Assembly: GCA_963681505.1 (NCBI GenBank) | Contig: OY811976.1 | Coordinates: 6,128,003 to 6,192,002, forward strand | Length of the DNA stretch: 64,000 bases | Source of the DNA: Eunapius fragilis | Taxonomy: Eukaryota; Porifera; Demospongiae; Spongillida; Spongillidae | Direction of reading: 5' to 3' | Shown here: piece after piece, positions 1 to 64,000 of the stretch | Layout of the letters: every line of letters begins with the position of its first letter | How positions within the stretch are numbered: the first letter of the stretch is position 1 | Made by a program: the position numbers and the translations under genes | Notes under the pieces: generated by a model | Told to the model about the DNA's origin: nothing | What the model saw: the letters and a program-made list of their open reading frames with translations, nothing else | Databases searched by the model: none

Positions 1-563
1 TAATCCTTCTATTCTGGCGGGACCAACTTGTTGGCATGTCCCTATGCTTGTCCATATTACACCAGCCCCTATGCTGCATTGTCAGTCATCTGTCTGGTAT
101 GGTGTCCAGGTACAAAAATATCTGCAGCGGTATGAAGTGTCCATGCTAACATCATGGTCAGTCCCCTGGCTTAAGCCAGAAACACCTATAATACATACAC
201 TGTTGATGGGTATTGTGGTGTAGTTCCATGCATATCTGTAGAAGAGATGTAAAGGTGTGTGAGTATCTGAAGATCAAGTTCCTTCAGTTGACGTTGAGGG
301 CACCAAGAGGGGAAGGATGAACAAACCCAGAAAAAGCCAGCAGTAAGGCCATGCAGTGTACGAATAAAGGTGGACTTTATGATGATGCTGAAGTACTATT
401 TGAATCCAAACTGGTGTCAGCACATTGTCAATGGGTATGAAAAATTGAAACCGGGTTCAGTGTTTTTTGGATTGATGGGGTTAATTGCATGCATGTGGCC
501 ATTTGAAGTTGTCCTCTTATTCCTAGGTTCTCAACAAAGTTATGGGCTGAAGTGTGCTCTTCC

Positions 564-1856
564 AATAATAACTCTCGTGTCGTAGCTAGATTATTTTTGT
601 CTGGAAGCTATTCTGAAGCTAGAGAGTCCGTTTTGGTTCATTTGACACGAGCAGCTGTATGGTAGTTTTGTGTGCCATTAATTAGTAGTTGTGTCCATTG
701 AACATGCTTCCATGTGATACATGCATTGAAGGACAGCCAGTCATTGGTTGGTAGTGGTGTGCACAGAGAAACGTTAACCCTCTTTCAAATCATTATAGGA
801 TGAACCCAAGCACCTTTTGACAGTAATGATGTAATGCCAGCAGAGCCAGTCGAGACAGCTGCTGGAATTGCTGTTCCCCTTGAACTGTTTATATCTGTTT
901 TAGTTTACATTGTATCAATCATGTATGTAATACTTAACGTTAGTGCATGCACTGTTTTACACATTATTTCTTTGTGGACTGTGATAATGCAAACTTAATA
1001 TTGTCAAATCACCAACCAAAATTGCAGGTCAAAAGATGCTATTATGTTTAGCTTGTACTATTTGTAACAATGTGTAGTATAGCCAGCTAGATTTTAATTT
1101 GCGGCGCATGGTTAATAGTAAATGCTTACCGCATTGTGAAACAAAACTAAGCAGGGAATCACCACATGTACTCATAATTGCCTGTGAGTACTCACATATG
1201 AAGGAAATCCAAGTTTCCGTAAACCTATTGGTGAAGACTATACATCTCATGCATGACCAGGTTACTATTGCATCACAAAGAAGCCGGCATGAAAATTTTT
1301 CATGGGCTTTGGGAATATTATGGAGACCAAAATAGACAAAGCTGAAAAAAAAAAGAATTCATCTAGCTTTCAAATTTGTTTATTATAAATCAATGCCTCC
1401 ATATTATTCCAGGCATTTGTAGTTGGGTTCAGTGGTACCATTCATCTCTTTCCCTCCATCAGTCATGTAATCCTACTGAAGGAGTAAAACAGAGAATCCA
1501 TTAGGCCCATGTTTGCTTTGCTTGGTGCATAAGCTATTGGACGGATTGACGGTCAAAACTCAGCATTCAAGCTACTTTTGCTTGCATTTTGATGATGGCC
1601 GATGGTATTACTAGTTTTATAGAAAATCTGAAGGTTTTAGCTAATATATATATGGTTCAGTTGATCCAGCCAGAATTGATCTGCAATTGGTATGTGTATC
1701 AGTCTAGAAAAGTCTGAGAAAGCTTTCCAATGCTGTTCATCCCTTAAACCCTACTTGTAATCCTTCTACAGGCTCTTGCAATGGTAATAAAGGAGCGGCA
1801 GTGTCATATAATATACTTAAACTTTCATAGCAACTTACCTGGGTGTACATTTCTGT
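564..1856 (+). repeat. Tandem unit 1 (about 1.29 kb)
   Basis: First of four head-to-tail copies that start at AATAATAACTCTCGTGTCG. The start contains CTCGTGTC and, about 70 bases on, GACACGAG, so each unit opens with a potential small stem. This copy diverges most from the others and its short reading frames are broken. The unit ends at the motif ACCTGGGTGTACATTTCTGT, which precedes the next copy. Confidence 0.9.
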
Positions 1857-3110
1857 AATAATAACTCTCGTGTCGTAGCTAGATTATTAAGCTATTCTGA
1901 AGCTAGAGAGTCCGTTTTTGGTTCATTTGACACGAGCAGCTGTACGGTAGTTTTGTGTGCCATTAATTAATAGTTGTGTCCATTGAACATGCTTCCATGT
2001 GATGCATGCATTGAAGGACAGCCAGTCATTGGTTGGTAGTGGTGTGCACAGAGAAACGTTAACCCTCTTTCAAATCAAGCACCCATTGACAGTAATGATG
2101 TAATGCCAGCAGAGCCTGTCATGACAGCTGCAGGAATTACCGTTCCCCTTAAACTGTTTATATCTGTTTTAGTTTACATTGTATCAATCATGTATGTATT
2201 ACTTAATGTTAGTGCATGCACATTTTTACACATTATTTCTTTGTGGACTGGGACAATGCAAACTTATTATTGTCAAATCACCAACCAAAATTGCAGGTCA
2301 AAAGATACAATAATGTTTAGCTTGTACTATTTGTAACAATTTGTACTATAGCCAGCTAGATTTTAATTTGCGGTGCATGGTTAATAGTAAATGCTTACCG
2401 CATTGTGAAACAAAAGTAAGCAGGAAATCACCACATGTACTCATAACTGCCTGTGAGTACTCACATATGAAGGAAATCCAAGTTTCCGTAAAGCTATAGG
2501 GGGAAGACTATACATCTCATGCATGACCAGGTTACTTTTGCATCACAAAGAAGCCGGCATGAAAATTTTTCATGGGCTTTGGGAAAATTATGGAGACCAA
2601 AACAGATAAAGCATTTTAAAAAAGGAATTCATCTAGCTTTCAAATTTGTTTATTATAAATCAATGCCTCCATAGTTTTCCAGGCAATTATAGTTGGGTTC
2701 AGTGGTGCCATTCATCTCTTTCCCTCCGTCAGTCATATAATCCTACAGAAGGAGTAAAATAAAGGATCCATTAGGCCCATGTTTTGCTTGGTGCGTAAGC
2801 TATTGGATGTATTGACGGTCAAACCTCAGCATTCAAGCTACTTTTGCTTGCATTTTGATGATGGCCGATGGTAGTACTAGTATTATAGAATATCTGAAGG
2901 TTTTAGCTAATATATATATGGTTCAGTTGATCCAGCCAGAATTGGTATGTGCATCAGTCTAGAGAAGTCTGAGATAGCTTCCCAATGCTGTTCATCCCTT
3001 AAACCCTACTTGTAATCCTTCTACAGGCTCTTGCAATGTAATAAAGGAGCGGCAGTGTCATATAATATACTTAAACTTTCATAGCAACTTACCTGGGTGT
3101 ACATTTCTGT
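1857..3110 (+). repeat. Tandem unit 2 (about 1.25 kb)
   Basis: Close copy of units 3 and 4. It has two short open stretches (about 2103-2336 and 2370-2500); the second ends in a stop created inside the segment that stays open in units 3 and 4. A short deletion removes part of the motif near 2945 seen in the other copies. No recognised protein family. Confidence 0.9.
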
Positions 3111-4376
3111 AATAATAACTCTCGTGTCGTAGCTAGATTATTATGCTATTCTGAAGCTAGAGAGTCCGTTTTTGGTTCATTTGACACGAGCAGCTGTACG
3201 GTAGTTTTGTGTGCCATTAATTAATAGTTGTGTCCATTGAACATGCTTCCATGTGATGCATGCATTGAAGGACAGCCAGTCATTGGTTGGTAGTGGTGTG
3301 CACAGAGAAACGTTAACCCTCTTTCAAATCAAGCACCCATTGACAGTAATGATGTAATGCCAGCAGAGCCTGTCATGACAGCTGCAGGAATTACCGTTCC
3401 CCTTAAACTGTTTATATCTGTTTTAGTTTACATTGTATCAATCATGTATGCATTACTTAATGTTAGTGCATGCACATTTTTACACATTATTTCTTTGTGG
3501 ACTGGGACAATGCAAACTTAATATTGTCAAATCACCAACCAAAATTGCAGGTCAAAAGATACAATAATGTTTAGCTTGTACTATTTGTAACAATTTGTAC
3601 TATAGCCAGCTAGATTTTAATTTGCGGTGCATGGTTAATAGTAAATGCTTACCGCATTGTGAAACAAAAGTAAGCAGGAAATCACCACATGTACTCATAA
3701 CTGCCTGTGAGTACTCACATATGAAGGAAATCCAAGTTTCCGTAAAGCTATTGGGTGAAAACTATACATCTCATGCATGCCCAGGTTACTATTGCATCAC
3801 AAAGAAGCCGGCATGAAAATTTTTCATGGGCTTTGGGAAAATTATGGAGACCAAAACAGATAAAGCATTTTAAAAAAGGAATTCATCTAGCTTTCAAATT
3901 TGTTTATTATAAATCAATGCCTCCATAGTTTTCCAGGCATTTATAGTTGGGTTCAGTGGTGCCATTCATCTCTTTCCCTCCGTCAGTCATATAATCCTAC
4001 AGAAGGAGTAAAATAAAGGATCCATTAGGCCCATGTTTTGCTTGGTGCGTAAGCTATTGGATGTATTGACGGTCAAACCTCAGCATTCAAGCTACTTTTG
4101 CTTGCATTTTGATGATGGCCGATGGTAGTACTAGTATTATAGAATATCTGAAGGTTTTAGCTAATATATATATGGTTCAGTTGATCCAGCCAGAATTGAT
4201 CTGCAATTGGTATGTGCATCAGTCTAGAAAAGTCTGAGAAAGCTTTCCAATGCTATTCATCCCTTCAACCCTACTTGTGATCCTTCTACAGGCTCTTGGA
4301 ATGGTAATAAAGGAGCGGCAGTGTCATATAATATACTTAAACTTTCATAGCAACTTACCTGGGTGTACATTTCTGT
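3111..4376 (+). repeat. Tandem unit 3 (about 1.27 kb)
   Basis: Nearly identical to unit 2. A cysteine-containing open stretch at 3595-3816 (73 codons, with HCETK and CEYSHMKE) aligns with the longer one in unit 4. Whether it is translated is not clear; there is no recognisable domain. Confidence 0.9.
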
Positions 4377-5644
4377 AATAATAACTCTCGTGTCGTAGCT
4401 AGATTATTATGCTATTCTGAAGCTAGAGAGTCCGTTTGACACGAGCAGCTGTACGGTAGTTTTGTGTGCCATTAATTAATAGTTGTGTCCATTGAACATG
4501 CTTCCATGTGATGCATGCATTGAAGGACAGCCAGTCATTGGTTGGTAGTGGTGTGCACAGAGAAACGTTAACCCTCTTTCAAATCAAGCACCCATTGACA
4601 GTAATGATGTAATGCCAGCAGAGCCTGTCATGACGGCTGCAGGAATTACCGTTCCCCTTAAACTGTTTATATCTGTTTTAGTTTACATTGTATCAATCAT
4701 GTATGTATTACTTAATGTTAGTGCATGCACTGTTTTACACATTATTTCTTTGTGGACTGTGACAATGCAAACTTAATATTGTCAAATCACCAACCAAAAT
4801 GGCAGGTCAAAAGATACTATTATGTTTAGCTTGTACTATTTGTAACAATGTGTACTATAGCCAGCTAGATTTTAATTTGCGGTGCATGGTTAATAGTAAA
4901 TGCTTACCGCATTGTGAAACAAAAGTAAGCAGGAAATCACCACACCTACTCATAATTGCCTGTGAGTACTCACATATGAAGGAAATCCAAGTTTCCGTAA
5001 AGCTATTGGGTGAAAACTATACATCTCATGCATGCCCAGGTTACTATTGTATCACAAAGAAGCCTGCATGAAAATTTTTCATGGGTTTTGGGAAAATTAT
5101 GGAGACCAAAATAGATAAAGCTTTTAAAAAAAAAGAATTCATCTAGCTTTCAAATTTGTTTATTATAAATCAATGCCTCCATATTTTTCCAGGCATTTTT
5201 AGTTGGGTTTAGTGGTGCCATTCATCTTTTTCCCTCCATCAGTCATATAATCCTACTGAAGGAGTAAAACAGAGGATCCATTAGGCCCATGTTTGCTTTG
5301 CTTGGTGCATAAGCTATTGGATGGATTGGCGGTCAAAACTCAGCATTCAAGCTACTTTTGCTTGCATTTTGATGATGGCCGATGGTAGTACTAGTATTAT
5401 AGAAAATCTGAAGGCTTTAGCTAATATATATATGATTCAGTTGATCCAGCCAGAATTGATCTGCAATTGGTATGTGTATCAGTCTAGAAAAGTCTGAGAA
5501 AGCTTTCCAATGCTGTTCATCCCTTAAACCCTACTTGTAATCCTTCTACAGGCTCTTGCAATGATAATAAAGGAGCGGCAGTATATACAGTATCATATAA
5601 TATACTTAAACTTCCATAGCAACTTACCTGGGTGTACATTTCTG
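4377..5644 (+). repeat. Tandem unit 4 (about 1.27 kb) with best-preserved short ORF
   Basis: Last copy of the array; similarity stops at about 5644. It holds the longest open stretch of the family, 4799-5071 (90 codons), with seven cysteines and two histidines but no family I recognise. A related fragment lies far away at 39669-39888, so part of the unit is dispersed and is probably transposon-derived rather than a private satellite. Confidence 0.88.
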
Positions 5645-6212
5645 TTTGGCTTCTACCAAGTTAAATTTTAGCACAAGGTGGAAAATATCTCTTTCCAAGA
5701 AGCCTCATAAAATCGCTGTTCAACACAAACGTTCATGCGCAATGATCAATTTGTCGGCAGAAGTTAGGCAGCATATTTATGTTGGCAAAGTCAGAATCAA
5801 AATCAACAAGTATGACAAATAAGTAGTGACATAATTTGTCTACATATATGTACCAGTTTTGAAGTTATCTGGATGCTCCTGCTGAGAGATATTTAGGTTT
5901 TGACCACTGGGTGTAAGCCGTTTGGATTACCGTCCTATGGAGAATAAAATAGGATCTAGAATATATTCTTAATGGATATTGTGTGCTGTCACGCAATAAT
6001 TGTACCGGGCGAAAATTGTACTGGGTGCACCGGGTTGTTGTAAAACGGTTCTTAGATAATATATTACAACATGCATGCATCCTCTCGTACTTCGTACAGA
6101 CTGAATTATTTTTCTTTACATCACTATTCTGTAACCAATGACACGACCGTCCATTCATAGCTATTAATTGTTTCACTATTGATGAAACGTAATCTCAGGA
6201 CCTTGCATACAC
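5645..6212. other. Gene-free arm segment
   Basis: No convincing gene. It carries the motif CTGTCACGCAATAATTG near 5990, also seen at about 24310 (right arm) and 52434. The right arm shows the same sequence interrupted by a GGTCCG-rich element, so this is the empty-site allele of that insertion. Confidence 0.6.
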
Positions 6213-6234
6213 CTATGAAATTTCACTGTTACAT

Positions 6235-6705
6235 TCGTCTAACTGTTTCATAGTGGTTGAAAATGTATATATTTGATATATAGCCTCCTTGGAGTGCACA
6301 GAACTGCTGTTTTCAGCAGAGGAAGAATTTGTAAACTTGAGCCATTTGTTGTTCTGTCCACATTTGGTGAACACAATATTGATGTCCCCAACATATTAGT
6401 AGCTGCAAATATTTCTCAATCTGTAGCCCAGACTGACGAACTGTGCATATAGCCCAGACTGACTGACTGTGTCCAACATAGCATGACATCAATCCAGCAT
6501 TGTGTGCAATATATGTTGCTATTAGTGTTCTGAATTCAATATGATCATCTTGAGAACCAGTCACCAAAAATGCCAGTGCCTTAAAAAGAAAACAGTTGCC
6601 ATCTCCCAGAATTCTTCCAGTGACAGCAGGAAAATGATTGATGCTATAATTATAATGTTCTTGCGTGTGAATAACATAGCCGCTGACGAAACTTATCCCA
6701 AGCAA
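6235..6705 (-). pseudogene. OTU-family cysteine protease, left-arm copy (broken)
   Basis: OTU-fold deubiquitinase-like cysteine proteases use Cys, His and Asp residues. On the minus strand the nucleophile motif GDGNCFLFKALAF is seen near 6610, followed by a typical acidic and hydrophobic helix (DDHIEFRTLIATYIAHN). In other frames come the WAT-EIFAATNMLGTSI segment and, close to the end, NHYET, where the catalytic His is expected. The domain is therefore present end to end but needs frame changes, and a TGA sits where other members have Trp or another residue. The same breaks occur in the right-arm copy and in the partial copy at 9393-9740, so the gene was already dead before duplication, or it contains unrecognised introns. 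OTU domains of this kind are common in animal transposons, but the host element here is unidentified. Confidence 0.72.
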
Positions 6706-6885
6706 CTAAAACATACTTTTCTGCCAAGCGTCATGCACACACAGGCCTATATGGAATGTTATTGCTCTCATTTTCAGTGTCATCTACTAGTATGCTTCAG
6801 TGTGTTTATAAAATATCTAGACTCTTCTTTTCAATCCATAAGCATCTTGATGCTGAAGTTATCTTTCCAGGAGAAAAATTTTCTT

Positions 6886-7143
6886 TTACCAAACTGACAC
6901 CCATTTGCAGAATGCGTCCAGATGTGATGCTGATAGTAGAAAATATGTCCTTCCGAATCTTGAAAGGAGAAAAAACGGGTCACACCTGATTATGGTAAAT
7001 GAATGGTAAATGAATGCATTCACGGCCGTTTGGTAAGAGACAAAAGCTATACACACCATTTCTTTCACATCTCTAACTATTCCACTCCACATACAGCGTT
7101 CAGTGATTCTGGCGACTCCGTTGAATAGTGCCTGCTGGTTCAT
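6886..7143 (-). CDS. Short ORF shared by both arms, possible upstream exon of the OTU gene
   Basis: An open stretch of 85 codons just upstream of the OTU segment on the same strand. The first half (MNQQALFNGVARITER, then DVKEMVCIA and YQTAVNAFIYH) is kept in frame in the right-arm copy at 22326-22469, where it ends sooner. That conservation could simply reflect recent duplication of the arms. No domain is recognised. It could be an exon of the OTU gene or chance. Confidence 0.25.
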   Translation of the reverse strand: MNQQALFNGVARITERCMWSGIVRDVKEMVCIAFVSYQTAVNAFIYHSFTIIRCDPFFLLSRFGRTYFLLSASHLDAFCKWVSVW

Positions 7144-7386
7144 GTTTCTTTGTGCCCCTACATGGCCTTGCCTGATGACATGAACGTGTATGGGATGTAT
7201 AGCCCGCAGTATCGAGAATATGATTTCCTGAACTATGTAAATGCGCGCGAGTAAATGTTGTAAGGTTTGGCTTTAGTTTCACTATGCGGTACGGGATTCT
7301 TTTTTACTGGTTTGCGTTCTAGGTATCGGTTCTAGCTCAGTATAAGTCACGAGAAAAGCTCATAAGACTTCAAAAATTATTTCATC

Positions 7387-7394
7387 TGACGTCA
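7387..7394. promoter_or_regulatory. CRE-like palindrome TGACGTCA
   Basis: A perfect 8-base CREB/ATF-type site lies 41 bases before a TATA-like box and upstream of the EndoU gene. It is kept in the right arm at 22075-22082. The position suggests a core promoter, but this is inference from motif and spacing only. Confidence 0.4.
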
Positions 7395-7434
7395 TATCAC
7401 ATGCGCACATGTGCATACGATTTGCAACTGCGTG

Positions 7435-7442
7435 TATATAAA
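7435..7442 (+). promoter_or_regulatory. TATA-like box TATATAAA
   Basis: TATATAAA lies about 195 bases before the 68-codon ORF at 7634 and 450 bases before the EndoU start. Transcription would start near 7465-7470. The box is conserved in the right arm (22027-22034, minus strand). Confidence 0.45.
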
Positions 7443-7633
7443 TGGAACAGTGTATTCCTTCAAAACAACGGAGTTTAATTGGCTTGGTACACTCTGAGTT
7501 TTAATTGAACATCATTCCTGCCATATTGGGTGAGTTAGAACGCCGTGGGTTAGAATGCTGTAATCAAATGTAATCAGTGTGACTATCGTATTATGATACA
7601 GCTTATAAGCACCCCCACCTCCCGCAAATAAAA

Positions 7634-7840
7634 TTGCTTTGTTTAAACGTGCGTCACTCCGTAACCGTCGCGAGTATGTCAGGAAATAAAATGGTACGCG
7701 TCCGTGATTATGAAAAAAGATACGCGGAAACGTTCGCGGTTTCGCAGATACGGGCGTTTATCATGATGCGGGAGCTACACCGGCATCACGTGCACAGTTA
7801 CATCTACACTCCCACGCAAAGGGTTGCTCACAATGATTAA
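7634..7840 (+). CDS. Small basic protein upstream of EndoU, left copy
   Basis: 68 codons, rich in Arg and His, with no signal peptide and no recognised domain. Methionines at codons 1 and 15 (MSGNKMVRVRDYEKRY) are both possible starts. It lies between the TATA-like box and the EndoU gene on the same strand. The right-arm copy (21633-21839) is the same length with only two visible residue changes (near YIYTPT). It could be a separate small protein, a first exon, or an upstream ORF of the EndoU transcript. Confidence 0.4.
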   Translation: MLCLNVRHSVTVASMSGNKMVRVRDYEKRYAETFAVSQIRAFIMMRELHRHHVHSYIYTPTQRVAHND

Positions 7841-7887
7841 ACTTAAAACCATGCACTTTAAATTCGATTCATGCATGAATTAACTGC

Positions 7888-8664
7888 ATGGCAACTGTTT
7901 ATCAACAGTATCCAGCTAGGATGCTGTATAGCGAAAGAGTCGTACGAGTATGTGTTATTGCAATTGCCGTCTTCGTGGGCGTCTCCACCACAGCATTGCA
8001 TCACCCCAACTTTGGTAATACTGTAAGTCATGAGGAGTATAATAGCATATATAATAGTTACACTTGGTTGAACTGAGTGCGTGTAACATTGTATTCCTTA
8101 TGACAACAGCTGTCAGCTATGGCATTGGTCAATCCGGCAAATTTTCAGTGCGACAAATGGAGTCCCGTTGACGCGGATCCGAAAATAAGCAACACCAATC
8201 CTCAAGTTGCATTGACCCATATTTTCTGTGGACAAATAAAGGCTAACGGCGATGCAGAAGGACTTCACTACCTCCCGTCTGCCTCTTCTAAATACGGCCG
8301 TGTTGAGGAACCTATCACGCTAACAAACGCACTGCCTTGCTACAAGAAAGAGGCGGTTTACAATGCTAAATCATCACAATGGATATACAGGGTCTTGTCA
8401 AGCGGTTCGAAAGGGTTTTGCTTCTTTCCGAGAGCTTGGTCGGTTGTAGATACAGTCAACAACTTAATAGCCACACACCGACGATGTAACCCTAACCAAA
8501 ACGTTGGTACGCTATGTGCTCGTCGTCCATACGGACCTGGCTTCGATATCATCATCTTCCTAGGAAACCTATCCACAGGCCAACGAGGAATTGTATCTGC
8601 ATTCGCAACTCCAGAAAATGCTTATAATCAAGGCTGCACTGTATGCCAGCCTCCTGCAGGTTAA
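7888..8664 (+). CDS. Secreted bacterial-type EndoU nuclease-like protein, left copy (two exons)
   Basis: Exon 1 is 7888-8022, then a GT-AG intron of 87 bases (8023-8109, donor GTAAGT), then exon 2 at 8110-8664; the junction is phase 0. The N-terminus has a hydrophobic stretch (VCVIAIAVFVGV) followed by small residues, read as a signal peptide; starts at 7888 or 7921 both precede it. The mature part resembles the bacterial EndoU domain (Pfam EndoU_bacteria): THIFCGQIKANG with the first His, GLHYLPS with the second, then FCFFPRAWS and the closing strand RGIVSAFATP. In bacteria this fold is an RNase, often the toxic tip of secreted polymorphic toxins; in an animal a secreted digestive, defence or venom-like role is possible, but catalysis is unproven. 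Several cysteines fit an extracellular protein. Sequence is intact. Likely ancient lateral acquisition from bacteria (inference). Confidence 0.75.
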
Positions 8665-9392
8665 GTAACGTGACTGTAATGTTACAAGCCACAAGCCTGC
8701 ACTATACATATACATACGCCTTTTGCTCTCATAGTGCAGTTGTACGAATGCCATTACATTACTTGCACTGATTTCATTGAGCATGTTGAGCAATGGCGTA
8801 ACATCACGTCACGTTCCATATTTACGCACATATAAAACTACCGACGTGTCATATATGATAATTATCGCATGCAACTATGAAATAGTAAACTAAATCAACT
8901 CAACAGTTTTACAGCCGGATAAATATAAGATTAAATGCCATGGTCGAAATTTATTTAGGAACCTTTTCTTGGTAATGTGCGATTTTCAATGACGTACATG
9001 TGAGCACCTAAAGAGGAAAAACAAATGCTTTAATACATGACCACAGTGAGAAATATACAATGTTGAGATGAATGATTTTGTTATCAGATAACACGTACCA
9101 CACGCTGCAAGCACACCCACATGCGTGCACAGACTATGCTTCTATAATGACTGCCAATCATCCATTGATAGTCAACTTAGCCCTGCTGCTACATCAGTGA
9201 TGACCGATCACGTCTCACCCATAGCAAAAACAGCTCTTCATGATCACACATTACGAAAACAAACCCTGTTCATTGAGGTTAGGGCGCAAGGATTCAAAGT
9301 TTAGTGTTCTTTGCTGCAACTCATTATACACAGACGGTAGTTTATGTAAAGTACTCACCTATTTATCATTCCAGAAATTATTGTTAAAGATG
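8665..9392. other. Conserved arm segment without a gene
   Basis: Shared with 20105-20819 of the right arm. Contains AT-rich 3' flanking sequence of the EndoU gene. I see no convincing ORF or RNA gene. The arms stop matching at 9392/20105. Confidence 0.6.
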
Positions 9393-9740
9393 ATCATACC
9401 TATGAAATTTCACTGTTACATTCGTCTAACTGTTTCATAGTGGTTGACAATGTATATATTTGATATTTAGCCTCCTTGGAGTGCATAGAACTGCTGTTTT
9501 CAGCAGAGGAAGAATTTGTAAACTTGAGCCATTTGTTGTTCTGTCCACATTTGGTGAACACAATATTGATGTCCCCAACATATTAGTAGCTGCAAATATT
9601 TCTCAATCTGTAGCCCAGACTGACGAACTGTGCATATTTGTCTGCTGTATATAATCATTCACTGACTGAAAGTGTCCAATATAGCATGACATCAATCCAG
9701 CATTGTGTGCAACTATGTTGCTATTAGTGTTCTGAATTCG
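9393..9740 (-). pseudogene. Third, partial OTU copy at the palindrome inner edge
   Basis: This segment repeats 6212-6545 in the same orientation and covers the 3' half of the OTU pseudogene, including the NHYET end and the shared TGA. It stops at about 9740, where a GA-rich minisatellite begins. Together with 6212-9392 it implies a tandem duplication of an OTU-EndoU block of about 3.2 kb whose second copy was interrupted. Confidence 0.75.
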
Positions 9741-9754
9741 ATATGATCATCCCT

Positions 9755-9948
9755 TCACGAAGGGAGAGTGAGACGAAGGGAGAGTGAGACGAAGGGAGAG
9801 AGAGACGAAGGGAGAGAGACGAAGGGAGAGAGAGACGAAGGGAGAGAGAGACGAAGGGAGAGAGACGAAGGGAGAGAGAGAGACGAAGGGAGAGAGACGA
9901 AGGGAGAGAGAGACAAAGGGCGAGAGAGACGAAGGGAGAGAGAGGTGT
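9755..9948. repeat. Polypurine minisatellite (GACGAAGGGAGAGA)n
   Basis: About twelve copies of a 12-18 base unit GACGAAGGGAGA(GA)n. The strand is almost pure purine, so long reading frames on both strands here are repeat artefacts. It is followed by a G run at about 10000-10017. Confidence 0.95.
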
Positions 9949-10017
9949 GGATGGGGCATGGGGGAGAGGGAGAGAAAGGAGAAAGAAGAGGGGACGGGGG
10001 AGGGGGGGGGGGGGGGG

Positions 10018-10100
10018 TGGATAATCTATTCCAAAGGGGGATAAACTATTCCGGAATAGATTATCCGGGGGATAATTTAATACGGGGGGTAATCTATTTC
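10018..10100. repeat. GGATAATCTATTCC short repeats with a palindrome
   Basis: Four imperfect copies of a GGATAATYTATTCC motif, one pair forming the palindrome TATTCCGGAATA. It lies directly before the retroelement coding region and could be a remnant of the element's untranslated leader. Confidence 0.5.
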
Positions 10101-10108
10101 GTGACACC

Positions 10109-10656
10109 TGCTGTTTTCGATGCGGAGAGGAGGGACATATCAAACGATTCTGTCCTTTAAACTTCAACGGGCCTGCTGGAGCGGTGAACGGCAACAGACT
10201 AGGAGCCCGTTGAACGTTCGCCAAAATCTGGATCCATTGCATTTTGGATGCAACATTTCTAACGTCACTTCGTTGCTTTGCATAGACGGGAATGTGGGGA
10301 AAAGGCCAGTGAACATGCTTTTAGATTCAGGAGCAGCGGTTTCCGTAGTTCGAAATAGCGTTTTGGATGATATAAGTAGAAATCTGGTAATGGCCACATC
10401 AAGAACAGCTATAGGTGCCAATGGGCTGCCTCTGAGTGTGATGGGGCAAGTGGACCTTGACGTTTGTCTTGGTAGCTTTCGAACAGTTCATACTTTCATT
10501 GTCGTAAGGGATTTAACCTTTTAATGCATACTGGGAGCTGATTTTTTGAAGATTAACAAGGCTGTGATGGACTTCAGGAATAACATGCTTCACCTAGGGG
10601 ACAGCGCAGTCAAGATTCCTAGTAACAACAACTCGATCCGCATCGGTTTCGAGTGA
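10109..10656 (+). pseudogene. Ty3/gypsy zinc knuckle and protease (broken)
   Basis: A CCHC knuckle, CFRCGEEGHIKRFC, is encoded at about 10112-10156 in one frame. The protease follows in another frame, with the active-site motif MLLDSGAAVS at about 10315 and the flap-like region IGANGLPLSVMGQV. The C-terminal LGAD motif of retropepsins lies just after an in-frame TAA at 10522. No capsid region is visible upstream; the minisatellite sits where it should be. The frame change between knuckle and protease may be a natural gag-pol frameshift, but the TAA is a true break. Confidence 0.85.
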
Positions 10657-10701
10657 AGCACACAGCATCTCCGTACATGCGGTTGAAGACATGGAGATCT
10701 T

Positions 10702-12400
10702 GTGATTCAGCTGAGCGGTTCACTGAAGGATATTGATAGAGCCTGCTGCAGTTTTGCCGAAGCATATCTTTGTGTTGCTCGTTCACTGGGCCGCGTATCG
10801 TCGGAGGGATCAATCTTGGTTCAAATGATGAATGTGAGTCCTACAGCAGTGAAAGTGTACAAAGGTATTCAACTGGGTCAGTTCGTACCACAGAGAAACC
10901 TCTTTCTGATGGAAAGCAATATAGCAGGAGTCAGTTCAAGCAATCACAGAGAGTCTAATAGATTCAACTTGGACTCAGCAGAAATCACAGATTCAGAGAA
11001 ACATGAGCTGAGGAGTCTCTTGAGGAAGTTCGCTAATCTTTTTGTTTCAGAAAATGGAGCATTGGGGAGGACGAAAGTGGTCAAGCACAACATCAATACC
11101 TCTGGACATCCTATCAGGCAGCCCATGCGTCGCCAGCCCGAGAGCTTAAAGGGTGACATGAATGAGGAAGTGAAGATAATGTTGTCTAAAGGAGTGATTC
11201 GACCAAGCAGTAGTCCATGGTCATCTCCTGTGGTAATGGTGAGAAAGAAAATGGATCATGGCGTTTCTGCATTGATTATCGGTAGCTAAATGCTGTGACA
11301 CACCAGGATGCATATCCACTTCCAAGAATTGATGCTACTTTGGAATCTCTGGCAGGATCTACATTGTTTACTACGTTGGACTTAGCCTCTGGATATTGGC
11401 AGGTGGAGATAGAAGAAGATAACAAAGAGAAGACTGCTTTCTCCAATAAGAAGGAGCATTTCGAATTCAATGTGATGCCATTTGGACTCACAAATGGTCC
11501 TGCCACTTTTCAACGGCTCATGGAGTGCATTCTTGCAGGACTTACTGGAGAACAGTGTTTGATTTACATTGATGATATCATAGTTTTCAGTGCCTCATTT
11601 CCTGAACACCTAGAACGGCTAACTAATGTTTTCATCAAGCTGGAAGATGCTGGACTGAAGCTGAAAACTGAGAAGTGTTACTTTGCTCAGAAGGCTGTCA
11701 AGTACCTGGGACATGTAGTGTCAGCTGAAGGTATCTGTCCAGATGCAGCCAAAACTGAGGTAGTCGTCAGCTATCCAGTCCCAACAAGTGCTAAGGAAGT
11801 GAAACAGTTCATGGGCCTCTGCAATTATTACAGAAGATTTGTGAAAGACTATTCAAAGATTGCAGCCCCCTTGTTTAAACTTTTGAGCAAAGAAAACGCT
11901 AAGTTTTTCTTATGGAATTCAGGAAGTCAGGATACTTTTGAGGAGTTGAAGTCAAGATTAGTCTCGCCACCCATTTTGGCATATCCTGATTTTAAGCAAC
12001 CATTCATACTCCATACGAATGCATCTGATGCTGCAATCGGGGCTGTTCTTAGCCAGGTTCAAGAGGGTACAGAATGTGTTATTGCGTATTGGAGCCAGAA
12101 GTTACAGAAGGCAGAGAGAAATTACTCCACTACAGAGAGAGAGAGGCATTGGCTGTGGTTGCTTCGTTGAAGGAATTTTATCCTTATGTGTATGGCTTTT
12201 CACGCAAGTTGATCACAGATCATAATCCTCTAACAAGCCTCAAAGGGATTAAAGATGTTGGAGGACGCCTGACAAGGTGGCTGCTTTTCCTTCAGATCAA
12301 CCTAGACTTCCAGTACAAGCCAGGAAGGTTACATACAATTGCTGACACCTTGTCTCGGATTCCATCAAGGGATGACACAGTGGCTGCCATTGAAGAGCTC
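10702..12400 (+). pseudogene. Ty3/gypsy reverse transcriptase and RNase H (broken)
   Basis: Reverse transcriptase copies the element RNA. Motifs in order: GVIRPSSSPWSSPVVMV near 11195, DLASGYWQVE, PFGLTNGPATFQRLM, and the catalytic box YIDDIIVF near 11565. FMGLCNYYRRFVKDY and the RNase H start HTNASDAAIGAVLSQ follow. In the RNase H motif the expected first catalytic Asp (TDAS) is Asn. Breaks: a frameshift and a TAG near 11250-11285, and a second frameshift in a GA run at about 12140, after which the connection segment continues (LITDHNPL, FQYKPG, ADTLSRIP). The element cannot make this enzyme as it stands. Confidence 0.93.
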
Positions 12401-12512
12401 ATCTCAGAGGATACACTTCATGCATTTCTGAAGGCACAAGAAGAAGACCCTGCATTGGGTAAAGTGATTGAAGCCTTGAAAAATGGGACTGCTTTTCCGT
12501 CTATAGTATACA

Positions 12513-13640
12513 GTGCCAGGGTTGAAAAAGACATTTCTTCAAGATGGGCTACTTTGCCGCAAGTTTAGGGCGTCATGTTCAGAATCAGTGCGTACCCAGC
12601 TGGTGGTTCCTAAAGGTCATGTGAAGATCATTTTGGAGAAATTGCATAATGAGAGGTCATTTGGGTGTTCAGAGGACAAAGAAAGTAAAGGAGCACTTCT
12701 ATTGGCCTGGATATGTTATGGGCATTCAGAGTTGGGTTCAAGAATATCAACAATGTCAAAAGCGTAATCCACCTCAACCTCATCCTCTGGCACCTCTTGG
12801 ATCAATCAAGTGTACTTATCCATTTGATGTGATAAGTTGGGACATAATGGGGCCTCTTCCTCTGTCCACTAAAGGGAATAAGTACATTTTAGTTATTACT
12901 GATTTGTTCAGTAAATGGGTTGAAGCTTTTCCCTTGGCAGTGACTGATTCAGAGACTCTGGCATCTGTACTGATGGATGAAGTTGTGTGCAGGAATGGTG
13001 TGCCTCGTTCACTGCACAGTGATCAAGGTGAACTTGAACAGCTAGGTAATATTTGCTCTGTGCAAACGGTTAGGAATCAATAAGACGAGAACCACAGCAT
13101 ACCATCCTCAAGGAAATGGACAGGTAGAACGCTTCAACAGGACCTTGGAAGCCATTTTGTCCAAAGTGGTAGCGGAAAACCAAAGGGATTGGGATTGTCA
13201 CACCCCAAAGGTACTGTTTGCATATAGGACGGCTTTTCATGAGTCTAGGGGTCATTCACCATTTCGAGTTAACTTTGGACGCTCTCCACTTCTACCGATT
13301 GACATTGCCGTCGGTCAATTGAATGTTCAGGAATAGGTAGAGGGCGAAGAGCCGACGGTACCTCAGTTTGTAGAGACATTGAACAAATCTCTCCGCAAAA
13401 TCTTTAGTGATGTGAAGGAACAACTTGCTTCAGCTCATGATCGAAGTAAGAAACAGTATGACAAGGGTGTAAGTGGAGAGAAGTTCACAGTAGGCGATCA
13501 GGTGTGGCTGTTTGTACCTGCAGTACTAGTAAAACAGGGAAGGACCAAAAACTGCCTTTTCTTGGGCGGGGACCTTATACTGTGATTGACCGTATAAATG
13601 GTGCATTAAATTACCGCATCTCATCGTAATAGATTGAAAA
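12513..13640 (+). pseudogene. Ty3/gypsy integrase (broken)
   Basis: The zinc domain reads HLGVQRTKKVKEHFYWPG with QQCQKR, but the first Cys of the CxxC pair is Tyr. The catalytic core has WDIMGPLP, DLFSKWVEAFPL and HSDQG for the two Asp residues. After a short deletion and frame change, the Glu motif AYHPQGNGQVERFN appears near 13100. Then come FAYRTAFHESRGHSPF and a C-terminal GDQVWLF tail. Stops occur at about 13080, 13334 and 13583. Same strand and continuous with the reverse transcriptase. Confidence 0.9.
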
Positions 13641-13928
13641 GATGTTACGGCCTACCTAAAGAAATAGGACAAAACCGCAGAGCTAACCCAGTTCCAAAGC
13701 AAGCAGATGCGTCTCAACCGTCAAAACCCCATGCAAGAAAATCTTGCTTTTGAAGATTCTGCAGTGCATGCAGAATCTGGATGCTGTGTATAGATGCAGA
13801 TGATGAGCCTGATGCAGACAACGTGCAAATGGCACGTCCGCAGAGAAATCGAAGACCCCCTGATCGTTATGGGATTTATGTTGAACACTAAGATCTTGCA
13901 AGGATCCAAGAAACTAGGAGAGGAGTAT

Positions 13929-14100
13929 TGTAACAATGTAGTAGTGTATATCTATATTGCGCCTGCGCACGTAATGCCCGCGTAATTATATTGATTGAAA
14001 ACAGCTGGGTTGGGGGGTTGCTTAGAAACGTGTTTAGAAAAGGGTTGTAAGTGCATTGTTGAGAAGTTACTATTAAAGTTGCCCGTTGTCCCACGTAACA
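13929..14100 (+). repeat. Candidate 3' LTR of the gypsy element
   Basis: Starts TGTAAC and ends GTAACA, preceded by a purine-rich tract (AAACTAGGAGAGGAG, 13911-13925) that would serve as polypurine tract. No matching 5' LTR is visible upstream of 10109, so this rests on the terminal dinucleotides and position only. Confidence 0.4.
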
Positions 14101-14329
14101 AATTTGGGGGGGGGGGTACTTACATGCATTAATGGATTCAACATTGCTGATATGACCATGGTAATTGCTTCAGAACGGTACATAACTACATTATAATGTG
14201 CTATTCGATAGCTTCGAACGCTTTGGCTGAATTCGTTGAACAAAAAAATCTTCATTACTATTGTCACCCTCCCGCCTGATAAAGCGACACCTTGCATATA
14301 AACTTGCATACCCAAAACGGTTATCGCGA

Positions 14330-14530
14330 TTAGTGCAGGGCCGCCAAGAAGCCAGCTCAGGGGGAAAAAATGTTTCCCGGGCCCCATATATAAAATTTAA
14401 TGGTTTGGGCCCAAAAAAAATTAGGCTCCCAGCTCGATACGACCTAGCCGTGAAGAAACCATTTACTACAGGCCAGGGGGCGTTGCCTAAAGCCCGGTCG
14501 GGGCGTGGCTCTAAATGCTCGGCCCCCATC
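14330..14530 (+). repeat. Dispersed repeat copy A (GGGCCC-rich)
   Basis: Matches 29845-30010 in the same orientation, sharing TACGACCTAGC, GTGAAGAAAC and GGGGGCGTTGC. Followed here by a C run (14531-14552). Family unknown. Confidence 0.75.
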
Positions 14531-14948
14531 TCCCCCCCCCCCCCCCCCCCCCCGCCCACCTCGGCCCCCTCTCGTAGGCCCTGGACTTCCGCTTACGAAT
14601 GTACGAAATTACTTGTTACAGTTTGATATACAGTGGCCAACGTGATAGTTGAATCTGAAAAAATTTCAGACACATGCATATAATCACTTCAGACCAATTT
14701 ATAGTAAATACTAAACCTGCTTGGAATTCATTTTGGATAATTTGTTGTAGTGACATATGATAAATCATAAAAAATTATTGCTGAAATCAGAATTCTCAAA
14801 TCACTATCATAACCTTACATATTCACTCATGTCCACAATTGCTGGTCTCACATGGGTACAAGTTAGTTCAGTTAGAGACGCCAGCTTTATGCACTGCGCT
14901 CTCTTCAGCGCAATTCAGGCGCAATGTGCGCATCATGCAAATTGGAAA

Positions 14949-14963
14949 CCCTAACCCTAACCC
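14949..14963. repeat. Short telomere-like run
   Basis: Two and a half copies of CCCTAA. Too short to mark a telomere; an interstitial trace at most. Confidence 0.4.
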
Positions 14964-15720
14964 AATCCTAAAGTGTCTTATTATGTAAGGCTACATAACA
15001 TGACTAATGCTAACTGCCGCGCCGCGAGAGAGGGCTCATTATTTCGAACCTGTCCAACCGGTTTTGGCCAACCATATTATTGTCTGTTGCTTTCGTGCCA
15101 TCGTGTGCAATTGTATTTGGTGCCATATTGTACGCTGTTCATGCCACTGGTTGACAACTCGCCGGCAGAGCGACACGTGACGTCCTCACGCTTGGGATTT
15201 AATAGTATCTATAGAACATGATCGTATCGTAAGATGCTCTTGGCGCAATTTTATCATTTTATTGCCGAGCTGTTATTAGTTGTGCATGCCACGGTTGTAT
15301 GCGGCTGGAAACTAGGTCTATAATTAGATCATTTACGGTATTAACACATCATTCTTACAAAAGATGCCTCATTATAGACATCCCATGTTGATAAAGTGAC
15401 CATGACTCAGCAGAAAGAGCAAATCAAAAAATTACAACGAGCCCAAACACTGCACTCCCTTTCCTGGCATGTCCGATAGATGCGCACAATTCACATCCCA
15501 CATAGATAGCATGCGCACACCGTTTCATAAGGCCACGCGGCACGTAATTAGAAGGGGGCGTTACTAAATTAGACAACGTGGCCTTCGGTGACCGAGCTGG
15601 AAGGTAAGCATACTGCAGCGATGATCAGGAGGCATGTGGCTATAAGTATTGGCAAACCTGATGTGGCGACACGTTTTCTATCACCACAAACAAGCTGAGC
15701 GAATTGCATGAATAATCGAC

Positions 15721-18700
15721 ATGTGTTGTGGTTTGTCCCTACATGTATACATGATTATAGGTATGGATTACCACAACCAACAAGTTCCCATACATTGTAG
15801 AGTTTGTGGGCAGAGGCTAACGAAGTACAGGGCAAAGAAGGGTATTAGCTATGAGTGCAAAGTATTCTTAGCTGAGCTGAAAATTGCTTTTGACATCGAC
15901 ACATCTGGGGATGATGTCAACATTCACCCAGAGATGTTTTGCAAGCAATGTCAGCTCTCAATGCAGAGAACCATCAGTGCCATTGAAAAGGGAGTCCATT
16001 ACAAATGTGCAGCGATCGTATGAAATTGGCTAAAACATACAGACGAAGAATGCAAGGTAACCAGTACACATATGGTTTAAGTAAACAAACATATGACATC
16101 ATGGTGTTTAATTATGTGAGCACTTCCATGCATGCTGAAGTGGATACAAGAGGAGGTCAACAGTTCGTAGAGGTCGTCAGGCAGGCTTCACACCTAATTT
16201 ACTAATAGCTCATCTTGAGAAGATTGCCCCTCCTCCAGTTCTCTTACATGCGCCTAGTCCACCTTTGGCAAGCATGAACAACCAGTTGATGTAACAGGAG
16301 CTGAAGTGTGCATTGTGCTCCAACATCCTCTCACAGCTACTGGAACTGCAGTGTGGTGCACTGGTATGTGTCAAGTGCCTCCAGGAGTGGATAGCAGCAA
16401 CAGGTGCTGTGAACTGTCCCTGCTGCTCAGAGGATGGTCCCTTGGTTCCCTCCCATGTCAGACAACACCAGGTGTGATACTCCTGCTATCGGATGTTCTG
16501 GTAAATTGTACAGACTGCAGCAGGGATATAAAGGCTGGTGAATATGAAGGGCATGACTGTGGACCATCACTTACACCTGAGGACGAGAAGCAAGCAGCGG
16601 GATTGCTGAAGAGGGCCATCTCTACCAGTCCTGACAAAGGTATCATACAACTTCCTACAGGAGGAACAGTTAAGTGAATGTCATTGACTTGTACTGAGGT
16701 TACACAATATCTACACACACTTTAGCCAATGACATTCATGCATGTTACCAGAGCTCACCAAGAAACCACAGCTGCCTGTTCGTGGACTGTAAAGTTGCGA
16801 TGTTCTCAAATACAGAAAATCCGAGGCATTGTCAGTGGTGGTGAAGCATCTGCGCTTATCCAAAAAGAGGTCCTCATCCTTAGCAAGGAAGAGAGGCGAT
16901 CTTTGTTGGGTAAGGCAGGAATCTCATCATCGATTGAGCTTGGGGCAGCTCAGGTGTTGGCGATTAAGGCAGGACTTGCCATACCTTGGAATAAACTGCA
17001 GCTTCTGGGACGGTATGTCACATCATACACCAAAGGTACCAATTCTAGCTCACTGCTATTTCAGGTGGCTCAAATCGTCAGGCATCTGTCTGGCTGGTGA
17101 GGAAAGGATGCACCACATTTCCAACCAAATTGTTGGTGATAACCTCAAGGGAGAGATAGCCCCGTTTTCATTTCCAATTCCATCTGGTGGAGAAGAAATC
17201 AAAGGAGCTCCTTTGGTATACATTCCACAGTTGGTGGATAAAGTTTTGCAGCTCTTGGAAGGGAATGAAAGGAAATGGTAAGACAGTGAGATACAATGGT
17301 TGTTAAAACATGGTTGCAAAACTGACAGGCTTACCTGGCATGAAGGGTTTATACCAGCCAATCAGATCTGGTTGAAGATTGGAGAAGACAAGGGGGGTGG
17401 AACATTCAAGATGACCTTTCAGATTGTAAATGTTGCCACACCCAATTCAGTCCATAACTGTGTATTCAGCTGTTTTGCGGCTGGTGACAGCGTCACCAAT
17501 CTCCATGTGGCACTTGATCACTTTAAAGATCAAGTAGAACATCTACATGGAATGAAGTGGAGGTAAGAGCGCTATACCTAAATCATGTTAAATATACAAG
17601 TGCTACAAATTACAGGCAATACACAGTGAAGGTGTTTATATGTGGTGACTATGAATTCCTGTCAAAGATATATGGCTTGTCAGGAGCTAGTGGTATGCAG
17701 TAGTATAGAAAATGCAAGCATGATGTGAAATGATGACCATGCAATAGGATGCTACCCTTGCTTATACTGCAAAATTCACAGTGACCAGATGGCTGCACCT
17801 CTAATCGTTCGAGGGCATGCCAAAGGAAGGTCACTAGAGGATATGTGTGCTGACCACCAGTGCTATGTATCATCAGGGAGTGTTAGCAAGGATGCACAGA
17901 TGTTCTTTAACTGCATCTCAGAACCTATTTTTGACATCCCTGATTCACAGGTAAATGAATCCAACATTACAATTATTCGAATTACACCATACAGGTCTGT
18001 CCACCTGGTCTCCACATTATGTTGGGGATCTTCACGAAGATGTTCCATCTGCTGGAAGCTCTATGCTGTCAACTGGACTTAGAACTAACATCTCAAACAA
18101 CTGATTTCGACTCCTCCAGTATTTCCAAGTACAGCCAGGTGCTGCAAAGGCTTCAATTGCTCCAAGCAGACCTTGAAACTGTCCAGCATGCACATGAAGT
18201 GTTGCAGCAGGTGGCAACATATGTGGCCTTAGTCCATGGAAAGAAAAACCCTCTTTCTGTGGATCCTTTGAAGCAATCTGCTGCAAAAAAGAGATCAGTG
18301 AAGGCACTTGTAAGTCATTATCCAACATGCACAATTGTATTCAAGTTAGTTATAATAGGAAGCAGAAGTGGCCAAATGCACAGCAAATGTGAAAAAAGGG
18401 TACTCTGAAATAGAAGGGCCCTTTGTCAAGACACTTGACAGTGCACTACAATCATTTGGAGTTCAACGACAGCAGTATTTTGGGGGGGGGGGGGGGGGGG
18501 GGGGGGCATTTATTGGCAACCATGTGTACACAAGGCATTGAAGGTAATGTGCTATACATGGGGATATGAATAATTCATACCGCTTAAATAATTATTAGGT
18601 ACCAAACATCCAGACTCTATGCACATCTACATCTCAGTTGGCACAAGAGAAACTGCCCCACCGATCTGGAGAGGTAGCTGATCAAGTGACTAAGTTCATC

Positions 18701-19161
18701 ACCGCATTCTCTTTGTATGGAAAATGTCACAATAAATGTGATCAGAACTTCATTCATGCGACACAAGCACATGCACTAGACCTGGTAAGTTAACAATGTT
18801 CAGTGTACATGTAGGGTTCACTTTATGCTCCATTCTAACTAACTAGGCTATTCAAGAGTTCATGGCCTTTTTCCGAGACACATATCCAGAGGCAACAGTC
18901 CCAATTAAAATGCATCTATTAGAGGATCACACTTCGCAGTGGGCAAATAGTAATCACGTTGGCTTTGGCCTCCTGGGTGAACAAGGAGCCGAGTCAATCC
19001 ATGCCAAGTTTAATCAACTTGGCTTGGTATTTGCTCCCATTAAAGAACGGGTGCAGAACCTGAAGTGCATAATGAAAGAACACTCACTAAGTATTGATCC
19101 ACAATTGGTAGCTGCCATCCCTCCTCCGGCTAAGAGAGTAAAGAATACTATAGCTATGTAA
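15721..19161 (+). CDS. RAG1-like RING/DDE recombinase gene, about 12 exons
   Basis: Exons read as 15721-16056, about 16150-16668, 16726-17012, 17065-17277, 17329-17562, 17616-17692, 17748-17950, 17995-18309, 18359-18543, 18599-18784 and 18847-19161; most introns are 44-62 bases with GT-AG ends and matching phases. Order of domains: N-terminal CxxC zinc motif, a basic RGRQAGFTPNLL segment, RING finger, PWNKL region, then an RNase H-like core. RAG1/Transib family proteins cut DNA at terminal signal sequences. Likeness to RAG1: LKIGEDKGGG for the first Asp, FICGDYEFLSKIYGL then ASG and CLYC for the second Asp and zinc pair, and HLLEDH then GEQGAESIHAKFN for the HxxxxH pair and Glu. Exons 16726-18309 and 18599-19161 are clean. 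Breaks: TGA at 16021, TAA at 16292, a GT duplication near 16470, and a G run plus GT duplication at 18482-18535. It may be a decaying transposase or a host gene with assembly errors. Confidence 0.82.
16307..16426 (+). other. RING finger of the RAG1-like protein
   Basis: Cys pairs CALC at the start and CPCC at the end enclose CGALVCVKCLQEW. Spacing fits a RING-type zinc finger, which in RAG1 is an E3 ubiquitin ligase preceding the core. The frame is offset from the following exon part by a GT duplication near 16470. Confidence 0.75.
17387..17389 (+). other. Predicted first catalytic Asp codon
   Basis: GAC in the motif GEDKGGG, aligned by context (LK-x-x-x-D, then FKMTFQIVN) with vertebrate RAG1 D600. 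Confidence 0.6.
17647..17649 (+). other. Predicted second catalytic Asp codon
   Basis: GAC in ICGDYEFL, aligned with RAG1 D708. The next exon supplies CYPCLYC, matching the CxxC zinc pair that follows D708 in RAG1 after an E-x-SG-S linker. Confidence 0.65.
18482..18506 (+). repeat. G homopolymer inside a RAG1-like exon
   Basis: About 25 G residues replace what should be a short Gly codon run between QRQQYF and AFIGNH. It makes the reading frame uncertain. It may be true expansion or a sequencing/assembly fault. Confidence 0.9.
18991..18993 (+). other. Predicted catalytic Glu codon
   Basis: GAG in GEQGAES, 21 residues after the second His of HLLEDH; in RAG1 the Glu (E962) is 20 residues after the second His of its H-x4-H pair. 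Confidence 0.65.
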
Positions 19162-20104
19162 TTCAGTCTATATACATATCAACATGAAGTCAAATCAAAC
19201 CTCATTGCGCAAATATTCTCCACCCCTAAAATGACACAAAAAATGGTGGATTTTCAAAGGCTTGAAAACTATTTAACAAAAGATGTCGCCATTAACGTGT
19301 ACCAGAAAACGATAGTACATTCAACGAACTTTACCGTGATAGTTTTGGCATGTTCATGTCAGTCACCAAGGGTCGTTATCCTTTTTTGAACACGCGTGGT
19401 CGGTGTTCACCGTGCGTAAGTCAATAGCTTTCGAAGATCCAGAGCCAACAGTTCGCAACGCCAGGGCACGTGATTTATGCCTGCAATAAAGGTCAGAGGT
19501 GTTTGTCACTGGTAGTGTGGCTTTTAGGTGTTGATTACGTTTCATGTACCTCGTGCACAGCTTGTTCTAAAGGACATCAGTTGCTAGGTTCGTTGCTATG
19601 GGGCTACGTAGCCACTTCAATATTTTGGGGCTTAGGGCCTAGTTTCCACGCGTTCAATGAGAGCAGACCGCCGTGATACAGGCCATATCACGTTCGCAAG
19701 ATGCGCTGCATGCGTCACAAGAATGTCATGTATGTATCCACTCCTCATGCATGCTTAATATGTAGATGGCTTACATGTATGGGATGTTGCAGCACATTTA
19801 TGCCACAAGCTGCCTTATGCATGCAGCCAATCATCATGGACATATAGAAAATACCACTGATGCCTATATGATTCCAAAGCAAATGAATCAGGCCGTTTTC
19901 TGTTGTCTTTTATGGCCAATTTGGAAAGCGGTACCTCAACGTTTGCCATAATAGCACTGTATGTACATAAACCGTACATTTGATTTACTGACCGTTTTCG
20001 GCAGTATACAATCTTGCATATTTCATGCAATTAGAAACAGTCCAAAAAATCTCGGATTTCTAGTGGAATTTTTTCGACAGCCTTATAATTCTAAGGCACT
20101 GTTT
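19162..20104. other. Spacer segment downstream of the RAG1-like gene
   Basis: No convincing gene. I looked here and at 14600-15720 for terminal inverted repeats, target duplications or CACAGTG-type signal heptamers flanking the RAG1-like gene and found none by eye. Confidence 0.5.
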
Positions 20105-20819
20105 TTAACAATAACTTCTGGAATGATAAATAGGTGAGTACTTTACATAAACTACCGTCTGTGTATAATGAGTTGCAGCAAAGAACACTAAACTTTGAAT
20201 CCTTGCGCCCTAACCTCAATGAACAGGGTTTGTTTCCGTAATGTGTGATCATGAAGAGCTGTTTTTGCTATGGGTGAGACGTGATCGGTCATCACTGATG
20301 CAGCAGCAGGGCTAAGTTGACTATCAGTGGATGATTGGCAGTCATTATAGAAGCATAGTCTGTGCACGCATGTGGGTGTGCTTGCAGCGTGTGGTACGTG
20401 TTATCTGATAACAAAATCATTCATCTCAACATTGTATATATCTCATTGTATTAAAGCATTTTTTTTTCCTCTTTAGGTGCTCACATGCACGTCATTGAAA
20501 ATCGCACATTACCAAGAAAAGGTTCCTAAATAAATCTCTACCATGGCATTTAATCTTATATTTATCCAGCAGTAAAACTGTTGAGTTGATTTAGTTTACT
20601 ATTTCATAGTTGCATGCGATAATTATCATATATGACACGTCGGTAGTATTATATGTGCGTAAATATGGAACGTGACGTGATGTTACGCCATTGCTCAACA
20701 TGCTCAATGAAATCAGTGCAAGTAATGTAATGGCATTCGTACAACTGCACTATGAGAGCAAAAGGCGTATGTATATGTATAGTGCAGGCTTGCGGCTTGT
20801 AACATTACAGTCACGTTAC

Positions 20820-21596
20820 TTAACCTGCAGGAGGCTGGCATACAGTGCAGCCTTGATTATAAGCATTTTCTGGAGTTGCGAATGCAGATACAATTCCTCG
20901 TTGGCCTGTGGATAGGTTTCCTAGGAAGATGATGATATCGAAGCCGGCTCCGTATGGACGACGAGCACATAGCGTACCAACGTTTTGGTTAGGGTTACAT
21001 CGTCGGTGTGTGGCTATTAAGTTGTTGACTGTATCTACAACCGACCAATCTTTCGGAAAGAAGCAGAACCCTTTCGAACCGCTTGACAAGACCCTGTATA
21101 TCCATTGTGATGATTTAGCATTGTAAACCGCCTCTTTCTTGTAGCAAGGCAGTGCGTTTGTTAGCGTGATAGGTTCCTCAACACGGCCGTATTTAGAAGA
21201 GGCAGACGGGAGGTAGTGAAGGCCTTCTGCCTCGCCGTTAGCCTTTATTTGTCCACAGAAAATATGGGTCAATGCAACCTGAGGATTGGTGTTGCTTATT
21301 TTCGGATCCGCGTCAACGGGACTCCATTTGTCGCACTGAAAATTTGCCGGATTGACCAATGCCATAGCTGACAGCTGTTGTCATAAGGAATACAATGTTA
21401 CACGCACTCAGTTCAACCAAGTGTAACTATTATATATGCTATTATACTCCTCATGACTTACAGTATTACCAAAGTTGGGGTGATGCAATGCTGTGGTGGA
21501 GACGCCCACGAAGACGGCAATTGCAAGAACAAATACTCGTACGACTCTTTCGCTATACAGCATCCTAGCTGGATACTGTTGATAAACAGTTGCCAT
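20820..21596 (-). CDS. Secreted bacterial-type EndoU nuclease-like protein, right copy
   Basis: Mirror copy of the gene at 7888-8664. Exon 1 is 21596-21462, the intron 21461-21375 (87 bases) and exon 2 21374-20820. Only a few residues differ in exon 2 (GDAEG becomes GEAEG, PRAWS becomes PKDWS, YGPG becomes YGAG) and a few in the signal peptide. Both putative catalytic His motifs, the splice sites and the upstream CRE and TATA-like boxes are kept. Two intact copies despite heavy decay around them argue that the gene is either useful or very recently duplicated. Confidence 0.75.
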
Positions 21597-21632
21597 GCAG
21601 TTAATTCATACATGAATCGATTTTAAAGTGCA

Positions 21633-21839
21633 TTAATCATTGTGAGCAACCCTTTGCGTGGTAGCGTAGATGTTACTGTGCACGTGATGCCGGTGTAGCT
21701 CCCGCATCATGATAAATGCCCGTATCTGCGAAACCGCGAACGTTTCCGCGTATCTTTTTTCATAATCACGGACGCGTACCATTTTATTTCCTGACATACT
21801 CGCGACGGTTACGGAGTGACGCACGTTTAAACAAAGCAA
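21633..21839 (-). CDS. Small basic protein upstream of EndoU, right copy
   Basis: Same length as the left copy at 7634-7840 with changes only near NIYATT. No recognised domain. Lies between the promoter-like motifs and the EndoU gene. Confidence 0.4.
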   Translation of the reverse strand: MLCLNVRHSVTVASMSGNKMVRVRDYEKRYAETFAVSQIRAFIMMRELHRHHVHSNIYATTQRVAHND

Positions 21840-22026
21840 TTTTATTTGCGGGAGGTGGGGGTGCTTATAAGCTGTAACATAATACGATAGCTACACTGAT
21901 TACATTTGATTACAGCATTCTAACCCACGGCATTCTAACTCACCCAATATGGCAGGAATGATGTTCAAAACTCAGAGTGTATCAAGCCAATTAAACTCCG
22001 TTGTTTTGAAGGAATACACGGTTCCA

Positions 22027-22034
22027 TTTATATA
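22027..22034 (-). promoter_or_regulatory. TATA-like box, right copy
   Basis: Reverse complement of the left-arm TATATAAA; same distance to the EndoU gene. Confidence 0.45.
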
Positions 22035-22074
22035 CACGCAGTTGCAAATCGTATGCACATGTGCGCATGTGATA

Positions 22075-22082
22075 TGACGTCA
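22075..22082. promoter_or_regulatory. CRE-like palindrome, right copy
   Basis: TGACGTCA, 41 bases upstream of the TATA-like box as in the left arm. Confidence 0.4.
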
Positions 22083-22325
22083 GATGAAATAATTTTTGAA
22101 GTCTTATGAGCTTTTCTCGTGACTTATACTGAGCTAGAACCGATACCTAGAACGCAAACCAGTAAAAAAGAATCCCGTACCGCATAGTGAAACTAAAACC
22201 AAACCTTACAACATTTACTCGCGCGCATTTACATAGTGGAGGAAATCATATTCTCGATACTGCGGGCTATACATCCCATACACGTTCATGTCATCAGGCA
22301 AGGCCATGTAGGGGCACAAAGAAAC

Positions 22326-22469
22326 ATGAACCAGCAGGCACTATTCAACGGAGTCGCCAGAATCACTGAACGCTATATGTGGAGTAGAGATGTGAAAGAA
22401 ATGGTGTGTATAGCTTTGGTCTCTTACCAAACGGCCGTGAATGCATTCATTTACCATAATCAGGTGTGA
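22326..22469 (+). CDS. Short ORF, right-arm equivalent of 6886-7143
   Basis: Keeps MNQQALFNGVARITER and YQTAVNAFIYH in frame but loses a few codons in the middle (MWSRDVKE) and ends earlier. Possible upstream exon of the OTU gene; function unknown. Confidence 0.22.
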   Translation: MNQQALFNGVARITERYMWSRDVKEMVCIALVSYQTAVNAFIYHNQV

Positions 22470-22740
22470 CCCGTTTTTTTCTCTATTCAAGATTCGGAAG
22501 GACATATTTTCTACTATCAGCATCACATCTGGATGCATTCTGCAAATGGGTGTCAGTTTGGTAAAAGAAAACTTTTCTCCTGGAAAGATAACGTCAGCAT
22601 CAAGATGCTAGTGGATTGAAAAGAAGAGTCTAGATATTTTATAAACACACTGAAGAATACTAGTAGATGACACTGATAATGAGAGCAATAACATTCCATA
22701 CTGGCCTGTGTGTGCATGACCAATGGCAGAAAAGTATGTT

Positions 22741-23240
22741 TCATTTGCTTGGGATAAGTTTCGTCAGCGGCTATGTTATTCACACGCAAGAACATTATAA
22801 TTATAGCATCAATCATTTTCCTGCTGTCACTGGAAGAATTCTGGGAGATGGCAACTGTTTTTTATTAGGGCACTGGCATTTTTGGTGACTGGTTCTCAAG
22901 ATGATCATATTGAATTCAGAACACTAATAGCAACGTATATTGCACACAATGCTGGATTGATGTCATGCTATGTTGGACACAGTCAGTCAGTGAATTATTA
23001 TGTACAGCAGACAAATATGCAAAGTTCGTCAGTCTGGGCTACAGATTGAGAAATATTTGCAGCTACTAATATGTTGGGGACATCAATATTGTGTTCACCA
23101 AAATGTGGACAGAACAACAAATGGCTCAAGTTTATACAAATTTTTCCTCTGCTGAAAACAGCAGTTCTATGCACTCCAAGGAGGCTAAATATCAAATATA
23201 TACATTGTCAACCACTATGAAACAGTTAGACGAATGTAAC
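22741..23240 (+). pseudogene. OTU-family cysteine protease, right-arm copy (broken)
   Basis: GDGNCFLL marks the nucleophile near 22848, but a base loss just after it shifts the frame. The rest of the domain follows in other frames (WATD, a TGA, then EIFAATNMLGTSI, and NHYETV near the end). Shares the TGA with both left-side copies. Confidence 0.72.
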
Positions 23241-23443
23241 AGTGAAATTTCATAGGTGTATGCAAGGTCCTGAGATTACGTTTCATCAATAGTGAAACAA
23301 TTAAAAGCTAAGAATGGACGGTCGTGTCATTGGTTACAGTATAGTGATATAAAGAAAAATAATTCGGTCTGTACGAAGTACGAGAGGATGCATGCATGTT
23401 GTAATATATTATCTAAGAACCGTTTTATAACAACCCGGTGCAC

Positions 23444-24286
23444 TGTCACTGGAAAATTGGTCCGCGGTAATTTTGGTCCGGGACCAAAATTATCGCTGAA
23501 AATTTTGGTCCGCCCGGACCAAACTTACCAGAAATTATGGTCCGGGCTGAAAATTTTGGTCCGGATGTTGGAAGTAGCCCTACAGCCGGTTTATAGAGGC
23601 TTCACGTAGCCAAACACAGTAGTTTGATATCGTAGTGTATGCTAGCTGTATGCACGAGGGCATGATGGCCGGGCGAAGCGCCAAACGGATAAACCAGTTT
23701 GTACATATACTCCGGCTCTAGCTGTGTTATCGAGTTGTTGCGGGTGATCGATTCATAGATATTTGTAACGAGGTTTCCGGCCCGTTTGCCTTGCCTATAG
23801 TTTCCCCCTGTGACGAAGCAGAGTTCTGAACAAAATGTCAGCTGAGGAATTCATTATTTTTTGAAATCCATCAGGAATTAGGTCCGGTCTGACAAACTGC
23901 GCAGCTGGGATCCGGCCAGGCAGGTCTGCAGCCGTGAATATCACTGTTTATGACGTGTACATGAATTGTAAAAAACTAGTGGGAACTGGTCCGATCGCGA
24001 CCGGAAGGCTAATACACTAACCTGGGGCGCGCAGAACCCGGCCTACTATTCCATAGCCTTCGTAGCTTAGAAAAGCAGCTACCCTACTGTTCACCCACTA
24101 GCTGAGTTCAGGGTTTAGAGTTGTGTTTGAGATGATTCGTCTGTTTTACATGTAAATGGAGGGCCCGGACCAATTTTTACTTACCCGGACCAAAATTTCC
24201 TGATAATATTGGTCCGCCCGGACCAATTTTTTCCAAAAATTTTGGTCCGAGACCATAATTTTCGGCGGACCAAAATTTTCGTGACA
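23444..24286. mobile_element. GGTCCG-rich TIR element with GCAC target duplication
   Basis: Terminal inverted repeats begin TGTCAC and contain AAAATTTTGGTCCGC. The 4 bases GCAC occur once at the empty site in the left arm (about 6030) and on both sides here (23440-23443, 24287-24290). Many GGTCCG/CGGACC blocks lie at both ends; the middle has no ORF. Non-autonomous; superfamily not assigned. Related blocks lie at about 58140-58300 and 60245-60375. Confidence 0.8.
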
Positions 24287-24399
24287 GCACCCAGTACAAT
24301 TTTCGCCCGGTACAATTATTGCGTGACAGCACACAATATCCATTAAGAATATATTTTAGATCCTTATTTATTCTCCATAGGACGGTAATCCAAACGGCC

Positions 24400-25468
24400 T
24401 AAAACCTTCAGATTTTCTATAATACTAGTACTACCATCGGCCATCATCTAAATGCAAGCAAAAGTAGCTTGAATGCTGAGTTTTGACCATCAATCCATCC
24501 AATAGCTTATGCACCAAGCAAAGCAAACATGGGCCTAGTGGATCCTCTGTTTTACTTCTTCAGTAGGATTACATGACTGATGGAGGGAAAGAGATGAATG
24601 GCACCACTGAACCCAACTATAAATGCCTGGAAAAATATGGAGGCATTGATTTATAATAAACAAATTTGAAAGCTAGATGAATTCTTTTTTTTAAGCTTTA
24701 TCTATTTTGGTCTCCATAATTTTCCCATAGCCCATGAAAAATTTTCATGCCGGCTTCTTTGTGATGCAATAGTAACCTGGTTATGCATGAGATGTATAGT
24801 CTTCACCCAATAGCTTTACGGCAACTCGGATTTCCTTCATATGTGAGTACTCACAGGCAATTATGAGTACATGTGGTGATTTCCTGCTTTCTTTTGTTTC
24901 ACAATGCGGTAAGCATTTACTATTAACCATGCGCCGCAAATTAAAATCTAGCTGGCTATACTACACATTGTTACAAATAGTACAAGCTAAACAAAATAGT
25001 ATCTTTTGACCTGCAATTTTGGTTGGTGATTTGAAAATAATAAGTTTGCATTGTCCCAGTCCACAAAGAAATAATGTGTAAAACTGTGCATGCACTAACA
25101 TTAAGTAATACATACATGATTGATACAATGTAAACTAAAACAGATAATAAACAGTTCAAGGGGAACGGCAATTCCTGCAGCTGTCTCGACAGGCTCTGCT
25201 GGCATTACATCATTACTGTCAAAAGGTGCTTGGGTTCATCCCATAATGATTTGAAAGAGGGTTAACGTTTTTCTGTGCACACCACTACCAACCAATGACT
25301 GGCTGTCCTTCAATGCATGTATCACATGGATACATGTTCAATGCACTCAACTATTAATTAATGGCTCACAAAACTACCGTACAGCTGCTCGTGTCAAATG
25401 AACCAAAAACGGACTCTCTAGCTTCAGAATAGCTTAATAATCTAGCTACGACACGAGAGTTATAATTA
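24400..25468 (-). repeat. Right-arm tandem unit A (truncated)
   Basis: Reverse complement of the 1.26-kb unit, missing its last part. The deletion joins it directly to sequence equal to about 5912 of the left arm. Confidence 0.85.
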
Positions 25469-27318
25469 CAGAAATGTACACCCAGGTAAGTTACTATGAA
25501 AGTTTTAGTATAATATATGACACTGTATATACTGCCGCTCCTTTATCGGAAGTCTCGCTAGAGACTTCCATATAGGTTTTGACCCCGACTATGAATTTAA
25601 TTAAAATCCCGCGACCCTACCGTAGCTTCGCTCCCGACGATCGGATCGTGTAAATTTATGCGGCAATCGATCTAGAAGTCAAAACTGAGTAGTTTCGTTT
25701 TTGTTTCACGTCGTCGAACAGCGTGGTTGTCGAGAACAAAAAATACTACTGTCCTCGTTCCCCTTCCAAAAATCATGGGCGGGTCGTCGTCTTCTTCTTG
25801 AGAACTCATAACTCGGGACAGGAACACTTTAAAGCAATGAAAATTGCACCAATAGCTTTAGAATTTGCTGGAGGACTCGCCTTAGTCGATGTTAGGCTTT
25901 GATACACAAAAGCCTAAAAGCCTATATACGGTCTCATCAATTCTAATTAAGCAAAAGTACCTAAAAATTTTTCACAATACGTCTGGATTGAATTAAATGA
26001 AAGGGGGAAACCTGCGATGCAACAGTGATTTGGTTGTTAAAAAAATTAAGGAAACAAGTAAATAAAAACATTCTCTCGAGAAAGTTGGTGGGATATAGGT
26101 TTAGCAGGCAAATAGTATACTGGTGTAAAAAGCAAGGAAACAAGTTTTATCAGAAGGGAAAATGTAATAGTCCTATATTTAGCACAGAAACAGCATATGC
26201 CTTAGTCGAAGTGTGCTAAATATAGGACTATTACATTTTCCCTTCTGATAAAACCTGTTTCCTTGCTTTTTACACCAGTATACTATTTGCCTGCAAAACC
26301 TATATCCCACCAACTTTCTCGAGAGAATGTTTTTATTTACTTGTTACCATTGCAAGAGCCTGTAGAAGGATTACAAGTAGGGTTTAAGGGATGAACATCA
26401 TTGGAAAGCTTTCTCAGACTTTTCTAGGATACACATACCAATTGCAGATCAATTCTGGCTGGATCAACTGAATCATAGATATATTAGCTAAAATCTTCAG
26501 ATTTTCTATAATACTAGTACTACCATTGGCCATCATCCAAATGCAAGCAAAAGTAGCTTGAATGCTGAGTTTTGACCGTCAATCCATCCAACAGCTTATG
26601 CACCAAGCAAAGCAAACATGGGCCAAATGGATCCTCTGTTTTACTCCTTCAGTAGGATTATATGACTGATGGAGGGAAAGAGATGAATGGCACCACTGAA
26701 CACAACTATAAATGCCTGGAAAAATATGGAGGCATTGATTTATAATAAACAAATTTGAAAGCTAGATGAATTCTTTTTTTTTTAAAGCTTTATCTATTTT
26801 GGTCTCCATAATTTTCCCAAATCCCATGAAAAATATTCATGCCGGCTTCTTTGTGATGCAATAGTAACCTGGTCATGCATGAGATGTATAGTCTTCACCC
26901 AATAGCTTTACGGAAACTTGGATTTCCTTCATATGTGAGTACTCACAGACAATTATGAGTACATGTGGTGATTCCCTGCTTACTTTTGTTTCACAATGTG
27001 GTAAGCATTTACTATTAACCATGCACCGCAAATAAAATCTAGCTGGCTTTTTACAAATAGTACAAGCTAAACAAAATAGTATCTTTTGACCTGCAATTTT
27101 GGTTGGTGATTTGACAATATTAAGTTTGCACACCACTACCAACCAATGACTGGCTGTCCTTCAATGCATGTATCACATGGAAGCATGTTCAATGGACACA
27201 ACTATTAATTAATGGCACACAAAATTACCGTACAGCTGCTCGTGTCAAATGAACCAAAAACGGACTCTCTAGCTTCAGAATAGCTTAATAATCTAGCTAC
27301 GACATGAGAGTTATTATT
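25469..27318 (-). repeat. Right-arm tandem unit B, split by a fold-back element
   Basis: Second unit in the right arm. It is interrupted by the insertion at 25549-26345 and lacks about 0.3 kb near 27130, so GTTTGCA joins CACCACTACC directly. Confidence 0.85.
25549..26345. mobile_element. Fold-back element copy 1
   Basis: Absent at the same place in the left arm, so it inserted after the palindrome formed or was lost on the left. It has a body of about 480 bases and a near-perfect hairpin (about 26053-26345, arms near 140 bases, loop with TTAGTCGAAG). The outer end carries GGAAGTCTCGCTAGAGACTTCC-like palindromic sequence. A second full copy lies inverted at 43566-44371. Confidence 0.85.
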
Positions 27319-27909
27319 GGAAGAGCACACTTCAGCCCATAACTTTGTTGAGAACCTAGGAATAAGAGGACAACTTCAAATGGCCACATGCATGCAATTA
27401 ACCCCATCAATCCAAAACACTGAACCCGGTTTCATTTTTACATACCCATTGACAATGTGCTGACACCAGTTTGGATTCAAATAGTACTTCAGCATCAACA
27501 TAAAGTCCACATTTATTCGTACACTGCATGGCCTTACTGCTGGCTTTTTCAGAGTTTGTTCATTTTTCCCCTCTTGGTGCCCTCAAAGTCAACTGAAGGT
27601 ACTTGATCTTCAGATACTCACACACCCTTACATCCCTTCTACAGATATGCATGTAACTACAGCACAATACCCATCAACAGTGCATGTATTATAGGTGTTT
27701 CTGGCTTAAGCCAGAGGACTGACCATGATGTTAGCATGGACACTTCATTCCGCTGCAGACACTTTTGTACCAGGACACCATACCAGACAGATGACTGACA
27801 ATGCAGCATAGGGGCTAGTGAAATATGGACAAGCATAGGGACATGCCAACAAGTTGGCCCCACCAGAATAGAAAGAGTATTAGAACTGGCTTATTCAGTG
27901 AGCACCCTG

Positions 27910-28920
27910 GAGGCGGGAGATTTTATTTTTTTCTCAAGCTCTCCTTGCCTCTTGGGAGATGAGTTGTAAAATATTGAGATTTCTTGGAGTGTTCCATGCA
28001 TATTTCTGATTGACTGAACACTGCAAGCTGCAACAACACAGATATTTAAAGCATGATCTGCACAATGAAAATATGAGCCATTGAGTATACTTGCTGGATG
28101 ATAGCAGCTGCATCTTGATACCTACCAGCCATTCCCTGCACTGTCATAACCCTGTCCACAAAGATATCTTAGGTCCAGCCCATATTTTCTCACAGCATTT
28201 GTAATTGGATTCGATACTGCCTCCCCGGTGGTACCATATTCACACAATAAGAACGATAAGAATTCTTCTCTGACCATCCCAGCTTGATCAACAAATCTGA
28301 GAATGAGTGACAGTTGCTCTTTATTTGCCACACCTGAAGCTTCATCAGCACACACAGAAAAATATATAGCTGCTCTTACTTCATGTAGAATCTTTTTCTT
28401 GTATCCATTCACCTGCAGTAATAATTGGGTAATTTGAAATGTAGGTGACTGATATTTAGCATTATTTGGTGCAGACGAAAGGTGCTCCTTCAGAACCATA
28501 TCTCCTAACTCGACTAATAGCCTCAATAAATTGCCAGGATTACCTTCAGAAGTAAAGCGGATTTGCATGCTTTCATCATTCTTGAATGACATGATCTCAT
28601 GATAGCTTCTCAGTGCCATAATTTGCCTACCACAACATTTTAGAAACTCACGATTTTTTTCTAAACTCAGCAGTCGCTTGATGTTCAAGTTTGTTTTGTA
28701 CCAACAACTGACCTGTCTGTAACACTGACAAGTGTCACTCATAGAGGTGTTATGTGACAGCTGCAAACCATGTTCTGTTAGTGTCTGTTTGGCATGTGTA
28801 TAATTGGTCATTGGAGTTGTACAAAGCTGACCAGTAATAAACTTCATTTTACCAAATATGTCACAATTGATAAAAAATCCACTCTCACAAGATATCAAGT
28901 AGGAAAGCCAGGGAAACGTT
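27910..28920 (-). pseudogene. hAT-like transposase (TTF/DUF4371 type), C-terminally cut
   Basis: hAT transposases of the TTF-type zinc finger class move DNA transposons by cut and paste. On the minus strand FPWLSYLISCESG opens the zinc finger region near 28910, followed by a long clean stretch (28122-28898) with YFSVCADEASGVANKEQLS (first catalytic Asp region), REEFLSFLLCEYGTTGEA and CGQGYDSAGN. After a frameshift the typical FHCADHALNICVVAACSVQ follows, ending near 27915 just outside the palindrome arm. The C-terminal dimerisation domain is missing. A stop sits just upstream of FPWLSY. Confidence 0.8.
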
Positions 28921-28930
28921 CCAATCTAAC

Positions 28931-29146
28931 ATGTTGACTATTACTGTAAAGACACTTGTATCCCCACAGGAAACAGACCGGGGTAAGTATAGGCCACTAG
29001 ATTTAATACAGCTTAGTAATGAGCAAAAGAATTGGCTATTGAAAAATGCATTTCGGCCTGCATCTCACTTTAAGTTTAGAGTACGCAAAACAAAGAAAAT
29101 TTCAACATCAGTCTGGACAATCCAGCAACTAGAAACAGATGCTTAA
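28931..29146 (+). pseudogene. Probable inverted N-terminal piece of the hAT transposase
   Basis: LSNEQKNWLLKNAFRP then HFKFRVRKTKK resembles the segment that normally precedes the FPWL motif of TTF-type hAT transposases, yet it lies on the opposite strand, immediately next to it. Flipping about 220 bases would place it in order. Identification is by pattern only. Confidence 0.4.
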
Positions 29147-29844
29147 TGGGGCTGGAATTTTGCCAATCAATTGATCCATCATCTGATTGCATCGTGGCTT
29201 TATTTCTTCTGATGGGAGTACGCACCTCACTGCTGCATTCTGGAGGAGCTAGATAGCTTGGTGTGCACACCACTGGCACCATGGTGCTAATCTCTGGAGG
29301 ATTGCTTGGCCTTTGAGTCCCCACCATCCTGCTGCTGCTCTCGGGACGAGTACATGTACTTGCTGACTCGATCAAAGCAACTGTTCTGCTTGAAGTTGAG
29401 GAGAACCCGAGCATTGTTAACGACGTCTTATTATTTGTTCTTTTTGGTATCTATTTACCGACCGATCTTGAGTTGGAGAATGACGGAATATTAGAATACC
29501 ATATATTATGGGGAGGAGTCGATCCCATTTAATATCTACTGACATAATTATAATTATAAACATAAATCACACACAGGATTATAAAATAAGACTACAACGA
29601 ATTGCTAAAACAAATGGAATAACTAAAGGAGGTGATAGCAAGCCTTAGTTCACTAGTTAAGAGCACAGCTGCTCCAACCACACTGAAGTAAGGAAACACA
29701 TGCAGTAGCAAATCTTGGATTGGTGTTGTTGAACCACATACAGGGTGCATGGTGCATGGGGTCAAGAGGCTGTGAAGTGTTTCGTTCAGTTTGTTTCAAG
29801 CATGAGGTCACCGAGAAGTCAAAGGCAGAGCAGCAAAGTCAGCC
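29147..29844. other. No clear gene
   Basis: Only short unconvincing open stretches on either strand. No repeat recognised apart from the dispersed copy that starts at 29845. Confidence 0.45.
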
Positions 29845-30015
29845 CTGGGCCCGGGGCAAAAATTTATCTCGGGCCCCTAATGTATTTAATGATCTGCGGG
29901 CCCCAAAATATAGACTGCCAGTTCAGTACGACCTAGCTGTGAAGAAACTATTTATTTCCGACCCGGGGGCGTTGCTTTACGTCCAGTCAGGGTTTGGCTC
30001 TTAATGCCCTGGGAT
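29845..30015 (+). repeat. Dispersed repeat copy B
   Basis: Matches 14330-14530, same orientation. Ends near GGCTCTTAATGC. Confidence 0.75.
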
Positions 30016-30097
30016 TTTGCCGTCCCGTCCAATCTGCCACTGTGGAGTGCGCATGGGTCTGGCTACGACCGTGTCCAGCAATTGCGGACATGAATAA

Positions 30098-30180
30098 TTA
30101 ACACCGGTTCCGTGAGAATCGAATGTTTTTTTTGTCGAACTACTTTTTAAGAAAATTAGTCGGAAAACGTTTTTTTTATG
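30098..30180. repeat. Inverted dispersed repeat with 37450-37510
   Basis: TTAACACCGGTTCCGTGAGAATCGAATG here faces its reverse complement near 37460-37510. The pair encloses about 7.3 kb. Element type unknown. Confidence 0.55.
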
Positions 30181-30984
30181 TAAGAAAATACTTATTCAGA
30201 TAGCCCAACTCTATATAGGACGTTTGGCGCTATTCCTAGCTTCATATCATGAATGGTAACGTACACAGGAAAAAATGTTTGTATTGCTACCCTGAAGTTC
30301 TAGAGTAGTTCCATATGATCTGATGTAAATGTTGTTGTAAACCGATGTAAACTGTGATTTGCGAATGCTATAAAAATGGTGTTTTACATGGCATGTATTT
30401 TTTACATTGGTAGTAAAATTTGCTCTACTTTTGCATACTTTGCTACTGTAGTAATACTGTATTGCAATAGTTTTAGCGACTCACAGGAGCAATGCGTGTG
30501 TGTGAAAATACAACAAATATCGTTACTAGTGCCCAGATTTTACATTACTGCACTGTAGTAATTCCTCATTAGTCTGGGAACGAGAATGTGCAGCCATTAA
30601 TTAACATTAACAAGGACTAAACTTTATAAAGAAATGAACTTCATCAATTGCATTTTCAACACAATTACATCCTCTTTACACAATCCAGCCGGTTATTTAT
30701 TTGTACTAATTTCTCTTCTATGACGAAAATAAATTAGAAGTTCTTGAAGTGTGCAGTTCTTTTTTGGTCTAGGAATTCCAAGCCCGCCAATCTGAGCAAC
30801 AATCCCCGTAATGCACACACGTGCACTGTTGTGAATGCCACCACTGTGATGTAACAAGTACAGCATCACCACCATCCATTGTATTACTGGTAGTAAGTTA
30901 CAAGAAAGTCATGTTATAGGAATGTGTTAATTTGAACAGTAACATACCATTTCTTGCTGATTAGGAACATCTCTATTCTGCTGA

Positions 30985-31085
30985 ATTTTTCGGGCCCTAG
31001 CCAATTTATACTCAGTTCTGTTTTCACGTTCTTCATCACTGGTTGTCTTTGAAAACAGGGACAAGGTAAGTGGTCTAGCAGCAAC
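30985..31085. repeat. Direct repeat, copy 1
   Basis: About 100 bases ending GACAAGGTAAGTGGTCT are repeated at 31365-31465. The shared end looks like a splice donor (AGGTAAGT), so both could be old exon ends. Confidence 0.7.
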
Positions 31086-31207
31086 ATCAAAAGTGTGAAG
31101 GCCCCCAATTATTTGGTGTGAAGGTAGGACACACCAAATCAGGTGTGACCTTCATACCAAGTGCAGGGGATTTCACCCAAAAAGCAAAAAGGTGAAAAAA
31201 ACTATGC

Positions 31208-31278
31208 ATTGGTCAGAATTCAAACCCGTGATCACCTGTACTACAGCCCTGTACCTAACTCCATAACATCAATGGTTA
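31208..31278 (-). repeat. tRNA-derived SINE-like sequence
   Basis: On the minus strand it has a box-B-like GGGTTTGAATTC preceded at tRNA-like distance by GGAGTTAGGTACAGGGC as a weak box A. The cloverleaf is poor, so it is not a functional tRNA gene; a tRNA-derived SINE head is the best reading. Confidence 0.5.
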
Positions 31279-31364
31279 AATAAACTAAAACTGAGTGATG
31301 GTCCCACCAAATCGCAGAGTGAATTCACACGCACTCACTCGATATGCACCTTGCATTTTGTCTG

Positions 31365-31465
31365 TTGAATTATTTGGGCCCTAGCCAATTCATACTTAGT
31401 TGTGTTTTCACATTCTTCATCACTGCAGGTTGAATTTGAAAAACAGAGACAAGGTAAGTGGTCTG
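31365..31465. repeat. Direct repeat, copy 2
   Basis: Partner of 30985-31085; the two flank the SINE-like segment, suggesting local duplication of about 380 bases. Confidence 0.7.
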
Positions 31466-32076
31466 CCATATGCACTTGGCATTTGATGTTTGCATGGGCA
31501 TCAATATACTGACGGATAGGTGTAGTGTGCCTTTACACTCACCTCAAATATTCCTGCTCCTTTCTCTGGCTGATCACCCTGCACATGCTATCCAGATAGG
31601 TCATCACAGCATGAAAAAATACTGTACCTCTAATGACTGTTGCACGGGTAGAGAGTTGATGCTTCTGCATGCAGAGACCTTCATTGGAGGACGTGATGGG
31701 GTCGTTTTTTGCATGGGAACAGGTTGACTTGGAGTAAAAGCTCTGGAATATCGGATACAGGAGTTAGTTTGTGAACTAAAATTTGCAACTTAGCTACTTT
31801 GTAGATTTGTAGAAATCAGATGTCAACTGGGGGAATAAATCTATGAACACTTTGACAATTTACATCCTGGAAATTTACCTGATCACCAGCAAAAGTAGGG
31901 CTAAAATGTGACACCTACAATTAAATGGCATTCAAAGCAGGAATTGTAATCATAGCACTTACAGTAATAGCAACTGAAGACGTTGGAAGTGAAAATGGGG
32001 ACACCTGCAGAAATCAGAGAGAGATAAACATGCACTTACAATGATACACAAGTGATATGCAAACAGATATACGCCA
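31466..32076. other. No clear gene
   Basis: An ORF at 31458-31727 has no recognisable feature. Nothing else seen. Confidence 0.4.
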
Positions 32077-32605
32077 AAGAACAAAACAGTACTGGTTTGG
32101 AGCGCTTCTTATTGTTCAGCACAATTCTAACTTGTTCAGAGGCCTTCAAATCATCGAGTACAACAGAAGACAATTTGTCTTCCAAAACAAATGTCTCGTA
32201 ATACGCAGTTACTTTAGAATTTGAAGTTATTTTCTGCCGCAGAGCCTTAAACACCCACACACAAGCCTTTGACACCCCCACACACACGAGGTTTCTAGGG
32301 TGTGTGTTGGTAGGTGTTGAAATCTTGTAGTGTGTGTGTGTGTGGGTGTCAAAGGCTTGTAGGGTGTGTGGGTTTACGAAGGCTTGTGTGTGTGGGGGTG
32401 TCAAAGGCTTGCGTGTGGGTGTTTAAGGCTCTGCGGCAGAAAATAACTTCAAATTCTAAAGTAACTGCGTATTACGAGACATTTGTTTTGGAAGACAAAT
32501 TGTCTTCTGTTGTACTTGATGATTTGAAGGCCTCTGAACAAGTTAGAATTGTGCTGAACAACAGGAAGCGCTCCAAACCAGTACTGTTTTGTTCTTTGGC
32601 GCCCA
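32077..32605. repeat. Near-perfect coding hairpin
   Basis: Arms at about 32077-32280 and 32395-32605 are almost identical inverted copies. Each encodes, on its outward strand, the same peptide (ITSNSKVTAYYETFVLED, then KLSSVVLDDLKASEQVRIV). The two copies differ by one residue (NNKKR versus NNRKR). The middle and flanks are CA/GT-rich minisatellite. A protein fragment duplicated head-to-head; family unknown. Confidence 0.85.
32225..32420. repeat. Minisatellite, CACACCCACACAAGCCTTTGA-like
   Basis: Short units of the type GTGTGTGGGTGTCAAAGGCT and their reverse complement. A related CA-rich stretch continues at about 32600-32860. Confidence 0.75.
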
Positions 32606-32869
32606 CACACCCTATAAGCCTTCCAAACCCAAACACACCTACAAGCTTCCAACACTCACACAAACCTTCGACACATACAACCTTTGACACCAACACACAC
32701 AAACCTTCTACACCCACACACACTCTACAATCCTCTAACACAAAACCCTATAAGCCTCAATACTTGCAAACCCCACACATCCTCCTCCAAAAAGCCACAA
32801 TACGCATACACTACCTACAAGCCTCCAGCATCCCACACCACACAAAAGCTTCCACTCACCAATAATAAT

Positions 32870-33491
32870 CAACCCCACATACATGTACCAACCATGTCAG
32901 CAGTACTCGAACACAACCTACAACACTCCCTGACTATTAAACACACCATCCACAATTCATCAATGACGAGGGTGCGGATTCAAACAGGAAACAGCACGCG
33001 CGCATCAATTAGAACATACCTCGAAATTATGTAGCTGCTGCTAACGTTATTCGCTCACTAGCGTAAAAAAACCATACCTTTTATTACAAGATACACTAGA
33101 AAAGTTCACTTACTTCTTATTCCGCCTGAAGAAATGGATGTTTGTTCTCTGCTTAAAGTAGTACCATAATGCGTATTTTGTACACGCACGCGACCCAGAC
33201 AAAACAGCGATCGTGACCAAACACGAGTACCATAATATGCCGGGGAGTGTATACTAATGGTTGAATGTTACTTACCCATACCGCTTTCTTCTGCTCCTAT
33301 ATGCCACTCGACGCTCGCCCGTTAAAAATGAAAAAAATTTACGGCCGTATGGGTGCGCAATTGCGGATAATTAATCTGGCCGGAATCGGTTAAAACCTTT
33401 TACATTTTTCTGGACAAAATGAAAGCTCGGACAGTAAAACGCACAGAAGCAAATGTGTATCATCTTACCACTTTGATACAAGCAAACTGTG

Positions 33492-33526
<35 letters not shown>

Positions 33527-35115
33527 AGCCCCTTGCCACCCCGCGCATCCTAGATTTTAAATTCGAAAGGAGTTCCCGCTTCATAGTACGACCTTAGCGC
33601 CTGCGCAGATGCATGTTGGGCCGCGCCCAACGATTTGAATTGTGTGTCTGCGAACGAGGCTAAAGATAAGAATTTTCTCACGTGACTGTATTTCGACATC
33701 GGTGGTAAATCGTTGCATTTCATCATTTACATCAGAATGCAATTGTTTCAACGCCAGTTACAATGGTCCTCAATGCGTTCTATGACATTTTGTAGCATTA
33801 GCTAGATATTTGCAGCATTTAAAATAACAGCGATATCAGTTGGTGCAAAGTAATGTAAGACTGCTGTATAATTATTACTGCAGTAGTAAACCGTGGTATT
33901 TCTCTGTAGTATTCCTAACTTTTTTTCCTGTGGTACTTGTATTGATTTTAACTGACGCGGTCGCCCGTTTATCGATGTTCGAAAGCTGCCGAGTACACTT
34001 TTATCTGGAGCAGTTTCGGATGCTTTTGACGGTACCTGTAGACGTTTCTAGTTACCCAATAGACAACAGCACAAGTGAAATACTCTCAACCTGCCTGGTT
34101 GAATCAGGTTGATGCACAACACACTTTCTTCCGGTACCCAGACCCGAAAGTTTTGGTACCCATAGCCGAAAGATCTGGTACCCAGACCCGAAAGTTCTGA
34201 TACCCGATTCACGAATCACAGACGAAATTCTTGTACAAGTGCTACTTGTGCCTATAGCGTTTGCGCAGTCGACCAAGGAAGGATTGTGAATTGCCTGATT
34301 CTGAAAACCCAGCAGATTGATGGAAGTCACTGGTTCGGCCACGAAAGAAATGCTGCTGCCAGATCTGAAGCCGGCTGTGATTTGCAGGTTGCGTTCAGTC
34401 GGTTGGCTTATAGCCCCCATACTGCTTGTAGCTGAGAAGGGCCAAAAATTATTATCAGCCATTACATGCAATTATTTGGTCTGGGGTCGAAGAACGAAGC
34501 TTCAACCCCAAGCTTTGAGCGTGTTTCGATGCTTCTGTAGAAGTAAAGGATCAAAAATTGCAGGGGAGCTATGTCTCCTGTTGAGGTAAGAACATTCGAA
34601 CAGTTTTTTAACCTTTACAAGGTCCAGGGAAATTGTGCATTTAATTTTCGGGAAGTGTCTAGAGTTGAACTTCGTATAAGGAATTCTGGTGTGGTTTGAA
34701 AAATATCTCAGCCATTTTAAGTGGTCCAATGAAGAAAAACACATTTTTAAGTAGCGGGAGACCCAAACTAAATCACTAGGGTGTTTTTGGTCCGTTTAAA
34801 CCTTCAGTTTTTTTAATTCCACGTGACCCAACTTTACTCGACCACGCTCACGCGTTCACTGCACTTTCTAGGATATAGTAATGGGTCTCGCTGTGTGGTT
34901 CAATTAAACTTCAGTGATTCCTATACCTACAGATACTTTGAATAGCAATGCACCACTTACCGTTTGTTCAAAATAATTCAAAAACGACAATAGCTTAGAG
35001 AGCTGCCAACTTTTTCACACAAATTGGGCTTATTCAACAGTTATTAAAAATTAACTCCTTTTATTTTTGTTAACGGGCGGTGCGCGCGCGCTGCATTTTG
35101 GCTCAATCCTACTCC
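32870..35115. other. No clear gene; short repeats
   Basis: Contains a 31-base C run (33496-33526) and three to four copies of a unit of about 22 bases, GGTACCCAGACCCGAAAG, at 34133-34206. ORFs at 33840-34112 and 34317-34589 look like chance. Confidence 0.5.
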
Positions 35116-35414
35116 ATGGCAAGCCTTGGTGGAAAGAAACCTAAACCTGTGCATGAGAGAGAGTGGGAAAAGCTCTTATAAGGGCAGATTCCTTGCACAT
35201 CCATTAAAAGTGTGGATGAGACGATCCGTTTCCGTAGTGACAGGGGAAAGTGGTACTACCATCTGACCTACGACCCAGTAGGACATTCGAAAAGCAAAAG
35301 AGTGACAGTAGAGGACCCGGATGAGAGCTACGTTCTAGGTACTAGGCGAAGGTTGTTGGCAAGCACATTGTTCAAACAACAGGGATCTGCACAAGATCTA
35401 CCATCAGCAGCCCC

Positions 35415-35455
<41 letters not shown>

Positions 35456-35734
35456 CTACACAACCAGATCATACCCCAACTACACAACCAGATCATACTC
35501 CAACAACATCGATGACATCAACACTATGCCGGGCTGTAAAAGTAAAAGTCACCTACCGATCCTCTGATGCAGGGAGACGGTCTCTGTTAGGGACACAGCC
35601 TGTGGTCAATCACGATGCAGCTAGGAAAGCTGCATATATGGAGAGGGCTAAACGCAGAAGGCTTTACACACAAAGCAGGAGAAACCAACATAGACGGGAG
35701 AAGAGGGCTGCCCAAACAGTCTCTGACTGGGAGG

Positions 35735-35742
35735 CATACAAG
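35735..35742 (+). repeat. Target-site duplication, left (CATACAAG)
   Basis: Eight bases repeated exactly at 36967-36974, as expected for hAT insertion. Confidence 0.9.
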
Positions 35743-36966
35743 CAATGTTGCCGCGGTCAGCCGCGATCGATCCGGTCACGATCACTGCGAACCGTACCGG
35801 ATCATCCCGGTCATGTTCGTGGACGATAGCTGACCGTTTACAATCCATCCGGTCAAAGTTGACAGTTACCGGGAAAATCTAGACGGTTACGGACGAACCA
35901 GATGCTTGAGTGTTTGATAAATAATACTTACATGTATACTAATAAACACATGAAAAATAATTTTAAATAGCCTGTTCAGTTAAACATGTTTAAAAGTTAG
36001 TTATACGTTGAAGTTTATGTTACATCGAAGAAAGATGACTCTTTCCACCTTCCTCCATCCATGCGCCATCTTTTTCGTTCCACGATCAGTTTTAGCTGTG
36101 AGAATACTCTCTCAGAGGGCGCACTGGGAGCTGGAATAGCCAGGTACTTGAGAGTTATGAACATCAATCAGATGTTTTTTCATCCTTGTAGTAGACCCAT
36201 CACTGCGAGGAATCCAAACGGTTTCACCTCCCTTTTGGCATGAAGCACACAAAGCCAATTTGTCACAGTTAGCGCGAGGAGAGAGCTTATAGTGCTTCCA
36301 CTGCCACATGCACGTTCAAAAACTTAGGACCAGAAGGATGGAATGCACCCTTAACGTCAGCAGGTTTCAGTTCTGCACTAGTAGGGCCGCATGCATCCAT
36401 TGTTTCACTTTCTTAGCAGCAGGTGGCTCTCCCGCACCACTGACTGATATGTCATCTGATTCAGATCTGGATCCTGCAGATTGCTCCATCCGGAAGACTG
36501 TAAACTTGCATGAGGACTTAAGCGCTTGCGCCAACGTATGTATGGCTAACGGCTCTGTAATAGATCCCTGCACACAAACGGCAATAGCAAGAAAAATCAA
36601 TGCATGTGCTTATATATAGTGTTCACCAAACTGGCATCTACATGTAATCACATGAATGGTAGGCATGCATGTGCTTGTCAGTAGCAACACCTCACTGGCA
36701 GGGGCAGGCTTTTGCCCGCTCTTGCTGAGTTGTTCACACCTCCATGCTGGTAATGCATGACAGGCTCCGTACTGCAAAATGTATATTTGGTAACCGTGTA
36801 AATTTTTTACGGTTCCCGGTTATTCTGCTAAAAAAAACTGGCGGTTTAGTGATTCGCGACCAGTATTACGTCATGCATTTTTTCTGGCGGTCACGGACAC
36901 GGTCAGGCCAACCGTATCGGCTGATTGCCGGTTTTCACGGCTGACGGTCCAACCGCGGCAACACTG
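35743..36966 (-). mobile_element. Internally deleted hAT transposon (1224 bp)
   Basis: Terminal inverted repeats CARTGTTGCCGCGG at both ends and an 8-base duplication are the hAT signature. On the minus strand it keeps a BED zinc finger near the 5' side and, fused straight after it, the hAT C-terminal dimerisation motif (SAPSERVFSQLKLIV). The catalytic middle is deleted, so it is non-autonomous. Confidence 0.93.
36112..36309 (-). pseudogene. BED zinc finger remnant of the hAT transposase
   Basis: WKHYKLSPRANCDKLALC with CASC, then TRMKKHLIDVH gives the C-x2-C and H-x-x-x-x-x-H pattern of a BED finger. Just downstream the frame changes and LKYLAIPAPSAPSERVFS begins, marking the deletion junction near 36150. 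Confidence 0.75.
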
Positions 36967-36974
36967 CATACAAG
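36967..36974 (+). repeat. Target-site duplication, right (CATACAAG)
   Basis: Identical to 35735-35742; followed by GTAATG, the donor of the interrupted gene. Confidence 0.9.
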
Positions 36975-37778
36975 GTAATGTCAGAGAATCAGTTTGAAAG
37001 GCTTCACTTTCAGCTTCAGGGGAACCTGAAGCTGAAAGTGGCCAAGTTGATGACGATGATGGAGAAGATCATGACGAATTTGATCTTGGATACATGTGGT
37101 GATAGTTTTGTAATGTTTTGTAATGTTGTGTTGTAATTTCAATTATAAACTTGAAAAAATACAAAATAAAAAATCAAATAATTTTTATTTTCAAATAAAG
37201 TCTCTTATTATCCCTTTATGTCACTACAAAGCTATGCATGTAAATAATAATATATAAAAAGCATAGGTTGCATAGAAACACGTGGGTCACTTATACGTAG
37301 TTCCACTCTAGCCGTTTCACTTCAGACGAATGCTGGAAGGGAGCGAAAGTATGCCCAATGCTACAAATAGCGATAAACATTGAGTAGAAGGTTGGGTTAC
37401 TAGATGCACGGAAGTTTGGAACAGTTAGCTCTCGTCCAACTCATTTTATAAAAAGTGAGTTCGACAAAAAGTGCGTAAAAATCATTCGATTCTCACGAAA
37501 CCGGTGTTAAATACCCGCGTCACAATATCAAAATTAATTGAACGGGAAGTGTATGGAGAAATGTGTAAAAACGCGCACGGTTCTTGTACAGTAGCTACAA
37601 TCCAACTTTACACAACAGTTTATGATAAGGATACTCATGACCCATCTTTCTATATTCTGGTCTCCGTTGGAAAGTGTGCCCTACTAATTATTCCATGTGC
37701 ATTTTAATGCTTTCTACATATTTTGTACATGAAACATGGTATTGTCATATTTCTTCAAATTTTTTTCTCATCACTCAG

Positions 37779-38005
37779 CCATAAATCTGAAGTTTACACG
37801 CTGGGATATGAAGGCTGAACTAATGAGTCGTTTTGTGGAGCAAGTGGTGTATTTTAGATCCTTACACACCAAGGCTATTCTATGAACCGCACTTCAAACT
37901 CTTGGGACAATTATATGAAATTATTAATTGTCATCCAACGTCACATGAGCAATTGGTGCTTGGTAGAGCCGACCGTGCCTACCCAGTCTTAGTTTACACT
38001 TACAG
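37779..38005 (+). pseudogene. Exon-like segment of an unrecognised gene
   Basis: Preceded by a pyrimidine-rich acceptor (TCACTCAG) and followed by donor GTAAAT. The second half reads clearly as protein (DPYTPRLFYEPHFKLLGQL, then HEQLVLGRADRAYPVLVYTYR is split over the end). The first half needs a frame change. No other exons found nearby. Confidence 0.4.
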
Positions 38006-38750
38006 GTAAATCACCATAACCTTATCTAGTATAGTGCCGTACACGCACGATGGGTGATGGGTGTTTGGTATGAAGTATTAAGAAACATGTACCAGTCTCG
38101 CAAGCGAACGCATTCAGTCACTGGAACGGTACTTGGATGCACCTTGATCTGGTCTACTGGTAGGTTTTTTTTTTAAGTGAGACACTGTGCGCATATACCA
38201 TTAAAAAAACATATATCTTAACAACATTCTCGACTGGCGCTAGATCGAAACGTATACATACACCAAAGCGATGTGGTTATTGACCGTAGCGAGTGAACAC
38301 GTGGGCAATAGCGCACTTTGCTGCGTCATGTGTAATGTCTGACTACTGTAAGCCGATCGACATTGTGAATGCATTACAGCTACATTCTAACGCTAGGTTT
38401 GGCTGAAGAACTATACACAAGTCTGAGAACGAAAGATAAACGGGTACAAGAGGCAAATCCATGGCCATGTCCACAGTCGACATAGCCATGAGGCGTGGCG
38501 TTGATACAATCGCTATATTTAATGTTGAAGGTCTAGCGCTGTGCAGTGTACACTATATATTTTTGCGTATATCTTTTTTATACCATTACTGTTACACCCT
38601 TACTTTGTGACTTCAGTTGATCATCGGGAAGCAAGGCAGCACTTCCTTAAGAGAATGGCTACATGCGTTGCAAGCAAATGGAAAATGTCTTATACACATT
38701 AAGGCGTTCTAGAGGAGGTCTGGAGTGGCCTGGGGAGCGGGGGGGGGGGT

Positions 38751-38784
<34 letters not shown>

Positions 38785-39668
38785 CTCTCTTTACTCAATC
38801 AGTAATGCATTGAAGTAGCCTGAACCTTTTATTTAGTAATAAATTTACCGACTCTGATAACATTATATGATAAGTACGATTGCTACTATTGTGAGTCTTT
38901 TGCTGATGCATGTTACGTATGATATTATTAAAACATTCATCCGGAGGGAAAGACAGGAATACCACATGGCTGCATATATTTGTAAAATACGCATAGGTAT
39001 ATTTCAAAAATCCGTATGTGTCTAATGTATTCACAAACAGTATACGCACCTGATTCAGTGCACCTCCTTCTGATGCATATGCAAACTGCACCGCGATCGT
39101 TTACATTTTTAGGACCATGACATAATGGATTATTAACACTAAACTGCAGTATATCCAAACTTGAAGGTCCATTGAACATTTAGAATTTAATTTTTATACT
39201 GGTTAGAATTTCATGTATTCGCGTATAAAAATAGTTCGTCATGTATACCACTCCAGCAATACTCGTGAGATTCATCAATCACGGTGGCACTAATTCAGCT
39301 GCAGGAGATGGAGATTAGAAGTTCTGTGTTCCTATATAAAGAAACTATTAACTATAATGGCAAAAGCAAAGAAAGCACACCGCGTATGTCACCCAAAGTG
39401 ATATGCAATAAACGAGTGAAATCTTGAGTGTATTGTTCAGTGTTATACAGATATGGGACAGTGTTCAGCTAAATCACCCTTATGGTACTTCTTCAAAATT
39501 TCCAGAACAAGCAAAAGAAAAGTAACGCTCGCATTGAAATGTATGGCTAATTATAAATTCAGTGCCTAATAACTTTGTGATGGATAGTCTGATTTAGGAT
39601 GCGTAAGGACCTTTTGACAGAAGCTCATGGGTGTTCAAGGAAAATCAAAAAATTTGAAAACTTGAAAA
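38006..39668. other. No clear gene; G-run at 38739-38784
   Basis: Only short open stretches. The G run, broken by single T residues, is one of many homopolymers in the window. Confidence 0.5.
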
Positions 39669-39888
39669 ACTAACCCTCTTTCAAATCATTATGGGTTGAA
39701 CCCAAGCACCTTTTGACAGTAATGATGTAATGCCAGCAGAGCCTGTCGGAGACAGCTGCAGGAATTGCCGTTCCCCTTGAACTGTTTATATCTGTTTTAG
39801 TTTACATTGTATCAATCATGTATGTATTACTTAATGTTAGTGCATGCACTGTTTTAAACATTATTTCTTTGTGGACTGTGACAATGCA
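39669..39888 (+). repeat. Dispersed fragment of the 1.26-kb tandem unit
   Basis: Matches about 780-1000 and the same part of the other units (CAAGCACCTTTTGACAGTAA, then TTACATTGTATCAATCATG). Here it is fused to unrelated coding-like sequence. Confidence 0.9.
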
Positions 39889-40160
39889 GACAGATTGAAG
39901 CTGTTGAATCAATTTATGTAAAACCTGCTGGGTCGCCGCTAAAATCACTGCAAATGAAACTTCTGCCAGCAGTTATTAGCAGCATGGATGTTTTTAGTAG
40001 TGAACCAAGTTGGAATACTGAATCTTCACAAAAAGTTGCTACTCTTTTGAGAGCAATCACTCAATTTGATTTGGAATTTTACAATGTATATATTCCAAAT
40101 GCTTCTTATCTTGAACAAGCCACACAGGTAAATTATTGTAAGGCTATTTTTAAAGAATAA
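39889..40160 (+). pseudogene. Possible transposase fragment
   Basis: Reading frame from at least 39954 (MKLLPAVISSMDVFS, then KVATLLRAITQFDLEFYNV). It vaguely resembles the mid part of hAT/DUF4371 proteins, but no diagnostic residue is present. Confidence 0.25.
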
Positions 40161-40224
40161 TTATTACGCCAGCAGAAGTGGCAATTGATTGTTACTATAC
40201 ACAGAATTGATATAGCAATAAGTT

Positions 40225-40320
40225 CGGAATTGTGCCGGCATCGGAAGTTTCGCTAGATCAATATAGGATTTGACCCCGACTATGAACTCATAAAAATATA
40301 CGCGACCCGTCTCTAACAGG
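40225..40320. repeat. Fragment of the fold-back element end
   Basis: CATCGGAAGTTTCGCTAGAT then TTTGACCCCGACTATGAACT matches the end of copy 1 at 25549-25620, diverged. Next to it is a G run (40343-40363). Confidence 0.65.
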
Positions 40321-40712
40321 GGCGGATGCAGGATTTTGGCGAGGGGGGGGGGGGGGGGGGGGGTCCGACATGAATAAATGATGAAGGGGAGGGGCACGCG
40401 CTAAGCGTGCGAAAATTTTTGTGGTGCGCATTCCAATATTTCCACAGATTGTACATGTAAGGGGGCCGAGGACTGGAAACTAAGGCAATCAACACCAATA
40501 AATGAGTGACACTCCGTTACATTCTGCGGGGTTTCCAGGCTATTGTAGTCTTATGGATTTAAATGGCTGCGTTGTTACATGCATCAGAGATCATGATCTC
40601 TGCATGCATGCGCTTTCCTTGCTATTTGAGCCAATTAAAATTTACCATCAGACCCCGGCAGATGACCTAGTTCAAGCAATGAACAGTATAATTCAACATC
40701 CCGGGAGAAAAG

Positions 40713-41160
40713 AACGGCGTAATCGCGCGTTATTGTTCGTGAAAAACGGCCATAACAACGCGAAATTACGCGGTCTTCAAAACGCTGTATCTTCTTGATT
40801 GTACAATATAGTAGAGCTACATTTTGCATATTTACAAAGCGGTCCTGTGTCTATAGAAGTCCAAAGATGGTTTAGTTTGCGATGCATCGTTCCGAAGATA
40901 TTCACATTCAAGTAAAGGGCTTGATTTCGCGAGGTTTTTTACTTGAAGCCCGCGAAATCTTGCTCTAAGTTGATTGTGAATATCTTCGGAACGATGCATC
41001 GCAAACTAAACCATCTTTGGACTTCTATAGACACAGGACCGCTTTGTAAATATGCAAAATGTAGCTCTACTATATTGCACAATCAAGAAGATACAGCGTT
41101 TTGAAGACCGCGTAATTTCGCGTTGTTATGGCCGTTTTTCACGCACAATAACGCGCCTTT
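40713..41160. repeat. Long fold-back hairpin
   Basis: Arms of about 190-200 bases (about 40713-40917 and 40975-41160) are near-perfect inverted copies around a loop of about 55 bases. Contains GCAAACTAAACCATCTTTGG on one arm and its complement on the other. No ORF of interest; an inverted-repeat MITE or fold-back family. Confidence 0.9.
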
Positions 41161-41944
41161 TTTTTCTCCCGGGATAACATTCGCGCGCGAAATATTTTTT
41201 TTTGTACACTTTTTTCCACAGATTGTACATGTAGGGGGATTAGAAACGGAGGCAATCATAACCAGTAAATGCGTGCCACTCCGTTACGCTCTGGTTTCCA
41301 GGCTATTGTGGTTTTGCGGATTTAAATGGCTAGTGTGTTTCGTCGCAGATTTGCATTGTACGTTACAAGCGCCGGCTTAGTTTCTTTGCTAAGTTAAAAT
41401 TTAAAATTTAAAACTGCAATGGTCTTGCAGCAAGGTGCATTCAACCTTGATGGGTACTAATAATAGAGCACGAATCAAAATAACTGCGGAAAGAAACGAC
41501 CGTGGGTTAGCATTTTGGAATACATTTACCTTACGTATAAATAACAGCCTACTACGTATCTCGTAATTTACAGAACTAAAATATAGTACTAACCAATGAA
41601 TAAGCAATAAGAATAAGCTATTTAGCAACTTCACGAAGTGCACTCCGTAGAAATGTATATCTCACGTAAGACACGTCATACGCTAATTATATTCATATTC
41701 AGGTACGAGGGGGGTCCAGACACCCTGACCCCCCCCGCCACTGATACGCAAACAGTGACGCCGATCTCGAACGCTTCATTGTAATAGCTCGTGAGAACCG
41801 AAGTGGTTAAAACGGCACATGTTATCTAATAATATTCATTGTTTAATTCATTATTTAATTATATTCATAATCCGTTCCGAGGGGGGGGGGGGATTCCAAC
41901 CCCTGGAAACCCCCCCCCCCCCCCCCCCCCCCCCCCGTATTCGC
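41161..41944. other. No clear gene; G and C runs
   Basis: Holds a G run (41881-41892) facing a C run (41911-41936) across 18 bases, which could pair as a hairpin. Nothing coding recognised. Confidence 0.5.
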
Positions 41945-42003
41945 CACTGTCTAACAAGACTCCCGACGATCGGATCGATTAGCTTGTTATAGCAATCGAT
42001 CCG

Positions 42004-42232
42004 ATAGACAACTTCACGATCTGATTATTTTGTACTCCGGATGTGATGTCACCTAGACACTACGAAGAAGTCCGTTGTTGTCTCTAGCTTTTATTGGGCC
42101 CCACAACGATGTAACTATATGAGGCCCAGTAAAAGCTAGAGACAACAAAGAGACAACAACGGACTTCTTCGTAGTGACTAGGTGACATCACATCCGGAGT
42201 ACAAAATAATCAGATCGTGAAGTTGTCTATTG
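42004..42232. repeat. Nested hairpin, arms about 105 bases
   Basis: GACAACTTCACGATCTGATT at the left is exactly complementary to the right end, and the arms meet at TTTATTGGGCCCCACAACG. Arms almost perfect. Confidence 0.9.
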
Positions 42233-42338
42233 AGTAGTTTCGTCTTTGTTTTATGTCACAGAAAACCGCGCGGTTGTAGAGAACAAAAGGGTACTGCCCG
42301 TTCTCGTACCCAGTCCCGGAATATGGTCTCCTCCCCCT

Positions 42339-42510
42339 TCCCCTCTCCCCTGCCCCTCCCCTCCCCCTCCCCCTCCCCTCCCCTCCCCCACCCCCTCCCC
42401 TCCCCTCCCCCACCCCCTCCCCTCCCCTCCCCCTCCCCCTCCCCCCTCCCCCTCCCCTCCCCTCCCCTCCTCCTCACCTCCTCCTCCCCTTCCTCCTCCT
42501 CTTCCTTCTG
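42339..42510. repeat. Pyrimidine minisatellite (CCCCTCCCCTC)n
   Basis: Almost pure C and T on the plus strand. All long frames here are artefacts. Confidence 0.95.
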
Positions 42511-43565
42511 AACTATATACTGTCACAACAGTTCCACCTTCACCCACGTGCTTTATAGGTTATTCACACGGTCCTATATTTCCTGAGGTGAACTCCGCAC
42601 AAGGCTTGCGCAGCGAAGCAGCTGCTTAATACCAGCTTTTTATGCCGTACAACGACAAACTCTAATCGGTACATGGTGTGTCACCCTTAAATACTGCATC
42701 AAGGAACTGTAAAAAAAAAAAAGCTCCAATGCATGGTTATTCCTTCATAGTAGGGGATATGGTGTGGCTCCCGTCTGGCAGTTCTTACAGTCCCCAAAGC
42801 ATCTTTTTCTGTTACAGTTGTTACCGACCTGGAGGAGTTGCCTAAAGGCGTGGATTGAAAGGCCTGTGCCCCCTAATGGCCTGGGTACGAGCACTCACGT
42901 CTAGCGGGACAGCCAAGAGTCGGGTCACTTCGCTCTTAGTGGCAATCGAGCAATATCAAAAGGAGAACGGTTCTGCGTTATATCTGTGTCATAAGACGGT
43001 GTACTTTAAGAGAACAAAAATACTGTCCCATCGTCCGTACCCAGTCCCACCTAAAATTTCTCCTCCGTCGTCTTCTTATTCTTCTTCCTTCGGGATAGCA
43101 TAACTCACGACAGGAACGTTTGTAAAGCACGCCATGTGTACCAATCAATCGCTTCAGGATGTGTCCGCATGTTATCTTCAGGTGTCTGTTATACGCCTAA
43201 CCAATCGGGCAATTAGCTGAAGCTAGTTGTACCTTATTTGATGTTGATCTACAAATAGCACATTACATCAGCTATCACAATGTTCATGACGCACCAGTAT
43301 AAGCGTTATCAATTTCGATGGTTTTACCATGCAATTCTGATTCCACTCGAGCATCTAAAAGTGGAAAGATCCAGATGCTGCCAGATCTGCCAAACCTGCA
43401 TATATCAAGCGCGGTACCGAAAAGAACAACAAAACGACCACCCAAAGGTACGTTACGGCATCGATAAATGTTGGATCGATAAATTATGAGCATGCATGGT
43501 ATATCGTTAAAATTGAAGGAATAGTTTAGTTACAGCGGTAGATACTGCGTCTCTCTCCGTTTTAT

Positions 43566-44371
43566 AGTAACAAGTAAATAAAAACATTCTCTCTGAGAAA
43601 GTTGGTGGGATATAGGTTTTTCAGGCAAATAGTATACTGGTGTAAAAAGCAAGGAAACAAGTTTCATCAGACGGGAAAATGTAATAGTCCTATATTTAGC
43701 ACACTTCGACTAAGGCATATGCTGTTTCTGTGCTAAATATAGGACTATTACATTTTCCCGTCTGATGAAACTTGTTTCCTTGCTTTTTACACCAGTATAC
43801 TATTTGCCTGAAAAACCTATATCCCACCAACTTTCTCAGAGAGAATGTTTTTATTTACTTGTTTCCTTTATTTTTCTAACACCCAAATCACTGTTGCATC
43901 CCCCTTTCATTTAACCGATTTAATTCAATCCAGACGTATTGTGAAAATTTTCTAGGTACCTTTGCTTAATTAGAATTGGTAAGACCGTATATAGGCTTTT
44001 AGGCGTTTTTGTATCAAAGCGAGTCCTCCAGCAAATTCTAAAGCTATTGGTGCAATTTTCATTGCTTAAAAGTGTTCCTGTCCCGAGTCATGAGTTCTCA
44101 AGAAGCGGAAGAAGAAGAAGAAGAAGCAGACGACCCGCCCATTATTTTTGGAAGGGGAACGAGGACGGCAGTATTTTTCGTTCTCGACAACCACGCGGTT
44201 CTACGACGTGAAACAAAAACGAAACTACTCAGTTTTGACTTCTAGATCAATTGCCGCAACAAGTTAGACGATCCGATCGTCGGGAGCGAAGCTACGGTAG
44301 GGTCGAGGGATTTTAATTAAATTCATAGTCGGGGTACCTATATGGAAGTCTGTAGCGAGACTTCCGATATG
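43566..44371. mobile_element. Fold-back element copy 2 (full)
   Basis: Inverted relative to copy 1. Hairpin first (about 43570-43865) with the loop CTAAGGCATATGCTG, then the body with GAAGAAGAAGAAG and ends in GAGACTTCCGATA. Same ends as copy 1. Confidence 0.85.
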
Positions 44372-44383
44372 CGCTGTTTGACT

Positions 44384-44493
44384 GTAAAAACGGATTGGTG
44401 CATGTCACTAGAAATCGTGAATAGGGCTCTCGATTTTGAGAAATCGAGTGCCCTATTCACGATTTCTAGTGACATGCACCAATCCGTTTTTAC
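44384..44493. repeat. Perfect short hairpin
   Basis: Arms of about 50 bases (GTAAAAACGGATTGGTGCAT at one end and its complement at the other) with an 8-10 base loop. Adjacent to the fold-back element. Confidence 0.92.
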
Positions 44494-44805
44494 GGTGTTG
44501 AAATGTGTGTATAATGCAGCTTACGTCAATTTGGTCATGTATTGGTTTATCTGATTATAGCATGAGATCAGTTTACTTAGAGTACATTTATCCTATGTAT
44601 TATATTGCTTCGCTTTTAACCTTAATTTATCAATCCTTTGGTCCTCAATGGAGATAGTCTGGGGACTAGTGTAATATTTGGTACACACCTCAACAGAATT
44701 GCAGATTCTAAATAAACCTGTCATTATCGCGCAAGTTGACGTTTATGCTACCTGATTCTATGCGTTTCAAGAACTAAATACAATACCAAATCCACCAGAA
44801 AAATT

Positions 44806-45066
44806 TAGGAAACAAGTAAGGTTGGTGGTATTTAGGAATCAAAGGTGATGGTGGTGTAAAAAGCAAGGGAACAAGGCTTCTGATTGAAAGAGAAAAATGA
44901 AATAGACCTATATTAGCACGCACTTTTAAATATGACAACATGCTGCTAATATAGGCCTATTTCGTTTTTCCTTTTCAATCTGAAGCCTTGTTCCCTTGCT
45001 TTTTACTCCATCATCACCTTTGATTCCTATATGCCACCAACCTTCTCGTGTAGAGAATGTTTATAT
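44806..45066. repeat. Fold-back hairpin copy 3 (diverged)
   Basis: Same plan as the hairpin of copies 1 and 2 (AAGGTTGGTGGTATTTAGGA, GGTGTAAAAAGCAAGGGAAC, CTATATTAGCAC in both arms) but with many changes and no body. Confidence 0.8.
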
Positions 45067-45099
45067 TGCTTATGCAGAGGTGACACCCAAATTTTGTAA

Positions 45100-46226
45100 A
45101 GCTCGGCCTGTTATGCAATGAAAGGAAAAGATGAAAAGGAATTAGATGGAATGTTGGGTGAAGGAATCATAGAACCAGTTGAATCTGAAGAGTGGGCAGC
45201 ACCCATTGTTTCACTGAGTAATGAAGCCAGATAATTCTGTGAGAATATGTGGGGATTTCCGCATAAGCTACAAAGCTAGACCAATATCCTATTCCCAAGG
45301 TAGAGGATCTTCTGACATTGCTGGCAGGGGGAAATCATTTAATAAGCTGGACCTCAGGCAAGCATATTTACAATTACCGTTGGAGAAAGAATCTTGGAAG
45401 CTGGTGGTCATTTACACACAGAAGGGATGGTTTTGTTAAACTAGGAAGCCTTTTGGAATTTGCCATTTTCCAGAGAACTATGGACAACTTAATACAGGGC
45501 AAAAGGGATGTGGCTGTGCATATGAATAATATCCCTGTCACAGGTAAAACAGATGAGCAGCACCTGAAGATTTTAGAGGAAGTCCTTGGAAGACTGAAGA
45601 AGGCTGGAATGTGGGCTAACAAGGCTAAGTGTGTTTTCATAGATAAATCTGTTACGTATTTAGGATATAGTGATGGTATCCACCCACTGCAGGAGAAAGT
45701 GAAAGCGGTAAAAGATGCACCAGAACTGAAAAATGTGACAGAACTCTAATCATTTTTGGGTTTGCTGTCACGATTTCGACCAAATATGGCAATCACAGTG
45801 GTACCACTATACTTGTTATTGAAATCAGATGCAACCTGGAAATGGGATATGAGAGAGAGGCAGGCATTTGAGGCTGCAAAAAGCCTTAAAGACATCTATA
45901 ATGGTATTAGTATATACGTTTTGATTCATCCTTGGATTTGCTGCTAGCCTGTGATGCATCAGCCTATGGGTTGGGGCAGATCTTTCCCACAAGACGGCAG
46001 ATGGATCAGAAAGACCTATTGTGTTTGCCTCGCGTGTCCCGTCAGAGAGGGAACAAAGGTATCTCTCCCCAATGTGAAGGTACATGGTATAGTTGGGCGG
46101 GTACGTACTGGTGGCCTTGAAGGAGCCTTGACATATAGAAATGCCACGATGGAGCTGGCATCCATGGTGGATGCTATACAGTTTGAGTGTCTTTTTGTTC
46201 ATCAGCCACCTACATATGAGGGGTAG
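45100..46226 (+). pseudogene. Ty3/gypsy reverse transcriptase/RNase H fragment
   Basis: Reads in several frames: EEWAAPIVSL, KLDLRQAYLQLPLEKES, FQRTMDNLIQGK, EEVLGRLKKAGMWANKAKC, YLGY, FLGLLSRF and ACDASAYGLG. The catalytic box that should read like YIDDILVT is HMNNIPVT, so both Asp residues are gone. Clearly dead and of a different lineage from the element at 10.1 kb. The last 150 bases are unassigned. Confidence 0.88.
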
Positions 46227-46902
46227 TTAAACGACAGGGTTTCAAGCCTCATGTTAGACAGTAAGCATTTTGTATGTTCCTGCCACATGTTCAAGTGATA
46301 TTGAAATTTGGTGACTGTGTGATCATAAGCAGCTTAGAAACAGAGTAAGAACGAATTTTTGTGGAGATAGCATGTTGTCAATTACATGATAGTATAAAGT
46401 GCAAAAAAGTCAGCCTAAACAATGGGCTGCGTGTTATACAGGAAGGACAATAGATATTGTCTATATTCTTGCATTATGCATTCAGCTTCTCTAATCAGAG
46501 CTAGATCTTATTACTCCACTGAACTCAAGCATGTCAGTTCTTATCACGTATGGTTTTAACATGCACGCCATGCATTTTTTTTTATCTCGGCCTGCACACA
46601 TATTATGGTGAATGCCTAAAGCCTTTCCATATAGCCCGTATAATTGGCATAGTGATTTAATTGTGTAACAACAACCTGAGTTAGGTTTCGCAGGCCTATA
46701 ATTAGTATACTTTTAGCTACTCGTGTAGTTTGTAAGCCTGCATGGTGCATGTAGTTGCAGTTAGTCTTGTCCCTTTTGTAGATGTTCGTGGATTATTAAG
46801 ACCATGATGCATTAAAAAAACACTCCAGCAAGCATATCCATTGTCCAATAAACCAAAGGTACACTGTCTTCATTTAAAATGTGACCTTCCAAGTGATAAA
46901 AA
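46227..46902. other. No clear gene
   Basis: No supported ORF or repeat. Confidence 0.5.
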
Positions 46903-47190
46903 CTGTATCTATGAGAAAGTTGGTTGTATTGTAGGAATAAAAGACTATCTTGTGTAAAAAGCAAAGGGACAGGTTTTAGTGACTGAAAAGGAAAACTGAA
47001 ATTTGACCTATATTAGCACACATAGTGATAAAAATATGACAATATGCTAACATAGGTCTATTCATTTGCATGTATCCTTTTCAGTCCAGGTAATTCTTGT
47101 TTACTAGCTTTTTACACCACTAGCCTTTCATTCCTTAGTATGTACCATTGCCAATAACCTTCTCATAGAGACAGTTTCTATCACTTGTGT
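46903..47190. repeat. Fold-back hairpin copy 4 (most diverged)
   Basis: GAAAGTTGGTTGTATTGTAG, GTGTAAAAAGCAAAGGGACA and CCTATATTAGCACA on the left pair with diverged complements on the right. Shows age range within the family. Confidence 0.7.
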
Positions 47191-47980
47191 AGGTACAATT
47201 TATATAACAAAAGGCTTACTGGCTACTTAACAAAAGGCTTAATGGCTACGTAATCATGATCCATCTGGTTCGCACAGCATATGTGTAAGTACTATTCATA
47301 TAACAAATATAAATAGTACTAATACATATGCGGTAAGTTCTTTTTCATTGCGTCACAACTTTCTCAATTATTCTATATAGGAATGCTTTGATAAGTCTTG
47401 TGACGTAAACTTGTGACGCATGGCTTCCTGTTGGTTGCGGAATGATTCGAAGCAGAATTTGTACCAGCCCTTTTGGGGGAGAAGGAAAAAAACAAGGCAA
47501 CTAGAAAGCAAAAACATTGGCACGTGTCAAACGATATGCGGGGTGTATCCATACACCGCCGTTTTTGTCTCACGTAATCAATATCAATGAGCTCATCTTC
47601 AAGGTGGGAAGTTTGCAAACTGGAACAAAATACTGTTCGCCATGCATAAGATATATATAGGCATGGTGCATTGCCTGATCCAACGATGTTAATTCTGTAC
47701 TTATCAGTCCGAATTCAGTGCTCACATCATCTATAGTTTCATAGCTCCGACGAAGTGCATGGAGATTACCTTCAAGTGTCAGTATGAAGGTCACAATTAT
47801 GTGCTTCTCACGAGTTCACGAACTGCAAATGCACTCTTGATTCAACTAGATGTATAGAGCAAATACCGGTGCATCGTACGGTTATACTTAAACTATGACT
47901 CTGCACTCATATGCACATGCGCCCATGGTACAAGTATTTTTACGATCTGTTCTGCCTATACTAGTAGCAACTGGAAGAGC
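47191..47980. other. No assigned gene
   Basis: A minus-strand open stretch at 47570-47794 (TIDDVSTEFGLISTELTSLD) looks somewhat protein-like but has no recognised domain and no clear partners. Confidence 0.35.
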
Positions 47981-48202
47981 ATGCATCATGCGGCCGACAG
48001 AGTCATTGATGGGCGCAGCTCGCTCATTCAGTCAGGAGACCTGATCATAAACGAAGACGGAACAATCGACCAGAACTCTCCGGCCGTGCTCGATGGACGG
48101 GTACTGGTGACCGAACATGGCTACCTGGACGAGCGATCGTCAGCGTATAAAGATGGCAGTGTAAAGTACAAACCGACCGTGTCGGAAAGGCATCACATGT
48201 AA
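47981..48202 (+). CDS. Small hypothetical protein
   Basis: 73 codons, more GC-rich than its surroundings. Hydrophilic and acidic, with repeated DG and RSS elements (RVIDGRSSLIQSGDL, NEDGTIDQNSP, VLDGRVLVTEHGYLDERSS). No signal peptide, no known family. The even spread of charged residues makes chance less likely, but there is no second copy to compare. Confidence 0.35.
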   Translation: MHHAADRVIDGRSSLIQSGDLIINEDGTIDQNSPAVLDGRVLVTEHGYLDERSSAYKDGSVKYKPTVSERHHM

Positions 48203-49745
48203 AGTGCGCTATGGACCGAATTAATTAGAAATATAAGTGCGCTGAGACATGGTATATTGAATCGTGTGCGTGCATGCATTGAATAGACACACGTACCTTT
48301 CTCTGCTGTGAATCATCTGTAAACTGATCATGAAGAATTGGTATGCATGCAGATGGCTGGGTCATGTAGTATTTTTTAAACTCCGACTCGGAATTAAAGG
48401 ACCGGGATAAGCTAAACATCTTCAAACTGTAAACATGTGTTCACACTTTACTCCAAAACTTTCTCATCTTCCCCATTCCACCTCGTACTAACGTTTGTAT
48501 ACACTATGACGGCGCAAAAATAGATTTTGATATTGACACGCTTATTTTTTGGCGCCATGCATCTTGTTTCATAAAGCAGTATGCTTTATAGCACGGGCAT
48601 TTCAATAAAAGTAACATGCAGTAGAAAATGTAATACTTATCGTATATGGTCAGCAAAATAATATACCGTACATTTCACTCGCCAGAAGAAAAAAAATTAA
48701 CCGGTAAGTTGTAAAAAGATCCAGTTGAAGCGGTTATTAATTCCTGTGAGAAAATGGTTGAAGCGGTTATTGATTTATCGAAGACTCATATAACCCTGGA
48801 ATCTTCAACCTCTGACCGTTCATTCAAAAATGCAACACGTAATAATGACCGTATAAACCTTACTACTAAATTCAAACGCAGGGGGTTATTTTGTGGATTA
48901 GTGCGCAACAATTATTTCTAGTTAACATCAACAACCGGTTAATTTTTACATTGTAACCAAATCTACCGGTTCTACCTGCTGGACAAAATTCAGAAAATAC
49001 GGTATTCCTTGAAACGGGTGTTAAAATTTATTTGCTCAAAGAGCTCGTTATAAATCGTGTTTTTGTGACCCATATTTCATACGTTGTTCACGTTACCCGC
49101 TTGAGATCGTTAGTTCTTTCATACACCCTACCACAGTAGAAAATAAAATTCCCTCAGCAGCTATAGTATTACTCCTTATAGCGCGCATCGTTTTTTTATG
49201 GCCATGTAAGAGAGGCGGTATCGAGAGGGAGTGCTTTGATCGAGCGTAGCAAAGACGGCGTCAATAATAATAAGTCAGCGAGTTAAAAACATCAACAAAA
49301 CACATCAAAAAGCATATTTACAACAACCAGAACAAGCCACTATTTTATTTTATACCACCCTACGCGGTATGTGTATTTTATGAATAATAGGCGTGGTTTG
49401 AATGGGATAACACTACATAATCAAAGTTCGGGAGCGATGCAGGGTGTGTTGTCGCTTGCTTATAGCGCGCAAGGTTACGAAATCAAGGCGTTCATACATC
49501 AATCGCACCGAGTTTGCAGCAGATTTACACTCCGTATTTAGCATTGATACTAACAATAATGCATTCAACCACTGAAATTTTGATACCGACGCAAACAAGT
49601 TATGGATCGAAGCATTCAAGCAAAAAGCCGACACAGTTCAATTCCTTATGAGTGGACGATGCAATGTTTGTGGGATCACCAACACCAGATAGATCTGTCT
49701 TCACCCATATCTGCATGCAATCCCACATCACCACATACCAAAAAT
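48203..49745. other. No clear gene
   Basis: AT-rich sequence with only short unsupported frames on either strand. Confidence 0.5.
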
Positions 49746-49746
49746 T

Positions 49747-49863
<117 letters not shown>

Positions 49864-49934
49864 CCCATACTAGGTCGTCCAGCGAAAACTAGCCCTCATA
49901 GAATTGTTTCCAAAATAGGATGATAGTACCACCA

Positions 49935-50171
49935 ATGCTATACTCACAATATCATCAGCCACTTGCAAACACTAACAACCCTGACATTATGCAATGTCCT
50001 CTGTGCTTATATATACTGTGTCAACCTCTGGAGCATCCTTGCAGAGCACTGGTGTACAGGTTGCCTAATCCAGTGGTTCTTGACCTCAACTACAGTGAGG
50101 TGAAGTGTCCGTGCTGCATCATGGAGTCACCAATATACAACTGTAATGATTCAACTGTAGTTGCTAACTAG
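49935..50171 (+). pseudogene. RING finger fragment resembling the RAG1-like gene
   Basis: MQCPLCLYILCQPLEHPC, RALVYRLP and SEVKCPCC follow the same plan as the RING finger at 16307-16426 (CALCSNILSQLLELQCGALV and CPCC). Two inner zinc-binding Cys are replaced (ALVY where the other has ALVC). No catalytic core follows; a gypsy element begins 90 bases on. Probably a remnant exon of a second family member. Confidence 0.5.
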
Positions 50172-50255
50172 CCAGTTATATTGTAAGATGAACTATTTTT
50201 TAAAAGTGAGACATTGCTATCTAATTCAGTCTGACTGGACTGCTCTTAAATTACA

Positions 50256-51140
50256 TTGGTGTCGAGAGTGGGAATGCTAGAACTTATGGATACGGCGGAG
50301 CACTCGGCCGATAGCAAGGAACGGGTAATTCCGGAAGTACAAGCGGTAAGGATGGGCTCAGTTAAAAGGCTTCCTCCCCACTTTACAGAAGAGACGGACT
50401 TGTTTTTGTGGCTGACTTGTTTCGAGATGTATGCGACAAAAGCTGAGATACCAGAGAGATGGTGGACAAAGGAGCTTCTTCCGTTGCTGGCAGAGGGTCC
50501 GTTCAGGCTTGTTCCTGGTGGCTTCGGAGAACTACAAGGAGGTGACGCAGTGTCTACGAGCACAGCACGCTCCAGAGGGTAACCAGTTAGAATGGCATGC
50601 AGGCGAAATTTTAGCAACACGTGCAGAATTCAGGCGAACAATTAACTGGTAGAGTATGGCGGACATTTGCGCATGTTGGCAGATAGAGCATATCCCGGGT
50701 GGACCATGGACCAACGTCTTGAATTGCTAAGAAACCAGTTTATCCAAGGTGTTCATTCCTCCAGTACGTAGCTGCGACTAATGAAAGAGATGCCCAAGTC
50801 AGTCGAGGAAGAAACATTGGCGGTGGAAAAGGAGACGACCCAATGTGACGGTGACTTCGAGGAGATAGCTGCGACTGTCAAACGTGGAGAGAAAGATAAG
50901 ACTGTGTAGAGGCTGAGGAGGGTGCTGGAGTCTGGAAAACTCGTCCAACAGCTAAAGAGGCAGCGCCAGCAGTTGGAACCTGGCCAAGGCTCGGGTGTGG
51001 ACGATAGGCGAAGGCGCCCTTCAAACTATCCACGTAAGCAACTATAGGTGCGGTCTGTTGGAACTGTGGAGAACGAGGACATTTGAAGAGAAATTATCCA
51101 CCGGGGAAGAAGAGTTCAGTGGATTCAGCGGCTGTAATTT
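50256..51140 (+). pseudogene. Ty3/gypsy gag region, element 2 (broken)
   Basis: Begins RLPPHFTEETDLFLWLTCFE and ERWWTKELLPLLAEGPF, a capsid-like start, and loses frame near 50500. A zinc knuckle VCWNCGERGHLKRNYPPGKK sits near 51055 with the last Cys changed to Tyr. Confidence 0.75.
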
Positions 51141-52431
51141 CCACCTTAATGATTAAGGGTTCCATTGAAGGTCGTGTATGGACATATTAGATCATACCGG
51201 TTCTGCGGTAACGTTAGTGAGGGAAGACGTATGGATGGTGGCAAAATCATGAGGTACTTGTCAATTGGAGGCACCAGTACACACGGTTGTTGCTGCAAAT
51301 GGAAGGAAGCTAAATATCACTGGACAATTCACTCTCCAGATAGTAGTGCATGGGGCCCTTGTCAAAAGACCATGTAGTATTGGTGGCAAAAAATCTACAC
51401 AAGGAGTGTCTTCTTGGTGCGGATTTTGTGATGCGTCGTGGCTGTGATTTAGATCTCCAACAGAAGATTATGTTCACAGAGCAAGGGCCAGTACATTTTG
51501 TGACATCTGTATGTATTGAACATAATAACCCTGTATGCTTTGTTGCACTGAGTGAAAAGATAACGGTTCCACCAAACAGTCAGATGTGTTTGCCTGTAAA
51601 GATGATGGGACGTAAGTCCTAGTGCTAATAGTGGAGCCATGTGAAGAGTTTGTGCGCGCATATGGTCTTCTTGTTGCTCATTCTATCACAGATGCAGTTG
51701 CCAACCACACAATGGTCCAGGTGATGAACCCATGTTTTGCACCTGTCACTGTACATGAAAACGTGAGTGTAGGTATGTTGCACTCTATTTTTGATTGTGC
51801 TAAGATACAGCCTGCACGCAAGCAGTCTAGACCTAAACAGGCCATCAAGGATGCTATTGGTCAGATGACTTCCAGTCTGGCGCCGGATGTCCAGGACAGA
51901 GTGGCTGTAATGCTGTGGAAGTACCAATACGTCATCGCCTTAAATGGTAATGATCAAGGTTGCTGGGCCATCGCATCGACACGTCAGATGCACTTCCTGT
52001 CCGCCAGCCCGCTCGACGACTACCATTTCATCGATAGGAGAAGTGCGTGGGTTAATTGATGACATGTCGTCCCGGGGAATTATTTGTGGGCCATGGGCAT
52101 TGCCTATCGTATTAGTAAAGAAGAAAGACGGTAGCACTAGATTTTGTGTCAATATCCGTCGGGTTAATGACCTCACGCGCAAAGGCTGCTTCCTAGTATA
52201 GACGATACGTTGGATGCCTTGGGAGGAACCTTTTACTTTTCAAGTTTAGACTTGGCAGGGGGCTAATGGCAAGTTGAGGTGGACAGTCAGGATAGGGAAA
52301 AGACGGGATTTGCGACACCGTTAGGGCTTTTCCAGTTTCGAGCGTGATGCCGTTTGGGTTGTGCAATGCGCCAGTAACCTTCCAGCGGCTCATGGAACAT
52401 GTTCTTGCTGGTCTGCACTGGACTACGTGTC
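51140..52431 (+). pseudogene. Ty3/gypsy protease and start of reverse transcriptase, element 2
   Basis: Protease region shows DHTGSAVTLVREDVW and LLGADFVMRRGCDLD (the LGADF end motif). After 51622 a linker leads to the reverse transcriptase start with GIICGPWALPIVLVKKKDGS and TRFCVNIRRVND, then SSLDLAGG and FQRLMEH in broken frames. The element ends abruptly near 52431, before the catalytic box, where a CTGTCACGCAATAATTG motif and then copia sequence begin. Confidence 0.82.
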
Positions 52432-52478
52432 TGTCACGCAATAATTGATCCGGGTAAAAGTGATCAGGCCGGATCACG

Positions 52479-54290
52479 TACCTAAAGATGAAAGAAAGAA
52501 GCTAGACTCTAAGTCCAAGAGGTGTATTTTCTTGGGATATGGAGCCACTACAAAGGGGTACCGCCAGTACGACCCTCTGAAAAAAAGAGCATGCTTTAGC
52601 AGAAATGTAGTTTTCAATGAGAATAAGTGCTGTCAACTTGAGTCTGAAGGAGCAAAGGGGCGTATGTATTTAGAGTACAGCGATGAGTCTGACGAAACAG
52701 TTGACAACCCAGAACCTCATCCAACGTCGATCTGCACGAGAGCGAAGACCACCCGATTACTACAGCCATTAATGTAATCTGTCTACCACTGAAGAGCCAA
52801 AGTGTGCTGAGGACGCTCTAAAAGAGAAGAATGGTGTGAGGCCATGAGAGCTGATATTGACTCACTTAATCAGCACAATGCATGGGATCTAGTTGAACTC
52901 CCAGAGGGACAGAAATCTGTTGGTAGCAAATTGGCTTTTGAAGTCCAGGCAAATGCTGATGGCTCAACTGAAAGATTCAAGGTCCGTCTAGTAGCTCAAG
53001 GCTATACGCAGAGAGAAGGACTTGATTATGATGAAACTTTCAGCCCGGTGGTGCATTCAGAATCAATTCGCTCAGTAATCTCTCTCACATGCAAGGAAGG
53101 CTTGAAGCTGCATCAGATGGATGTTACCACAGCTTTTCTCAACGGTGACCTAGACCAGGAGATCTACATAAGGCAGCCAAAGGGTTTCATTGCAGATGGT
53201 CAGGAGCACCTCATCTGTCGATTGAAGAAGAGTCTCTATGGGCTCAAACAGTCATCAAGATGCTGGAACCAAGTTCTGGATGCACAGCTAAAGAAGATGG
53301 GCTTACAGCAGAGCACAAGTGATCCATGTATCTATACCTCCAAGAAAGATGGTCTGTTCAGCTTAGCCATCTATGTAGATGACATTCTGCTAGCTGCAAA
53401 GTCTGAAAAAAGGAATGCACAAGTCAAGTGTGATCTTGCAAAGCATTTTCAACTCAAAGACATGGGAGAACTCCATTACTTTCTTGGAGTTCATGTCAAG
53501 CAAAATTCTGGAACTGGAAGATTCTGGATTGGACAACCAGGATACACCGAGGCTATGTTAAAAATTTTTGGTATGGAGAACTGTAAGCCAGTTAATACAC
53601 CGATCACATCTGGAACAAAACTGATGAAAGCAACTGATGACTCAAAAAGAGTGGATATCAAACTCTACCAGTCAGCAGTTGGCTGTCTTTTGTATTTGTC
53701 TGGATGGACCAGACCAGACATTGCTTACTCCGTCAGCAGTGTTGCCAGATTCTGTTCAGATCCCACGGAAGAACATTGGATGCTATCAAGCGCATTTTTC
53801 GTTACTTGCAAGGAACAAAAAGCTATAGATTGGAATACTCAAAAGGGGACGATGATGGGAGCCTAGTCGTATTCTCAGACGCTGATTGGGCAGGTGACTC
53901 AAACGATCGGAAATCCACTTCTGGGTATGTCTTTGTAATTAATGGAGGTGCGATAAGCTGGAAAAGTAGAAAGCAGACATGTGTCGCTCTCTCAACTGCA
54001 GAAGCAGAATATGTAGCTTTGGCCAGTGCTGCCCAGGAGACTACCTGGATGAGACAACTACTAAGTGATCTACATCATCAACAACATGGTCCAACAGTCC
54101 TTTATGAAGACAACCAGGCAGCCAATGCCATTTCAAAGAACTCTCAGTCACACACCAATATGAAACACATCGACATTCGCTATCACTATATTCGAGAAAA
54201 GTTTCTGGATAAAACCATCGATATACAATACTGCTCGACCAACGATATGGTAGCGGATATGTTAATAAAGGCCTGACATCTGACAAGTTT
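52479..54290 (+). pseudogene. Ty1/copia pol, 5'-truncated
   Basis: Starts inside the segment between integrase and reverse transcriptase (HVPKDERKKLDSKSKRCIF, LGYG). Main frame 52844-53866 has HNAWDLVELP, FKVRLVAQGYTQREG, DVTTAFLNGDLDQEIY, SLYGLKQSSRCW and the intact catalytic box YVDDILLA near 53374. A frameshift near 53775 moves to 53704-54276, with RNase H motifs SDADWAGD, TAEAEYVA and EDNQAA. Integrase, protease and gag are absent. A TGA near 54274 ends it slightly early. Better preserved than the gypsy elements, so probably younger. Confidence 0.93.
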
Positions 54291-54334
54291 CTGAAATTCC
54301 GTGAACTATCAGGTGTCTGCCTTTGAGTGAGGAG

Positions 54335-54561
54335 TGTTAGGAACTGTGATTCATACATGCACTCTAGTCAGACATTTCTTTACTTACTTCCTGTATTCAC
54401 TTATCTGCATGTTACTTATTATTATGTAACCTTCTAGAACATTCTCTTAGTTCCGGTGCTAATATATAGACACACGCGATTCCTTTTTATATACACTCTT
54501 TGCGATTCCATTAAAAAGCTCGGTCAAAGTGCCAACACGTAGAACATAGCGCACTCTAACA
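54335..54561 (+). repeat. 3' LTR of the copia element (227 bp)
   Basis: Starts TGTTAG and ends CTAACA, a 6-base terminal inverted repeat, preceded by purine-rich GAGTGAGGAG. Has TATA-like TATATA boxes near 54465 and 54490. No 5' LTR in the window since the element is truncated. Confidence 0.75.
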
Positions 54562-55887
54562 GATTAGTCCAACAGCAATGCTTTTTCCTGTCTTTGAACT
54601 ACCTTGTGGGAGGAGCTTTAGTGACAGCCTTCTGGAAGGGAAGGTTAGATTCCTATTACCACAATCAATCACACAGTGATTGGACTCGACAAAGTCTAGT
54701 CTAAGTATCACTTCCACCAGAATTGCATCAGTAACAACAAATGGTACATTGAATATGTTACCTTCCAGGGACAATGGTAAACCTGCAACACCTTTTACTG
54801 ACAGTGCACTACCATTCACACCAACAAGTGCCTGGCCCATCCATTTTAAGGTCTGCAGTGCCCAGCTACTCTTTGCCATACGTTCGCACTGAGAAGAGAA
54901 ACTGCAGCACCTGTATCAATCAGACATTCTACAGGGGTAGAACAAATGGAAGCGCACATACAATAACTCATCCCCAGAGTCACAGCAAGAGTGGGTATTT
55001 GGGTATAGCCAATTTATCACTGTGGGCCTCTATATGTCTTCCCTCACACGGCTGGCCCTTGCCGTTGAGGGGTTAGAGCTTTCCTGCTGCTGCTTGGCAG
55101 GTGGGTATCTAAAAAAACCGTGCTATGTGACCCTTTCTTCCGCAGTTCCAACAAATCACTGTTCGGCTCTGTTTTCCTTGTTCCTTGTCGATAGCTTGGG
55201 CCCTCCCAGTCTTCACGGATGATTCCAGTCTATGGAGCCATTTGCTAATTCTCTGCATGATGCCCAGTAGGTCGTTTTCCGTCGAGGAGGCCACACTCGC
55301 GACTGCCTCTGCCCACTCAATATCCTCGGCTAGCTGCTTCTGAGTGATGGAAATAACACGGTAGGACTTACCGGTACGGTGATTGGACCTGAACTTCTTA
55401 GATAAGATTCCAATTTGATGGTGGCAGTGACAGCTTCCTCATGTTTTGAGGTCGCTTCTGCTTAACTCCAAAAGCAACCTGGGGGTTATCAATCTGTGAC
55501 AGGAACTGGTTGAGGGCCAGATGTTCGCACGCTCTCTCCTCCAAGTCTGCGTAAGCCTTATTGGATAAAACGCTTAAGGCGTTACTAATAAATGATGCCC
55601 AGTCCTCGTCGTCCCGCTTTGCCCGCATATGCAACTCCACCACGAAAAGCTCCTTTTTGCTGTCGGGAAAAAAACGCTTTTTCAATGCCTTTACGCACTC
55701 ACCGTAGTCTTTCTGCGTGTTCTCTGGCAGCTTCATAAATACAGTATGAGCCTTCCCTGTCAAGCGCCAACCATTTCAACTTATCTCCGTCGGAACCAAC
55801 CGCGACGCTTTCAGAATGGTCAATCCAATCTTGCCAGTTTCTGCAGTCACCATTAAAGGGCACTGGAATAAGTACTGGCTTGGACAT
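54562..55887 (-). pseudogene. Ty3/gypsy gag-protease, element 3 (minus strand)
   Basis: Gag start MSKPVLIPVPFNGDCRNWQD at 55887, then MKLPENTQKDYGECVKALKK in the next frame. The zinc knuckle is CWNCGRKGHIARFF with the last Cys lost. The protease active site LIDTGAAVSLL lies near 54915 and its end motif appears as LRLDF instead of LGLDF. The sequence stops at 54562 against the copia LTR, so reverse transcriptase and integrase are missing. Opposite strand to element 2, so it is not the other half of that element. Confidence 0.85.
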
Positions 55888-55895
55888 GGTACAGC

Positions 55896-55912
55896 TCTGC
55901 CGACTACGCCAA
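55896..55912 (-). promoter_or_regulatory. Likely primer binding site of element 3
   Basis: On the minus strand TTGGCGTAGTCGGCAGAG follows ACA, as at the end of a 5' LTR, 8-25 bases before the gag ATG. This leader type is familiar from animal Ty3/gypsy elements. The LTR itself would extend over about 55913-56350 (start not determined). Confidence 0.5.
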
Positions 55913-56430
55913 TGTAACGCAGCAAAGTTTAATAGTAGCAGAGTTCAATACAACCACAAGCATGAACGCAATACAGACCGCTCAATACACAAAAATACGA
56001 CAATGTATAGTTTCACATGAATGTAGGGGTCAAAGGACTCCAAGATGCGCGTCTCTCCATGTCTGGATTGGAGAGACACGCCATCATTACAACAACAAAA
56101 ATAAATAAATCCGGCCAAAACTTCACCATATTGTGCACGTGTAAAGATTATGCGGTGTTGTCTATAGTTGGTCGTCGCCATGCTAAGGTCGAGTGACGCC
56201 CAACTAAGTTGTGTCATTTGGATAATAAAGGTAATAAAAAGGAAAAATATTGGATGTAGGGAGCGTAGGTAGTGATCGGCATGCATGCGCATCGCATGTT
56301 CGGCCCAGATGTATTATATACTATTTAAAAGGAACGTATAGTTGCTTTTGAACTATACTTCCTGATTCCTAATACAACCCAGAAGGACGGCTTTTATCTT
56401 CTTTTGAAATACTGAAACGTCATCTTGAAG

Positions 56431-57844
56431 CTTAATCATAGATTGACCAAGAAATTGTGACTTAGAATTGTGACTTAAGTCACAATTTTATAATCAAATT
56501 CAAAACCTTATATAAACTCTATTCCATTGATGTGGCTGATTGTGTACATGGATTACAAGCATACAAATTTGATGAATATATTTGAATAAATAATTGCAGC
56601 AATAGTAAATGAAGTCGTGCAATGTTAGCCTATTGTAGGCCATTCAGCATATGCTTAGTTATGCACACAGTGAAAAAATGCACGGAATCAATTTGGAATC
56701 ATTGCATGATATTACAGAGAATCACACACAAATCACACGCGTCAGATTTTCTATGTAAGATCAGGCAATGATCTTTCAGAAGATTTAAAAACCCTCTGTA
56801 AAATCAGAACGTGATTCCACACGTTTTTTCCCTGTGGCAGCTACTACCATTCTCTGACTTACTCGTCGTCATCGGTAGGTAGCCGCCCATCGCCAACGGA
56901 AGAATCAATTAGTGCAAAGTGCGCTTCATCTGGTGAAGTAAAGCTTGGTCCAGCTTCGCCATTCTCTACAACTACTAGCGGCTTCAAGCTTCGAGTGGAA
57001 AAAGCCTTTGTTGTTGTAACCTCGTCAAAACAAACCACATACTTTTTGCTACGTCCGCTTCCCTCCCTTTTACAACACCTTGTAGTTCCTTTCGGAAAAG
57101 CCTCCCGTACCTTTGTTTCGCTGACTTATTGCCTAGAACTTTGTCTGCTCCACAAACTACCCGATCACCAACAGAGAACCCGACCATCGCTATCGCGTGC
57201 GTATCGTAGGGGAGGCGTGGAAAAATCGAATTATCACCTTCTGTGCTTTCAGTTTTGACCACACCACAAAAAGAACTAAGTAGTTCTATCTGCAAAATAT
57301 AATTCTACAAGCTTCGATGTTCAATCTAGTGCATAAAACGTCATAGGTACTCGTAGAAAATACTGCTACTTTACCCGTTCAAAGCTTTGTGACTTAAGTC
57401 ACAATTTTATTGATCCTCGATACGCACTAGAGAATTGGTAGGGAAAACGTTATGCAACTTCTACACAACGTGTTTCCAAGCTGTTTAAATGCTATATTAT
57501 GAGAGCACATGCCTCCATCATCATTGTACATATTTTAAAAGCATCCTAGTTGATAGAATTCTCTTGGTGTATTAATTAGAAAAGTATTGTGACTTAAGTC
57601 ACAATGACGCGGTATTATACATTTTTTGCGAGATTGCGTACAGAGAAGGCCTTGTATTGTCAATGTTAAGTGCATCCAAGTGTTGCAAAAAACATACCTA
57701 GAACACACATGCATCCATGTATATGTGGTAAGTTTCAAAAAGTTAGTTTGCAGTTTTTTAATGTGAGATTTCCTCATTGAAAAAAATTGTGACTTAAGTC
57801 ACAATTTTGTGACTTAAGTCACAATTGGTCAATCTATGATTAAG
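56431..57844. mobile_element. TIR element with TTGTGACTTAAGTCACAA palindromes
   Basis: Terminal inverted repeats CTTAATCATAGATTGACCAA at 56431-56450 and its complement at 57825-57844. The 18-base palindrome TTGTGACTTAAGTCACAA occurs next to both ends and twice inside (near 57390 and 57590), doubled at the right end. No clear target duplication. Carries one ORF on the minus strand (56859-57295). Superfamily unassigned. Confidence 0.75.
56859..57295 (-). CDS. ORF carried by the TIR element
   Basis: Starts at 57295 or within the stretch and reads through FSVGDRVVCGADKVLGNKSA, RYGRLFRKELQGVVKG and KSMWFVLT. After a frame change near 56990 it ends SFTSPDEAHFALID and an acidic tail LPTDDDE. Could be one protein with a short intron or a frameshift. 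GDRVV... then GVV resembles small beta-barrel (chromo/KOW-like) segments of transposon-linked proteins, but this is a weak guess. Confidence 0.4.
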
Positions 57845-57915
57845 GTTCTGAAAGTGCGGTTGCCTATTCAAGTACGGTGGGCGCAGCTTATCAACAATGC
57901 CTCACCTCGCCGGCC

Positions 57916-58135
57916 AAACTATTTTGGAAAAGATAACGTCATTGTGACGGTTTCATTATTACCCCCCCCCCCCCATAACGTCATTGATATCGAAGGTTGT
58001 GGGAGTCCGGACGCCTTTTTTTTTGTTCAGTTCATCAGAACATATATTATACTATCTATGATCAGGAAATGTCACGAGCCCCCCCCCCCCCCCCCCCACA
58101 TCAAAATGACGTTATCTTTCCAAAATAGTTCGGAG
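57916..58135. repeat. Short fold-back with C runs
   Basis: AACTATTTTGGAAAAGATAA at the left is the complement of the right end near 58105-58130 (with one gap). C runs at 57962-57974 and 58080-58097 lie inside. Confidence 0.75.
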
Positions 58136-58139
58136 ACGC

Positions 58140-58300
58140 CTGTCAGGAGGGCAAAAGTGGTCCTACCTAAAAGTGGTCCGGCAGACTACCTTTGGTCGCC
58201 ATAATTGGTCCGGCCAGACCACTTTTGGATGCCAAAATTGGTCCGCCCGGACCTTATTTGTCCACCAAAATGGTCCTGGCTTGCCAAAAACGGTCCGCTA
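58140..58300. repeat. GGTCCG-rich repeat, copy 2
   Basis: At least six GGTCC(G/T) or CGGACC blocks separated by 10-20 bases, like the ends of the element at 23444-24286. Only one side is present, so probably a fragment. Confidence 0.7.
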
Positions 58301-59239
58301 TTCAGATCACAGTTAACTATACTGTCCTAGCTTTTTTTTTTCTTCAGCTGGAGGACAATGTGTCTGGCTTGCTATTTAAAATATAATAATTGTAAGTTTA
58401 TTTCAAGGCGCCACATGTAATAACGGGTATAGATTATAAATGCATTGTGCATGCTCAGTGAATACATACATGATGCATACACAAGCAAAACACATACTGC
58501 ATGTGATGCAATAAATGGCAATGCTTATGTTGAGGGCTGTTTTCAATCTGTGAACAATGCCCAGTAACTCTATAGTTTGATTCCTTTAATGATTGTTCCA
58601 ATAACCATGTATGAATAGGAAGATAATGCCTTGAATTATAATGATTCACTACAATAGTGTATAACTCTAACTGCATGCCTAGAAGAATAGTTCTTTTTAT
58701 AATGACTTCCCCATGCTGCATACATCAAATAACTGAAGGGAGGGGGGGGGGGGTGGGGGGGGGGGGGGGGGGGGGGAACAAGAGGAGGTAAGGGAAAGGA
58801 GGTATAAGGAGAGAAGGAGGGTGGTGTGGGTACATGGTACATGGTAATAAAGCACCCCCATCCATAGCCCCCCCCCCCCCCACCCCCACATATCCCTGCA
58901 TGTGACCATGTGAGGAATGTTGCTGTTTCCTCCATTATAAAGAGGATCCAACACCTCACGTGTAAGCAAAACATGCATTAAGTATTTCCCTGTTTACATG
59001 GACATTGTATTACTTATTTCCTTTTTTACTGCCTGTGCATATTGTTGGAACAATATGTAGGGAAGGGATGTATGGTGACCCTGTGGGTCATTAGAATGGG
59101 ATGTTCAGAAATGGTTTGTCACACTAAGAACAGTATATGGTGCATAGACGTTACCATGACATGTGAATACTTTACATGTGATGCGTACATATAAGAGTCA
59201 CTAACATGTCCCGTCCCCCTGAGGAATTAGGTGCTTGTT
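58301..59239. other. No clear gene; G and C runs
   Basis: G run at 58741-58776 and C runs at 58867-58886. Long Pro-rich minus-strand frames here are homopolymer artefacts. Confidence 0.5.
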
Positions 59240-59310
59240 CAATTCATTTTAAAACTCTGTGCCATTGTCTGTTGTAATAATTTTGGGCATTCGCATAAAA
59301 ATCTGCAAGG
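59240..59310 (-). pseudogene. Integrase core fragment
   Basis: MPKIITTDNGTEF then a TAA and NELNKHLIP, which fits the second Asp (TDNGTEF) of a retroviral-type integrase core. Only about 25 residues remain; it abuts the piggyBac-like MITE. Confidence 0.5.
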
Positions 59311-59373
59311 ATAGAATACAGTAAATCAGATTATTAGTGCATGTGCATGGCCATTTGGTTTTATTAATCTTAA

Positions 59374-60066
59374 CCTTTATTCTCCAGGTCCAAGTCCTAC
59401 GCGTAGGACCAATATTTGAAAATTCATTATAAAAAGAAACGCAGGTTTTTGGCATCCATTTCTCTACTGCTGATTGATGTGTCTATAGTGCTCAATTGTC
59501 AGTCTATTTTTTAAATCACACCCTTGGTTACACGATGCTAATAAACAGATACGGTTCTTAAAAATGCATTATGTAGAAATTTAATTGTCACAGAAAAAAG
59601 TACGACAAGTATAACTTTATTTGAATGTTTTTTGAAGCATGATGTGTGTGCTACTCTGCCATTTTTACCTAAAACACACTGTACGTTTTCAAGATGTTGT
59701 CCATTCACTTGGCTATTCCCGCAACATGCGTCTGACAGTTCATAAGCTAGCAATTTCCAAATCTACAATGTACTTGTTTGATATGCTTCATGCTAAAAAC
59801 CTGTCTTACTACCCTCTTCTTTTAACATGTTGCTCTGATATTCCCAACATTAGTTTTTAGTACTTTAAGTTGCTTTGCGCTAATACATATTTTAGCAATG
59901 CAGTACTGATTGTATTTGACAATCTTTGAAGAATTGCAAGAAAGTAAATATATTAATAACCATTTCAACAGTACAATGATATTTTGGTTTGTTCTTAGAT
60001 CATATGAGTTTGCTAAACGTTAACTTTAAGTTGCGTCCGATGCGTAGGACGACGGGAGATTAAAGG
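59374..60066. mobile_element. piggyBac-like MITE (693 bp) with TTAA target sites
   Basis: Flanked by TTAA at 59370-59373 and 60067-60070. Terminal inverted repeats CCTTTATTCTCC and GGAGATTAAAGG, then an inner CCTACGC/GCGTAGG pair. The left side contains the 16-base palindrome GTCCTACGCGTAGGAC. No transposase ORF. Confidence 0.75.
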
Positions 60067-60244
60067 TTAAAGTACCTTTCCTGAGCCTTTAATTTCTTTG
60101 TATGTATCGCTTGCACCCACAGGGTACATTTCTTACCAAGTACTCATATGCTTCTTGTTCCCACTTTTGGCATCTCCCTCTTAACTTAAATGAATCAGCA
60201 TTTTCACAGAGAATACGATTAATCTCCACGTGTTCAAGGTGTTT

Positions 60245-60375
60245 ATGTGCCCGGACCAGTTGTGGATTAGCCGGACAAATTTTGGCGTCATTTTAGGTCC
60301 GGCCGGACCACTTTTGGTCGCAAAAACTGGTCCGGCCGGACCGATTTTTTCCTCGGACCAAATTTTTCGTGACAC
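60245..60375. repeat. GGTCCG-rich repeat, copy 3
   Basis: Repeats GGTCCGGCCGGACC twice and ends GGACCAAATTTTTCGTGACA, almost the same terminus as the element at 23444-24286. Represents one end only. Confidence 0.75.
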
Positions 60376-62208
60376 GCCCCTATTAGTAACTTCGGTGCAC
60401 GTGAAGCCCGCCGCTGGCCCAACTGCTTCTGCTGGTCGCGGACTTAGAGCAGTTCTAAGCCATCTTCGATTGGGTAAGCATATATATGGGACGCTTAGTG
60501 CGACCAAATTAATGTGTGCTAAACGGTTTCGTGACACATGTGAGCAGATTCCAGGTGCTGTTTGGAAAAGAAATGGTTCGTGGCTGTGCACAGTGTTTTT
60601 TTTGCAAACGCTTCCTTAGCGCGTTGTAGTCATTGTGGTCGTTAACTTTATACTGGTATATTCGCGCTTCCCGAGTTGCATAACTTGATGTACAGTTGGG
60701 CGGCTTATGCATTTGTGGGGGAGAGAGAGAGAGAGGAAATAAGTATATATAGTCCTGCATGGAGTGAGGGAAGATGATTCATTAAACAATCCAGCAAATG
60801 ATTTCGCATAAATTGTTGAGTGTAGAAAACAGTACTTGGGCTAGGTACTTGAACGCTTACCAAAAAATGATGATCTAATAAAGCGATGAAAATTGTGACT
60901 GGATTTGTCTATTGAAAGTGCGCACCGTGCGAAAAAGGAAGCTCGTTTGTGTTGGTTTAACTGCAATTTTGAACTTTGCTATGTTCCTACAGTAGTTGAG
61001 TAAGTGTACTATGAATTGATGCTATTGGAACAGATCGTAATTTACTCATCTAGTTACCTTCGCATATTGAAAAATAGGTACTTTTTATAAGTTGAACATT
61101 TTCTTCATATGTTAAGGGGCAGGGAAAAAATACCTTTTCACCAATTAGGAAGGGTCATTATCTAGCTGCCTTTAAAATGGTATCAACTTCGGTTGATGCG
61201 CAAGGGGTCATACGATGGGATGTGGCTATTCGTTTGATACTGGCGTCGGGTGCACCCATATTATCTGAAAACACCAATATGCCTTAAGAAGTGTTTCTGC
61301 ATTTGAATTTATGTTTTAACAAAACACAGCATCGTTCTTTCAACCGCCAAGGCTCTGTGTCGAGCGATTCTAATTAAAAGCACCTAATCCTTTGAGAGGC
61401 AGGAATATAGAGTTCAGTTACATGTAGCTTGAGCACTAGAAGTCAAGTCCTTAAATTTTCGTAACTCTTGGATGATACGCAAGGCTTGTTTTATGGGTGG
61501 TCTGGTCCCCAGACCCACATTGTGCAGGTTTAAGATTTGGTTACCAAATTTTGTATTTCATGTTAGGATGAAGACTGCAGCTGATTTGGAGAAGTGTATT
61601 GATGATTTCAAGAGTGACATCAGTGAAAACCTTGACCTTGTTTCTGCATATGCAATCTTCTATTTTAACCATTCATGACACATGAGGGAATGTCAAGGGG
61701 TATGTACATGGGGTTTTGATGGGTTAAAAAAATCAATGAAACACATTCAGTGTGACCCAGTACATATTTTCAGAGTGGTAGAAAAAGGAAATTGGGCTGA
61801 ATAGTGATACTTTATTGTTCAAACATTATAGCTGCATCTAACGTAGTTGCAAGTCTCTTCAGGATCTCTTATTCCAGGTAAACATAGGGTAACTTTAGAT
61901 TCCCACAAGGAGGCAGCAAAAAGGTCAAAGTTCATAAAGTGGTTCCAGGTCAGTCAGGAGGGATTAGATGTTGGTGTGCCCCCTTCCCCTCTTCCCCCTG
62001 CCCCCAGGAGAGGATCATGCAGCAGATACAAGAGGGTCTGCAACTCTCCCAATGGGGGCTCCCAGCACAGCCACAAGTACACCTCCCACATCAGGCACCC
62101 ACTCTCCAACAACGAGACAGCCTCTGGTCCAAGAGCTCTCTCACCTCAAACAAGGGCAGCGACCCCAGTCTGGGTGAAATAGAGCCCTACTTGATTGATT
62201 GGCTTTGA
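60376..62208. other. No assigned gene
   Basis: An acceptor-like GTTAG at about 61566 precedes MKTAADLEKCIDDFKSDISE (to 61650), a possible exon. A frame with LPPGEDHAADTRGS at 61968-62177 is Pro/Ser/Thr-rich and unsupported. It may belong with the ORF that follows. Confidence 0.35.
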
Positions 62209-62721
62209 AACAAAACTGAAGATGAGCAAGACAATATTGTAAAATTTTGTATAAAACAAGGCAGAAAGAGTAAAGCCCTTTGCCGATCATGTGAAGAGTA
62301 TGTTGCCAAGCTGCAAGATGAAAGGCTCATTGAAAAAAATCAGAAAAAAGATAGCAGATTCCGAAAAACACTACAAAAGAAATTAATTAGTGTTGCAGAG
62401 GGCAAATCCGAGTTGTCTGTAGAGTTTTCAGACATAACTGATGACCATATGAATACTATTTCGGAAGTACTAGCCAATCCTTGCACGGTAAATAGACTCT
62501 ACTGTGAACACTTGTGGTTTGTTAACCAGCAGAATGTAATGTATAAAGGTCATGTTATCAATGTAAAGTGCTCAAAAAAGTCAACAACACCTAAAGTTAC
62601 AGTTACCTATTTGAAATAAGACAAAACGGAGGAAGGAGAAGACATTACAATGACATTGATTGAATTTGTAGTCGACTATATTACAGTTGATCTACAGATC
62701 AATGAACCTGCTACATCTTAG
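62209..62721 (+). pseudogene. Conserved-looking ORF of unknown family, one stop
   Basis: About 170 codons in one frame with a single TAA at 62617-62619. No ATG until 62413, so the start is in an upstream exon. Features: KFCIKQGRKSKALCRSC (C-x-x-C), a charged coiled-coil-like stretch (EKNQKKDSRFRKTLQKKL), SVEFSDITDDHMNTI, and a C-terminal VTVTYLK, stop, then MTLIEFVVDYITVDLQI. The end resembles a recurring tail I associate with multicopy invertebrate proteins, but I cannot name it. Confidence 0.45.
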
Positions 62722-63010
62722 TAATTAGAAATGTGTATCCAATATGATGTGTATCCAATATGGTAGTAATGTTTGGCGTATTAACTACTTGTTTTTTAAC
62801 ATCTGTAGCACAAAAAAGTCAAACCGTCACAATTTTTTCTTCCCTCTCGCATCATACCGCGTACATCCAAAAATGAGTGTTTGAAATGCCACAACTTCTG
62901 AAATACTGCACCAATAAATACAAAAAAGGCATTATTGCAATGCACATTTTTTCCTCTTTTGATATAAAAATCGCCGCATTTGATGCGATTTGAAAAAAAT
63001 GTTCAAGTAC

Positions 63011-63162
63011 CTACTTGGGCGATGCTCCACTACATGAAGTAGTAACAAATGCCAAAGCAAACAAACCGCAGTCATTGGAGCGTTTTTGTCTTTGAACAGG
63101 CTGAAACTTCAGAGCAATCTGTTCCTGAGAAGTACATAGTAATGACGCAATCTGTTCCTTGG
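63011..63162 (-). pseudogene. C48/Ulp1-like cysteine protease fragment
   Basis: KFQPVQRQKRSNDCGLFALA carries the DCGLFA nucleophile motif typical of Ulp1/SENP-type proteases found in animal transposons. It is joined in frame to integrase sequence upstream, and the His and Asp parts are missing. Confidence 0.6.
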
Positions 63163-63685
63163 TGCTGTCAGGTGGATCATTCCCAAGCATGCACTGCACA
63201 GCAGTAGATTTGTGCACAGATGTGCAATAGGCAAACAAGACCCTATCCGAAACATGTCCCAATTATTTTGCTTCTCACTGACAAGCTTTATCGGTGACCT
63301 CTGAATGGTCTGATTATAACGCTCAACTAAACCATTGCACTGAGGTGTATGATAAGCTGTGTCGGGTACCAGAGAGGATGAATAGTCTTTTGCATAGACC
63401 ATTAACAAAGACCCTACTCTGATCACTGACAATTGATCCCATGCTCCAAACCTACAGTGCATACATGTATGCATACAAGAATAGTAGTACATGTAGATAT
63501 AATACCATACTCATTAAGCTCAGTGTATTGGTGTTAATAGGATACAAATTCATATTATAGGTGCAATTCAGATACATGTTCTGTACCTGTATCATGCTAT
63601 ACAGGAAAGAGGTCGCACCCTCTGCTGTCTTTTCTGTCAGTGGATCTGCTTTGGGCCATTTTGAAAAATATTCCATGACGATCAC
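63163..63685 (-). pseudogene. Ty3/gypsy-type integrase fragment
   Basis: MEYFSKWPKADPLTEKTAEG marks the core start near 63680; after an interruption of about 170 bases (63455-63625, perhaps an intron or insertion), YHTPQCNGLVERYNQTIQR gives the Glu motif near 63320. LFAYCTSVHKSTAVQCMLGN is the usual end of the core. Frames change between parts. Confidence 0.75.
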
Positions 63686-64000
63686 AATATATCAATTGCC
63701 TGATAAGGTCTTGGGGAGGTGTCCAATGAGATCAATGTCAACCAGTACAGTACAATGCTATTAAATAAATATGTACGTTGTTGCAGTGTCATTTACTTTC
63801 ATGTTTTAAAATGGCAGTAATTATCATATATAAAATTAATTTGGCCTATGAAATAGTATGAATTAGCAATGTGTACTATTGCAAGAAACATTATGCATCA
63901 CTTTAGAATACAGAAAATTCAAGCGCTGTTGATATATACATAGCAGTTTGTGTATCTGTGTAGCACTCAAATAAAATGAAACAATGTTGAGTGATAATCA

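Follow-up and report, generated by a model that had tools for sequence, protein, structure and literature searches.

The window, i.e., the whole stretch of 64,000 nucleotides that was analysed, carries on its plus strand a split gene (15763-19161) with 11 exons and 10 introns of 44-94 nt. The original prediction had described a gene and missed the transposon that encloses it, a copy of 4,386 bp (15290-19675, plus strand) that runs from CACGG to CCGTG. On its left lies ATGC (15286-15289) and on its right ATAC (19676-19679), the two target-site duplications (TSDs), which match in three of four bases. The left terminal inverted repeat (TIR; 15290-15316, plus strand) begins with CACGG and has TGGAAACTAGG in common with the right end, where the TIR occupies 19638-19675 on the minus strand. 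These repeats are short and imperfect, with a pairing score that 4 of 1000 shuffled pairs also reached; near the gene a single sequence gave no clear answer, and both TIRs were located by comparing copies.

A search of the genome (218.9 Mb, 24 contigs) with window positions 15200-19900 as the query returned at least 77 matches (40 of 488 candidates scored), and the same genome holds at least 131 matches to DUF1280, the Pfam family of the core (150 of 168 candidates scored). Thirty loci were fetched from the genome matches, and 12 of them have both transposon ends, at the same two bases. An exact 4-bp TSD flanks nine of these 12 copies (GAAT, AGGC, TAAC, CACT, CTAC, AGGT, TCCA, GGCC and AGCT), the window copy and L031 agree in three of the four bases, and L022 has none; exact repeats of 3 bp or 5 bp were found around none of the 12. 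The termini are CACGG...CCGTG in 11 of the two-ended copies, the twelfth (L040) finishing with CCATG. The transposon can be read as having spread recently, the similarity among its 11 near-full copies being 96.1-99.7%. The element holds one gene only, with noncoding flanks of 473 and 514 bp; judged by the open reading frames (ORFs) and the space, no RAG2-like partner gene is present in the 4,386 bp, and the two minus-strand ORFs of at least 100 aa are both antisense to exons.

Gene structure and decay of the window copy

Exon 1 (15763-16056) encodes an N-terminal zinc region, the "Chapa" domain that corresponds to RAG1_imp_bd in Pfam, and exon 2 (16151-16668) a RING finger, a subsequent zinc finger and a TGG(x)P motif. 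The core begins in exon 3 (16726-17012), for which a start at 16752 with a frameshift was dropped in favour of the acceptor at 16726, and continues through exon 4 (17065-17277), exon 5 (17329-17562) with the first catalytic Asp, exon 6 (17616-17692) with the second, exon 7 (17748-17950) with a CxxC motif, exon 8 (17995-18309) with a helical insertion region, exon 9 (18359-18543), exon 10 (18599-18784), which was placed from relatives and copy alignments, and exon 11 (18847-19161) with H-x4-H, GEQGAES and the stop; all are on the plus strand. The twelve exon-like GT-AG blocks proposed originally hold as blocks, with the donor GT and the acceptor AG each present in 108 of 110 cases (10 introns in 11 aligned genomic copies) and the four misses belonging to copies L028, L030 and L031, but their number is 11. 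Above-chance support for the model comes from these splice sites, from the open copies described below and from eight aligned relatives, themselves predicted proteins and including Ephydatia, Patiria, Lytechinus and Sycon, which cross nine of the ten junctions without a break; the junction between exons 1 and 2 is uncertain, and relatives have additional residues there.

With the final exon model, an open reading of 935 aa is present in three of the 11 copies (L022, L023 and L024). L025 has a single internal stop, and the remaining seven, the window copy among them, are more broken. The original prediction overlooked that the gene in the window is broken, by an in-frame TGA at 16021 (exon 1), a TAA at 16292 (exon 2), the loss of 1 nt at 16465 (exon 2) and the gain of 2 nt at 18523 (exon 9), all four of which are present in none of the ten other aligned copies (L027 and L029 are deleted across the TGA stretch). 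Also overlooked were 18 extra G at 18482 in exon 9, which make a run of 25 G (18482-18506). In two of the ten other copies (L026 and L030) this run is expanded as well, which suggests a site in the family that is prone to mutation. In addition, a 10-nt deletion at 17270 takes out the exon 4 donor that all ten other copies use; the window copy is modelled with the next GT, and exon 4 of the 935-aa model closes at the donor present in the open copies.

Domains, catalytic motifs and predicted fold

The N-terminus, which had been called unusual, in fact matches a RAG1 region that is known as "Chapa" in Chapaev elements (exon 1; RAG1_imp_bd, PF12560, 1.6e-07). The RING finger that was seen in the sequence ahead of the core (16307-16426 from first to last Cys, plus strand) was borne out by the protein profiles; the best RING model of Pfam on the N-terminal half, zf-C3HC4, stays under its cut-off at 8e-4, and when PDB sequences were compared with a family profile of 15 relatives, the top match was RAG1 1rmd (7.4e-13), followed by 12 more RAG1 chains, with TRAF6 (2.8e-11) and other RING proteins ranking below them (best 60 of 205 matches). 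The stretch matched in these RAG1 chains, among the same best 60, is the RING part and not the core. A second zinc finger follows the RING (16507-16560, plus strand) in the profile alignment, as in the RAG1 dimerisation domain, i.e., both the RAG1-type N-terminal zinc region and the RING/zinc dimerisation domain are present.

In the core, DUF1280 was the sole Pfam match at E<=1 (1.8e-09, 38 bits with a cut-off of 25), the query in this search and in that for relatives being without the first residues of exon 3. Among 41 relatives, DUF1280 was matched in 35 (E<=1) and RAG1_imp_bd in 13. The motifs follow the RAG1 order (D, D, CxxC, HxxxxH, E) in exons 5-7 and 11, as had been read originally. 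The codon of the first catalytic Asp (17387-17389) lies in GEDKGG in the window copy and in GGDKGG in the open copy L023, and that of the second (17647-17649) in CGDYEF, this Asp being invariant in alignment A1, as are both Cys of the CxxC motif (17759-17770). Both His of H-x4-H (18913-18930) are nearly invariant in A1; in GEQGAES, with Glu codons at 18979-18981 and 18991-18993, the EQ of GEQ is invariant and the second Glu nearly so, the latter aligning to GNES of RAG1 in a low-scoring profile alignment. All of these lie on the plus strand. The second Asp and the last Glu are 353 residues apart in the open copy, versus 254 in shark RAG1 (P0177).

The core is predicted to adopt a RAG1-type fold. 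Structure prediction, one of the two checks that were proposed with the original prediction and followed up, pointed in this direction: among the best 50 Foldseek rows the best matches are RAG1, far above the P element, with 10-15% identity between the sponge protein and vertebrate RAG1 in the structural matches; BbRAGL is absent among these 50 rows. The global superposition is compatible with the three acidic residues sharing a single active site. The other, a comparison of hidden Markov model (HMM) profiles, did not bear out the expected link for the core, which by itself gave no significant match to vertebrate RAG1 (0.1-27.7% in local and global runs). The best local match of profile A3, one of the two core profiles, was out of the expected register, and pieces of the core scored 0.1-7.4%, with those for DDBD, RNase H and the C-terminal part lying roughly where expected, in position only, unlike the NBD pieces. 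The GGRP region, tried as a counterpart of the nonamer-binding domain, had no profile support and was rejected. The full-length profile scored 98.3% against 15 vertebrate RAG1 proteins (E 1.6e-14), colinear across 696 columns, and because the core-only comparison was not significant, we infer that this score is carried by the part before the core.

Placement of the transposon and the origin of the RAG1 N-terminus

Relatives of the core query numbered 87 (7,999 candidates scored), 79 of them with identifiers of Ephydatia muelleri, either EMCRGX names or Em...a identifiers of EukProt, which we take to belong to this species. The other eight are from Patiria, Lytechinus and Halichondria or are ENA proteins (five). 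A second search with eight relatives as queries gave 14 proteins, Sycon ciliatum included (P0093); P0092, from its scpid identifier, we also take to be Sycon. Two of the Ephydatia muelleri proteins are P0002 (EMCRGX_G032597), with 83% identity over 61% of the core query, and P0003 (EMCRGX_G021706), with 62% over 98%. The relatives from this sponge belong to the same family, are annotated just as "hypothetical protein", and several of their gene models are without part of the N-terminus. In a tree of 25 rows, P0002 is nearest to the open copy L023 and pairs with it (support 100/100, at a distance of ~0.1 changes per column). One branch of this tree has the rows from ENA, JGI and Sycon together on one side. 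The host is thus probably a freshwater sponge close to Ephydatia.

The Chapa domain was described in a paper of 2015, reportedly by Kapitonov and Koonin. In the accessible part of that paper (PMC4411706), two Chapaev subgroups have a RING next to Chapa, like RAG1, and Chapa, RING and core are inferred to have been already joined in a common ancestor. DUF1280 has been equated with Chapaev transposases, in one clade with RAG1 (PMC3985635, 2014, as excerpted), and the hallmarks of Chapaev are a TSD of 3-4 bp and CAC/GTG termini (PMC4079192, 2014, likewise in excerpt). All of this agrees with the present element, with its DUF1280 core, exact 4-bp TSDs in nine of the 12 two-ended copies, CAC/GTG termini in 11 of them and the Chapa-RING-DDE order, the comparison being with the published descriptions of Chapaev. 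What the window holds is thus very probably a degraded member of a multicopy Chapaev-group DNA transposon of the cut-and-paste type, in a genome like that of a freshwater sponge, an assignment made via Pfam, TSD, ends and the literature rather than by a phylogeny that includes named sequences of Chapaev and Transib. It differs from the Chapaev elements of 2015 in its 11 exons and its sponge-like host, no sponge being named in the accessible text (PMC4411706).

The original prediction favoured a RAG1-like lineage, and the RAG1-like layout, the sponge-type host and the predicted core fold have stood. Membership in the RAGL/Transib lineage is a poor fit because of the DUF1280 core, the 4-bp TSD, the lack of room for a RAG2-like gene and the fact that CxxC and HxxxxH are widely shared. 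That a ProtoRAG-type RAGL transposon, or a remnant of one, lies in the sponge is therefore improbable, even though the predicted fold is closest to RAG1 among the chains listed, RAG1_imp_bd and a RAG1-type RING are present, and the full-length profile matches vertebrate RAG1 as given above. The RAG1 core family PF12940 had no match at E<=1 in the window core and is absent among the best 25 of 73 families for the 41 relatives; the TSD is of 4 bp, none of the 12 two-ended copies having one of 5 bp; and there is a single gene between noncoding ends of just 473 and 514 bp. Vertebrate RAG1 is set apart in the same way, with no RAG2 gene in the sponge element, as is ProtoRAG (BbRAGL), which has a RAG2L partner (PMC7204232, in part), whereas Transib (HzTransib) has a 5-bp TSD and, going by the accessible text of PMC8355894, is without the RAG1-like N-terminal region found here. 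A domesticated host recombinase gene might account for the long, multi-exon structure with its conserved splice sites, but many dispersed copies with TIRs and TSDs and the broken state of the window copy make it very hard to sustain. It is just as implausible that this is a CMC-group transposon (CACTA/Mirage side), RAG1-like merely through motifs that EnSpm/CACTA, Mirage, Chapaev, Transib and RAG1 have in common (PMC12730594, 2025, in excerpt): the core-only comparison with RAG1 is weak, but RAG1_imp_bd with a RING is a feature of RAG1 and Chapaev (PMC4411706, in part), DUF1280 is the Chapaev family of the RAG1 clade (PMC3985635, in part), and the predicted fold resembles RAG1 far more than the P element.

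For a Chapaev transposon of this kind, the spliced transposase would dimerise through its RING region, bind the CAC...GTG ends and cut there with a putative D-D-E site (Asp 457, Asp 527 and Glu 880 in open-copy numbering), and the ends would be joined to the target DNA at a 4-bp stagger. The transposon family may be catalytically competent and currently active; by analogy, a hairpin step and a ubiquitin-ligase role of the RING could be envisaged.

How far back the fusion of a RING with a RAG1 core goes had been raised in the original prediction, but the question was already posed in 2015 from Chapaev elements (PMC4411706, accessible part), and a RING joined to a RAG1-related core in non-vertebrates is on record from that same year. 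Two views of the RING/zinc N-terminus of RAG1 appear in the excerpted literature: Transib was fused with an N-RAG-TP element (PMC8355894), or the region is an old inheritance in common with Chapaev (PMC4411706). What is added here is a sponge record with ends and a fold comparison, which is absent from the titles and abstract beginnings of the literature listed; among those matches no report of a sponge Chapaev or RAG1L was found for RAG1 or Chapaev with sponges, and PMC4298943 matched solely through a transposon named Spongebob. The sponge Chapaev elements may tentatively be seen, with somewhat less than even confidence, as retaining every part of the RAG1 architecture (Chapa, the dimerisation domain with the RING, and a core of RAG1 fold) in a single gene that has no RAG2 beside it; if so, the N-terminal half of RAG1 would have been inherited from a pre-bilaterian transposase and not gained by a later Transib fusion, and RAG1, ProtoRAG and Transib would have a living outgroup in these elements. 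The family, which has open copies, cleanly defined ends and a fold predicted to be that of RAG1, offers a concrete RAG2-free outgroup that could be assayed directly for transposition.

Surroundings in the window

The transposon is flanked by a long inverted duplication (1-9388 and 20104-27879), the aligned pieces of which are mostly 92-98% identical and the left arm of which is cut by the window start. One stretch of 1,187 bp from the arm is present in the genome at just these two places (2 of 2 candidates scored), for which reason the giant inverted repeats were ruled out as the transposon's own ends. Both arms contain a near-identical ORF (8104-8664 and 20820-21380), the left one matching EndoU (PF14436, 1.1e-06). 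A tandem array with a unit of ~1.27 kb was seen by self-BLAST at 564-5645, with pieces of it recurring, inverted, at 24399-27879. In the spacer between the arms, positions 10105-13083 hold retroelement pieces (RVT_1, RNase H and integrase core), presumably of the Gypsy type, and farther downstream there is an RVT_2 reverse transcriptase ORF (52811-53866, 8.1e-70), which we take to be of the Copia type. A DUF4371 ORF lies on the minus strand at 28122-28925 (1.6e-16), a domain tied to hAT transposons in the accessible part of PMC3985635.
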